Assembly: GCA_026929865.2 (NCBI GenBank)
Contig: CM049403.1
Coordinates: 30,921,001-30,985,000, forward strand
Length of the DNA: 64,000 nucleotides
Direction of reading: 5' to 3'
Origin: Hyperoplus lanceolatus
Taxonomy: Eukaryota; Chordata; Actinopteri; Uranoscopiformes; Ammodytidae
Of this stretch, positions 1-64,000 are shown piece after piece; position 1 is the stretch's first letter, and each line of letters starts with the position of its first letter. The translations under genes and the position numbers were made by a program. The notes under the pieces were generated by a model, which saw nothing but the letters and a program-made list of their open reading frames with translations, searched no databases and was not told the DNA's origin.

Positions 1-540
1 TATTCCCTTTAAAAAATATATATGACTTAAAAATAAACATTACTCTTTGTGTGCAACATTTGCAACAATATTTAATGTACAATTTGCATACTTTCCCTGA
101 ACATAACACAAGACATTAAAACAGCCTTGAACCCTGAACCATTTGAAACTGGCAGCTACATCAGTTTGAGCTTTTTTAATATAACTAAGTTCACCTTCAC
201 AATTATTTTGAACTTATTTCCCTATTTGTCTGTTTTATATGAACACATTCTGCTTATAATACACAAAAATACAATTTGCTCTGTATTCTAGTGGCTGCAG
301 TGAGCCCTCTTTGCAGTGCACATCATTCCAAATCTGGGCTTCAAACTAATGTTAAGCTGGGACCTGTACTTTGTCTTGAGTGCAGCAACAGTGGAAAAGC
401 CCATCTCACACAGATAGGATGTGGCAAAGGGTAGTAAGATGTTGACAGCCTTTTGTCCAATGAGTGGATACTCCCTTTCTTTGTAAGATCTAAATTCTGT
501 TACACTTCTGACCCTTGGTATAATGTTTATTTAAGAAAAA
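1..540. other. AT-rich non-coding sequence
   Basis: I see no gene, no recognisable transposon end and no exon of the ZP family here. The sequence is AT-rich. Confidence 0.5.
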
Positions 541-667
541 AAAAAAAAATATATATATAAAAAAAAAAAAAAAAACACCAAGTCCCCCCTGCCGCTCGCG
601 CCCCCCCTGAGACCCCACCGCGACCCCCCAGGGGGTCGCGCCCCACCATTTGAGAAGCACTGCACTA
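541..667 (-). mobile_element. Terminal fragment of a hAT-like DNA transposon
   Basis: Read on the minus strand, the end at about 667 begins CAGTGCTTCTCAAATGG and runs into a G-rich segment around a GGGGGTCGC motif, next to an A/T homopolymer stretch. This kind of terminus is common on non-autonomous hAT elements in vertebrates. Only one end is visible and no target duplication was identified, so the family call is from recollection of the terminus. Confidence 0.45.
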
Positions 668-894
668 GCCAAACGTTCTAGACTTTAGTATGCAAATGAG
701 TTTTGGCACGGGGCCGCGGCCCTAGTGTGAGTGGCCCCTAAAGAACTTGAATTAGGTTTAATCTTGGGAATATCCTACTGGCTTGTGCACCTTTCAGCTG
801 ATGCGGGAGCAATCGTCCAGGTTTCTCTCCCAATTCAAACTGCTTGTGCTTAATTTTCAGAAGTAAAGTACTAACTTGTTTGGAAAGAATTATA

Positions 895-1430
895 TTCATG
901 TTTCAATTTAACAACATACTTCAGTTCAGGTTAGGAGGGAGCCTCTCTATACTGTTTTTCAAGTGAGCTGTAATTCTGAAAGCCTATGTCTCCTTTGCTT
1001 TTTTGTGCGACTTCATATGATATCACAAATCCTCTTAGTACTACTTTGAAAGCATCCCACAGAGTTGAATCTGAAACGTCGCCTGTGTCATTGAAAGCCA
1101 CATACTCCTTAATAAAACCTGAAAATATTTTGCAGAATACTTCATCATTAAGTTAGTAAGAATTAAATTGCCACTTGTAATGGGCCTTTTCCATTCAACA
1201 TCGATGCCAATAGTGACAGGACTATGATCTGATATTAATATATTATGGTATGGTATTTTGATGCAGGGAATGCTGATGTCTGTTCTTGTATAGGTGCCAT
1301 GAACTTGCGAGAAGAATGAGTATTCATCCTCGGTGGGACGCTGAATTCTCCAAATATCGACAAGGTTTAACGATTTCATCAGATTATTCAGTACAACTGT
1401 GGAGTCCAAAGGGTTAACTGGGGCGAGAGG
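895..1430 (-). mobile_element. L1-like LINE endonuclease fragment (decayed)
   Basis: On the minus strand, 1041-1409 is open and carries the C-terminal half of an AP-endonuclease domain of the L1 type. Visible landmarks are NLVDIWR, PTEDEYSFFS and the catalytic-site segment ISDHSPV. Homologous-looking sequence continues in another frame down to about 900 (segment GFVISYEVAQKSKGD), so the copy is frameshifted. There is no reverse transcriptase downstream. This is a dead 5'- and 3'-truncated copy. Confidence 0.75.
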
Positions 1431-1440
1431 ACGATCTATT

Positions 1441-2089
1441 CATAAATGTATCCAATGCTGGGCTTACACTAGAGGACTTTGAAAAGATCAAAGACTGAAA
1501 CCCTCTCAGGTCTAAAGAGAATCAACTCACACCTGAAGACAATAAATCATTAGTTCTCTGAGTTTTCAGTCACAGACTGATATTTTGCAAAGACAGGGGT
1601 CTCATATTGCAAGACTACAACTGGATTCCTTTCGAGATTAATATTATTTCCAATCCTACTACCGGGGAATAAAAGTGATTTCAGTCAAATAAAAAGTTTT
1701 ATTTTAGCAGGTAAAATGGACTGAGTGGACTCTAATCTTAAATAAATATAAACAACTATATGCCGTCATCACGTAGGCTAAATGTCATGCCCGATCACGT
1801 TAAAAACAGCAAACGCGATTGTGATTATTTAATTAAAAAAAGTTAATTCAATACTCCGAGCGGGGGACATCCTGTAGTTATTTGACCAGTTTTATTTGCT
1901 TATCCCCCAATAACTCTAACTCTAAATGTGATGCTAGGCTGCGCAGTTGTCAGCCTGGTTCTTCAGCCGAGGCTGCTAGATAAAAGTGTCCGAAAAAGGT
2001 GCCTCGCAGGCGGACACAGGTCGTGACTAATGCCGCTCCTGCTGCGTCGTGTTTGGTGCTGGAGAGAGCGCACTGTGACTGTCAAATCG
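1441..2089. other. No recognisable feature
   Basis: I found no open frame, repeat terminus or family exon that I can support in this stretch. Confidence 0.4.
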
Positions 2090-2430
2090 TGTGAAAAGTT
2101 GTGAAGTGTAAGCTATTTAAAAAATATTTCTTTCTTTCTTGTATTTTTGTTGCTGGTTCAGCTGGTACAGTGTAATTTCACGACTCAGACGAAGTCATTC
2201 CTGTTCATGTGCTGATGACGGATGAAAGGGTTTAATTAAATAGAGGTGTTAGGAGTGTCCTACACCTGGGGCATCAATGGAACTTTGAAAGAGTCTGAGG
2301 CATGAGGATGTGTGGGTGGTAACAGGGTGTATATTAACGAAAAACAAATTCCTTAAGTTATTAAAGAAACTCAAACTAGTTTGACACCACTATGGCAACA
2401 ACTTGAGTTTATCTTTAATTATGCGATAAA
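2090..2430 (-). repeat. Degenerate copy of the gene-upstream module
   Basis: This stretch contains, in inverted orientation, the segments that recur upstream of genes 2-4: a Thr/Lys-type AT tract, the GTTGTTGCCAAAG-like segment, an ATACACCCTGTTAC-like segment, and GTGGGACACTCCTAA-like core (here as ttaggagtgtcctacacct near 2248-2266). It lies too far upstream of gene 1 to be its core promoter. It is likely a leftover of a tandemly duplicated flank. Confidence 0.5.
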
Positions 2431-2434
2431 CATG

Positions 2435-2848
2435 CAAGGCAAGGCAAGGCAAGGCAAGGCAACTTTATTTATATAGCACATTTCAGACACAGGGCCATTC
2501 AAGGTAAAAATACATTAAGTATAGAACACACGCACAAAAAAATAAACACATTTAAAAACATGGATATAAATACAACATTTAAATAAAAGAAATAAAACAT
2601 TTGAACAAAAAATAAAAATTGCAGGTTAGAAGGGAAACAGGAAAGTTTTTAGACCCGATTTAAAAGAGCTGAGAGTTTCAGCAGACCTCAGACTCTCTGG
2701 CAGTCCGTTCCAGACATTGGGCGCATAAAAGCTGAATGCCGCCTCTCTCTGTCTAGTCCTAGCTCTGGGGACTTTTAGAAGACCTGTCCCAGACGACCTA
2801 AGAGCTCTGGTTGGTTCATAACGGATCAGCAGATCAGGAATGTATTTT
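2435..2848 (-). mobile_element. Teleost interspersed repeat, retroposon 3' region
   Basis: It starts with a (CAAGG)n tract at 2435-2461 followed by AACTTTATTTATATAGCAC, a widespread motif at the 3' end of fish retroposons read in antisense. An A-rich tract follows, and then a conserved body containing CAGTCCGTTCCAGACATTGG. The simple tandem repeat at the tail fits a LINE that ends in a short repeat instead of poly-A. The exact family is not determined. Confidence 0.6.
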
Positions 2849-2849
2849 A

Positions 2850-3116
2850 TGTGCTCTTTATGGTCTATAATTATAAATACGTATGTATATCTGTGTTTAT
2901 GGTCTAGAGAGCTGTCCCATCATTTCCGGCTTCCGTATTTTTTTGAGCAACAATACAGATTAGCGCCGCCTGCTGTTATGGAGACATTACATCCCGCGCA
3001 GGCGCAGAGTGTACGGAAAGTCAGTAGTTGGCTCTCTTTTGCCGCGACGGGCAGACTGGAGCTCCCTGAATCGTCAGACTCCATTTTCGGGTAGTCGGAC
3101 CGGTGTGTCCTGGCCT
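2850..3116 (-). mobile_element. Truncated Harbinger-like MITE (family A)
   Basis: This is the terminal half of the same 620-bp element that is complete at 9226-9845 and 14316-14935. It ends in GTGTGTCCTGGCCT followed by TTA. It shares the internal segment with AGATTAGCGCCGCCTGCTG and ATTTCCGGCTT. It is more diverged than the two copies inside gene 1, so it is an older insertion. The other end is missing. Confidence 0.75.
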
Positions 3117-3640
3117 TTAGGTGACACTACTGTCAAACATAGCCTAGGTGACGTTGCGAAAGTGTGAGGAAGGGAGGAGGGAAAGAGGAGTGCAATTTTA
3201 ATTAATAACAGATAAAAATCATAGCTTAATCAAATATTTTACTGAGCTCATTGTGCCTGTCATAATGTAGGCCTATTAAGGTAATAACATGGCTTTTAAA
3301 AATAGTGTTAAATAAAAATAGTTGATAAGCAAATAAAACATAAATAAACAGGAAAATGATCACACTATTGTTAAATTATTTTTATTTTATGCATACTTTT
3401 ACAGTTACACACAAGTGCCTCAATTAAGTTTAGATTTAAAATTCCTATTTCAGTTTCAATGTTATAGGTGTAATGCTTCTTTATAAAAAGCAGTAGAGAA
3501 GCAGTGTCTTTGTTTTGGTGATAAGTTGTTTAAATCTCTCAGAAATCTCTTCTTCATAATAAGATATAACATTTTTAATTATTCTTGTGTGTATGTTGTA
3601 TTTAAATCAGCGGTACAACATTTAATTTAAGGGGTTAGAA
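3117..3640. other. AT-rich non-coding sequence
   Basis: No gene, exon or transposon terminus that I can support was seen here. Confidence 0.4.
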
Positions 3641-3735
3641 ATGAATTCCGCGCTTAATATCGTATCGTGATATTGTGATATCAATCGCAATATCGTATTG
3701 TATCGTACTCAAATTTGCATATCGTTACATCCCTA
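3641..3735. mobile_element. hAT-like element terminus with ATCG-rich repeats
   Basis: This short block is made of repeated ATATCGTATCGTGATATTG-like words and ends in CGTTACATCCCTAG. Such blocks are common terminal portions of non-autonomous fish DNA transposons. Only a fragment is present. Confidence 0.4.
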
Positions 3736-4480
3736 GGTCAGAATAAGATGACTTCACACCTTTCTGAAATTTGAAAATTGTCTTGTCAGCATCTTTTAAT
3801 TTAAATTTCATTAAAAATGTATTTTTCTTTCTTGTACTCTTTGTTGCTCGGCCAGTCGTTAAAGTGTCATGCCACAACACATATAAAAGTAAAAAGTAAA
3901 ACATTCAGTGTATCGTCTAGGAAATTGGTACACAGAACTATCCATAAACAATGTTGTGCATGTGCTGAATACGAAGAGAGTGGAAGATTTTAGGAGTTTT
4001 CCACACCTGCACCACTCCCGCATCAATTAGAATAATTAAAGATTCTGAGGAATGAGGATGTATGGGCGGTGTAACTAATGTTATCACAGTACACCAATCA
4101 TAGTTTGACAGCTCTTTGGCAACAACTTGAGTTTAGTTTTATTTATGAGATAAACATACGTTTCACTTCACTTCAAACTATATCAAACAAGATCATACAG
4201 TTGAATAAAAACTTCTTGAAAAACATGCAAAAGTTGACCATTAAAACCTTACGAAGTTGGATTTTAATGCAGGATTATTGTATAGACAACTAATTCTAGC
4301 TAGCTGTTTGTGCTTGCTCCAATTGTGTGCAATATGTTTGTTTTTCTTTCCCCATTTCGCTAGGCTTATTGTAATTATACATATTGTTTTAACTATATGT
4401 CCAGGGACCTACTGATAACAGGCCAGGGACTACAGCTGGAAATAAGCCATATAAGATAAACTGCTAATTTAATCGTACAG
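3736..4480 (-). repeat. Second upstream-module copy 5' of gene 1
   Basis: This is homologous, in inverted orientation, to the flanks at 31640-32450, 43020-43990, 53280-54250 and 58900-60960. It contains the TTTTAGGAGTTTTCCACACC core at about 3990, the ACAACTTGAGTTTA segment near 4122 and the AGTCCCTGGCCTGTTATC-like segment near 4415. The mirrored orientation agrees with gene 1 being on the opposite strand to genes 2-4. Confidence 0.55.
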
Positions 4481-5084
4481 TTAATTGAAGGGGACTTTTC
4501 ATGAAATTATGAAATAAAATACTTACACAAATTGATCATGAATTATAATAAAATTAAATCCATCAGACTAGTAAAACAGAATGGGCCGTGACATCATGCC
4601 TTTGGTGCTTTTGGGCGTAGGACTGAAACAGCACTTTCTCATTAGAGGTGATGATTGTCATAACATCAAAGAACGAGTCAACACACAGGTGAACAATGGA
4701 AGGTTTGGTTCCGTTGTTGTGAAGAAGCATCCAGATATTTATACACCTGAATGACCTCAAAGAAAAACCAGATGAATTTTAACCTTTTTCCCACGATCAA
4801 ATGTGTGGTGGTGTCAGTGTGGTATAGCTTACTTTGAAAATCAGAATTGATAATGTACAAATGAGATTTAGTTAACTGCAGAAATTCAAAAGTGTTATTT
4901 TTTTCTTCACAGGTAAGACATGAACCAAAAATTATGTTGGTAAATAAATAACAAATTAAATCTAAACCTGTCCGTAATGAAACAGTCCCATCTGGACTTT
5001 ACACAAGGACAACATTGGAAGGAATGTCGCATTTTTGTCTGGGGCTCGTCAATGGTGGTTCCATTAGAAAATCAATGGTGCTTG
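4481..5084 (+). repeat. Conserved proximal 5' flank of gene 1
   Basis: This flank is shared with the 5' flanks of genes 2, 3 and 4 (for example 31490-31960, 42800-43260 and 53080-53540 in inverted orientation). It includes a segment at about 4690-4750 with the reverse of a TATAAATATCTGGATGC motif and a block around 4915-5080 that ends near the promoter. I see no coding exon. It is part of the unit that was duplicated with the genes. Confidence 0.55.
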
Positions 5085-5204
5085 TTACTGGTTTAAACAA
5101 CAGATTTATGGCACTGTGCCAGCTTTCACTGTATAAAGCTATGAAAGAGACCTGCAGTTCAACAGAGGCGGGAGGCATAAGAACAAAGAAGTACATGTGA
5201 ACAG
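5085..5204 (+). promoter_or_regulatory. Gene 1 promoter and 5' UTR exon
   Basis: A TATA box, TATAAA at 5132-5137, is preceded by GGTTTAAACA (near 5090) and TTTATGGCACTGTGCCAG. The same TTTATGGCACTG...CACTGTATAAAGC block occurs upstream of genes 2, 3 and 4, which supports it as a shared core promoter. TTTATGG matches the caudal (CDX) type of site, so gut expression is possible; that is inference. The first exon should begin about 30 bp after the TATA box and ends at 5204 before gtaggc. It contains ATG immediately followed by TGA at 5195-5200, a start-stop uORF that the other copies lack. Confidence 0.6.
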
Positions 5205-5684
5205 GTAGGCCTAAGTCATACATTTTATTCCTATTTGGATTTAATCTATCAAGTCAGACATTATTTTCAAAGTGCTATGCTCCATAACGATAATGTTTAT
5301 GGAAGAAAAATAGTGCTTCTTTTTTCTAAATTAATTATTATTACAACTTTATGAAAGCATTTTCGGTTTATTGGAGACAATAGTGAGAAAATAGGAGTTT
5401 ATAACAGCTAAAATAAATAATATTTTAAGACACAATACGTCAGCCTTACATGACATCGTCAATATTTAATTTGTATTAGTATTATACCTAAGAAACATTA
5501 GTGTTGTTTGTTAGTCTTGCTTGCTATAAAAAAAAATGTTTTGTCATGTTGATTAATAATTGTACAGCTGCATTGATAGATGGGTATCCACTCTCATGTT
5601 TTATAATAGTTTTGCTTTAATGTAGTTGAATTTATGTCATCATACTGTATGTGGTCCACAGGTTATTATTTTGGACTAAGGGGA

Positions 5685-8600
5685 ATGGCAAATCTAATGA
5701 TGTTGCCTGTTCTGTTTCTGGTGATGATAAGTTAGTATTTTATTAAATCTGATTCAATTATATTACGTTTCATTTTGTTTGATGTATGTGAATTCACTAA
5801 CAGACTTTGTCTATTGATGTTTGCAGTCAAGGATTTCCATCCAAATATATTTCTCTGTTTTTTCACAGGCAACGTGACTCCTCAGGTGACTTCAGGTATG
5901 GTGATGTCATAGTCAATTGCTGGTAACAGTTATCACTTAGGGATTTTACCTATGATCTCTGGGTTACTGCTAATATCACTGTTGTATGATTACTTGTTAG
6001 ATAGTACTGTACTAAAAGGATAATTTTTTTAGTAGGATTAATCTTCAATAGTCACAATTATATGTGGTGATCTAGAAAATGTTTGATGGGCTTTTGCAGT
6101 ATGGCCAACATCGATGATCATTTTATTCTATTTTTGTCTTTTGTTTAATGTGAGCTTTTTTGTTCTTTCTAGGACCCCTCTACCCGATTTCAGGAGAAAT
6201 ACTTGACAGAAACACAACAGATGACGGAAGTTCTCAAATCAATCTAAAACGGCCTTTCCCTTACTTTGGAGGCATAGAAACTAACCTTTACGTATGCAAT
6301 TTATGTATATTTTGGGGGGGAATCTATAAAATCCATATATTTTTAAAAGTTCTGAAAAATTCTGGTATGTTTAGTTGGGTAAACTTATTTTTATTAGTTT
6401 TCTTTATTAGTAAAACCTGGTTAATTTGTTTCCAGGTGAAGGTGAAAGGATCCTTGAACTTTGAGCAGGACTCTACCTCGACCAGCATTTATCCATTTAT
6501 TCCAATATCTACATTTTTAACTATCGAGAATAGTGGTGCAGTGTACTACGACCAACACACTAATGGAAGTGTTCTCCAACAAGCCACTGAAGACATAAAT
6601 GAGTATTTCCCATGGTTGAGCTTTACTGCCAGCTGGGTCTTTGTTGCAACATGGTATGAAGTGCCATTCTCTGGCACTCCAGATGCAGTAAGTGAACTTT
6701 ATCCTTCCTTCATATCCTCCTAAAATAGGACATCCTCAATGAAATACCTTATGCACACACACTTATATTATGTGCATAGAATTAATGCGTAAAATTAAAC
6801 AATGTCCTGAAAGTGCATTTAGTGTAAAGTCTTTTTAAGGATTATGGTGATCATATTGCAATTCCAATTCATTATCATCATTCATTCTGAGACAAAAATG
6901 TGAAAATTTAAAATAATAAAAGCTGACTTAATGGCCGTTATCTATGGTTGTAAGGGAAAAATATGCACCTAAGTGTAATTTTCTATTGTTTTTTTTCTAT
7001 TGTTTTTTTAAATTACTATACCGGGAAAATCTTGTTGCAGTACATACAGTGCTTACAAAAAGCAGTACATGTGGTAATGAATGAATAATTTTCCAGAATG
7101 CAACTTTCCAAGCTGTGTTGATCTCTGGAGACCAGTACTCGTTTCTGCTGATGAACTATGGGAGGATGAACTCAAAACCTTCTTCAGTGGTTAGAGCCGT
7201 TAAAATCATATGTGAAGTGCTACCAAATATGTTTTAAGTTGACATCCCTTTATTAAATCTGAACGCAGTAATGGACATTTAAATGACCAGAAAACTTAAC
7301 ATTCATTTGTATGTATGTGTCATGTATATCTAGGTTGGAGGATATGCCAAAGTCAATTCCACTCACCAATTTATCCTTCCTGGATCATTCACCAATTCAA
7401 CTTTCCACCTAAGCAGCAATGTCAATGAACGCGGTCGCTGGGTTTTCAGGACGGATCCAGGCTGCACATCCAATGGTAAGACCAGAACAAGACAGTGGTC
7501 ACCATAGGAACTTATTTACATTGATGGGTATATGTGAGAACAACTCGCCATGATCCTTCTTAAACTTTTTAATATTGTTACACATGCTGCAAATGTATCA
7601 CATAAAGTAACATGTTTTTAATCTTCTGATATCTTATTTTCTAAATTTGGTATTTGTATTGGTATGACAAAGGAGTTCTGAGTAGTTTTTGAATGTTGGT
7701 GTCCTACAAGGATACGATTCTGAACCTGACAATGCAATATCTGTGGATCTTGAAGGATGGTGACCCTTCTTGGTGGTCGTCTTCTTTACTCTCCCCCATT
7801 TTCTTGACCCGACTCTTATGTTTGCTGTCCAGGCAAAAATCTCCCGCCAAAGTAAAAAATTCAAATCATTTCTATGACATTGAAGTGAAGCCTTTTATCT
7901 CTGACCTGTCATACAATTCAATTTGGTCATCACTGACAACTGCTTTCCTCTTGTTTTTCTGCTAGTCTTTGCCATCCTTTCTGTCTGTTGACTTGCCATT
8001 CATTCCTGTAATATCATCTTTTATTCTGTCATTGCCACCTTTTCTTCTTAACTTCATCTTATCATAGTTGTGTTAATTTCTACCTCTGATTTAGAATTTA
8101 TTTTAATATTTATTAATCACAGTTTATTCTCGTTCAATCTCCAATCTCTTTTAATTTTCCACTTTTTCCCCATTCAGAAGTCACACCGAACATTTTAAGG
8201 TAAGGTACAATATTGTTTTCTTTGGGGGCTTATTCTGCACAACCCATGGTTTCACTAAACCCTCTATCACGATGTCATGATGAGTTCTAATTGCTAGAAT
8301 CTAATCCTTTTGTATTCATTGTATTCATTTATTATGACTGAATTGCAAAACAATGTCAGTTTCCATGATTATGTTGAAAGTTCCCATGACATATTTCAAA
8401 ACAATGGTGTGTAAATAAAGTCAGACAAAATTTTAAATGTTTAATCTATTTTCTAGATGTGACTCCACGGACGACTGTCCCCGTATGGAGGATTACTCTC
8501 AGCTCTGTAGCATCATCAACAACAGCAGCGGCCCATTCGCAGCCTGTCACCAGCAGTCTGACCCCCAGCCATTTTTCAACTCCTGTGTCTACGATCTCTG

Positions 8601-11600
8601 CCGCCTCACTTCAGCCAATGGCACGCTGTGTTCTGCTGTCTCAGCCTATGAAAGAACCTGCTCTGTTTCAGAGTTGAGCATCCCTGAGTGGCGCTTGGCT
8701 TCTCAATGTGGTATGTTTGCATTGATCTAATGGTACAGACAATGAATGCGAAAATAAATCTCAAGGTTAATTAAAGTTACCAAATGTCCGTTTTATGGTT
8801 AAAATATGTTTTCTGTTAATTGTTAAGTTTGTCCTATCCTTTCTTTATTTATCCTTTCTTTATTTAATTCAGTCTGATTCAATGATATTATGTTTTATTT
8901 TCTTTGATGCATGTATGTAAATTCAGACTTTGTCTATTGATGTTAGCAATCTAAGATTTTCATCCAATTATATGTGTTTGTTTTTTCACAGGTCCTCAGA
9001 CGACAAGTAGGCTAAGTGAACGTTGATAACTTCTTAGCTTTCATTGTTTCATCTCAAAGGCTAGACATATATGTACAGTAAATAGAAATTTCACATGTAA
9101 CATCTAGATGTAGACAATAAATAAGTATTGAGACAAAAAAGCCACATTTTATTTATGTGTTGTTTTTTCAGCCACTGTGGCTCCTCAGACGACTACAGGT
9201 AGGCCTACGTTTGGATAACCTCTAAAGGCCAGGACACACCAGCCCGATAATCGCCGTCGTCAAAAAAAATGGAGTCGGCCGTTTCAGGAAGCTCCAGCTT
9301 CCCGTCGCTGCTAAAGAACACACCGAGACGACTGTTTATTTTCCGTACGCTCGCGGGACGTAATGTCTCCACAACAGCAGGCGGCGCTAATCTGTATTGT
9401 GGCCCGAAAAAATACGAAAGCCGGAAATGATTGGACATCTCTCTAGAGCATAAACATAGATAGAAATACGTATTTATATTTATGGACCATAAGAGCACAA
9501 TTTTTAGCAGAGAGTGTCGAGCATGGTGTCGAGCAGTCAACAAGGGTTGATGCATGTGAGTACTCTCAAAACGAAACGAACAAACACATTAAAACGATGG
9601 CTAGCTGTTGTTAGCTGTTTGTGCTACCCGCCTCACTTCCGGGCTTCACTGATTCGCTAGCCCTCCACCAATCAAATTGCTCCAAATGAAAGACGGTCGG
9701 CCGCCTATTGAACATGTTCAATCGGCGCCCGACAGGCTCAAAACAAGCCCGACGACCTCTACGTCGGCCGACGTCACGGCACACACCAAACAGATTCGTC
9801 TTTTTTTTTGACGACGGCGATTATCGGGCTGGTGTGTCCTGGCCTTAAGTTTTCATTTGTACATTTGGCTGCACAATCAACAACATGGAATCTTCCCACA
9901 CTCAATGTTGAAAATAACTAATTATTAACTATAAACTGACAGACACAACCTAAAGTCTTTTTTTTATGTAGACAATGTAGAATAACTTTAGATAACTAAG
10001 TATTGAGACTAAGGGGCCCCTTACACGGTGAAAATGTGACAGTTTTCACGTTTTTGGTTTAAAAAAAACGTTCAGAAGCAATTTATTTGAAATATTCACT
10101 CGTACTCATGTTTTCAGAGGAAACGGGCCAAAATCGCTGCAAATGTTATAGACTACGCATGTGTGAAGTAGAGCCGTGACGTCAGCGTTACCAGGGAAAA
10201 TGGTTTCGGTGTTTACAAGAAACCAAAACAGTTGTGTTTTCCAAAATTTCCTCCCTGGGAGTTGATCTCAAAAACCTGCGGTTTCATGCGGTTTTATGCA
10301 CCTTAGGTGTAAGTAAGTTATTGAGACCACCCGCTGACTATTGGCTTGGCATGCTTACAAAAGCGATTTCGGCCCGTTTCCTCTGAAAACATGTGCACGA
10401 GTGAAGATTTCAAATAAATTGTGTCTGAACGGTTTAACTTTTGAACCCAGAAACGGGAAAACTGTCACGTTTTCACAGTGTAAAGGGCCCCTAAAAAGCC
10501 ACAACCTCCCCAATTATATTTATGCATTTGTTTTTCAGCCACTGTGGCGCCTCAGACGACTACAGGTAGGCCTACGTTTGGATAACATCTTAGCTTTAAT
10601 TTTTACATTTGGCTGGACAATCAACAATGTCAAAATCCGTTGCTGGTAACAGTTACTACTTCAGGACTATGACATCTAGTTTACTGCTAATATCACTGTT
10701 GTATCATTACCTGTAAGATAATAGGAATGAGTAGTTTTGGACAAAATATGTTATCTACAGCTAATAAATTACAAAGTTATAGTTTCAATCTAATTGTTTA
10801 TTTGACAGGTTTGAAATATATGTACAGTACAAAGGAATTTCACATGTAACATCTAGATGTAGACAATACCTAAGTATAGAGACTAAAAACCACAACCTTA
10901 AGTCTTGTACATTGATGTGAGGAGTCTCCGATTTTCATCCAATTATGTGTTTGTTTTTTGACAGGCTTTGTGGTACCTCAGACGACAAGTAGGCTAAGTG
11001 AACGTTGATAACTTCTTATGAATGTGAAAATAAATCTCAAGGTTAATTAAAGTAACCAAATGTCCGTTTTGCGGTTAAAATATGTTTTCTGTTAATTGTT
11101 TTGTTTGTCTTATCCTTCCTTTCTTTAATTCAGTCTGATTAAATGATATTATGTTTTATTTTGTTTGATGCATGTATGTAAATTCAGACTTTGTCTATTG
11201 ATGTTAGTAATCTAAGATTTTCATCCAATTATATGTGTTTGTTTTTTCACAGGCAGTGTTGATCCTCAGACGACAAGTAGGCTAATTGCACTTTGATAAC
11301 CTCTTAGCTTTCATTGTTTCATCTCAAAGGCTAGAAATATATGTACAGTAAATAGGAATTTCACATGTAACATCTACATGTAGACAATAAATAAGTATTG
11401 AGACAAAAAAGCCAAATTTTATTTATGTGTTGTTTTTTCAGCCACTGTGGCTCCTCAGACGACTACAGGTAGGCCTACGTTTGGATAACCTCTAAGTTTT
11501 CATTTGTACATTTGGCTGCACAATCAACAACATGGAATCTTCCCACACTCAATGTTGAAAATAACTAATTATTAACTATAAACTGACAGACACAACCTAA

Positions 11601-14600
11601 AGTCTTTTTTTTATGTAGACAATGTAGAATAACTTTAGATAACTAAGTATTGAGACTAAGGGGCCCCTTACACGGTGAAAATGTGACAGTTTTCACGTTT
11701 TTGGTTTAAAAAAAACGTTCAGAAGCAATTTATTTGAAATATTCACTCGTACTCATGTTTTCAGAGGAAACGGGCCAAAATCGCTGCAAATGTTATAGAC
11801 TATGCATGTGTGAAGTAGAGCCGTGACGTCAGCGTTACCAGGGAAAATGGTTTCGGTGTTTACAAGAAACCAAAACAGTTGTGTTTTCCAAAATTTCCTC
11901 CCTGGGAGTTGATCTCAAAAACTTGCGGTTTCATGCGGTTTTATGCACCTTAGGTGTAAGTAAGTTATTGAGACCACCCGCTGACTATTGGCTTGGCATG
12001 CTTACAAAAGCGATTTCGGCCCGTTTCCTCTGAAAACATGTGCACGAGTGAAGATTTCAAATAAATTGCGTCTGAACGGTTTAACTTTTGAACCCAGAAA
12101 CGGGAAAACTGTCACGTTTTCACAGTGTAAAGGGCCCCTAAAAAGCCACAACCTCCCCAATTATATTTATGCATTTGTTTTTCAGCCACTGTGGCGCCTC
12201 AGACGACTACAGGTAGGCCTACGTTTGGATAACCTGTTAGCTTTAATTTTTACATTTGGCTGGACAATCAACAATGTCAAAATCCGTTGCTGGTAACAGT
12301 TACTCCTTCAGGACTATGACATCTGGTTTACTGCTAATATCACTGTTGTATCATTACCTGTAAGATAATAGGAATGAGTAGTTTTGGACAAAATATGTTA
12401 TCTACAGCTAATAAATTACAAAGTTATAGTTTCAATCTAATTGTTTATTTGACAGGTTTGAAATATATGTAAAGTACAAAGGAATTTCACATGTAACATC
12501 TAGATGTAGACAATAACTAAGTATAGAGACTAAACACCATCACCTTAAGTCTTGTACATTGATGTGAGGAGTCTCCGATTTTCATCCAATTATGTGTTTG
12601 TTTTTTGACAGGCTTTGTGGTACCTCAGACGACAAGTAGGCTAAGTGAACGTTGATAACTTCTTATTAGCTTTCATTGTTTCATCTCAAAGGCTAGAAAT
12701 ATATGTACAGTAAATAGGAATTTCACATGTAACATCTAGATGTAGACAATAAATAAGTATTGAGACAAAAAAGCCACATTTTATTTATGTGTTGTTTTTT
12801 CAGCCACTGTGGCTCCTCAGACGACTACAGGTAGGCCTACGTTTGGATAACCTCTAAGTTTTCATTTGTACATTTGGCTGCACAATCAACAACATGGAAT
12901 CTTCCCACACTCAATGTTGAAAATAACTAATTATTAACTATAAACTGACAGACACAACCTAAAGTCTTTTTTTTATGTAGACAATGTAGAATAACTTTAG
13001 ATAACTAAGTATTGAGACTAAGGGGCCCCTTACACGGTGAAAATGTGACAGTTTTCACGTTTTTGGTTTAAAAAAAAAGTTCAGAAGCAATTTATTTGAA
13101 ATATTCACTCGTACTCATGTTTTCAGAGGAAACGGGCCAAAATCGCTGCAAATGTTATAGACTATGCATGTGTGAAGTAGAGCCGTGACGTCAGCGTTAC
13201 CAGGGAAAATGGTTTCGGTGTTCACAAGAAACCAAAACAGTTGTGTTTTCCAAAATTTCCTCCCTGGGAGTTGATCTCAAAAACTTGCGGTTTCATGCGG
13301 TTTTATGCACCTTAGGTGTAAGTAAGTTATTGAGACCACCCGCTCACTATTGGCTTGGCATGCTTACAAAAGCGATTTCGGCCCGTTTCCTCTGAAAACA
13401 TGTGCACGAGTGAAGATTTCAAATAAATTGCGTCTGAACGGTTTAACTTTTGAACCCAGAAACGGGAAAACTGTCACGTTTTCACAGTGTAAAGGGCCCC
13501 TAAAAAGCCACAACCTCCCCAATTATATTTATGCATTTGTTTTTCAGCCACTGTGGCGCCTCAGACGACTACAGGTAGGCCTACGTTTGGATAACATCTT
13601 AGCTTTAATTTTTACATTTGGCTGGACAATCAACAATGTCAAAATCCGTTGCTGGTAACAGTTACTCCTTCAGGACTATGACATCTAGTTTACTGCTAAT
13701 ATCACTGTTGTATCATTACCTGTAAGATAATAGGAATGAGTAGTTTTGGACAAAATATGTTATCTACAGCTAATAAATTACAAAGTTATAGTTTCAATCT
13801 AATTGTTTATTTGACAGGTTTGAAATATATGTACAGTACAAAGGAATTTCACATGTAACATCTAGATGTAGACAATACCTAAGTATAGAGACTAAAAACC
13901 ACAACCTTAAGTCTTGTACATTGATGTGAGGAGTCTCCGATTTTCATCCAATTATGTGTTTGTTTTTTGACAGGCTTTGTGGTACCTCAGACGACAAGTA
14001 GGCTAAGTGAACGTTGATAACTTCTTATGAATGTGAAAATAAATCTCAAGGTTAATTAAAGTAACCAAATGTCCGTTTTGCGGTTAAAATATGTTTTCTG
14101 TTAATTGTTTTGTTTGTCTTATCCTTCCTTTCTTTAATTCAGTCTGATTAAATGATATTATGTTTTATTTTGTTTGATGCATGTATGTAAATTCAGACTT
14201 TGTCTATTGATGTTAGTAATCTAAGATTTTCATCCAATTATATGTGTTTGTTTTTTCACAGGCAGTGTTGATCCTCAGACGACAAGTAGGCTAATTGCAC
14301 TTTGATAACCTCTTAAGGCCAGGACACACCAGCCCGATAATCGCCGTCGCCAAAAAAAATGGAGTCGGCCGTTTCAGGAAGCTCCAGCTTCCCGTCGCTG
14401 CTAAAGAACACACCGAGACGACTGTTTATTTTCCGTACGCTCGCGGGACGTAATGTCTCCACAAGAGCAGGCGGCGCTAATCTGTATTGTGGCCCGAAAA
14501 AATACGAAAGCCGGAAATGATTGGACATCTCTCTAGAGCATAAACATAGATAGAAATACGTATTTATATTTATGGACCATAAGAGCACAATTTTTAGCAG

Positions 14601-17600
14601 AGAGTGTCGAGCATGGTGTCGAGCAGTCAACAAGGGTTGATGCATGTGAGTACTCTCAAAACGAAACGAACAAACACATTAAAACGATGGCTAGCTGTTG
14701 TTAGCTGTTTGTGCTACCCGCCTCACTTCCGGGCTTCACTGATTCGCTAGCCCTCCACCAATCAAATTGCTCCAAATGAAAGACGGTCGGCCGCCGATTG
14801 TACAAGTTCAATCGGCGGCCGACAGGCTCAAAACAAGCCCGACGACCTCTACGTCGGCCGACGTCACGGCACACACCAAACAGATTCGTCTTTTTTTTTG
14901 ACGACGGCGATTATCGGGCTGGTGTGTCCTGGCCTTTACCTTTCATTGTTTCATCTCAAAGGCTAGAAATATATGTACAGTAAATAGGAATTTCACATGT
15001 AACATCTACATGTAGACAATAAATAAGTATTGAGACAAAAAAGCCAAATTTTATTTATGTGTTGTTTTTTCAGCCACTGTGGCTCCTCAGACGACTACAG
15101 GTAGGCCTACGTTTGGATAACCTCTAAGTTTTCATTTGTACATTTGGCTGCACAATCAACAACATGGAATCTTCCCACACTCAATGTTGAAAATAACTAA
15201 TTATTAACTATAAACTGACAGACACAACCTAAAGTCTTTTTTTTTATGTAGACAATGTAGAATAACTTTAGATAACTAAGTATTGAGACTAAGGGGCCCC
15301 TTACACGGTGAAAATGTGACAGTTTTCACGTTTTTGGTTTAAAAAAAACGTTCAGAAGCAATTTATTTGAAATATTCACTCGTACTCATGTTTTCAGAGG
15401 AAACGGGCCAAAATCGCTGCAAATGTTATAGACTACGTATGTGTGAAGTAGAGCCGTGACGTCAGCGTTACCAGGGAAAATGGTTTCGGTGTTTACAAGA
15501 AACCAAAACAGTTGTGTTTTCCAAAATTTCCTCCCTGGGAGTTGATCTCAAAAACTTGCGGTTTCATGCGGTTTTATGCACCTTAGGTGTAAGTAAGTTA
15601 TTGAGACCACCCGCTGACTATTGGCTTGGCATGCTTACAAAAGCGATTTCGGCCCGTTTCCTCTGAAAACATGTGCACGAGTGAAGATTTCAAATAAATT
15701 GTGTCTGAACGGTTTAACTTTTGAACCCAGAAACGGGAAAACTGTCACGTTTTCACAGTGTAAAGGGCCCCTAAAAAGCCACAACCTCCCCAATTATATT
15801 TATGCATTTGTTTTTCAGCCACTGTGGCGCCTCAGACGACTACAGGTAGGCCTACGTTTGGATAACATCTTAGCTTTAATTTTTACATTTGGCTGGACAA
15901 TCAACAATGTCAAAATCAGTTGCTGGTAACGGTTACTACTTCAGGACTATGACATCTGGGGCCGGTTGCACCAACTGGTCTTAACTAAGCCTGGTCGTAA
16001 CTGCTAAGTAGGGCTTAGCTAAGACCAGGCTTAAGAATGGACCTAACGCCGGTTGCACCAACGGGACTTACGCCTGGTCTTAACCACGCCCGGTCTTAGC
16101 CATGCGCGGCCATGTGAATGTTCCATGGAATGCGCATATCACTGCGTTGCTAGGATACCTCATGACGACATGCTATTTTGTTGAGACTGGACATCCAAAA
16201 TGATGGAGGAAATGAGAAGAGAAATTTCACTTATTCAGAAATAAGAAAACTGATAGAAATAGACCAACAGCGAGAACAAGGCACACTGACTGCAAGCAGT
16301 CCAACGAGGCTACTAGTGAGGGGAAAAAAGCAGCTTGGCGTGTGATTAGGTGTAGGCTACAGACAGCGTTAAAATAGGCCTAAATATTAGGCTACATATA
16401 GCGCTATAAAAAGAAGATTGGGTGCACACTTCTAGGCTTTTACAGTAGCATAGTATTTATTTTCTATTGTTTTTGTTTTTATAACGGATCGTTGCGCACA
16501 CAGCCTATGTGACGACGAGCCTCCTCCTGTGATGGAGGAGGCTCGTAATTTTTGTGAAGGCTACATAAACGTGTTGTTAACATAGGTCTACCCTTTGTCA
16601 TGCGGACAAAGCATGGGAATAGAAAACAGTAAACAGTAAAAGCAGTGTCGATCATACTGTAGTCTACAGCGACAGTCGAGAATTACGATCAGATTTTTCA
16701 TTCTCCCCCTCTCTCTTCCAGCGCACTTGATCCAAGCGCACCGCCACCGTTTATGCCCGTAAAAAGCTAGGTGTACACGGGCCCTTTATTAAAAAGTAAC
16801 AAAATCACATTGAGACAACTTAAAGTTGGTAAAGTAGGCTATACAGGTGCCTGTCTGCGTGTTGCCTGACAGCCATCGCCGTATGCAATTAATGCCACAG
16901 CGCATCAAGTTAGGCTACTTCAGTGCATTATGCCAACAGCTGAGTCTTTTAACAAGGGATCCATGCAGAGCTGCAGGTGAAGGGATCGCCTCTCCCGATT
17001 AACCAGTTAACTTGATGCGCAATGGCAATAATTAAAAAGGAAGAGCAGATAGGCAGACACCTGTATGGCGTTTTACCTTGAGAGAGAGAGAGAGAGAGAA
17101 TACGTGCGGCACACCATTTCTTTCCGCGAGCATTACTCATATTCTCTCATACCTTTGCTTTTGTTGACACACAACTGGATGGATTTGATGTTTATGGTAT
17201 AACAACAGCTTAGAATTTTGACTTTAAGCCTGCCCCTGACCAGGCGTAGGATTTACGCCTAGTCTTAGTGAAAAGAACGCTAAGCCCAGTTGGTGCAACC
17301 GGCGTAACTGTTAGGTCGGACTTAGAACGCCAAGTTACGACCAGGCGCAGTTAAGACCAGGCTTACGCCCAGTTGGTGCAACCCAGCCCTGGTTTAGGTT
17401 TACTGCTAATATCACTGTTGTATCATTACTTGTAAGATAATAGGAATGAGTAGTTTTGGACAAAATATGTTATCTACAGCTAATACTTTATAAAGTTATG
17501 GTTTCAATCTAATTGTTTATTTGACAGGTTTGAAATATATGTAAAGTACAAAGGAATTTCACATGTAACATCTAGATGTAGACAATAACTAAGTATAGAG

Positions 17601-20600
17601 ACTAAAAACCACAACCTTAAGTCTTGTACATTGATGTGATTTTCATGATTTTTCTCTGATTTTCATCCAACTATATGTGTGTGTTTTTTGACAGGCTTTG
17701 TGGTACCTCAGACGACAAGTAGGCTAAGTGAACGTTGATAACCTCTTAACTTTCATTGTTTCATCTCAAAGGCTAGAAATATATGTACAGTAAATAGGAA
17801 TTTCACATGTAACATCTAGATGTAGACAATAAATAAGTATTGAGACAAAAAAGCCACATTTTATTTATGTGTTGTTTTTTCAGCCACTGTGGCTCCTCAG
17901 ACGACTACAGGTAGGCCTACGTTTGGATAACCTCTAAGTTTTCATTTGTACATTTGGCTGCACAATCAACAACATGGAATCTTCCCACACTCAATGTTGA
18001 AAATAACTAATTATTAACTATAAACTGACAGACACAACCTAAAGTCTTTTTTTTTTATGTAGACAATGTAGACAATAACTTTAGATGTAGGCAATAACTA
18101 AGTATTGAGACTAAGGGGCCCTTTACACGGTGAAAATGTGACAGTTTTCACGTTTTTGTTTTAAAAAAAAACGTTCAGAAGCAATTTATTTGAAATATTT
18201 ACTCGTACTCATGTTTTCAGAGGAAACGGGCCAAAATCGCTGCAAATGTTATAGACTATGCATGTGTGAAGTAGAGCCGTGACGTCAGCGTTACCAGGGA
18301 AAATGGTTTCGGTGTTTACAAGAAACCAAAACAGTTGTGTTTTCCAAAATTTCCTCCCTGGGAGTTGATCTCAAAAACTTGCGGTTTCATGCGGTTTTAT
18401 GCACCTTAGGTGTAAGTAAGTTATTGAGACCACCCGCTGACTATTGGCTTGGCATGCTTACAAAAGCGATTTCGGCCCGTTTCCTCTGAAAACATGTGCA
18501 CAAGTGAAGATTTCAAATAAATTGCGTCTGAACGGTTTAACTTTTGAACCCAGAAACGGGAAAACTGTCACGTTTTCACAGTGTAAAGGGCCCCTAAAAA
18601 GCCACAACCTCCCCAATTATATTTATGCATTTGTTTTTCAGCCACTGTGGCGCCTCAGACGACTACAGGTAGGCCTACGTTTGGATAACATCTTAGCTTT
18701 AATTTTTACATTTGGCTGGACAATCAACAATGTCAAAATCCGTTGCTGGTAACAGTTACTACTTCAGGACTATGACATCTAGTTTACTGCTAATATCACT
18801 GTTGTATCATTACCTGTAAGATAATAGGAATGAGTAGTTTTGGACAAAATATGTTATCTACAGCTAATAAATTACAAAGTTATAGTTTCAATCTAATTGT
18901 TTATTTGACAGGTTTGAAATATATGTACAGTACAAAGGAATTTCACATGTAACATCTAGATGTAGACAATACCTAAGTATAGAGACTAAAAACCACAACC
19001 TTAAGTCTTGTACATTGATGTGAGGAGTCTCCGATTATCATCCAATTATGTGTTTGTTTTTTGACAGGCTTTGTGGTACCTCAGACGACAAGTAGGCTAA
19101 GTGAACGTTGATAACTTCTTATGAATGTGAAAATAAATCTCAAGGTTAATTAAAGTAACCAAATGTCCGTTTTGCGGTTAAAATATGTTTTCTGTTAATT
19201 GTTTTGTTTGTCTTATCCTTCCTTTCTTTAATTCAGTCTGATTAAATGATATTATGTTTTATTTTGTTTGATGCATGTATGTAAATTCAGACTTTGTCTA
19301 TTGATGTTAGTAATCTAAGATTTTCATCCAATTATATGTGTTTGTTTTTTCACAGGCAGTGTTGATCCTCAGACGACAAGTAGGCTAATTGCACTTTGAT
19401 AACCTCTTAGCTTTCATTGTTTCATCTCAAAGGCTAGAAATATATGTACAGTAAATAGGAATTTCACATGTAACATCTACATGTAGACAATAAATAAGTA
19501 TTGAGACAAAAAAGCCAAATTTTATTTATGTGTTGTTTTTTCAGCCACTGTGGCTCCTCAGACGACTACAGGTAGGCCTACGTTTGGATAACCTCTAAGT
19601 TTTCATTTGTACATTTGGCTGCACAATCAACAACATGGAATCTTCCCACACTCAATGTTGAAAATAACTAATTATTAACTATAAACTGACAGACACAACC
19701 TAAAGTCTTTTTTTAAAGTTTTGTTATTACATGAGACAATTTACATCAGGTCCAGTTATGTGGTATGTTGCATTGGTCTTATGGTACAGACGATGAATAT
19801 GAAACTACATCTTGAGGTAATTAAAGATTCCAACAGTCCATTTTATGGTAGAAAAATGTTCACTATAACTATTCCCATAGCTGAGTCAGACTCCTGTAAG
19901 GAGCTATACTGCACAGAGTTTGAGCGGTGTGGTGAGAAGGACGGTGTTTACGACTGCTTATGTGATAAGGACCATCAACGGCCAGACAATGAGACCTACG
20001 GTGAGTGCAGCTTCTCCTAAAACCCTGCTTTGTTTTTTAGATTACTGGCAGGTGCATTCCGGCAAAAATAGTTTCTTATGTCAGCCAAGGCTCATGGATA
20101 TTGTCGTAATGTGATTGGACAGACATGATTCCTCAGAAATTATGTTTAAATAACTGATGGTCAAATTTAAGCCAATGTTAAGCAACCTTTCACTTGTCTG
20201 TGGGTTTGTCAGTACAAGCAACACCTTCCAAACATCGATAATTGCACCTTTAACCATGAGATAAGCTTTGTAAAACCTAAATAAAGTTTTCTTCTATTTC
20301 ACTTTCAGAGTCAACCCTGACTTGTGCCGGAAGTTCAGCCAATATATCTGTGTCGCGCTGCCAGCTGTTTGAAGACGGCTTTCACTCTAGCACCCTCCAC
20401 CTCAAAAATGAGTCCTGCAAGGGACAACTCCAGGACGGACGACTGGTTTTCCACTATAACAATGATGATCAGCTGTGTGGGACAAGTCTCAAGGTACATT
20501 CCATAATGTTGATCAGATCAAACCAAATAGGATTTCAGATTTAGATCTTCTTCATGAGAAATAAAACAAAAATAATCAACTTATTTAATTTTGTCATTTT

Positions 20601-21911
20601 CATTTCAAGAGCAACGGAACCCATTTCATCTATGAGAACTCCATCCATGGTAACGTGGATCCCAATGAAGCTCCAATCAGCCGCCAGAGGAACATACATC
20701 TGGATATCCAATGTGCATACCCTCTGGACCAGGCCCTGGTTATGGCTGTGGGCATAAACCCTGTAGAGAGGTGAAAATACTGTCCTCTCTATTTTATTTA
20801 ATCTATTTCTTAAATTAGAGGTTACTAACTAAGTCATCAATATATGCTTTTTTATGTATAGTGACCTCTGTCTACAGCGATATGTCATGGTGTATTCAAT
20901 GTATGTAATGATAGTCGGGTATTATAATATTAATATTTAAACGTCCTACAAGGAACTTTTAAATGAAATTAATTAGTCAATTTTTGTCTTCTGTTGATGA
21001 TTAGTGCTGTGCAGTGACAGTATTATTACTATTATTTTTCTGTAGCATTGTGAACAAGAACCTTCCATCTACCAATGCAAACTATCGTTTGAGGATGACC
21101 CCCTACCAGGATTCTGGCTTCAGCTCCCCCCTGACCAGTGACAGTAACATAGAAGAGGAAATCTCCAAGCCGTTGTTTGTGGAGGTGCTGACTGAAGATC
21201 TTGATGCAAGTCAGATCTCCATCATCCTGGACTCTTGTTGGGCCACACCGGTCAACATGGCCAACTACCCTGTCCGCTGGGATCTCATTAGTGATGGGTA
21301 AACAAGCTACTGAAGCTTCACCTCGTCTTCACATAATGTCTTGTTGATTATCAACGTTTTTAAAAACGGGATCTCTCGCTCCACTTATCTTATTTTACAA
21401 ACTAACCCTGCTACTGTAGTTTACAGCATCATAACATTGTAACCTTGTCTTTTAGCTGTCCTAATCGAGATGATGGTTCAGTGGAGATTCATCAGAATGG
21501 CGTCTCCCTTGCAGCCCGATTCTCCTTCAAGATGTTCACCTTCATCAACTCTTCATCCATCCACCTGCACTGCAAGGTGCACCTGTGTCTTTTGAAACAT
21601 AGCAACTGCTCCACTGTAAGTATTACTGTGTATTTGTGTTTGTAGTGAGATATGATAGATTAACAACAACAGGTGCATTAGCAGAAGCTTCTAATGTTGT
21701 TTTCCTGCAGCAATGCTTTCACACGCGACGTCGGAGGGAAGTAACGTACCATGACACTACAGACATCTCAGTCGGACCACTAGTCTTGACGTCATTGGGC
21801 AATGCAAGAGCACGAAGAGAACTCGGCATGGAAGTCAGCAGTGCTTCAGGCCAGTTGACCTCCGTGGTGATCCTTCTAGTCAGTTTGCTGACTGCCACAA
21901 CTCTGACCTAA
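5685..21911 (+). CDS. Gene 1: NIDO-C8-(PQTT)n-EGF-ZP glycoprotein, full length
   Basis: This is a uromodulin/GP2/alpha-tectorin-like ZP protein of about 845 residues. Coding exons: 5685-5730, 5869-5895, 6173-6291, 6436-6687, 7097-7189, 7334-7475, 8178-8199, 8457-8710; mini-exons 8992-9006, 9172-9198, 10539-10565, 10965-10988, 11253-11276, 11442-11468, 12186-12212, 12612-12635, 12804-12830, 13548-13574, 13974-13997, 14262-14285, 15074-15100, 15819-15845, 17695-17718, 17884-17910, 18642-18668, 19068-19091, 19356-19379, 19545-19571; then 19881-20000, 20309-20493, 20610-20770, 21046-21297, 21456-21615, 21711-21911. All junctions are GT-AG and in frame; coding lengths sum to 2538 nt. The start MANLMMLPVLFLVMI is a signal peptide. 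The C-terminus has a polybasic HTRRRR cleavage site and a final hydrophobic run (SVVILLVSLLTATTLT) like a GPI-attachment signal. Families of this type form extracellular filaments or matrices at apical epithelial surfaces. Exon choice rests on splice motifs and alignment to genes 2-4, not on transcripts. Confidence 0.85.
6173..7475 (+). other. NIDO domain exons of gene 1
   Basis: Exons 6173-6291, 6436-6687, 7097-7189 and 7334-7475 encode a nidogen-like (NIDO) domain, as found near the N-terminus of alpha-tectorin, nidogen and mucin-4. Landmarks are FPYFGGIETNLYV, the GAVYYDQHTNGS segment, ATEDINEYFP and SWVFVATWYEVPF, followed by FQAVLISG and SFLLMNYG in the next exon. The domain ends near RTDPGCTSN. 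It is absent from genes 2-4. A single longer open frame covers the first two exons because the intron between them happens to stay open, but the splice sites and homology favour two exons. Confidence 0.85.
8178..8710 (+). other. C8 domain exons of gene 1
   Basis: A 22-nt micro-exon (8178-8199, phase 1 to 2) leads into 8457-8710. Together they encode a C8 domain of the kind that follows VWD domains. The diagnostic pattern is visible: CDSTDDC, SSGPFAACHQQSDPQPFF, NSCVYDLCR, LCSAVSAYERTC and WRLASQC. There is no VWD core between NIDO and C8, so the domain order is unusual but not unique among fish ZP proteins. The last codon is split, and its Gly is completed by the first mini-exon. Confidence 0.85.
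9226..9845. mobile_element. PIF/Harbinger-like MITE A, complete copy 1
   Basis: A 620-bp element with long terminal inverted repeats beginning AGGCCAGGACACACCAGCCC, flanked by TAA at 9223-9225 and 9846-9848. The homologous intron at 11482 onward has the uninterrupted site CTCTAAGTTTTC, so the empty site is present in the same window. A 3-bp TWA duplication is typical of PIF/Harbinger. Its internal open frame is not a transposase. Confidence 0.85.
10013..10491. mobile_element. MITE B, array copy 1
   Basis: A 479-bp element with terminal inverted repeats GGGGCCCCTTACACGGTGAA / rc, subterminal GTGACAGTTTTCACG words, and TAA on both sides. It sits in the intron between the first two mini-exons of unit 1. 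Confidence 0.8.
11442..12635 (+). repeat. Array unit 2 (three mini-exons)
   Basis: Mini-exons at 11442, 12186 and 12612. The SVDPQTT exon and its intron are missing. Start-to-start distance to unit 3 is 1362 bp. MITE B is present at the same place as in the other units. Confidence 0.85.
11660..12138. mobile_element. MITE B, array copy 2
   Basis: 479 bp, same termini and same intronic position in unit 2 as copy 1. The shared position shows that the element was inserted before the array amplified. Confidence 0.8.
12804..14285 (+). repeat. Array unit 3 (four mini-exons)
   Basis: Mini-exons at 12804, 13548, 13974 and 14262. It matches units 1 and 5 in exon content. A separate MITE A insertion follows its last exon, giving the same 2270-bp spacing to the next unit as unit 1 even though the insertion site differs. 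Confidence 0.85.
13022..13500. mobile_element. MITE B, array copy 3
   Basis: 479 bp, same termini and same relative position in unit 3. Confidence 0.8.
14316..14935. mobile_element. PIF/Harbinger-like MITE A, complete copy 2
   Basis: Same 620-bp length and same terminal inverted repeats as the copy at 9226, flanked by TTA on both sides (14313-14315, 14936-14938). The empty site CTCTTAGCTTTC is found after the homologous exon at 19356. It lies in a different intron from copy 1, so it is an independent insertion, not a by-product of unit duplication. Confidence 0.85.
15293..15771. mobile_element. MITE B, array copy 4
   Basis: 479 bp, same termini and same relative position in unit 4. Confidence 0.8.
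15958..17389. mobile_element. 1.43-kb element with nested inverted repeats
   Basis: Outer ends are GGGCCGGTTGCACCAACTGG and its near-complement ending in GTTGGTGCAACCCAGCCC. A second, inner pair (GCCGGTTGCACCAACGGG near 16048 and its complement near 17290) lies about 90 bp inside. Subterminal GGTCTTA/CCAGGC words repeat several times. An (AG)n tract lies at 17081-17098. It interrupts an intron of array unit 4 that is intact in the other four units. No transposase frame was seen, so it is non-autonomous; the superfamily is not determined. Confidence 0.75.
17884..19571 (+). repeat. Array unit 5 plus terminal mini-exon
   Basis: Mini-exons at 17884, 18642, 19068 and 19356, then a lone first-type exon at 19545-19571 before the EGF-like exon. 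The 19545 exon is the start of a sixth unit whose remainder is replaced by the intron leading to the EGF-like exon. Confidence 0.8.
18115..18594. mobile_element. MITE B, array copy 5
   Basis: 480 bp, same termini and relative position in unit 5. The intron sequence just before it differs slightly from the other units (a short extra TAGACAATAACTTTAGATG-like stretch). Confidence 0.8.
19881..21911 (+). other. EGF-like and ZP module of gene 1
   Basis: Exon 19881-20000 is an EGF-like exon (SCKELYC, RCGEKDG, VYDCLC; five Cys visible). It is 120 nt and phase 1 on both sides. The ZP module follows: 20309-20493 (ZP-N; LTC, SRCQLF, NESCKG, DDQLCG), 20610-20770 (YENSIHG, IQCAYPLD), 21046-21297 (YRLRMTPYQDSGF, DSCWATP), 21456-21615 (RFSFKMFTF, HLHCKVHLCL) and 21711-21911 (polybasic site, ISVGPLVL patch, hydrophobic tail). 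ZP domains polymerise after cleavage at the polybasic site releases a C-terminal propeptide. The ISVGPLVL segment sits where the external hydrophobic patch is expected. Confidence 0.85.
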
Positions 21912-22590
21912 AGAGATCCAAGATCAGCACACACAAGTACACAGAGGGATAAATACATTTAACACAAAAACATATTAATCAGTCAGCAGTAGCTAAATCC
22001 CTTTGCATTGATTTGGGAATGGGCATTTAATATTAATAATAGTTATAATCTATATTGTGATTCACTTAAAAAAGTGTAATAAGTTAATGATAACAGAATA
22101 TTTTGATTAACAGAACAGAATATATGATGTAAATTCATCCTGATTTATATTCCACTTTTAGAGGCCTCCTCTACAGTTGTGTCAGTTTTTCATTAAAACA
22201 TTAGAGGGCAGCATATAATCAAATACACTTCTGGCTCTGATGTCGTGACGCTTTTGTGTGCTGTCACCTTTTTGAATTCAGTATATTGTTCATCGGTTGT
22301 GTCCTCAGGGCTTTTGATGTTATATTTTATTATCATTAAGGTGAGACAGTGCAGGTGAATAGGGCTTAGTTTCTCAAATGTAGATATTGTCATGAAACTT
22401 AAACAGTTGATTACTTACATTAAAACTATAATTTTTTGTACAACAATTATTTCATAAATGTTTGAATACATCAGCAAATTTGGCTATATCTAACTAATTA
22501 TGCGTACATTTGCATATATTAAAAAAATTTAGATGTTTGATAATGGTTGTTAAAAATGGCCGTATAGGATATATACAGATAATCTATATA
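21912..22590 (+). other. Gene 1 3' UTR and flank
   Basis: No coding sequence. The region is matched in inverted orientation downstream of genes 2, 3 and 4 (for example ATTAATCAGTCAGCAGTAGC near 21975 and AGAGGGCAGCATATAATC near 22203), and directly after the truncated copy at 33181-33532. It therefore belonged to the ancestral duplicated unit. Confidence 0.6.
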
Positions 22591-23714
22591 GGGGAAGGTG
22601 GGGTGATTTGTGCAACTTTTTACTCAAAGTGATTTTAAAGTGAGGCCTTGACAGTTATGTCTCCAACTCAAATATGTACATATATTTCAGGATGTTGTGC
22701 ATCCCTGGCAATAAAAACTTTGGATCTGGAATAAACTGTTTAAGAAATATAGCTTTCGGAAAAAAAGTTGTCTTGTCGCACAAATCACCCCACGTAGTGG
22801 GGTGATTTGTGCGTCATTGTGTCACAATGACAAAGTCACCATCATCATCTTTCTGGCCATCTGAACTCTCATCAGTGGTGTCGTTAAGTGGAATTGAGAT
22901 GTCACTCTCTTCTGAGCTACTGTAGACAATCACTTTCTTTTGGTGACCAGCGTATACAGCCATGCCACTGGCACAACTCTCAGAAATGTACTTTGCACTA
23001 GTTGCTCCGTGCTTGTGGAACCAACTGCCACCTGACAAATGTGATTCCCCCTACATTTCTGCCTTTAAATCAAGGCTCAAAACCCATATGTACACCCTGG
23101 TGTTTCCTCCCCATTAACCTCTGCACTACTTACTTACCTCTGCACTACTATCTGTGTTTATGTGGATGTATGGGCTTTACGTCTTTTATTTTGGTTATTG
23201 TTATTGTACCTTCATTGTTTACCTACTGAATGCACTATGTACAGCACTTTGGACAGTGCAAACTGTCATAAATGTGCTTTTATAAATACATTTTACTTAC
23301 TTACTTACTTATAACTCACCCAGGCCCTTGCGCACAAATCACCCCATCCCCAGAATTTTGGATAATAGGCATGATGCAGCAATTTAGGGTTGACATTGTG
23401 CTAACTATATAGACTCAAAGTGTAGCATACCAAAGCACTAAAACATGTGTCAAATGTTTTCAAACGTGTCTATAATTGTTCAGACACAATAATCAAAAAA
23501 CCTTGATCATGGAAATTTTACTTTGAAAGGCAAAACACAGTTTTTTGAGCTTAAATGTGCTTATATCTTATTCCTTGTGTCTCCCTTCTTTACAGGATGA
23601 GTCAAATGGATGGCTCTTCTTAAATATGTGGTCACATTTCCAATTTCTTCCACGGTTTTCTAGAAACAAGGGGTTTTGCAACTTCCAAAATGCACAAATC
23701 ACCCCACCTTCCCC
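22591..23714. mobile_element. DNA element with GGGGAAGGTGGGG inverted ends
   Basis: Ends are GGGGAAGGTGGGGTGATTTG at 22591 and its complement ending at 23714, within a TATATA context on both sides. An internal near-perfect palindrome at 22777-22812 (GCACAAATCACCCCAC, 3-nt spacer, complement) repeats the terminal motif, and another copy lies near 23331. A minus-strand frame at 22814-23038 ends in an acidic tail (SSSEESDI, DDDGDFVIV) that could be the last piece of a transposase-like protein; that is only a guess. It carries a nested LINE end (next entry). Confidence 0.65.
22999..23312 (+). mobile_element. LINE 3' end nested in the 22591-23714 element
   Basis: A coding remnant around 23002-23110 (ACGTNCHL and NQGSKPICTP reading frames are shifted) is followed by GCACTTTGGACAGTGC and then CTTTTATAAATACATTTTA with a (TTAC)n tail ending near 23312. 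This architecture matches the 3' ends of L2/CR1/Rex-type LINEs. The copy is strongly 5'-truncated. Confidence 0.5.
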
Positions 23715-23898
23715 TATATATTTATATATAAACAGACGCACACAAAAGTTTAGTAAAATAAATTCCTCATTTCACATTTTGTCCTTTATTTTTATACTAG
23801 TATAAAGAAGACATGTTTTGGAAGCAAAATAAACAGAAATCTCAAAATTTACCAATGCTTGAAAAAACGATGTTTTGGCCTGTAGTGTCTCACCTTAA

Positions 23899-24829
23899 AG
23901 CTACTACGAGTAAGTCGGCACGTTGGCGACACCTTTGAACAAAAGCGGTAGTATTATTACGACGCCAGCTGTCGTGAAGCTGTTTTCTAGCTCGTGCAGG
24001 GAGTGCAAGATTCAAATAATCAGGAAGCAATATGGTGCGTGGTGTGTCCGTGTGTTGAAAGTGTGGAGGGCACCGGACTCTTTTCGGCTCTGTGAGTCTA
24101 TGGGTGACACATCATCAACTAATGCCAGTAAGTGCTAAACACACGTGATTGCAATGAGTTGATGCATTGTCACCTCTCACGGAGCTGAACGAGTCCCCGT
24201 GTCCTCACACAAAGCGAATGAACGAGAGATGGCAGTTAGTTAGTATGGATCACGATGAGGTAATGTGTTTATGTTGTAAATAATGACTATTTCCGATGAA
24301 TAATGGTCATCTGATGATGATGGTGAGGCAAAGTAAACTTTGTTTTAGTAGGCTACCGCTCATTCATTTAGGAGTAAACACTGCAGTCTAGTTTCGCTGC
24401 GTGAAATTGTGTATACGTTGCTTGGCAACGCCCTCCCGCCCGACTATCACTCTCCCTTTTAGCTTTTCTTCATTGCATTTTCTTTTTTTTCTTTTATGGT
24501 GCAGCCCGGTTATCAGTCATTATGACGACAAACAACTGTCTCAAACAAGGCTCCCGCTCCCCTTCCCTCACCTGGAGGGATAGGCTTCTCAATTCACGTT
24601 CCTGCGCCACGCTGAAATCTGTGACCAATACGGATATGTGACCATAGAGCATGCACGCGTGAACCGAAAATCGGACTGGGTGTACGACCAGATCAAATGC
24701 AGTAATAAAAACTATTTAAAAACGTCTTTCTTTGCACTGATGGTCTGGTTTGCTGTTAAAGGTAATTTATGATTATCAGAGGAAACATGAGGCTGTTTAA
24801 AAGATATCTAAATGTTACTCGTAGCCGCT
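23899..24829. mobile_element. piggyBac-like MITE (TTAA-flanked)
   Basis: Terminal inverted repeats AGCTACTACGAGTAA / TTACTCGTAGCCGCT are flanked by TTAA at 23895-23898 and 24830-24833. The paralogous flank near 34150-34165 lacks this block, though the left junction there is not precise. TTAA target duplications are the hallmark of piggyBac. No transposase frame is present. Confidence 0.6.
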
Positions 24830-24833
24830 TTAA

Positions 24834-27800
24834 CTCAATCATTTGTATTAATTAGATATGAACATGAAAATTATAAATTAAGTATATTTAATATATCCTG
24901 TGACTCTTTGGGTGACTCTTATCAACAGAACTTTCTCAAATAAAAAGTTACCGTTTACAATGAAGTTTAAAAGTATAAATAAAGTATGGAATGTGGATCA
25001 TATTTGTTGCCAAAGATCTTTTGCACACAGTCCCAGTCCTGATCACACATTTATGTAGAAAATGTTTAACAACTTTCTATTGTACAATGTAGAGAGTTCT
25101 ATGGAAGAATCTGCAACTCGTCAATAAAGGCACAGTATGATGCAAAATGCAGTTCAACTGAGTGGTGCCCCGTTATAAGTTAGAAATAACACTTTTGTAG
25201 CACTTTAATTAGGATTTCATAAAAACATTTATTATTATTATTAATTTGAATTGACTTCAATCTAAAGAGGCCTGTTTGTGCAGGTAATACACAACATACA
25301 TATTTGTGTGGAGGGGCTGCTGGAAATGGGGAAATAAATAACACAGGGCACTATTTGTTTTTGCTTTATTATTGTTTTTACGTGAAGTGAATTATGTTGA
25401 TTTTCATACTATTTTCATAAATCCTTACCTTTACCTCAGCTTTAAAATCAACCCAAAGTCAGAAAAGTCCAATAAACAATTTCCCTTTCTTTATGGACCA
25501 GTGGTGAGGATTACTAACAGGAGCAGTGACATGTTTAAAACATAATGCTTGTATTTATAACACTTGGATTACACTGGGTTGGCTCTTTTTTTACGTGCAT
25601 AATTAAGAACAGTTTTTTAGATGGAATCCAGGACAGGTAAAGACAGTCTTGACCACCTTTTTAAAAATTCTGATCACATCAAACATCTTACAAAAGAGAA
25701 CTTAAATAGCTTCACATTAATAATAAAACAGATTATAACAAAAAAGTGTTTAAAAGAACTGTATAATAGGATAGGTAGTTAATGATGACTGCCGTTGCTA
25801 GGCACAGCACGTCTGGGGGCAAAGCCTTTGAAGAAGCAAGAAAAGGAGTAATGTATTTGCTATGCAGGTTTCTCTCTCTCTCCCTCCCTCTCTCTTTGAC
25901 ACACACACACATTATCACGTCTGAGTGAAATCATTAGACAATAAAAATTTATTTTTTGTAAACATTTCATTCACCCTTCCACTTTAATCCTCCAACAAGG
26001 AAGCCATACAGGAAATTCAACTCTCGGCTCTTGCCAGTAAGTTACACATCAAGAGGCGGCAGCGCAATGCCAGCGACCAAACAAGTTAAACAAAGTCGGT
26101 TTAGCTGACCAAAAAAGAACAGAACCTGAACAGCAGAACTTCTTTTTGCCACAATGGACTGGATACTTTTCAGCATGGCCACAGGGCGCCGGCAATACAT
26201 CTGGTATCGTTAACTCAACGTGGCTTAGCTTAACATTAGGGCACATAGTTGAGTTTAAGACAGTTACCTGAAAATGTCCTTGTACGGATTTGGACTGTTT
26301 TATTTGCTGTTGTGGTGTTTCATGCCAGGTCACTAGGTATCCTCTGTTAAGCTAATGTTAGCTGTGCTTCATATACAGTTAGTATAATTACAAACAAAGT
26401 AATAACTATTCTGTATGCAATCTTACCATCATCTTTATAACTTGGCACCTTCTCATTCTATGATCACAAACACGTACAAAAACAGTTTTAGATTTAAATT
26501 GCCTTTATTCACATGGCTCAAAAAAGCTCCTTTCTTTGTTACATCCTGTACATTTGAAAATTAAATTTGTGTTTTATTATGTTATCTTTCTTAATGGTGC
26601 ACAAAAAAGAATATTGGAAACCTCTTCTGTGTAAAAGAAGACAAAAACTTAACCTACTAGCTTTTGTTATAATTTGGTGTGTTATAGTAAGTTTAATTAG
26701 ATATTGCATATATTTTGTATTCTGTGTTTCATAAACCTGCTGACTAGATTAGAACACTAAGCCTTTTGTTTAGAAGTTCAGATAATGTTCAAGGTCTCTT
26801 TTCCTCCCTAACGGTTGCAAATTAGAAGCATGCTGTTATCCAGGCACCTACCACATTCTTTATACCAAATTACAATACTTTTGAGAAGATTCTGTTGGCC
26901 TTCTCACAAGATAAAAATGGGTAATTAGCTTGCGAAAAGTACAACTCATTTGACTACTGGGGTCCCCCCAGCCTGAAAGAGGTTTTTATTCTATGTTTGT
27001 AATGATTTAGACACACTGTGCGCTGAAGTACTTTATGTGACCAGAAATCAATTCATCATTTTGAGACCAGCAGAACATTCTCCATCTATTTTCCTTGGGC
27101 ATCCACTTTCAAAGGATCGGGTATTTTCCAACACTTTTAATACAGTGATTTGGTTAAAGTTGTTAATTTAATTATTAATCAGATTCATTCATAGTTTGCA
27201 CATTTTATGATAAGCTACCAATTTTCTCAGTAGAACTGATTAATGATAAAAGAATATATTTTTTTACTTTCTTGATGGCTGGAAATAGAGGATAAACCCT
27301 CTTTGTCCTCTAATTGTATTTAATACAACTTAAAGGAAAAAATAAAGGTGTGAATTCCCAACACATATTTTAACTTAACAGTAAGTAGCAGTAAATGTAA
27401 TTGTATTTTCTTAATGATGGTATTAAAAAAAGTATTTTAAAATTTTTGGGATTAGGTGCAGATATACACACCTTGTATTTGATTTAAGCGTTCTTTGTAA
27501 CAATAATTTGCATTAAACTGTGCCTTTATTGATGATTTGATTATTATTCTACAGAACCCTCGACTTTGTACAAAAGAAAATGGTTTGAATTGAGAAAGTT
27601 GAGCATCACACAAAAGTTTCATGAAATCAGAGACAAAAGTATATTTGATTATATGCTGCCCTCTAATGTTATAATGAAAAACTGCCACAACCGTAGAGGA
27701 GGCCTCTAATCAGGATAAATTTACATCATATATTTTGAAATATTATGTTATCATTAACTCATTAGACTTTTTAATTGAATCACATGATTATTATTACACC

Positions 27801-27900
27801 ATTATTATAATAAATTACCATTCCCAAATCAGTGCAAAGGGATTTAGCTACTGCTAACTGATTAATATGTTTTTGTGTTAAATGTATTTATCCCTCTGTT
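24834..27900. other. Convergent intergenic region between genes 1 and 2
   Basis: No coding exon was found. The left part matches 34160-36500 directly (for example ACTTTCTATTGTACAATGTA, CGTCTGGGGGCAAAGCC). The right part matches the 3' flanks of genes 3 and 4 (36900-38400, 47250-48720), including CCTTGGGCATCCACTTTC near 27100. A CT/CA microsatellite lies at about 25873-25912. It is the join of two 3' flanks that point at each other. Confidence 0.55.
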
Positions 27901-28019
27901 TACTTGTGTGTGCTGATCTTGGATCTCTCCAGGTCAGAGTCGTGGCAGTCAGCAAACTGACTAGTAGGATCCCCAAGGAGGTCAACTGGCCTGAAGCACT
28001 GCTGACTTCCCATGCCGAG

Positions 28020-30427
28020 TTATCTTTGTGCTCTTGCATTGCCCAATGACGTCAAGACTAGTGGTCCGACTGAGATATCTGTTGTGTCGTGGTACATTAC
28101 TTGCCTCTGAAATCTCTTTTTGGAACCATAAACTTCCCTCCGACGTCGCGTGTCAGGGTAGCAGGGCTTCAGGAAAACAACATTAGATTCCTCTGCTAAT
28201 ACACCTGTTGTTGTTAGTGTATCTAATCTCACTACAAACACAAAGACACAGTAATACTTACAGTGGAGCAGTTGTTCTCTTCCAAAAGACACAGGTGCAC
28301 CTTGCAGTGCAGGTAGATGGATGAAGCGTTGATGAAGGTGAACATCTTGAAGGAGAATCGGGCTGCAAGGGAGACGCCATTCTGATGAATCTCCACTGAA
28401 CCATCTGCTGGATTAGGACAGCTGGAAGACAAGGTTACAATGTTATTAGACTGTAAGCTACAGTAGCAGGGTTAGTTTGTAAGATAAGATAAGTGGACCA
28501 AGTAGAGAGCCCCTTTTTTCAAACTTTAATAATCAACCCGACCTATGTGAAGACAAGGTGAAGCTTCAGTAGCTAGTTTACCCGTTAATAATGAGATCCC
28601 AGCGGACAGAGTTGTTGGAGATGTTGACCGGTGTCGCCCAACAAGAGTCCAGTTTGATGGAGATCTGACGTGCATCAAGATCTCCAGTCCGCACCTCCAC
28701 AAAGAACTGCTTGGAGATTTCCTCTTCTATGTTACTGTCATTGGTCACAGGGGAGCTGAAGCCAGAATCCTGGTAGGGGGTCATCTTCAAACGGTAGTTT
28801 GCATTGGTAATGTTTGCATTGATAGATTGAAGTTTTTCGTTCACAACGCTACAAAGAACCAAAAACAAATACTGTGACTACACTTTGGGAATAATGAACT
28901 GACAGGTTTTTGGTCATTCTGAAGATTGAGAATACATTACAGTCAAAACTACTGGCTACAAAGAATACAACATGATATACACAAATGTATTATTGTCCCT
29001 GTAAATAAAAGATACTTTCATAAATAGATTAAATAAAAGGGAAGGGACCGTATTGTCACCTCTCTATAGGGTTTATGCTAACACCAATATCCAGGGCCTG
29101 GTCCAGAGGGTATGCACATTGGAAATCCAGATGTATGTTCCTCTGGCGGCTGACTGGACCTCCATTGGGATCCACGTGACCCTGGATGGAGTTCTCATAG
29201 ATTACATGGGTTCCGTTGCTCTTGAAATTAAATGAGAAAATGAAACAAATTGATTATTGTTGTTTTATTTCTTATGAATAAGATCTAAATCTGAAATCCC
29301 ATTCTGTCAGGGTTGAAAAACATTAAGGAATGTACCTTGAGACTTGTCCCACACAGCTGGTCATCATTGTTAAAGTGGAACACCAGTTGTCCATCCTGGA
29401 GTTCTCCCTTGCAGGACTCATCTTTGAGGTGTAGGGAGCTAGAGTGAAAGCCTTCTTCAAACAGCTGGCAGCGCGACACAGATATATTGGCTGAACTTCT
29501 GGCACAAGTCACGGTCGACTCTATGAAAGTGAAATACAAATAAAATGTTATTTAGTTTTTACAAAGCTTATCTCATGGTTAAATGTGCACTTATCGATGT
29601 CTGGAAGGTGTTGCTTATCGTGACAAATGCACAGAGAATAGAGTTGTAAAGTGAAAGGTTGCTTAACATAGGCTTAAATTTGACCAATTACGAGATATTA
29701 TCTCGTAATTACGAGATCTTTTCTCGTAATTACGAGATCCTGAGTGTGCTAACGGCTACATTAGCTGTGAAACTTTTTTTTATTTGGTGAATGCTCAGCG
29801 CCACCGTAGCAAGTAATCTTAAAAAACAAAAGCAGGGTTTTAGGAGAAGCTGCACTCACCATAGGTCTCATTGTCTGGTCGTTGATGGTCCTTATCACAT
29901 AAGCAGTCGTAAACACCGTCCTTCTCACCACAATGCTCATACTTTGTGCAGTACAGCTCCTTACAGGGGTCTGACTCAGCTATGGGAATAGTTGAGATAG
30001 TGAAATTTTTTCTACCATAAAATGGGCAATTGGAATCCTTAATTACCTCAAGATTTATTTTCATATTCATCGTCTGTACCATAAGACCAATGCAACATAC
30101 CACATTATTGGACTGGATGTAAATTGTCTCATGAAATAACAAAACTTAACAACAAAGACTTTAGGTTGTGGCTGTCAGTTTATAGTTAATAAAACAATGA
30201 ACGCTAAGATATTATCAAAGTTCACTTAGCCTACTTGTCGTCTGAGAAGTCACGCTGCCTGTGAATAAACAAACGCATATATTGGATGAAAATCTTATGA
30301 TAGACAAAGTCTGAATTTGCATACATGCATCAAAGAAAATAAAACTTAATATCATTTAATCACATTGAATGAAATACTTACTTATCATCACCAGAAACAG
30401 AACAGTCAACATGATTAGATTTGCCAT
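28020..30427 (-). CDS. Gene 2: short EGF-ZP glycoprotein, no C-terminal anchor
   Basis: Coding exons, in transcript order: 30427-30382 (signal peptide MANLIMLTVLFLVMI), 30258-30235 (mini-exon GSVTSQTT), 29979-29860 (EGF-like), 29520-29336, 29220-29060, 28848-28582, 28421-28262 and 28166-28020. The sum is 1110 nt, 369 residues plus stop, with all junctions GT-AG and in frame. NIDO, C8 and the long PQTT array are absent. The last exon keeps the TRRRR cleavage site and a second basic motif (SKKRFQRQ, absent from gene 1) and the ISVGPLVL patch, then stops with TAA at 28022-28020 where gene 1 reads Glu. The hydrophobic-tail sequence survives as untranslated DNA below 28020 and has an extra base. 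The product should be secreted without an anchor. Of the three short genes, this one has the cleanest splice sites. Confidence 0.8.
29690..29760. repeat. TACGAGAT palindromic repeats in gene 2 intron
   Basis: ATTACGAGAT and its complement ATCTCGTAAT alternate four to five times at 29690-29740, giving a foldback. This kind of block is common as part of small non-autonomous fish elements. The homologous introns of genes 1, 3 and 4 lack it, so it is an insertion. Confidence 0.5.
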
Positions 30428-31056
30428 TCTCCAAAGCCCAAAATAAGATCCTGTTGACAAATTATAATAATTTAAATTCAACTACAATAAAACAAATAAA
30501 CACGCAAACTATCCAAAGAAAAACTAGAAACACCCCATTAAGGGTGCTGCTGTATAATTATTGAATATTCTTATAGCAAATGTATGTGCAAGCTAAATCT
30601 GGCAAAGCTAAGAAATCGTTTTAAAAGATTGTTTATCTTGAATGTAGACTAGAGCCTCATAGAAAACAAACCATTCTTTATATTAAGGGGGGGGGGGGTT
30701 CAATCAATATGCTCTTATAACAAATATAACTTTAATCTGTCAAGCAGACTGTATACTGTAAACTTTACCTTTGTCATTATAACCTCTGTCTCTGTCTATG
30801 AATTATAATATTAATAAAAATTAAATGTTGAGAATTGCTTCTCGAAATATTATTATTATAGCTATAATTAATAGTGCAATGTGCAGAATGTTATTCTCAC
30901 TATTGTCTCCAATCAAATGAAAATTATTAAATTAAGTTGTAAATATAATTCAGTTGGAAATAATCACTATTGTTCTTTAAAAAAACATCATCATTATATA
31001 GAAAATAACTTAAATAATGTCTGACTACATAGATTAAATTAAAATGTGTTAATTAC

Positions 31057-31175
31057 CTGTTCACTGTACTTCTTTGTTCCTGTGCCTCCTGCCTCTGTTG
31101 AACTGCAGGTCGGTATCAAAGCTTTATACAGTGAACATTGACACAGTGCCATAAACATGCTGTTTAACCAGTTAC
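31057..31175 (-). promoter_or_regulatory. Gene 2 promoter and 5' UTR exon
   Basis: On the minus strand, TATAAA lies at 31128-31123, preceded by GGTTAAACAGCATG and TTTATGGCACTGTG, the same order as in gene 1. The first exon ends at 31057 before gtaatt, and the second begins at 30450 after an acceptor. The first exon lacks the ATG-TGA of gene 1. Confidence 0.6.
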
Positions 31176-32460
31176 AGGCGCAGAAAAAAAAAAAATGTCA
31201 TGTCTTCAAAGGTTAAACATGGGAAATGGGTTTTTTGAAATGTTTTAATGGTGTGATGTGTAAAGTCTGTTAATTAGTATGTTAATTTCAATGTGAAACC
31301 ATGCAGTATTGGGTGGTAGTTAAACTTAAGTTTGCAGAAGCTTGCTGAACGTTCAACTACATTTGCATACTGATGTATTTAGATACTTCTTGCCATTGTT
31401 TGTGTAATCAACTACTGAAAGTACAAACTAAAAAACGAGAGGGCCATACAGGGAAAGAAAGTAATTTTTATTGTACCATTGATTTTCTAATGCAACCCCC
31501 ATTGACGAGCCCTAGACAAAAATGTGACATTCCTTCAGATGTTGTCCTTGTATTACAGACAGGTTTACATTTGATTTGTTATTTATTTACAAATATAATT
31601 GTTGGTTCATGTCTTACCTGAGAAAAAAATTAACACTTCTCAGTTTCTGCAGTGAACTAGGTGGAATTTTCTGCTGTCATATAACTTTTCTGAATTATAT
31701 TTTGTTATAATTTGATATCATTAGTACATGATCAATTTGATAATTTTGATCAAGTTATGCTTTCAAAGTAGGCTACCAACACTGAGAGAATCACATTTGA
31801 TCGTGGGAGGAACGTGAGAAATCCATGTGGTTTTTCTGTAAGGACATTCAGGTGTATAAATATCTGGATTCTTCTTCATAACAACTGAACCAAACCTTCC
31901 ATTGTGCATTGAGAACAATGGCGATTATCAGGCAATTTTCACTTGTGTGTTGACATTCCCACGCCCGAAAGCAACGACCGCATGATGTGACGTCCTATTC
32001 TGTCTAACCAGTCAGATGGATTTTATTATAATTTATCATAAAATCGTAAATTGAAAGTATCTTATTTATTTATTGTATTTTATAATTTTGTGGAAAGTCC
32101 CCTTCAATTAGTGAAATGAGCAGTTTAGCCTATATGGCTTATTTACTTTTTGAGGTGACGTGAAACGCATGTTAATCGCATAGTTAAAAATAAACTCAAG
32201 TTGTTGCCAAAGTGCTGTCAAACTAGTTTCTTTGATGTACTCCGATAACATTAGGAATTTATTTTTTAATATACACCCTGTTACACCCCACACACATCAC
32301 AGTGCCTAAGAATCTTTAATTTTCTAATTGATGCGGGAGTGGCAGGTGTGGGACACTCCTAAACCCCTGATATAAAGCGTTCCTGTCATCAGTATTCAGC
32401 TCATGCAAAGGATTGTTGATTTAATAAACACAATGGCAATGAGTAGCTCTGTGTGCTGTA
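31176..32460 (-). repeat. Gene 2 5' flank with upstream module
   Basis: No coding exon was seen. It includes the TATAAATATCTGGAT segment near 31856, the GTTGTTGCCAAAG segment near 32199 and the GTGGGACACTCCTAA core near 32348, followed by GATATAAAGC. All of these recur in the flanks of genes 1, 3 and 4. Confidence 0.55.
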
Positions 32461-32464
32461 AAGC

Positions 32465-33157
32465 AGGTCAACTGGCCTGAAGCACTGCTCACTTCCATGC
32501 TTATTTCTCTTCGTGCTCTAGCTTTGCTCAATGATGTCAAGACTACCGTAATTTTCGGACTATAAACCGCAACTTTCTCCCCATTTTTCGACCCTGTTAT
32601 TACACAGCACAGTATATGTTCTGTATTGCACTAAATGGTAACACTTGAATATGTTATGCAAATATGCAACTTTTTTGTTGAAATGTTGATAAATTGGAAA
32701 TTCCTCAAGCAGCCATCTCTTTCCCGACAATCCCCTCTGTGCACAAACTCTTACATATAAACATGTAATTAAACATTATAACACCTGCGGCTTATAGTCC
32801 AGTGCGGCTTATAGTGCGGAAAATACGGTACTGATCCGACTGAGATTTCTGTAGTGTTGTGGTACATTACGTCCCTCCGACGTCGCATGTTGTGAAGCAG
32901 GGCTGCAGGAAAACAACATTAGAAGCTTCTGCTAATGCACCTGTTGTGGTTAATCTATCATATCTCACTACAAACACAAAGACACAGTAATACTTACAGT
33001 GGAGCAGTTGTTGTGTTCCAAAAGACACAGATGCACCTTGCAGTGCAGGTAGATGGACGAAGAGTTGATGAAGGTGAACATCTTGAAGGAGAATCGGGCT
33101 GCAAGGGAGACGCCATTCTGAAGAATCTCCACTGAATCATCTGCTGGATTAGGACAG
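32465..33157 (-). pseudogene. Truncated ZP-gene copy (last two exons)
   Basis: The penultimate ZP exon is intact at 33157-32998 (160 nt; RFSFKMFTF, HCKVHLCL). The last exon starts at 32902 but has two extra bases soon after, which breaks the frame before the polybasic site, and it is then split by a 283-bp element at 32546-32828. No upstream exons follow. Immediately beyond 33180 the sequence turns into an oppositely oriented copy. It is not functional. Confidence 0.8.
32546..32828. mobile_element. 283-bp TA-flanked MITE inside the pseudogene exon
   Basis: Ends are CCGTAATTTTCGGACTATAA and, on the other strand, CCGTATTTTCCGCACTATAA, flanked by TA (32544-32545 and 32829-32830). The paralogous exons of genes 2-4 show the uninterrupted site. 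A TA duplication fits Tc1/mariner-type or similar transposition. No coding capacity. Confidence 0.75.
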
Positions 33158-33180
33158 CTGGAAGACAAGGTTACAATGTT

Positions 33181-33532
33181 GATTCTGCTTCGAGATGTTC
33201 AGTTTCATCAATTTTTCATCCATCTACCTGAACCGCAAGGTGCACCTGTGTCTTTTGTAGTGAGATTAGATATATAATAACAACAACAGGTGCATTTGCG
33301 GAAGCCTCTCATTTTGTTTTCCTGCAGCAATGCTCCCCTGGTTCCAAAACGGGAGTTCAGAGGGACGTAATATACCACAACACTAAATCTCAGTCAGACC
33401 AGTAGTCTTGGCGGCATTGAGCAAAGCTAGAGACGAAGAGAAGTAAGTATGGAAGGGAGCAGTGCTTCTGCCCAGTTGGCCTCCGTGGTGATCCTGTTAC
33501 TCAGTTTGCTGACTGCCACAACTCTGACCTAA
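33181..33532 (+). pseudogene. Truncated ZP-gene copy, opposite orientation
   Basis: A partial penultimate exon (33181-33260, with its 3' end fused to intron) is followed by the last exon from 33328 to a TAA at 33530-33532. The polybasic run is lost and the frame is broken, but the hydrophobic tail (VILLLSLLTATTLT) is still readable. This tail matches gene 1 and not genes 2-4, so this fragment comes from the plus-strand lineage. Confidence 0.75.
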
Positions 33533-34678
33533 AGAGATCCAAGATCAGCACGCACAAGTACACAGAGGGATAAATACATTTAACAAAACAACATATTGAT
33601 GAGCCAGCAGTAGCTAACCCCCTTTGCATTGATTTGGGAATGGGCATTTATTATTGAAAATGGTCATTATCTAGATTGTGATTCACTTAAAAAGTGTAAT
33701 GAGTTAATGATTACAGAATATTTGGAAATACATCTTGTAACTTCCTCCAGATTTTATATTCTCTCTTAGAGGCCTTCGCTACAGTTGTGGCAGTTTTTCA
33801 TTATAACATTAGAGGGCAGCATATAATCAAATACACATCTGGCTATGATGTCATGAAGCTTATGTGTGCTGCTCACCTTTTGAATTCAGTATATTGTTCA
33901 TCAGTTGTATCCTCTGGGCTTTTGATGTTATATTTTATTATCATTAAGGTGAGACAGTGCAGGTGAATAGGGCTTAGTTTCTCAAATGTAGATATTGTCA
34001 TGAAACCTTAACAGTTGATTACTTACAATAAAACAATTATTTTTTGCATACAAATTATTTCATCCATTTTTGAATACATGTGCAAATGTAGCTATATCCA
34101 AATAAGTATGCGTAAATTTGCATATATATAAACAGACGCACACAAATTAAATCAATCATTTGTATAATTGTGAACATGAAAATTATAAATTAAGTATAAT
34201 TAATATATCCTGTGATTCTTTGGGTGATTCTCATCAATGGAACTTTCTCAGATAAAAAGTTACCGTTTACAATGAAGTTTAAAGGTAAAAATAAAGTTTG
34301 GAATGTGGATCATATTTGTTGCCAAAGATCTTTTGTACACAGTCCCAGTCCTGATCAAACATTTATGTAGAAAATGTTTAACAACTTTCTATTGTACAAT
34401 GTAGAGAGTTCTGTGGAAGAATCTGCAACTCGTCAATAAAGGCACAGCATGATGCAAAATGCAGTTCAACTGAGTGGTGCCCCATTATAAGTTAGAAATA
34501 ACACTTTTTGTAGCACTTTAATTAGGATTTCATAAAAACATTTATTATAACTATTAATTTGAATTGACTTCTAAAGAGGCCTGTTTGTGCAGGTAATACA
34601 CAACAGGCATATTTGTGTGGAGGGACTGCTGGAAATGGGCAAATAAATAACACATGGCATTATTTGTTTTTGCTTTAT

Positions 34679-34711
<33 letters not shown>

Positions 34712-35331
34712 TAACAGGGGAGGTGACATGCCTAAAACAAAGTGCTTGTATTTATAAAACTTGGATAACACTGGGTTGGCTCTTTTTTGACGTTAAGAAC
34801 AGTTTTTTAGATTGGAATCCAGGTCAGGTAAAGTCAGTCTTGACCACCTTTTTAAAATTTCTGATCACATCAAACATCTTACAAAAGAGAACTTAAATAA
34901 CTTCACATTAAAGACCTACTTCACCGGTTGGAATATGAAGGTGTGTTGAACTCGGAGATCCTATGAAGTATAAATGTGCAAAAAAAAAAAAATCGGATCA
35001 TCCTAGCCTGAGAAAAGGCAGAAAGAGTGTTTTATGGTCTCACTGTCTAACCCTACATTTCTTTTTCTGTGATGTCACAGAAAGAGAAATTTTATAACAA
35101 AAAAGTGTTTAAAAGGAGTGTATAATAGGATAGGTAGTTAATGATGACTGCCGTTGCTAGGCACAGCACGTCTGGGGGCAAAGCCTTTGAAGGAGCAAGA
35201 AAAGGAGTGGTGTATTTGCTATGCAGGTTCCTCTCGCTCTCCCTCTCTCTCTCTCTCCCTGACACACATTATCACTATCAGTGTGAAATCATTAGACAAT
35301 AAACATTTATTTTTTGTAAATTTTTGATAAT
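33533..35331 (+). other. 3' flank of the plus-strand fragment
   Basis: It matches the 3' flank of gene 1 directly (21912-22480, then 24840-25730), skipping the two transposon insertions found there. An alternating TA microsatellite lies at 34679-34710. A block at about 34905-35095 that is absent from the gene 1 flank looks like an insertion, but I could not define its ends. No gene was seen. Confidence 0.55.
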
Positions 35332-36300
35332 TTTGTTGGAGAAAAATAAATAACTAACAAAGGCCTTGTTGCCTGTGAGCTGTGACATCTCTTTGGTTAT
35401 GGTCCTGACCCCGTTTACATGCGAAAACATTTATTTAATGCTCTCTCTTCCACCTTCAACCTGCAACAAGGCAGCCATGCAGGAAATTCAACTCTCCGCT
35501 CTTGCCAGTGAGTTACACCTCAAGAGACGGTAGCGCAATGCCAGCGACTAAACAAGTTAAACTAAAGGCCAGGACACACCAGTCCGACACGTTCTGACTA
35601 CCCAAAAACTGGAGTCGCCGTTTCAGTAAGCTCCAGTCTTCCCGTCGCGGCCACAAAACACACCGAGGCGACTGCTTATATTTTCCATACGCTCTGCGAT
35701 ACATGCAGGTAGAATGTCTCCACAACAGCAGTAGCAGGTGTTCTTATATTGTGGCCCGAAAATATGCCGATTTGTCCGGAAATAGATGGGACAGCTCTCT
35801 AGAGCATAAACATAGATAGAAATACGTCTTATTTATCTATGGACCATATGAGCGCATGTTTTAGCAGAGACTGTTGAGCATGGTGTCGAGCAGTCAACAA
35901 GGGTTGATGCAAAGCCTTTGAAGGAGCAAGAAAAGGACAGGCGCATTTGCTATGGCAGGTTTTGTTAGCTCTCCCTCTCTGCTCTCCCTGACACACATCA
36001 TCACTATCACTGTGAAATCATTAGACAATAAACCATCAAATTTTTCGTACATTTTGATAATTTTGTTGGAGAAAAATAAATAACTAACAAAGGCCTTGTT
36101 GCCTGTGAGCTGTGACATCTCATTGGTTATGGTCCTGACCCTGTTTACATACGAAAACATTTCTTTAATGCTCTCTCTTCCACCTTCAACCTGCAACAAG
36201 GCAGCCATGCAGGAAATTCAACTCTCCGCTCTTGCCAGTGAGTTACACCTCAAGAGACGGTAGCGCAATGCCAGCGACTAAACAAGTTAAACTAAGTCGG
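35332..36300 (+). repeat. Local tandem duplication with a MITE A fragment
   Basis: The segment 35332-35565 is repeated at 36055-36290, spacing about 723 bp. Between them lies a left-half copy of MITE A (35566-35909), starting AGGCCAGGACACACCAG after TAA and more diverged than the copies in gene 1. The duplication probably formed after the MITE insertion. Confidence 0.65.
35566..35909. mobile_element. Truncated Harbinger-like MITE (family A)
   Basis: Shares the terminus AGGCCAGGACACACCAG and internal words (TCTCTAGAGCATAAACATAG, GTCGAGCAGTCAACAAGG) with the complete copies at 9226 and 14316. The right end is absent. Its subterminal variant (GTCCGACACGTTCTGACTAC) pairs better with the fragment at 2850-3116, so an older subfamily exists. 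Confidence 0.7.
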
Positions 36301-38560
36301 TTTAGCTGACCACAAAGGAACAGAACCTGCACAGCAAAACTTATTTTCTCCACAACAGACTGGATAACTTTCAGCACTGCAACATGGCGCACACACAACA
36401 CATCTGGTATTGTTAACTCAGCTGGGCTCTGAAAATGTACAAGTACGGATTTGGACTGTTTTATTTGCTGTTGTGGCGTTTCATGCGTGGTCACTAGGTA
36501 TCCTCTGTTAAGTCGATGTTCACTTTGCTTCATTTACAGCGAGTATAATTACAAACAAAGTAATAACTATTCTGTATGCAATCTTACCATCATCTTTATA
36601 ACTTGGTACCTTCTCATTCTATGATCACAAACACGTACAACAACAGTTTTAGATATACTGTACATTATCCTTTATTCACAGAGCTAAAAAAAAAGCTATT
36701 TTCTTTGTTACATTTCTTAAATTTGTAAATAAAGATTTGTGTTTTAGAATGTTGGTAACCTGTTCTGTGTAAAAGAACACTCAACTTAACCTACTAGCTT
36801 TTGTTAAAATTTGATGTGTTTTAGTTAGTTTAATAAGATATTGCATATATTTTGTGTTCTCTGTGTTTCATTTATTCTATGTAAACCTGCTGAGATAAGA
36901 ACACTGAGCCTTTTGTTTAGAAGTTCAGATAATGTTCAATGTCTCTTTTCCTCCCTAACTGTTGCAAATTAGAAGCATGCTGTTATCCAGGCACCCACCA
37001 CATTCTTTATACCACATAACAATACTTTTGAGAAGATTCTGTTGGCCTTCTCACAAGATAAAAATGGCCAATTAGCTTGCGAGAAGTCCAACTCATTTGA
37101 CTTCTGGGGTTGACCCAGCCTGAAAGAGGTTTTTATTCTATGTTTGTAATGATTTAGACACACTGTGCGCTGAAGTACTTTATGCGATCAGAAATAAATT
37201 CATCATTTTGAGACCAGCAGAACATTCTCCATCTATTTTCCTTGGGCATCCACTTTCAAAGGATCGGGTATTTTCTAACACTTTTAATACTTTTTAAATA
37301 TTCTCTGATTTCAGCTTCTCAAATGTGAATATTTTCTGGTTTCTTTAATCCTATTATGACAGTAAACTGAAATATCTGTGTGTTTTGGACCTAATAATAC
37401 ATTTGAGGACATCAACATGGGCTTTGCAAAATTGATCAACATTTTTCACTATTTTCTGACATTTTACGAACCAAAACACTAGTCGATTAATAATCGATTA
37501 ATCGAGAAAATAATCGACAAATTAATCGATTATCATAATTATTATCATTATCATTAATCGATTATTGCAGCCCTAAATACAACTTAAATGAAAACTTAAA
37601 TGTGTGAATTCCCAACACATATTTTAACTTTACAGTAAGTAGCAGTTAATGCAATTGTATTTTCTTAATGAAGCTATTAAAACAATGTATTTTAAACATT
37701 TTGGGATGAGGTGCAGAGATATGACTTGAGATTATAAACATCTTGTATTTGATTTAAGTGTTCTTTGTAACAATAATTTGAATTAAACTATACCTGTATT
37801 GATGATTTGATTATTATTCCACAGAACCCTCGACTTTGTACAAAAGAAAATGTTAATACCCGTACACATCAATGTTGGAAAGGACTGGGATTGTGTACAA
37901 AAGATCCCTGGCAACAAATATGATCCATATTCCACACTTTATTTCAAATTTTAAACTGCATTATACACAGTAACTTTTTATAAGTTTCATTGACAAGAAT
38001 CACCCAAAGAGTCAGAGTATATATTTTCTATAGTTCATTTATCATTTTCATATTCATCAAATAGAAAATATTGATTTAAGGATAATATACTATCACATCA
38101 GAAATCCTGGGATACAACCGATAAAAACGGTACTGAATTGAGAAAGTTGAGCAGCACACAAAATGTTCATGAAATCAGAGACAAATGTGTATTTGATTAT
38201 ATGCTGCCCTCTAATGTTATAAAGACAACTGCCACAACTGTAGAGGAGGCCTCTAAGAGTGGAATTCAAATCAGGATGAATTTACATCATATAGTTCGAA
38301 ATATTCTGTTATCATTAACTCATTAGACCTTTTAATTGAATCACAATATAGATTATAACCATTCTTAATAATAAATGCCCATTCCCAAAATCAATGCAAA
38401 GGGATTTAGCTACTGCTGGCTGATTAATATGTTGTTGTGTTAAATGTATTTATCCCTCTGTGTACTTGTGTGTGCTGATCTTGGATCTCTTCAGGTCAGA
38501 GTCGTGGCAGTCAGCAAACTGACTAGCAGGATCCCCAAGGAGGTCAACTGGCCTGAAGTA
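36301..38560 (-). other. Gene 3 3' flank
   Basis: No coding exon was seen. It is near-identical to 47100-48890 (gene 4 flank) and similar to 26700-27900 (gene 2 flank). Around 37880-38000 it also contains the inverse of the block at 24920-25040. A transposon-like ATCGATTAATC block is at 37480-37575. Confidence 0.55.
37480..37575. mobile_element. hAT-like terminus, ATCGATTAATCG-rich
   Basis: AGTCGATTAATAATCGATTA and ATTAATCGATTATTGCAGCCC are the type of terminus found on non-autonomous hAT elements (reverse: GGGCTGCAATAATCGATTAA). An equivalent copy is at 47817-47912 because the whole flank is duplicated. Confidence 0.5.
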
Positions 38561-38581
38561 CTGCTCCCTTACCATGCCGAG

Positions 38582-41500
38582 TTATCTTCGTGCTCTAGCT
38601 TTGCCCAATCCCGTCAAGACAAGTGGTCCGACTGAGATGTCTGTAGTGTCGTGGTACATTGCTTGCCTCTGAACTCTCTTTTTGGAGCCATAGATTTCCC
38701 TCCGACGTCGCATGTTGAAGCAGGGCTGCAGGAAAACAACATTAGAAGCTTCTGCTAATGCACCTGTTGTTGTAAATCTATCTAATCTCCCTACAAACAC
38801 AAAGACACAGTAATACTTACAGCGGGGCAGGTGTTCACAAGACACAGGTGCACCTTGCAGTGCAGGTAGATGGATGAAAAGTCGATGAAGGTGAACATCT
38901 TGAAGGAGAATCGGGCTGCAAGGGAGGCGCCATTCTTAATAATCTCCACGGAACCATCCGCTGAATTAGGACAGCTGGAAGACAAGGTTACAATGTTATT
39001 AGACTGTACTACCGGGTTAGTTTGTAAGACAGGATACGTGGAGCAAGTAGAGAGCCCCGTTTTTCAAACTTTGATAATCAACAAGACATTATGTGAAGAC
39101 GAGGTGAAGCTTCAATAGCTTGTTTACCCGTTAATAATGAGATCCCAGCGAACAGAGTTGTTGGCCATGTTGACCGGTGTGGCCCAACAAGAGTCCAGGA
39201 AGATGGACATCTGACTTGCATCAAGATCTTCAGTCAGCACCTCCACAAACACTGGCTTGGAGATTTCCTTTTCCTTTAGTGTGTTATTGTCACTGAAAAG
39301 GGGGTTGATGAAGCCAGAATCCTCGTAGGGTCTCATCCTCAAACGATAGTTTGCACCGCCGGATGGAAGTGTTTTGTTCACAATGCTACAAAAAACATAA
39401 CACAAATACTGTGACCACACATTAAGAATAATGAGCTGACAGGTTTTTGGTCATTTTAAAGATTAAGAGTTATTCATTAATAAATACTTTACAGTTAAAA
39501 ATAGTGGATGCAATTACGGTAATACAACATGATATATACAAAGCGCCTAGAATATTTGATGCATTCACATTTCCCCCGTTAGAACAGGGTGGTTTTGTTT
39601 GGTTTGAAGGGTATGTCTGTTAGTGATTAATTACACCAGAATGTTGTCTTTGGCTTTATTATTGTCCCTGTTAATATGGAGCCCCAATGCCATAGAAAAA
39701 GACGGGCACAAACTGTGATGTGCAGATCTAGCACTGGTAAATATACTGTTATTGGAATACTTCAATTGTCTACGATGAACTTTCAGATGATGGTAAAGTT
39801 AAGTCATTTATAAACATCTGTAGAAAAATTAGACTAACTTATTTCATCTTAAAGTTCCTTGTAGGGGATTTAAATATTGAAAACTGACTACCATTACATA
39901 CATTGCATTCACCATGACATATCACTGTTGACAGAGGGCACTATACATAGAAAAACATATATTGATGACTTAGTTAGTAACCTCTAATTTAATAAATAGA
40001 TTAAATAAAATAGAGGGGACAGTATTTTCACCTCTCTACAGGGTTTATGCCCACAGAGAAATCCAGAGACTGGTTCAGAGGGTATGCACATTGGAAAGGC
40101 AGATTTATGTCCCTCCTGCGGCTGATTGGAGCCATACCGGCATCCACGTGACCCAGGATGGAGTTCTCATAGATGAAATGGGTTCCATTGCTCTTGAAAA
40201 GAAAAATACAAAATAAAAAAAGTTGATTATTGTTACTATATTTCTTATGAAGATCATTTAAATCTGAAATCCTTTTCAGTCAGAGTTGATAAACATAATG
40301 GAATGTACCCTGAGAACTGTCCCACACAGCTGATCATCATTGTTAAAGTGGAACACCAGTCGTCCATCCTGGAGTTGTCCCTTGCAGGAATCATTTTTGA
40401 GGTGTAGGGCGCTAGTGTGAAAGCCGTCTTCAAACAGCTGGCAGCGCGACACAGATATATTGGCTGAACTTCCGGCACAAGTCAGGATCGAATCTATGAA
40501 AATAAATACAAATACAACTTTATCTCTTTTTAACAAAGCTTATGTTATGGTTATAGGTGCAATTATCGATGTCTGGAAGGTGTTGCTTGTAGTGACAAAC
40601 CCACAGAGAACAGAGTTGTGAATTGAAAGGTTGCTTAACATTGGCTTCAATTTGACCATCAGTTTAAGTTATTTAAACATCATTTCTGAGAAATCATGTC
40701 TGTTCAATAACATTACTACAATACCCATGAACATTGGCTGATATTGCTTTGGATAGGAAATTATATTTTTACCAAGATGCACCTGCCAGTAATCTAAAGA
40801 AACAAAAGCAGGGTTTTAGGAGAAGCTGCACTCACCGTAGGTCTCATTGTTTGGCACTTTATGGTCCTTATTACATAAGCAGTCGTAAACACCGTCCTTC
40901 TCACCACAATGCTCATACTCTGTGCAGTACAGTCCTTCACAGGGGTCTGACTCAGCAATGGGAATAGTGGAGAAAGGATAAGAAAGATACAGGAAAATGA
41001 ACAGAAGACATTTTTCTACCATAAAATGGACAATTGGAATCCTTAATTACCTCAAGATTTATTTTCATGTTCAGCGTCTATACCATTAGACCAATGCAAA
41101 AATACAACTTAACTGGACATGATGTAAATTGTATAATGTAATAGCAAAACTCATAATCAAAGACTTTAGGTTGTGACTGTCAGTTTATTGTTAATAATTA
41201 GTTATTTTCAAAATATAGTTAGAGCATGGCAAGATTCCATGTACTGTGCAATTCCTAGTACATTTGTAATTCCCAATGTAAATGTTACCAACAACTGATT
41301 ATGACATTGTTGATTGTCCAGCCAAATGTACAAATGACAGCTAAGAGTTTATCCAAACTTAGGCCTACCTGTAGTCGTCTGAGGAGCCACAGTACCTGAA
41401 AAACAAATGCATAAATATAATGTGGCTTTTTAGTTTCTATTCTTAGTTATTGTCTACATCGAAATGTTTCTTGTGATATTCCTTTGTACTGTATATATTC

Positions 41501-42063
41501 CAAGCTTTTGAAATGAAACAATGAAAGCTAAGAGGTTATCAAAGTTAACTTAGCCTACTTGTCGTCGGAGGTTCCACAAAAAACAAACATATCCTTGGTT
41601 GAAAATCTTAGACTCCTAACATCAATGTACAAGACTTTAAGTTGTGGATTTTAGTCTCTATACTTAGTTAATTTGTATATCTAGACAGTGCCTGAAAAAC
41701 AAACGCATAAATATAATTGGGTAGGTCGTGGCCTTTTAGTCTCAATACTTATTGTCTACATCTAGATGTTACATGTGATATTCCTATGTACTGTGCAAAT
41801 ATTTCATTTGTTTTTAAATGAAACAATGAACGCTAAGATATTATCAAAGTTCACTTAGCCTACTTGTCGTCTGAGAAGTCACGCTGCCTGTGAAAAAACA
41901 AATGCATATATTGGATGAAAATCTTAGACTCCTCAATAGACAAAGTCTGAATTTGCATTCATGCATCAAAGAAAATAAAACTTAATATCATTTAATCAGA
42001 TTGAATGAAATACTTACTTATCATCACCAGAAACAGAACAGGCAACATGATTAGATTTGCCAT
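38582..42063 (-). CDS. Gene 3: EGF-ZP glycoprotein with altered EGF-exon acceptor
   Basis: Exons in transcript order: 42063-42018 (signal peptide MANLIMLPVLFLVMI), 41887-41864 (GSVTSQTT), 41395-41369 (TVAPQTTT type), EGF-like exon ending at 40836, 40493-40309, 40192-40032, 39385-39128, 38974-38821 and 38725-38582. The usual AG before the EGF-like exon has become TG. Three outcomes are readable. Exon start at 41015 (after GGTAG) adds exactly 60 nt in frame, a hydrophobic stretch CLLFIFLYLSYPFS. Skipping the exon keeps the frame because it is 120 nt and phase 1-1. Otherwise the message is lost. The lengths are 392 or 332 residues. The polybasic MRRRRE site and ISVGPLVL patch are kept, and the stop TAA at 38584-38582 removes the hydrophobic tail. 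Confidence 0.75.
41555..41705 (-). pseudogene. Two decayed mini-exons in gene 3
   Basis: At 41694-41699 an acceptor plus CACTGT remains, but the rest of a TVAPQTTT-type exon and its donor were deleted and joined to intron sequence. At 41554-41577 a GFVVPQTT-type exon keeps its donor and CCTCCGACGACAA but has lost the acceptor AG. They show that the ancestor of genes 3 and 4 had at least four mini-exons. The same two lesions occur in gene 4. Confidence 0.75.
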
Positions 42064-42415
42064 TCTCCAAAGCCCAAATTAAGATGCTGTTGACACATTA
42101 TAATAACTTAAATTAAACTACAATTAAACAAATAAAAACACAAACAATGCAACAATTACAAATGCCCCCCACTAAAGGGTGCAAACAAATCATTCTTTAT
42201 ATCTTCTTTAAATAGTGCAAAGTGCAGAATGTTATCCTTACAATTGTCTCCAATAAAATTAAAATTATTAAATTAAGTTATAGGCTAAATATAATTCAGT
42301 AAGAAATAATCACTATTGTTCTTTAATTAACATCATCATTATGTAGAACAGCACTTTATTAAATAATATCTGACTAAAAACATTAGATTAAAATGTGTAT
42401 ATTACCTGTTCAGAC

Positions 42416-42540
42416 GCACTTCTTTGTTCTTATGCCTCCTGCCTCTGTTGAACTGGATGTCCGTACCAAAGCTTTATACAGTGAAAGCTGGCGCAGTGCC
42501 ATAAATCAGTTGTTTAACCAGTTAGTCGCAGAAAAAAAAG
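42416..42540 (-). promoter_or_regulatory. Gene 3 promoter and 5' UTR exon
   Basis: TATAAA lies at 42478-42473 on the minus strand, with TTTATGGCACTGCGCCAGC and CTGGTTAAACAACTG upstream, as in the other copies. The first exon ends at 42416 before gtaata. Confidence 0.6.
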
Positions 42541-44380
42541 AACGTGTTAAAATGTGAAAGATGGGAAATGTGTTTTTTGAACATTTTGAATGGTGTGATG
42601 GTGTAAAGCCCATGTTAATTTTGATGTGAATCCATGCAGTATTAGGGAGTTTTTTTTACTTAAACTTGCAGAAGCTTGCTGAACATTCAACTACAATTGC
42701 ATAGTGCTTAAAGTATTAAATCACTTCTTACCATTGTTTTGTGTAATTACCTACTGAAACTATAAACACTTTGGGCCATGTAGGGAAAGACAGTAATTTG
42801 TATTGTATAATTGAACCCCCCTTGACAAGCCCCAGATAAAATAAAATAACATTTGTTTACAACAAAATGTGACATTCCTTCAAATTGAGTCTTTGTGAAA
42901 AGTCCAGATGGGGCTGTTTCATTACGGACAGGTTTAGATTTCAATTGTTTTTTATTTACCAACATAATTTTTGGTTCATGTCTTACCTGTGAAGAAAAAA
43001 TTATCACTTTTAAGTTTCTGCAGTAAACTAAGTGGAATTTGTTCTGCTGTCATGTGACTTTTTTGAATTATATTTTGTTATAATTTGATATCATTTGTAC
43101 ATGATCAATTTGATAATTTTGATTTAGTTATGTAAGTAGGCTACCAACACAAAGCATCACATTTGACCGTGGGAGGAACGTAAGAAATTCATGTGGTTTT
43201 TCTGTAAGGACATTCAGCAACCCGGTGTATAAATATCTGGATGCTTCTTCATAATAACTGAACCAAACATTCCATTGTGAATTGAAACAATTAAAATTAT
43301 CATGCGATGGCAAGCTGTGTGTTGACTTATTCTTTGTTGTAAGATATTCACACCTCTAACCAGGAGGCCCTGTTCCAGTCCCACGCCCAAAAGCACCGAC
43401 CGCATAATGTGACGTCCTATTCTGTGAAACTAGTCTAATGGATTTAATTTTATTATAATGTATTATATAATTGTAATTTAAAAGTATCCTATTTATTTTT
43501 TTGTATTTTATAATTTTCAACTTTTGCATGTTTTTTGAGAAGTTTTGATTCAACTGTATGATCTACTGTAGTTTGCTATAGTTTGAGGTGAAATGTTAAT
43601 CGCATAGTTAAAAATAAACTCAAGTTGTTGCCAAAGTACTGTCGATCTAGTTTCTTTGATGTACTCTGATGACATTAGGAATTTGTTTTTAATATACACC
43701 CTGTTACACCCCACACACATCACAGTGCCTAAGAATCTTTAATATTCTAATAGGTGCAGGAGTGGTGCAGGTGTGGGACACTCTTAAAATATCTAAATAA
43801 ATCATTCCTGTCATCGGTATTCAGCTCATACAAAGGATTGTTGCTTTAATAAACACAATGGCAATGATAAGCTCTGTGTACTAATTTCCAGGACAATTTT
43901 TGAGTTGTGGCATGACACTTCAACAACTGAACCAGCAACAAAGAATACAAGAAGTAAAAATACATTTTAATTTAAATTAAGAATTCAAACATTTAGACAA
44001 GACTATTTTCAAATTTCAGAAAGTTTTGAAGTCATCTTACTCTTGCCCCTTCATTGAGTAAGGATGTATAAAAAGGTCAAGAGAAGAGGTTTATTTGTCA
44101 AATGCTCAACACTTACAGCAGCAGTCATTGGCAATTAAATTCTTAAGCCCGAGACACAAACACAAAATTAGCACTGAATGAAGCCAAAAGATGTCTTCTT
44201 TGTGTGTGTGCACCAAATACTTTAGGACTAGTAGCACGCCAAAATGTTGATGGAAGAATAATAAATAAATAAATAATACTTGAGAACATGACACAGTATC
44301 TAAAATTGTATAATATATTGTATGACAAACTGTAAAGTAGACTCCATAATAGAGATGCAAATGACTTTCAGTTGTCACTT
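42541..44380 (-). repeat. Gene 3 5' flank with upstream module
   Basis: No coding exon was seen. It is near-identical to 52805-54420 upstream of gene 4. It contains the TATAAATATCTGGATGC segment (near 43228), the GTTGTTGCCAAAG segment (near 43625) and the GTGGGACACTCTTAAA core (near 43773), followed by CTAAATAAATC. Confidence 0.55.
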
Positions 44381-44387
44381 GAGATAC

Positions 44388-44458
<71 letters not shown>

Positions 44459-44470
44459 GGATAGATAGAT
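44388..44470. repeat. (GATA)n microsatellite
   Basis: About 20 near-perfect copies of the tetranucleotide with one GATG variant. It is the first of six such tracts in the right-hand part of the window. Confidence 0.95.
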
Positions 44471-45058
44471 AATTTTTATATATATTTTCTCTTCGTGCGA
44501 GCCTTTGCCATATCCGCACGTCGCACACGCCACCGATGGTTAGGACAGTCACGCAGCTTACAGCTAGGAATGTGTGCCGAAAGGTCCACAGCTCAGGATT
44601 TAAAGCCATGAATTGATGAACTTGTGTCTAAGAAAATATGTCAGTTTTCTGAGAGCAGTAAATAGGCCAATCTATGTGGCTAAATAGCATGCTAATATTG
44701 ATGAGTGATTTTGTCAAGTGTCTAAGAATGAATGCTAACATTATCTGGTTTCTAACTTTTGCCTTAAGTTACAAAAAAGCTAACTAGCTAAAGTTAGCTA
44801 GCTCCTGATAGCCCACCCCTTTTGTTTACAATGGTGGCTTGGAATCACATTAATATAAAGTGTCATAAATAGTTCACACTGGTGCTGAGTCAAGATTCCT
44901 AAAAAAACTAAAACAAAACTCGATATGTTTTGAATGTGCATAAAGTTTTGAAAAATCCAGGAGAATAAATATTGTGGTTTAATCCAGAATACCTGAGAGC
45001 CTTACTGCATTATCTTCCTAACAATTGTCTCCCCAGGAACCTGAATGTTGTCTTTTCC
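44471..45058. other. Duplicated non-coding block
   Basis: Matches 54625-55220 almost base for base, so it belongs to the duplicated unit carrying genes 3 and 4. No open frame was supported. The gene 4 version provides the empty site for the insertion that follows here. Confidence 0.55.
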
Positions 45059-45062
45059 TTAA

Positions 45063-46041
45063 AGAGGACCTATTATACTACTTTTCTGGTCTTAATTTCT
45101 TGTTTTACACTGCTATAGAGCAACCTGACACGAATCACATCACAAAAAACTATGTAGATTTTCGGGAAGCTCTTTCTCTTATTTTGGCGATCCAGCATGC
45201 CTGTGCTTCGGCCATCTCCGCTCCCTCCGCCCCCTCCTGCAAACCCCACTCCGTTGTGATTGGTTACCTTCCTTCCGGAACACTTTCAGTGGCGGAAAGC
45301 GCGAGCATGGACCTATAAGGGTGCGAGGCAGACGCGAGCAAGGAAGTGACAGACTTTAGACTTTAGACTTTAGACTTTATTGTCCCCAAGGGGAAATTCT
45401 TTTCCACATCACATGTACATTTATGGGCTGCACGCCGACAGACAATAGACAGAAACAAAGTAAACATACATACAGGATATATAAACAGGGTGGGACTGGG
45501 GTGATTTATCTTGGCCTTTTGTTGAGGGCTGCTATGGCTGCAGGCACCAGGCTTTTGCCATAGCGAGCCCTCCGGCACAACAGGGACCTGTACCTGCCTC
45601 CGGAGGGCATGACAGTGAAGTGGCAGTTGAGTGGGTGAGTGTTGTCCTGTGCTATTGTAAGTGCGATGCGTGAGATGGCCTTGACATTGAGCTCTGACAG
45701 TGTGGGTGTGGGGAGACCGATTAATTTGGCAGCAATGTTTGTGACACGTGTGAGTTTGACCCGGACAGCATTACTATACATGGAAACATCCGCGTGGTGA
45801 TGACACCAAGTTACATGCGACGTCACGATGTTACAAAGCGTCAAGCCGCTTTGAACACGTGACTTCTCGACTGGCTAGAATAGTGTCTAGTGCTCTGCAC
45901 AGACACCCCAGACGGTCAGCAGGGAATACGTCGAAATGCATGTAAGTCATTATTTGATAATTTAGTATGGTTAAGCATGACTATAAATCATCATAAAAAC
46001 GTTTATAGGTCATAAAAGTCAAAAAGCATCATAGGTCCTCT
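45063..46041. mobile_element. piggyBac-like MITE with nested LINE fragment
   Basis: Ends are AGAGGACCTATTATACT and, on the other strand, AGAGGACCTATGATGCT, flanked by TTAA on both sides (45059-45062, 46042-46045). The paralogous position near 55210-55213 reads CTTTTCCTTAACAAAAAT without the element, a clean empty site. TTAA plus exact insertion supports piggyBac. Its 979 bp include a nested retroposon. Confidence 0.8.
45354..45790 (-). mobile_element. LINE 3' end (reverse-transcriptase C-terminus) in the MITE
   Basis: On the minus strand a frame from 45844 to 45506 contains KLTRVTNIAAKLIG, QDNTHPLNCHFTVMPSG and RYGKSLVPAAIAALNK. This resembles the extreme C-terminus of fish LINE polyproteins, where HPL...LPSGRRYR and SFIPxAIxLLN-like ends recur. 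It is followed by CCCCTTGGGGACAATAAAGT and an (AAGTCT)n tail that ends at 45354. Confidence 0.65.
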
Positions 46042-46540
46042 TTAACAATAAAATAAATGTGTATCTGAATTCGAATTTGATGAAAATGGGGGCGGTACCT
46101 GATAAGCCTTTGGCTTCTTCCGTCTCCCTTCGGACAACACAAAGTATGATGTATGAATATTTTCAAGAGAAAATTGTGTATTGTGTGGAATTGTCCGAAA
46201 GAATAATAAATAAATAAATAAATAAATACATTTCCACCATAAATTGATGCAGAAAAGTCACAGATAGGTGGATAAAAACCTATGCAGGAAATTAAGTGTT
46301 TGACGCTCACAAATTTATGGGGGAGGACCCCCATACCTCCCACCTATAATTTGTCCCCCAAAATGTTGAAACAAAAATCTTATGCCCCTGTATGTACACA
46401 GATTATATACCTAGATATGTTGTTTTATTTTTGGATATGTGTAAAGCCATGTAATTCTGCTGATGGACGTATAAATTAGTCCAAGAATATTATATATTAT
46501 AAAATCATCTTGTATTCAAGTTACGGCATAGATACACGTA
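46042..46540. other. Non-coding block shared with 55215-55430
   Basis: The segment 46225-46435 recurs at 55220-55435 (AAATTGATGCAGAAAAGTCA, GGGGGAGGACCCCCATACC). I recognise no gene in it. Confidence 0.5.
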
Positions 46541-46541
46541 A

Positions 46542-46634
<93 letters not shown>

Positions 46635-46652
46635 GAGATAGATAGATAGATA
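46541..46652. repeat. (GATA)n microsatellite
   Basis: About 27 repeats with a single GAGA interruption. It is followed by the block with CCATTGACGCTCCTGGCACA that also follows the tracts at 54437, 56413, 57241 and 58033. Confidence 0.95.
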
Positions 46653-48900
46653 TTTGAATCCAGTTTCATTCTACTGATTTGTTTTGTTGTCGTGATTTCC
46701 ATTGACGCTCCTGGCACAGTATTAGGAAACTCCTAATACCGTAGGCTAATTATATCCTCTGTCATCAGCGTATGCACAGGAATTTGTTTAATAAAAAAAC
46801 AAGATCAACAAGGTATAGTTTAGCTGACGACTCCCTCAGGGCTTCACTTCTTCTGAGTTGTGACATGACAATTTACCAGCAGAACCAGTAGCAAAAATAT
46901 AAGAAAGAAAAATATATTATAAATTAAATTGTAAATTAAACTTGTAAACAAGAACATTTTGTTATTTCTTCACCGGAATTTCATATCTAGTGGGTAAATT
47001 CAGTAGTGCACAGTGAAATTTAGTTGATAGATGACTCTAGATATTGTACAATTGAGTTACGTATATGGGCACTGGCTATAGCCTTTTCCCTAATGAGCAA
47101 GTCTGTTCTGTGTAAAAGAACACACAACTTAACCTACTAGCTTTTGTTAAAAGTTGATGTGTTTTAGTTAGTTTAATGAGATATTGCATACATTTTGTGT
47201 TCTCTGTGTATCATTTATTCTATGTAAACCTGCTGAGATAAGAACACTGAGCCTTTTGTTTAGAAGTTCAGATAATGTTCAATTTCTCTTTTCCTCCCTA
47301 ACTGTTGCAAATTAGAAGCATGCTGTAATCCAGGCACCCACCACATTCTTTATACCACATAACAATACTTTTGAGAAGATTCTGTTGGCCTTCTCACAAG
47401 ATAAAAATGGCCAATTTGCTTGCGAGAAGTCCAACTCATTTGACTTCTGGGGTTGACCCAGTCTGAAAGAGGTTTTTATTCTATGTTTGTAATGATTTAG
47501 ACACTGTGTGCTGAAGTACTTTATGCGACCAGAAATAAATTGATCATTTTGAGACCAGCAGAACATTCTCCATCTATTTTCCTCGGGCATCCACTTTCAA
47601 AGGATCGGGTATTTTCTAACACTTTTAATACTTTTAAAATATTCTCTGATTTCAGCTTCTCAAATGTGAATATTTTCTGATTTCTTTAATCCTATTATGA
47701 CAGTAAACTGAAATATCTGTGTGTTTTGGACTTAATAATACATTTGAGGACATCAACATGGGCTTTGCAAAATTGATCAACATTTTTCACTATTTTCTGA
47801 CATTTTACGAACCAAAACACTAGTCGATTAATAATCGATTAATCGAGAAAATAATCGACAAATTAATCGATTATCACAATTGTTATCATTATCATTAATC
47901 GATTATTGCAGCCCTAAATACAACTTAAATGAAAACTTAAATGTGTGAATTCCCAACACATATTTTAACTTTACAGTAAGTAGCAGTTAATGCAATTGTA
48001 TTTTCTTAATGAAGCTATTAAAACAATGTATTTTAAACATTTTGGGATGAGGTGCAGAGATATAAACATCTTGTATTTGATTTAAGCGTTCTTTGTAACA
48101 ATAATTTGAATTAAACAGTGCCTGTATTGATGATTTGATTATTATTCCATAGAACACTCAACTTTGTACAAAAGAAAATGGTTAATACCCGTACACTTCA
48201 ATGTTTGGAAAGGAATGGGATTGAGTACAAAAGATCCTTGGCAACAAATATGATCCATATTCCACACTTTATTTCAAATTTTAAACTGCATTATACACAG
48301 TAACTTTTTATAAGTTTCATTGACAAGAATCACCCAAAGAATCAGAGTATATATTTTCTATAGTTCATTTATCATTTTCATATTCATCAAATAGAAAATA
48401 TTGATTTAAGGATAATATAGTATCACATCAGAAATCCTGGGATACAACCGATAAAAACGGTACTGAATTGAGAAAGTTGAGCAGCACACAAAATGTTCAT
48501 GAAATCAGAGACAAATGTGTATTTTATTATATGCTGCCCTCTAATGTTATAAAGACAACTGCCACAACTGTGAGGAGGCCTCTAAGAGTGGAATTCAAAT
48601 CAAGATGAATTTATATCATATAGTTCGAAATATTCTGTTATCATTAACTCATTAGACCTTTTAATTGAATCACAATATAGATTATAACCATTCTTAATAA
48701 TAAATTCCCATTCCCAAATCAGTGCAAAGGGATTTAGCTACTGCTGGCTGATTAATATGTTTTTGTGTTAAATGTATTTATCCCTCTGTGTACTTGTGTG
48801 TGCTGATCTTGGATCTCTTCAGGTCAGAGTCGTGGCAGTCAGCAAACTGACTAGCAGGATCCCCAAGGAGGTCAACTGGCCTGAAGTACTGCTCCCTTAC
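46653..48900 (-). other. Gene 4 3' flank
   Basis: From about 47100 it follows the gene 3 flank (36770-38570) closely, including the ATCGATTAATC block at 47817-47912. The left end, 46653-47090, belongs to the GATA-associated module. No coding exon was seen. Confidence 0.55.
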
Positions 48901-48915
48901 CATGCCGAGTTATCT

Positions 48916-51900
48916 TCATGCTTTAGCATTGCCCAATCCCGTCAAGACAAATGGTCCGACTGAGATGTCTGTAGTGTCGTGGTACATTGCTTGCCTCTGA
49001 AATCTCTTTTTGGAACCATAAAGTTCCCTCCGACGTCGCATGCCGGAGCAGCTCTGCAGGAAAACAACATTAGAAGCTTCTGCTAATGCATCTGTTGTTG
49101 TAAATCTATCATATCTCCCTACAAACACAAAAACACAGTAGTACTTACAGCGGAGCAGTTCCCAAGACACAGATGCACCCTGCAGTGCAGGTAGATGGAC
49201 GGAGAGTCGATGAAGGTGAACATCTTGAAGGAGAATCGGGCTGCAAGGGACAAGCCATTCTTAATAATCTCCACGGAACCATCCGCTGGATTAGGACAGC
49301 TGGAAGACAAGGTTACAATGTTATTAGACTGAACTACCGGGTTAGTTTGTAAGACAGGATACGTGGAGCAAGTAGAGAGCCCCGTTTTTCAAACTTTGAT
49401 AATCAACAAGACATTATGTGAAGACGAGGTGAAGCTTCAATAGCTCGTTTACCCGTTAATAATGAGATCCCAGCGGACAGAGTAGTTGGCCATGTTGACG
49501 GGTGTGGCCCAACAAGAGTCCAGGAAGATGGACATCTGACTTGCATCAAGATCTTCAGTCAGCACCTCCACAAACACTGGCTTGGAGATTTCCTTTTCAG
49601 TGTTATTGTCACTGAAAAGGGGGTTACTGAAGGCAGAATCCTCGTAGGGTCTCATCCTCAAACGATAGTTTGCATCGCCGGATGGAAGTGTTTTGGTCAC
49701 AATGCTATAAAAAACATAACACAAATACTGTGACTACACATTAAGAATAATGAGCTGACAGGTTTTTGGTCATTTTAAAGATTAAGAGTTATTCATTATA
49801 AATACTTTACAGTTAAAAATAGTGGATGCAATAACGGTAATACAACATGATATATACAAAGCGCCTAGAATATTTGATGCGTTCACATTTCCCCAGTTAG
49901 AACAGGGTGGTCTTGGTTGGGTTGAAGGGTATGTCTGTTAGTGATTAATATTATTATGATATTATTGTATAGACGGGCACAAACTGTGATGTGCAGATCT
50001 AGCACTGGTAAATATACTGTTATTGGAATACTTACATTGTCTACGATGAACTTTCAGATGATGGTAAAGTTAGGTAATTTATAAACATCTGAAGAAAAAT
50101 AAGACTTATTTCATCTTAAAGTTCCTTGTAGGGGATTTAAATATTGAAAACCGACTACCATTACATACATTGCATACACCATGATATATCACTGTGGACA
50201 GAGGGCACTATACATAAAAAAGCATATGTTGATGACTTAGTTAGTAGCCTCTAATTTAAGAAATAGATCAAATAAAGTAGAGAGGACAGTATTTTCACCT
50301 CTCTACAGGGTTTATGCCCACAGAGAAATCCAGAGACCGGTTCATAGGGTATGCACATTGGAAAGGCAGATGTATGTGCCTTTGGCGGCTGATTGGAGCT
50401 TCATTGGGATCCACGTTACCATGGATGGAGTTCTCATAGATGAAATGGGTTCCGTTGCTCTTGAAATGAAAATGTAGAATGAAATAAGATGATTATTGTT
50501 GTTTTATTTCTTATAAAGAACATCTAAATCTGAAATCCTGTTCAGTCAGAGTTGATAAACATAATGGAATGTACTCTGAGAACTGTCCCACACAGCTGGT
50601 CATCATTGTTAAAGTGGAACAGAAGTCGTCCATCCTGGAGTTCTCCCTTGCAGGACTCATTTTTGAGGCGGAGGGAGCTGGAGTGAAAGCCGTCTTCAAA
50701 CAGCTGGCAGCGTGACACAGATATATTGGCTGAACTTCCGGCACAAGTCAGGATCGAATCTATGAAAGTGAAATAGAAAATGTTATTTAGTTTTTACAGG
50801 GCTTATCTCATGAATAAAGGTGCACTTGTCGATGTCTGGAATGTGTTGCCTGTAGTGACAAAACCACAGAGAATAGAGTTGTGAAGCGAACGTTTGCTTA
50901 ACTTAGGTTTAAATTTGACCATCAGTTTAAGTTATTTAAGCATAATTTCTGAGAAATCATGTCTGTTCAATAACATTACTACAATACCCATGAACATTGG
51001 CTGATATTGCTTTGGATAGGAAACTATATTTTTTACCAGAATGCATCTGCCAGTAATCTAAAGAAACAAAAGCAGGGTTTTAGGAGAAGCTGCACTCACC
51101 GTAGGTCTCATTGTTTGGCACTTTATGGTCCTCATTACATAAGCAGTCGTAAACACCGTCCTTCTCACCACAATGCTCAAACTCTGTGCAGTACAGTCCT
51201 TCACAGGGGTCTGACTCAGCAATGGGAATAGTGGAGAAAGGATAAGAAAGGATAAGAAAGATACAGGAAAATGAACAGAAGACATTTTTCTAAAATAAAA
51301 TGGACAATTGGAATCCTTAATTACCTCAAGATTCATTTTCATGTTCAGCGTCTATACCATTAGACCAATGCAAAAATACAACTTAACTGGACATGATGTA
51401 AATTGTATAATGTAATAGCAAAACTCATAATCAAAGACTTTAGGTTGTGACTGTCAGTTTATTGTTAATAATTAGTTATTTTCAAAATATAGTTAGAGCA
51501 TGGGAAGATTCCATGTACTGTGCAATTCCTAGTACATTTGTAATTCCCAATGTAAATGTTACCAACAACTGATTATGACATTGTTGATTGTCCAGCCAAA
51601 TGTACAAATGACAGCTAAGAGGTTATCGAAACTTAGGCCTACCTGTAGTCGTCTGAGGAGCCACAGTACCTGAAAAACAAATGCATAAATATAATGTGGC
51701 TTTTTAGTCTCTATTCTTAGTTATTGTCTACATCGAAATGTTTCTTGTGATATTCCTTTGTACTGTATATATTCCAAGCTTTTGAAATGAAACAATGAAA
51801 GTTAAGAGGTTATCAAAGTTCACTTAGCCTACTTGTCGTCGGAGGTTCCACAAAAAACAAACATATCATTGGTTGAAAATCTTAGACTCCAAACATCAAT

Positions 51901-52328
51901 GTACAAGACTTTAGGTTGTGGATTTTAGTCTCTATACTTAGTTAATTTGTATATCTAGACAGTGGCTGAAAAACAAACACATAAATATAATTGGGTAGGT
52001 CGTGGCCTTTTAGTCTCAATACTTATTGTCTAGATGTTACATGTGAAATTCCTATGTACTGTGTAACTATTTCATTTGTTTTTAAATGAAACAATGAACG
52101 CTAAGATATTATCAAAGTTCACTTAGCCTACTTGTCTGAGAAGTCACGCTGCCTGTGAAAAAACAAATGCATATATTGGATGAAAATCTTAGACTCCTCA
52201 ATAGACAAAGTCTGAATTTGCATTCATGCATCAAAGAAAATAAAACTTAATATCATTTAATCAGATTGAATGAAATACTTACTTATCATCACCAGAAACA
52301 GAACAGGCAACATGATTAGATTTGCCAT
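48916..52328 (-). CDS. Gene 4: EGF-ZP glycoprotein, EGF exon probably skipped
   Basis: Exons in transcript order: 52328-52283 (signal peptide), 52152-52132 (21-nt mini-exon, GSVTSQT, one Thr codon shorter), 51669-51643 (TVAPQTTT type), [EGF-like 51219-51100], 50759-50575, 50459-50299, 49704-49453, 49299-49149 and 49053-48916. The EGF-like exon has the same AG-to-TG acceptor loss as gene 3, and a 10-bp duplication (ggataagaaa) makes the upstream alternative acceptor run into TGA. Only skipping of the 120-nt exon keeps the frame, giving 326 residues. The last exon keeps MRRRRE, SKKRFQRQ and ISVGPFVL, and ends at TGA (48918-48916), two codons before the TAA used in genes 2 and 3. Other exons are open. 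It may be a functional EGF-less form or an early pseudogene. Confidence 0.7.
51830..51966 (-). pseudogene. Two decayed mini-exons in gene 4
   Basis: The same lesions as in gene 3: an acceptor with CCACTGT and no exon 3' half near 51960, and an acceptor-less CCTCCGACGACAA remnant at 51832-51852. Shared lesions show that the decay predates the duplication that made genes 3 and 4. Confidence 0.75.
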
Positions 52329-52660
52329 TCTCCAAAGCCCAAATTAAGATCCTGTTGACAAATTATAATAACTTAAATTAAACTTAAATTAAACAAATAA
52401 AAACACAAAGAATACAACAAATACAAATGCCCCTCACTAAGGGTGCAAACAAATCATTCTTTATATTTTCTTTAAATAGTGCAAAGTGCAGAATGTTATC
52501 CATACAATTGTCTCCAATAAAATAAAAATGATTAAATTAAGTTACATAATTCAGTTAGAAATAATCACTATTGTTCTTTAATTAACATCATCATTATGTA
52601 GAACAGCACTTCATTAAATAATGTCTGACTAAAAAGATTAGATTAAAATGTGTATATTAC

Positions 52661-52800
52661 CTGTTCAGATGCACTTCTTTGTTCTTATGCCTCCTGCCTC
52701 TGTTGAACTGCATGTCCGTACCAAAGCTTTATACAGTGAAAGCTGGCGCAGTGCCATAAATCAGTTGTTTAACCAGTTAGTCACAGAAAAAAAAAACTAA
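52661..52800 (-). promoter_or_regulatory. Gene 4 promoter and 5' UTR exon
   Basis: TATAAA lies at 52733-52728 on the minus strand, with the same upstream TTTATGGCACTGCGCCAGC and CTGGTTAAACAACTG words as gene 3. The first exon ends at 52661 before gtaata. Confidence 0.6.
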
Positions 52801-54430
52801 AAAAGAACGTGTTAAAATGTGAAAGATGGGAAATGTGTTTTTTGAACATTTTGAATGGTGTGATGGTGTAAAGCCCATGTTAATTTTGATGTGAATCCAT
52901 GCAGTATTAGGGAGTTTTTTTACTTAAACTTGCAGAAGCTTGCTGAACATTCAACTACAATTGCATAGTGCTTAAAGTATTAAATCACTTCTTACCATTG
53001 TTTTGTGTAATTACCTACTGAAACTATGAACACTTTGGGCCATGTAGGGAAAGAAAGTAATTTGTATTGTATAATTGAACCCCCCTTGACAAGCCCCAGA
53101 TAAAATAAAATAAAATTTGTTTACAACAAAATGTGACATTCCTTCAAATTGAGTCTTTGTGAAAAGTCCAGATGGGGCTGTTTCATTACGGATAGGTTTA
53201 GATTTCAATTGTTTTTTATTTACCAACATAATTTTTGGTTCATGTCTTACCTGTGAAGAAAAAACTAGCACTTTTAAGTGTCTGCAGTAAACTAAGTGGA
53301 ATTTGTGCTGCTGTCATGTGACTTTTTTGAATTATATTTTGTTATAATTTGATATCATTTGTACATGATCAATTTGATAATTTTGATCAAGTTATGCTTT
53401 CAAAGTAGGCTACCAACACTGAAAGCATCACATTTGATCATGGGAGGAACATAAGACATTCATGTGGTTTTTTTGCAAGGGCATTCAGTGGAAAAATATT
53501 TGGATGCTTCTTCATAACAACTGAACCAAACATTCCATTGTGAATTGAAACAATTAAAATGATCATGCGATGGCAACCTGTGTGTTGACTTATTCTTTGT
53601 TGTAAGATATTCACACCTCTAACCAGGAGGCCCTGTTCCAGTCCCACGCCCAAAAGCACCGACCGCATAATGTGACGTCCTATTCTGTGAAACTAATGGA
53701 TTTAATTTTATTATAATGTATTATATAATTGTAATTTAAAAGTATCCTATTTATTTTTTTGTATTTTATAATTTTCAACTTTTACATGTTTTTTGAGAAG
53801 TTTTGATTCAACTGTATGATCTACTGTAGTTTGCTATAGTTTGAGGTGAAATGTTAATCGCATAGTTAAAAATAAACTCAAGTTGTTGCCAAAGTACTGT
53901 CGATCTAGTTTCTTTGATGTACTCTGATGACATTAGGAATTTGTTTTTAATATACACCCTGTTACACCCCACACACATCACAGTGCCTAAGAATCTTTAA
54001 TATTCTAATAGATGCAGGAGTGGTGCAGGTGTGGGACACTCTTAAAATATCTAAATAAATCATTCCTGCCATCGGTATTCAGCTCATACAAAGGATTGTT
54101 GCTTTAATAAACACAATGGCAATGATAAGCTCTGTGTACTAATTTCCAGGACAATTTTTGAGTTGTGGCATGACACCTCAACAACTGAACCAGCAACAAA
54201 GAATACAAGAAGTAAAAATAAATTTAAATTTAAATTAAGAATTCTTCTTTGTGTGTGTGCACCGAATGCTTTAGGACTAGTAGCACGCCGAAATGTTGAT
54301 GGAAGAATAATAAATAAATAAATAATACTTGAGAACATGACACAGTATCTAAAATTGTATAATATATTGTATGTCAAACTGTAAAGTAGACTCCATAATA
54401 GAGATGCAAATGACTTTCAGTTGTCACTTG
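52801..54430 (-). repeat. Gene 4 5' flank with upstream module
   Basis: Near-identical to the gene 3 flank except for small deletions (for example between 54240 and 54250, where about 250 bp present near 43985-44190 are missing). The GTGGGACACTCTTAAA core lies near 54032. No coding exon. Confidence 0.55.
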
Positions 54431-54436
54431 AGATAC

Positions 54437-54520
<84 letters not shown>
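54437..54520. repeat. (GATA)n microsatellite
   Basis: About 21 repeats, at the position corresponding to the tract at 44388 but followed by a different sequence (the ATTAGGACACTCCTAATACC core near 54560), so a rearrangement lies here. Confidence 0.95.
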
Positions 54521-55431
54521 TTTTAATCCAGTGAATTTCCATTCACGCTACTGGCACAGTATTAGGACACTCCTAATACCAGAGGCTAATTATATCATCT
54601 GTCATCAAAGCATGCAGGAATTTTTATATATTTTTTCTCTTCGTGCGAGCCTTTGCCATATCCGCACGTCGCACACGCCACCGATGGTTAGGACAGTCAT
54701 GCAGCTTACAGCTAGGAATGTATGCCGAAAGGTCCACAGCTCAGGATTTAAAGCCATGAATTGATGAACTTGTGTCTAAGAAAATATGTCAGTTTTCTGA
54801 GAGCAGTAAGTAGGCCAATCTATGTGGCTAAATAGCATGCTAATATTGATGAGTGATATTGTCAAGTGTCTAAGAATGAATGCTAACATTATCTGGTTTC
54901 TAACTTTTGCCTTAAGTTACAAAAAAGCTAACTAGCTAAAGTTAGCTAGCTCCTGATAGCCCACCCCTTTTGTTTACAATGGTGGCTTGGAATCACATTA
55001 CCAATGTAAAGTGTCACAAATAGTTCACACTGGTGCTGAGTCAAGATTCCTAAAAAAACTAAAACAAAACTCGATATGTTTTGAATGTGCATAAAGTTTT
55101 GAAAAATCCAGGAGAATAAATATTGTGGTTTAATCCAGAATACCTGAGAGCCTTAGTGCATTATATTCCTAATAATTGTCTCCCCAGGAACCTGAATGTT
55201 GTCTTTTCCTTAACAAAAATAAATACATTTCCACCATAAATTGATGCAGAAAAGTCACAGATAGGTGGATAAAAACCTATGCAGGAAATTAAGTGTTTGA
55301 CGCTCACAAATTTATGGGGGAGGACCCCCATACCTCCCACCTATAATTTGTCCCCCAAAATGTTGAAACAAAAACTATTTTATGCCCCTGTATGTACACA
55401 GATTATATACCTAGATATGTTGTTTTATTTT
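54521..55431. repeat. Duplicated non-coding block right of gene 4
   Basis: 54625-55210 matches 44480-45058 and 55215-55430 matches 46225-46435; the piggyBac-like MITE between these two parts in the left copy is absent here. No coding exon. Confidence 0.6.
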
Positions 55432-55530
55432 TGGATTAAAAAGAAGGCAGTAAATGTCTGGCCCTTAGTGCGATTATCATGTCGTAGAGTGGCCCTTTGT
55501 GAAAATGAGTTTGACATCCCTGCCCTAAGG
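55432..55530. mobile_element. hAT-like terminus
   Basis: The segment AGAGTGGCCCTTTGTGAAAA then TGAGTTTGACATCCCTG resembles the common fish hAT terminus that reads CAGGGxTGTCAAACTCATTT on the other strand. Only a fragment is present. Confidence 0.45.
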
Positions 55531-56412
55531 GCTTCACTTCTTCTGAGTTGTGACATGACATTTTACCAGCTGAACCAGTAGCAAAAATACAAGAAAGAAA
55601 AATATATTATAAATTAAATTAGAAATTAAACTTGTAAACAAGATAATTTTGATATTTCTTCACCAGAATTTCATATCTAGTGTCATTCTACTGATTTGTT
55701 TTTTTGTGATTTTCATTGACGCTCCTGGCACAGTAGTAGGACACTCCTAATACCGTAGGCTAATGATATCATCTGTCCTCAGCGCATGCAGGAATTAGTT
55801 GAATGAAAAACCTAATCCTACTCTTGCCCCTACATAGAGTGAGAATATACTATATGAGCAGGTTTAGTGAATAGTGAAGAGAGCAACACCTGAGACACGC
55901 ACACAAAAGTAGTGCAAGGACACAGTGCAGATAAAAAGTGTAGACATAAGGGGCACCATACACAGTGAATATAAAGTAAAATTAGAATGCAAACAAAAAA
56001 TAAATAAATCCAGACTAAATAGAATACTGTACTGAATACATAAGGCATTTTCTCCAGTCTGGGTCGTTCCAGCGCAATGAGTGCACTGTGAGGGAATTTT
56101 GGGTCTTTAGTTGTAATATTAATAGTAAAGATTAATAGGTCATATGCCTATCTTCTGTGTCTGTCTCACAGACTCCAGGTCAGCCTTGGAGCCTGTTAGG
56201 AGACACTTAGGTCAGTTGTATAGATAAAGTCTTATCTCCTTCTACTCCAGAATGTTATGTTTCACTGTGTTCAGCTCTGAACAAAAACATTGGTACACTT
56301 GGTGCCCGAGCTGGGGAGGTGTTAGTGATAGCGCGGGGTTAAGACACAGCTCTAAGCATGAGTTTGTCAGAATTGACTTGCAAGTCACGAGAGTTGCAGT
56401 CCGGTTCTCCTT
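55531..56412. other. GATA-associated module copy and unassigned sequence
   Basis: 55531-55830 contains another module core (GTAGTAGGACACTCCTAATA near 55731, GATATCATCTGTCCTCAGCG). 55830-56400 shows nothing I recognise. Confidence 0.45.
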
Positions 56413-58740
<2,328 letters not shown>

Positions 58741-58875
58741 AATAATGAATAGATAGAAAGACAAATGCATACATATAATTGAATGGAAATCTGGGAATGT
58801 TACAATAGGCAAAGTCTTTTATTGAATTGACATATAATAGAATCTGATTTAATAAAATACTTACTTACTAAGGAT
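58741..58875 (-). pseudogene. Remnant of a fifth gene copy: intron next to signal-peptide exon
   Basis: The sequence from ACAAATGCATACATATAATT through GGCAAAGTCTTTTATTGAAT to AATAAAATACTTACTTACT aligns with the intron between the first mini-exon and the signal-peptide exon in genes 3 and 4 (41895-42017, 52160-52282). It ends where the donor of the signal-peptide exon would be; that exon is missing. Confidence 0.55.
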
Positions 58876-59890
58876 TTTAAGTTTTTGCAATGAACTCTGG
58901 CATCTTCTGCTATCATGTAACTTTTTGTAGTATTATTTTGTTATAATTCTATATGATTTGTACATAATCAACGTGATCAATGTTATCAAGCTATGCTTTC
59001 AAAGTAGACTACCAACACTGACTGAAAGCATCACATTTGGAGGGAGGGAACATAAAATACATAAGAAATCCATGTGGTTTTTCTGTAAGGACATTCAGGT
59101 GTATAAATATCTGGATGCTTCTTCATAACAACTGAACCAAACCTTCCATTGTGCATTGAGAACAATGGCAATTATCAGGCGATGTCAACCTGTGTGTTGA
59201 CGTTCTTTGTTGGAAATTATTCATTACCTCTAATGAAAAGGTGTTGTTTCAATCACACCGAAAAGCACAAACCCGATATGTGACATCCCAATCAGATGGA
59301 TTTAATTTTAAAATGATCATGATCAATTTGTGTAATTATTTTATTTTATAATTTAATGGAAAGTCCCCTTCAATTAACTGTACAGTTAAATGAGCGCAGT
59401 TTAGCCTATGTGGCTAATTTCCAGCTGTAGTCCCCGGCCTGTTATCAATAGGCCCCCGGACATATAGTTAAGTTTTTAGTCTATACAATAATCCTGCATT
59501 ACAATCCAACTTCGCAAAGGTTTTAATGCTCAACTTTTGCGCGTTAGTTTTGATTAAAATGTATAGTTTGATATATTTTGAGGTGATGTGAAACGCATGT
59601 TTATCGTATCATTAAAAATGATCTCATGTTGTTGCCAAAGTACTGTTAAACTATCTAGATTCATTGATGTGTTATAATAAACAAACTTTGTTTCTTAATA
59701 TACACCCTGTCACACCATCCACTTATCCTCATTCCATTTCCATTGATGCAGGAGTGGTTCAGTGGTACAGGCCCGCCGTGTGTCTTCACCATGCCCTGGA
59801 CAAAATTATGTTCATAGTTCATAGAAAGAAAAATAAATGTTAAATGAAAATTAAAACATGTAGACAAGACAAATTTAATTTAATATTTTT
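58876..59890 (-). repeat. Orphan gene-upstream flank, copy 1
   Basis: Aligns with the flanks upstream of genes 2-4: ATCAACGTGATCAATG near 58968, the TATAAATATCTGGATGC segment near 59101, the GTTGTTGCCAAAG segment near 59629. There is no intact gene next to it, only the intron remnant at 58741-58875. Confidence 0.6.
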
Positions 59891-59929
59891 TTCTTTTAAA
59901 AACTAGAAAATTCCCACAGACATTTGGAA

Positions 59930-60965
59930 TATTAATGCAGTAACCAAAATAAAAATGTTGCTGTCATGTGACTATTTAAAATAATATTTTGTTATAGACT
60001 AATTTGATTTGTACATAAATAACTTGATAATTTCAATTAAGTTATGCTTTCAAGTAGGCTACAAACACTGAAACCATCACATTTGATCGTGGGAAAAACG
60101 TGAGAAATGTATGTGGTTTCTCTGTAAGGACATTCAGGTGTATAAATATCTGGATGCTTCTTCACAACAACTGAACCAAAAATTCCATTGTTCATCTGTG
60201 TGTTGACTGTTTCTTTGTTGTAAGTTAATTATTAACTCTCACGATAAGGTGTTGTTTCAGTCCCACGCCCAAGCACCAACCGCATTATGTGACATCCTAT
60301 TCTGCCAAACCAGTCAGATGTATTTTATTTTATTATCATTAATGATAAATTTGTAAATAGCAATTATTTTATTTTCGTTTAAAATGTCATGAAAGTCCCC
60401 TTCAATAAACTATACAGTTAAATGTGCAAATATGCCTATTTAGCTTATTTGCAGCTGTTGTCCTCAGCCTGTTATCAGTAGGCCCCCTAACATATAGTTA
60501 AAAATATGTATAATCACAACAAGCCTAACAAAATGGGGTAAGAAAAACAAACATATTGCACACAATTGGAGCAAGCACAAACAAGCTAGCTATAATTAGT
60601 ACAGTCTACAACAATCCTGCATTAGATCTCAACTTTATAAAGTTAATAGATATAGTTTTAGGGTAAGGTGAAACGCGTTTATCGCATAATTAAAAGATAA
60701 ACTCAAGTTGTTGCCAAACTAGTTTGTTTGAAATACTCTTATAACTTTAGGAAAAAGAAATTCTGCAATATACACCCTGTTACCATCCACACATCCTCAT
60801 GCCTCAGAATCCTTCAAATGGTCATTAATGCTGGAGTGGTGAAGGTGTGGGACACTTTTAAACCTGTATATAATGATATCCTTTTATCTGTAGGACATGC
60901 AGAGGATTGTTGCTTGATTAAAAACAATTTCAGTGGGTAGCATTGTGTACTCATTTCCTGGACGA
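59930..60965 (-). repeat. Orphan gene-upstream flank, copy 2
   Basis: A second copy in tandem with the first: TATAAATATCTGGATGC near 60140, GTTGTTGCCAAAC near 60708, GTGGGACACTTTTAAACC near 60847 with TATATAATG after it. A further core (GGTATAGGACACTCTTCACA, then TATATAAGTATACC) follows at 61033-61072. No gene exon is attached. Confidence 0.6.
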
Positions 60966-61114
60966 TACATTGATGCTCATCTCATAATAATGCTTCAGAA
61001 TCCTTTTTAATTATCATTGACACCCCAGGCAAAGGTATAGGACACTCTTCACAACTCTATATAAGTATACCCTGTCATCTGTCCTCAGCACATGGAAGAA
61101 TTATTATAATTATA

Positions 61115-61350
61115 TACGAATATGCATTTTAGAATGCATAGAACTCCAGCTACTATTCAGAGGGTGTTGGATGATAGCCTGAGAGAAGAGAATGGTTACT
61201 ATGTGGCATACCCAGATGACATTCAGAAAGTGGGACTGGTCATCAGTGCACAGAAATGTCATTCGACCATCATAAATAAGGTAAAATCATCCCTGAGTTT
61301 GGCTGGTTGGTAACGCCGCTTCATCCCCAATGTCGTTGTTGGATCAGCTG
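61115..61350 (+). mobile_element. Ty3/Gypsy reverse-transcriptase fragment
   Basis: The frame starting near 61122 reads MHRTPATIQRVLD, then YVAYPDDI where Gypsy elements have YxDDI, then GLVISAQKCH and SLAGWYRRFIPN. The order and motifs (thumb LAGYYRRFIPN) are those of Ty3/Gypsy RT with a deletion between YPDDI and the QKC motif. It is an isolated dead fragment; no LTR was seen. Confidence 0.75.
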
Positions 61351-62480
61351 TTGTGATCTGTAAATTCATCTAGCCCACATTGTATGAGACTGATTTAAAT
61401 TAATTGGGTATCATTTCCCCTTTTTAAGCCCTATTAGGGCCCAATGGAGTGCAAAGCTGCTTTTCTTGACCTAAGAAATCTGTTTGTGTCATGAACCTGT
61501 GTTGAGGTGTCCTAATTTAACCTGGCTACTGTACACACAGATCTGAAGTAGGAGGTGGAGCTGTGTTGCTGCGGGCCAAGGGATAGAAGCACAGACCAGA
61601 CAAATAGAGTAATAAGGCATCTTGGATAACTTGTCCCTCACTTGTCCCTAAAAAAAAACAATATAACTTAACTTAAAGGACAAAGTTATTTTTTTATTAT
61701 AATGTTGCCGGTTTGAACATTGTCTTTTAAGTTGCTTTATTTGTCAATTAACACAAGGCTACATTGAAATTTGTCTATTCACATATCCCATCTGAAGCCA
61801 CCACACTCCAGAAGGGGTCCTTGCCCAGGGTCAGCCATTGTACAGCAGCCCTGGTACAGTGCCATGGTTGTACCTTGCTCAAGAGATAGTGAATGGTGGT
61901 GTAATACACAACTATTCTTACAACTAACACCCTCCTGTCCGACGCCGGGGTTAGAACCAGCAACGTTATAGTTACGCCTAGTGTCAGCTATCTATCCACT
62001 TTCCTATACCAGATAATTGTTTCTTTGTTCTACTAACCATCAGACACAACATGCAGGATCACAGTTTTGGAGCGGCTTACTAAGCAGTTTTGGTGTTACT
62101 GATTTGGGGATGTCCAGAGACGTGCGGAAGAGATTAAGTGCGATGTAATGCCAAAAACACATGCAATTTTGCACAAGTTTTTAGGATGACATATGAGTTA
62201 GGTTATATATGTAATGGAGAGAATTGTAAATACATTCTCACCTTGGGAAAATCAAGAGGTTTGCCAGCCATTTGCTACTGGTGACCCAGAAAATTGGCTA
62301 CTTATTTTACTCGACAAAAAGGTTAAGCAGTATAAAAAAAAGGATTATAATTTTCAAGAAACTTGTAAAATAAACTTGTAAATGTCTAATTTCTCAATCA
62401 TAACTGTCACATAAAGGATTTAATCACCCCAAATGTAATGTTTTACAGTGACAGAGAGAAGGGTAGAAAGAAGATACAGT
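61351..62480. other. Unassigned sequence with a possible SINE remnant
   Basis: Between 61795 and 61990, GGTCCTTGCCCAGGGTCAGC and GTCCGACGCCGGGGTTAGAACCAGC (shortened here: GCCGGGGTTAGAACC) resemble a reversed tRNA-derived B box and the common fish repeat with CTTGCCCAAGG. That is weak. I see no gene in the rest. Confidence 0.3.
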
Positions 62481-62489
62481 GATATACGG

Positions 62490-62669
62490 GGGCGCCCTTA
62501 GCTCAGTTGGTAGTGCGTCCCCCCCCCGTGGGCCTCGGCCAGCAGCGGACCCGGGTTCGATTCCGGCCCGCAGTCGTTCTCTGCATGTCACTCCCCTCAC
62601 TGCCCCATTTCAACTCTGTCTCTACACTATCAATAAAGCATAAAAATGTCAAAAAAAGATTTTAAAAAA
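62490..62669 (+). mobile_element. tRNA-derived SINE with intact target duplication
   Basis: The head has a Pol III A box (TTAGCTCAGTTGG near 62498) and B box (GGGTTCGATTCC near 62552), then an unrelated body with CTCTGCATGTCACTCCCCTC and an A-rich tail with CAATAAAGCATAAAAATG. An 18-bp direct repeat, AGATACAGTGATATACGG, flanks it at 62472-62489 and 62671-62688. The long duplication and A-rich tail show L1-type retroposition, so this is a SINE insertion and not a tRNA gene. Confidence 0.85.
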
Positions 62670-62844
62670 AAGATACAGTGATATACGGAACACTACATAG
62701 GCTTGAAGAAGAGTGAGTATGTGTGTGTACTTGTACATACATTGTTGTAACATCGTTCTAGATTCCAACCATCGGAGTGAGGACATTTTGTGAAGTGAGG
62801 ACATTTTGGCTGGTCCTCACTTCTTTAAAGGGCTGTTTGAGGGT

Positions 62845-62990
62845 TAAGACCTGGGGCCTCATTTATAAAGCTTGCTGCGCACAAGAACCTTGCGTACACA
62901 GGCAGATACGTGCTGTTAAATGTGCGGTGGCAAAACGGAGAAGTATGCGTATTTCCACGGCAACTTTCAACCATGCGTAGAGCCCCAACG
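62845..62990. mobile_element. hAT-like terminus (GGGGCCTCATTTATAAA)
   Basis: GGGGCCTCATTTATAAAGCT followed by GCGCACAAGAACCTTGCGTA matches a terminus that is common in fish non-autonomous hAT elements. The other end was not found. Confidence 0.45.
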
Positions 62991-63185
62991 CGACTCAGGG
63001 AATCAGCGACACTCAATGGCAACACCACAAAAAGAAGCTCAGTCATCAGAAAAACACACAATAGAAGTTTAAACTATAATATGATGTTGGAAATGTGTGG
63101 ATCTCAAGGAAGGGAAAAAATACTCAGGAATAGACTATAGGCTAATGCATTATTTATTTTCTATCAACACATTTTATATATATAT

Positions 63186-63300
63186 ATTAGGGCTGTCAAA
63201 CGATTAAAATTTTTAATCAGATTAATCACAGGATTCTGTGGATTAATCACGCTTAATCACGATTAATTTTAACATTCGAAATATGCTCGAAAAATTTGAA
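63186..63300. mobile_element. hAT-like terminus (TTAATC-rich)
   Basis: TAGGGCTGTCAAACGATTAA followed by repeated TTAATCACG words is a common transposon terminus in vertebrates. Only one end is visible. A GT/GC microsatellite follows at about 63583-63615. Confidence 0.5.
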
Positions 63301-63680
63301 TTTTCTCATTATATTGTTGTATGAACGGAAAGATAAATGACAGAAGGTGGATATGTACATTTAAAATTAGTATGTTTATTAATTGAAAATCCAAATGATG
63401 GTTTTAATACTGAAAATAAATTTAAATCAAACTCAAATATATAGGCCTACCTACCAAACCATAATTCAATTGGTCTGTCTCTTTACTATGTCTTTGGGCA
63501 AATATAGAATAGGCTATAGAATGGCATTTATTTGGTGAATCTATAGATTGTGCATTCTTGAATACAACTTGATTACAGTCAAGTGTGTGTTGGTGTGTGT
63601 GCGCGTGCGTGCGTTTGTACGCGCGACCACGTCCTAGGAGACTGTTCCTGTGTGCCAGGAAGCCGACGTTATGTTGATAG

Positions 63681-63823
63681 CCTCGTTCGACTTGTCGCCG
63701 TCTTGCTCAGACCTGCGCAACTATGACGCCCGTCTTGCTGAGCGCACAACAAAAATGCTGTGCGCTCAGCAAGCCGAGCGTCATAGTTGCGCAGGTCTCA
63801 AGACGGTGACATCTCAAACGAGG
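63681..63823. repeat. Long imperfect hairpin
   Basis: CCTCGTT at 63681 pairs with AACGAGG at 63823, and the arms stay complementary through CAGACCTGCGCAACTATGAC / its complement to the centre around 63751-63760 (CTGAGCGCACA, loop, TGTGCGCTCAG). Arm length is about 65 bases with few interruptions. Probably a foldback element. Confidence 0.75.
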
Positions 63824-64000
63824 CTGATGTCTACTCACACACACCTCTGAAAACTGCAGACGTTTGTGTCCTCGCTGGCTCTGAACCGAGCGGACAATGT
63901 TTCTCCTCCTGTTGCTTCGACATCAACTGTACCCCACGGCAGTTGATTTTATATACTATCTATGCCCCCGACACAGACGTGACCGTTAGCAGTTTAAAAC

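Follow-up and report, generated by a model that had tools for sequence, protein, structure and literature searches.

The gene described here (gene 1) lies within a 64,000-nucleotide (nt) stretch of DNA, referred to below as the window. We give about two chances in three to the reading that it is a teleost uromodulin/GP2/alpha-tectorin-like gene with a recently amplified exon-plus-intron array, which encodes a predicted stalk whose length could be changed by DNA exchange and by splicing. The mini-exons of this array would be spliced into the mRNA, and their product would be a stalk of at most some 168 residues, disordered and probably O-glycosylated, by which the NIDO-C8 head of the protein is held apart from its EGF-ZP base. 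Unequal exchange in DNA or skipping in RNA would alter the stalk length and leave the protein unbroken, since all units are symmetric and all junction codons encode Ala, Thr, Gly, or Ser.

The mini-exon array and the gene that carries it

Between positions 8992 and 19571 of the forward strand, 20 mini-exons of 15 nt (one), 24 nt (eight), or 27 nt (eleven) were identified, each contributing 5, 8, or 9 residues. All of them encode PQTT, have AG immediately upstream and gtaggc immediately downstream, and show phase 1 at entry and exit in the gene model, features that an earlier sequence-only reading had reported and that were recovered on recheck for 20 of 20. The units are arranged in the higher-order pattern a bcd e bcd bcd e bcd bcd e b. 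On the basis of sequence and gene model, the single type a mini-exon (number 1; 15 nt, PQTT) was placed at 8992-9006; type b (27 nt, TVAPQTTT) at 9172-9198, 11442-11468, 12804-12830, 15074-15100, 17884-17910, and 19545-19571 (numbers 2, 6, 9, 13, 16, and 20); type c (27 nt, TVAPQTTT) at 10539-10565, 12186-12212, 13548-13574, 15819-15845, and 18642-18668 (numbers 3, 7, 10, 14, and 17); type d (24 nt, FVVPQTT) at 10965-10988, 12612-12635, 13974-13997, 17695-17718, and 19068-19091 (numbers 4, 8, 11, 15, and 18); and type e (24 nt, SVDPQTT) at 11253-11276, 14262-14285, and 19356-19379 (numbers 5, 12, and 19). The core CCTCAGACGAC was counted 22 times across the two strands of the window; the array accounts for 20 of these, and base composition predicts 0.0087 occurrences.

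The junction codons between mini-exons and with the C8 exon are GCC, ACC, GGC, AGC, GGT, and AGT, and thus encode only Ala, Thr, Gly, or Ser and never a stop, as claimed earlier; at the junction with the EGF exon, GCT and ACT also occur. When 0 to 20 exons were drawn at random, in any order and with repetition allowed, none of 20,000 draws lost the frame or acquired an internal stop, which bears out the earlier claim that any subset, number, or order can be joined in frame. The encoded stalk between C8 and EGF comprises 168 amino acids (aa), with 40% Thr, 12% Pro, and 4% Ser. The sequence is also in support of the earlier proposal that the repeating unit is exon plus intron, with a Thr/Pro-rich product between the two domains. 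That the region is instead one long coding exon or a coding minisatellite, an outcome that the sequence-only reading had named as contrary to its proposal, is ruled out by in-frame stops: reading through the donor meets a stop by the 15th codon in 20 of 20 mini-exons, an in-frame stop is present 14-20 codons upstream of all 20, and no support for such an exon was found.

Gene 1 was modeled from the genome sequence with 34 exons encoding 845 aa, and all 33 predicted introns are GT-AG. The domain order is signal peptide, mini-exon, NIDO, C8, array, EGF, and ZP module, all on the forward strand. The model starts with a 46-nt signal-peptide exon (5685-5730), and the NIDO domain occupies four exons (6173-7475; Pfam PF06119, E=2.5e-27). 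A 22-nt exon (8178-8199) leads from phase 1 to phase 2 and sets the frame of the following C8 exon (8457-8710; PF08742, E=9e-19), and its skipping breaks the frame. Downstream of the array follow an EGF-like exon of phase 1-1 (19881-20000) and the ZP module in five exons (20309-21911; PF00100, E=4.9e-32), which ends with a stop. The mini-exon between signal peptide and NIDO (mini0, 5869-5895; 27 nt, NVTPQVTS, phase 1-1) is a 21st member of the array family and lies outside the span 8992-19571 of the earlier reading.

The gene was found to combine features of two families. Its ZP module is preceded by EGF, as is characteristic of uromodulin and GP2, and phmmer aligned the EGF-ZP part with uromodulin (6zs5, E=7.6e-41) and GP2 (8xc5, E=1.9e-38); the EGF-like exon lies within the stretch matching these chains, and a separate EGF match in Pfam was not obtained at E of 0.001 or below. 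The RRRR and RARR stretches, which resemble basic cleavage sites, and a hydrophobic C-terminal tail are visible in the translation. NIDO and C8 together with ZP are the combination of alpha-tectorin-like proteins, and the top matches are named alpha-tectorin or alpha-tectorin-like. However, no VWD domain was detected in gene 1 by Pfam at E of 0.001 or below, whereas several relatives have PF00094, so that gene 1 can be no more than a shortened relative, not a full alpha-tectorin. D8C/D10C domains were likewise absent, NIDO, C8, and ZP-C being the only Pfam matches at this threshold, and no Rfam family matched the window at its gathering score.

Paralogs, array growth, and intronic repeats

Three paralogs on the reverse strand of the window share the EGF-ZP base and are devoid of the hydrophobic tail. 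P2 (28020-30427; 369 aa) consists of signal peptide, one mini-exon (30235-30258), EGF, and ZP, without NIDO and C8. P4 (38582-42063; 372 aa) has a signal peptide, mini-exons at 41864-41887 and 41369-41395 with two decayed ones between them, EGF with a TG acceptor, and ZP. P5 (48916-52328; 366 aa) has the same layout, with a first mini-exon of 21 nt (52132-52152) and a second at 51643-51669. The frames of these paralogs are otherwise open. Upstream of EGF, 20 intact mini-exons are present in gene 1 versus 1, 2, and 2 in P2, P4, and P5, which supports at the sequence level the view that their number is labile, and none is visible at the 12 C8-EGF junctions of predicted relatives. The decay of two of four mini-exons in both P4 and P5 is in agreement with another explanation, namely, that the array of gene 1 is a largely unused intronic duplication of which the mini-exons are mostly skipped, C8 being joined straight to EGF as in predicted relatives. 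We consider this unlikely, because splice sites and frame are intact in 20 of 20 mini-exons and every intact mini-exon, the 21-nt form of P5 included, has a length divisible by 3 (15, 21, 24, or 27 nt).

Judged from its sequence, the array is the result of recent growth through duplication of exon plus intron. Corresponding introns diverge by 0-5%, and 29 of 1545 ungapped intron columns are variable. Of the 19 introns that separate mini-exons, this count covers 16, namely, those other than the ones bearing H1 or H3 after mini-exons 2, 12, and 14. Within mini-exon types b to e (type a being a single copy), 0 of 102 columns vary. At the intron rate, the probability of such identity is 0.14, a rough figure that assumes independent columns and compares exons and introns differing in copy number. 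Selection on the mini-exons was rejected as a conclusion from identity within the array, because the introns show almost the same degree of likeness; exon conservation that is not above chance is also what an unused duplication would give. A count of variable columns in the flanks (136 of 838) was discarded, as it mixed nonhomologous joins and transposable element insertions.

The close similarity of like introns (95-100%) is of a kind that assemblers might misjoin, and the copy number could in principle have been inflated from a smaller array during assembly. This is highly improbable, given that single units are marked by substitutions of their own, two H1 insertions with different target site duplications (TSDs), and one H3 insertion; at least several of these individually distinguishable units should be real. 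The miniature inverted-repeat transposable element (MITE) H1 was inserted at 9227-9844 (+, TSD TAA) in the b-to-c intron between mini-exons 2 and 3 and independently at 14317-14934 (+, TSD TTA) in the e-to-b intron between mini-exons 12 and 13. Repeat comparison also revealed the palindromic MITE H2 at 10013-10491 (+, TSD TAA) in the first b-to-c intron and at 11660-12138, 13022-13500, 15293-15771, and 18115-18594, corresponding to one copy in each of the five b-to-c introns. The 5' arm of each H2 copy can pair at 112-114 of 130 bases with the 3' arm of any copy, its own or another. There is a slim chance that the introns themselves help to set stalk length through pairing between H2 copies, which would place the intervening c-d-(e)-b block in a loop and favor block skipping, circular RNA, or exon repetition with stalks exceeding the genomic array. 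A comparable proposal for the polymorphic mucins of Schistosoma mansoni (SmPoMuc) rests on complementary intron sequences of 12-13 nt (PMC2576457).

Splice sites and predicted relatives

The CAG/gtaggc donors of 11 mini-exons (U1 duplex of -10.7 kcal/mol) share the top rank among 56 scored donors with two from mini-exons of the paralogs, whereas the CAA/gtaggc donors of the other 9 are weak (-4.2 kcal/mol). Strong donors belong to the b and c exons, which are predicted to be mostly included, and weak donors to the a, d, and e exons, which would be skipped more often. The earlier suggestion that weak donors favor variable inclusion consequently applies to 9 of the 20 donors and fails for the 11 that tie for the strongest. 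These 11 donors, together with acceptors that by eye are T-rich and uniform, would also be expected if all 20 mini-exons were constitutive, giving a fixed stalk of 168 residues altered only across generations by recombination and not by splicing. We regard this alternative as improbable in view of the nine weak donors and of a relative of gene 1 in Xyrauchen texanus with isoforms differing by whole modules.

The top match of gene 1 shares 53% identity across 76% of the query. Among the best 120 of 175 matches, no relative with the same array was found, and the motif PQ[TS][TS] was present in 21, of which 17 were isoforms from X. texanus. A linker pattern matched in 26 of 182 proteins, and inspection by eye assigned 12 of these to C8-EGF junctions and 14 to other cysteine-rich stretches. 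The linker measures 5 residues at eleven of the 12 junctions and 79 residues, without a PQT unit, at the remaining one (P0015). A stalk is hence dispensable at this site in these relatives, as an unused duplication would imply, but exons this small could escape gene prediction. In the region from signal peptide to NIDO, PQT units are absent in Scomber (P0001) and two of the form PQ[ST]T are present in Sebastes (P0008), and Thr-rich stretches of different sequence precede EGF in P0029, P0034, and P0127.

The isoforms of X. texanus are encoded by LOC127627216, a related NIDO gene. All 17 compared isoforms represent ordered subsets of one 25-module stalk and are identical downstream of it, which speaks in favor of the preferred reading. 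The comparison comprised 17 cluster representatives (of which P0087 stands for 27 sequences), isoform names running to X48 with most outside the comparison; an 18th, P0121, was left out as it differs outside the stalk and, without the ELNTTTN junction, continues at EFNTTTN. The subset result depends on reducing modules to a core key, since stricter tokenizing, in which optional Ala and T runs are separate modules, fails for 15 of 18. Eight distinct module strings were obtained, with further differences of one Ala at a time of the kind that alternative NAG acceptors would produce, and 20-residue modules also vary in this stalk. As in gene 1, the stalk is Thr-rich with short PQTS modules and mostly Ala or Gly as junction residues; in contrast, it is N-terminal of NIDO, contains the additional 20-residue modules, and is accompanied by no ZP base in the isoforms compared. 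Its exon structure is deduced from proteins alone. Together, the relatives suggest that stalks of modular build may be a recurrent feature of NIDO/ZP genes in fish.

Precedents and implications

The sequence-only reading had contrasted the array with mucins coded in one exon, thereby overlooking SmPoMuc. In these secreted, mucin-type proteins, every repeat has its own 27-bp exon, which has been amplified along with its introns; there are up to about 20 genomic copies, their number varies among family members, and the transcripts are variable (PMC2576457). As far as this source describes them, they are the closest precedent, a tandem short symmetric exon with introns being common to both, but the schistosome units are single-exon units of about 1 kb with microsatellites between them, in a parasite. 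Gene 1 differs in being a vertebrate gene with five exon types in a higher-order arrangement, intronic MITEs, and a stalk within a NIDO-C8-EGF-ZP protein. The kind of system is thus already known from SmPoMuc, and gene 1 adds a new variant, the likeness being one of working with no common descent claimed. An older schistosome precedent reportedly exists in reference 10 of PMC10526429, a paper with a title beginning "Tandemly Repeated Exons Encode."

Schistosome micro-exon genes encode secreted proteins mostly by short exons, the majority of them multiples of three so that in-frame skipping is possible, but near-identical tandem copies are not described for them in the sections of these sources drawn upon here (PMC10526429; PMC5825161). 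The LPA kringle IV-2 repeat is a copy-number polymorphic exon-plus-intron unit of 5.6 kb with 1-40 copies per allele, which unlike gene 1 encodes a folded kringle from two exons, roughly 160 and 182 bp long (PMC11462820). Omcins, of the uromodulin/GP2 family, form teleost clusters of 1 to >15 genes and share the EGF-ZP base but have D10C domains where gene 1 has NIDO and C8; the main text of the source gave no hits for stalk or for words beginning with splic or O-glyc (PMC11415648). Among the literature matches listed, no fish precedent for repeated or micro-exons in stalks was present, and one may exist in print. The hinge exons of IGHG3 are duplicated copies. This linker is polymorphic in length, its long form having 4 exons, and differs from the array in its few exons (PMC12526884).

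Exons of 15-27 nt are easily overlooked, so normal annotation could miss such arrays. If the preferred reading is correct, gene 1 would represent a variable-number repeat acting in a vertebrate gene on whole mini-exons and not inside one exon. DNA copy number and splicing would then together tune how long the stalk of a uromodulin-like surface protein is, and the schistosome SmPoMuc system would have a counterpart in a vertebrate.

Anatomy and frame neutrality of the mini-exon array

A tandem array of mini-exons is confirmed here as a real and unusual feature of a vertebrate gene. Its host, gene 1 (5685-21911, + strand), was modelled with 34 exons and a single open frame of 845 residues, the flanking exons being placed by splice sites, and all 33 introns are GT-AG. 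The product comprises, in order, a signal peptide, a separate mini-exon of the same family as the array (mini0, 5869-5895, + strand, NVTPQVTS), NIDO, a 22-nt exon, C8, the array, and an EGF-like domain followed by a ZP module that bears basic stretches and a hydrophobic tail. Pfam matches were ZP-C, NIDO, and C8 (E<=0.001), and the EGF-ZP part matches the solved structures of uromodulin (7.6e-41) and GP2 (1.9e-38). Unlike the mini-exons, the 22-nt exon linking NIDO to C8 (8178-8199) is not divisible by three, and skipping it in frame is impossible.

A pattern scan of 8992-19571 recovered the 20 mini-exons described in the sequence-only reading. Every one has an AG acceptor in front and the donor gtaggc behind, and encodes PQTT; one is 15 nt long, 8 are 24 nt and 11 are 27 nt. 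Type a (15 nt) encodes PQTT, types b and c (27 nt, one silent base apart) TVAPQTTT, type d (24 nt) FVVPQTT and type e (24 nt) SVDPQTT, and they are arranged as a b c d e b c d b c d e b c d b c d e b. Of 22 occurrences of the core 11-mer in the whole window (both strands), 20 fall within the array; base composition alone predicts 0.0087.

All mini-exons are of phase 1-1. The proposal that any subset, number or order can be joined in frame is borne out at the level of the genomic sequence, with 0 frame losses and 0 added stops in 20,000 random draws (0-20 exons, repetition, any order). That the array is instead one exon is ruled out, because read-through past every one of the 20 donors ends at a stop by the 15th codon and, on the upstream side, all 20 mini-exons have an in-frame stop at a distance of 14-20 codons.

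Growth of the array and its paralogs

The repeating unit is the exon together with its intron, as the sequence-only reading proposed, and introns in like positions are near-identical, showing that the amplification was recent. Differences amount to 0.42-0.98% for b-to-c introns (4 copies), 0.25-2.5% for c-to-d (4 copies), 0% for d-to-e (3 copies) and 0-4.9% for introns that lead from a, d or e into b (5 copies). The palindromic MITE H2, with target duplications TAA, is present in all five b-to-c introns and has no match of at least 120 nt outside the array; its insertion therefore probably predates amplification. Two further insertions into the array, in different introns, are of another MITE, H1 (target site duplications TAA and TTA). 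One insertion, at 15960, is of a third element, H3. The TWA duplication presumably indicates an element of the PIF/Harbinger kind. The introns preceding type e and type a mini-exons show 81-88% similarity to the paralogs' signal-peptide introns; a probable origin of the array is therefore the block of mini-exons located after the signal peptide in those paralogs.

None of the 102 exon columns of types b-e is variable, and 29 of 1545 ungapped intron columns are; at the intron rate, an invariant exon set has a chance of 0.14, and the array is too young for this test of selection on the exons. Exon lengths in multiples of three favour coding use, though such lengths are few.

The - strand carries three short paralogs: P2 (28020-30427), P4 (38582-42063), and P5 (48916-52328). 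With the whole protein as the query, no NIDO or C8 match was found in the window outside gene 1. P2 has one intact mini-exon, and P4 and P5 have two each, plus two decayed ones each, of which one lacks the acceptor and first bases and the other is truncated with a stop. The first mini-exon of P5 is 21 nt long, 3 nt different from its P4 counterpart. Across a single gene cluster, counts of intact mini-exons ahead of EGF thus run from 1 to 20, a lability apparent from the paralogs.

A remnant of a further paralog, P3 (32464-33531), contains ZP pieces in both orientations, and its full gene was not found. The EGF exon of P4 and P5 (40836-40955 and 51100-51219, - strand) has TG in front of it instead of the AG seen in gene 1 and P2; the modelled frames remain open despite this, and exon length differences between P4 and P5 are multiples of three. 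Human genes with TG acceptors are on record (PMC2374985), and P4 and P5 either use a working TG acceptor or are early pseudogenes. Because P2, P4, and P5 end (28020, 38582, and 48916, - strand) short of the hydrophobic tail kept in gene 1, they may be secreted forms. AGAT/ATAG microsatellites recur at 44382-44471, 46542-46652, 54431-54520, and 56413-58415, and a ATTATAAATTAA-type repeat comes after four of these microsatellites, which suggests that P4 and P5 are flanked by segmental repeats.

Donor strength and possible variable inclusion

Donors were compared by their duplex with the U1 5' end, a simple measure. The view that they are generally weak applies to the nine a, d, and e donors (-4.2 kcal/mol) and fails for the 11 b and c donors, which at -10.7 kcal/mol tie with the two like donors in P4 and P5 and surpass all 31 other donors scored in the four genes, mini0 included (best -10.5, mean -7.0). 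The difference leads to a prediction: b and c exons would mostly be included, and a, d and e exons would be skipped more frequently. The strong b/c donor (9199-9208 and ten array equivalents) sits within a 10-base palindrome, GTAGGCCTAC. Inclusion of the mini-exons in mRNA would yield a stalk that is predicted to be O-glycosylated, and its length may vary by splicing and by copy number between individuals.

The protein search also revealed a Xyrauchen texanus NIDO gene, LOC127627216, with isoform names running to X48. Its 17 representatives P0072-P0088 are identical downstream of an N-terminal stalk of 219-351 residues (signal peptide included), built from short PQTS modules and 20-residue modules. 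P0086 has 25 modules, and each of the 17 is an ordered subset of these, comprising 15-25 modules; this comparison left out an 18th, P0121, which differs outside the stalk, and in a cruder earlier subset test 15 of 18 failed. The pattern, seen in RefSeq-type predicted proteins, matches the outcome expected if short symmetric exons were included as cassettes.

Relatives and known systems

Among the matches listed, the best relatives of gene 1 are for the most part fish proteins under the names alpha-tectorin-like, uromodulin-like or GP2-like, headed by a Scomber scombrus protein (53% identity across 76% of the query). Twelve C8-EGF junctions were located by pattern and eye among 182 predicted relatives, in which gene predictors may miss exons this small; 11 have a 5-residue linker, and that of P0015 comprises 79 residues and no PQT unit. 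Between signal peptide and NIDO, Scomber has no PQT unit and Sebastes two PQ[ST]T units. Stretches that are rich in Thr but differ in sequence precede EGF in P0127 and, after a different domain, in P0029 and P0034. In P0002 (Fundulus heteroclitus), a GGMTTQN-type repeat of ~8 residues is matched 30 times between two EGF copies, another stalk expansion, perhaps of 24-nt units.

The nearest system found is SmPoMuc of Schistosoma mansoni, described in PMC2576457 as having tandem units of ~1 kb (a 27-bp exon 2 plus flanking introns), up to 20 per gene, with 1 to 100 repeats in transcripts and complementary intron sequences proposed as an aid to exon repetition. The array of gene 1 works like it in principle, but its host protein is uromodulin-like and vertebrate. 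Schistosome MEGs are reported to be made up mainly of exons that are short and symmetric (PMC5825161; PMC10526429), and LPA (PMC11462820) and IGHG3 (PMC12526884) are human cases of exon-scale length polymorphism. According to PMC13345508, mucins all harbour one large VNTR exon, whereas gene 1 has mini-exons in tandem. The omcins are an expanded teleost uromodulin/GP2-like family (PMC11415648), in the main text of whose description splic*, stalk, and O-glyc* do not occur. In zebrafish, bacteria increase omc5, and fish that lack it are more susceptible (PMC11415648); gene 1 may share this omcin role.
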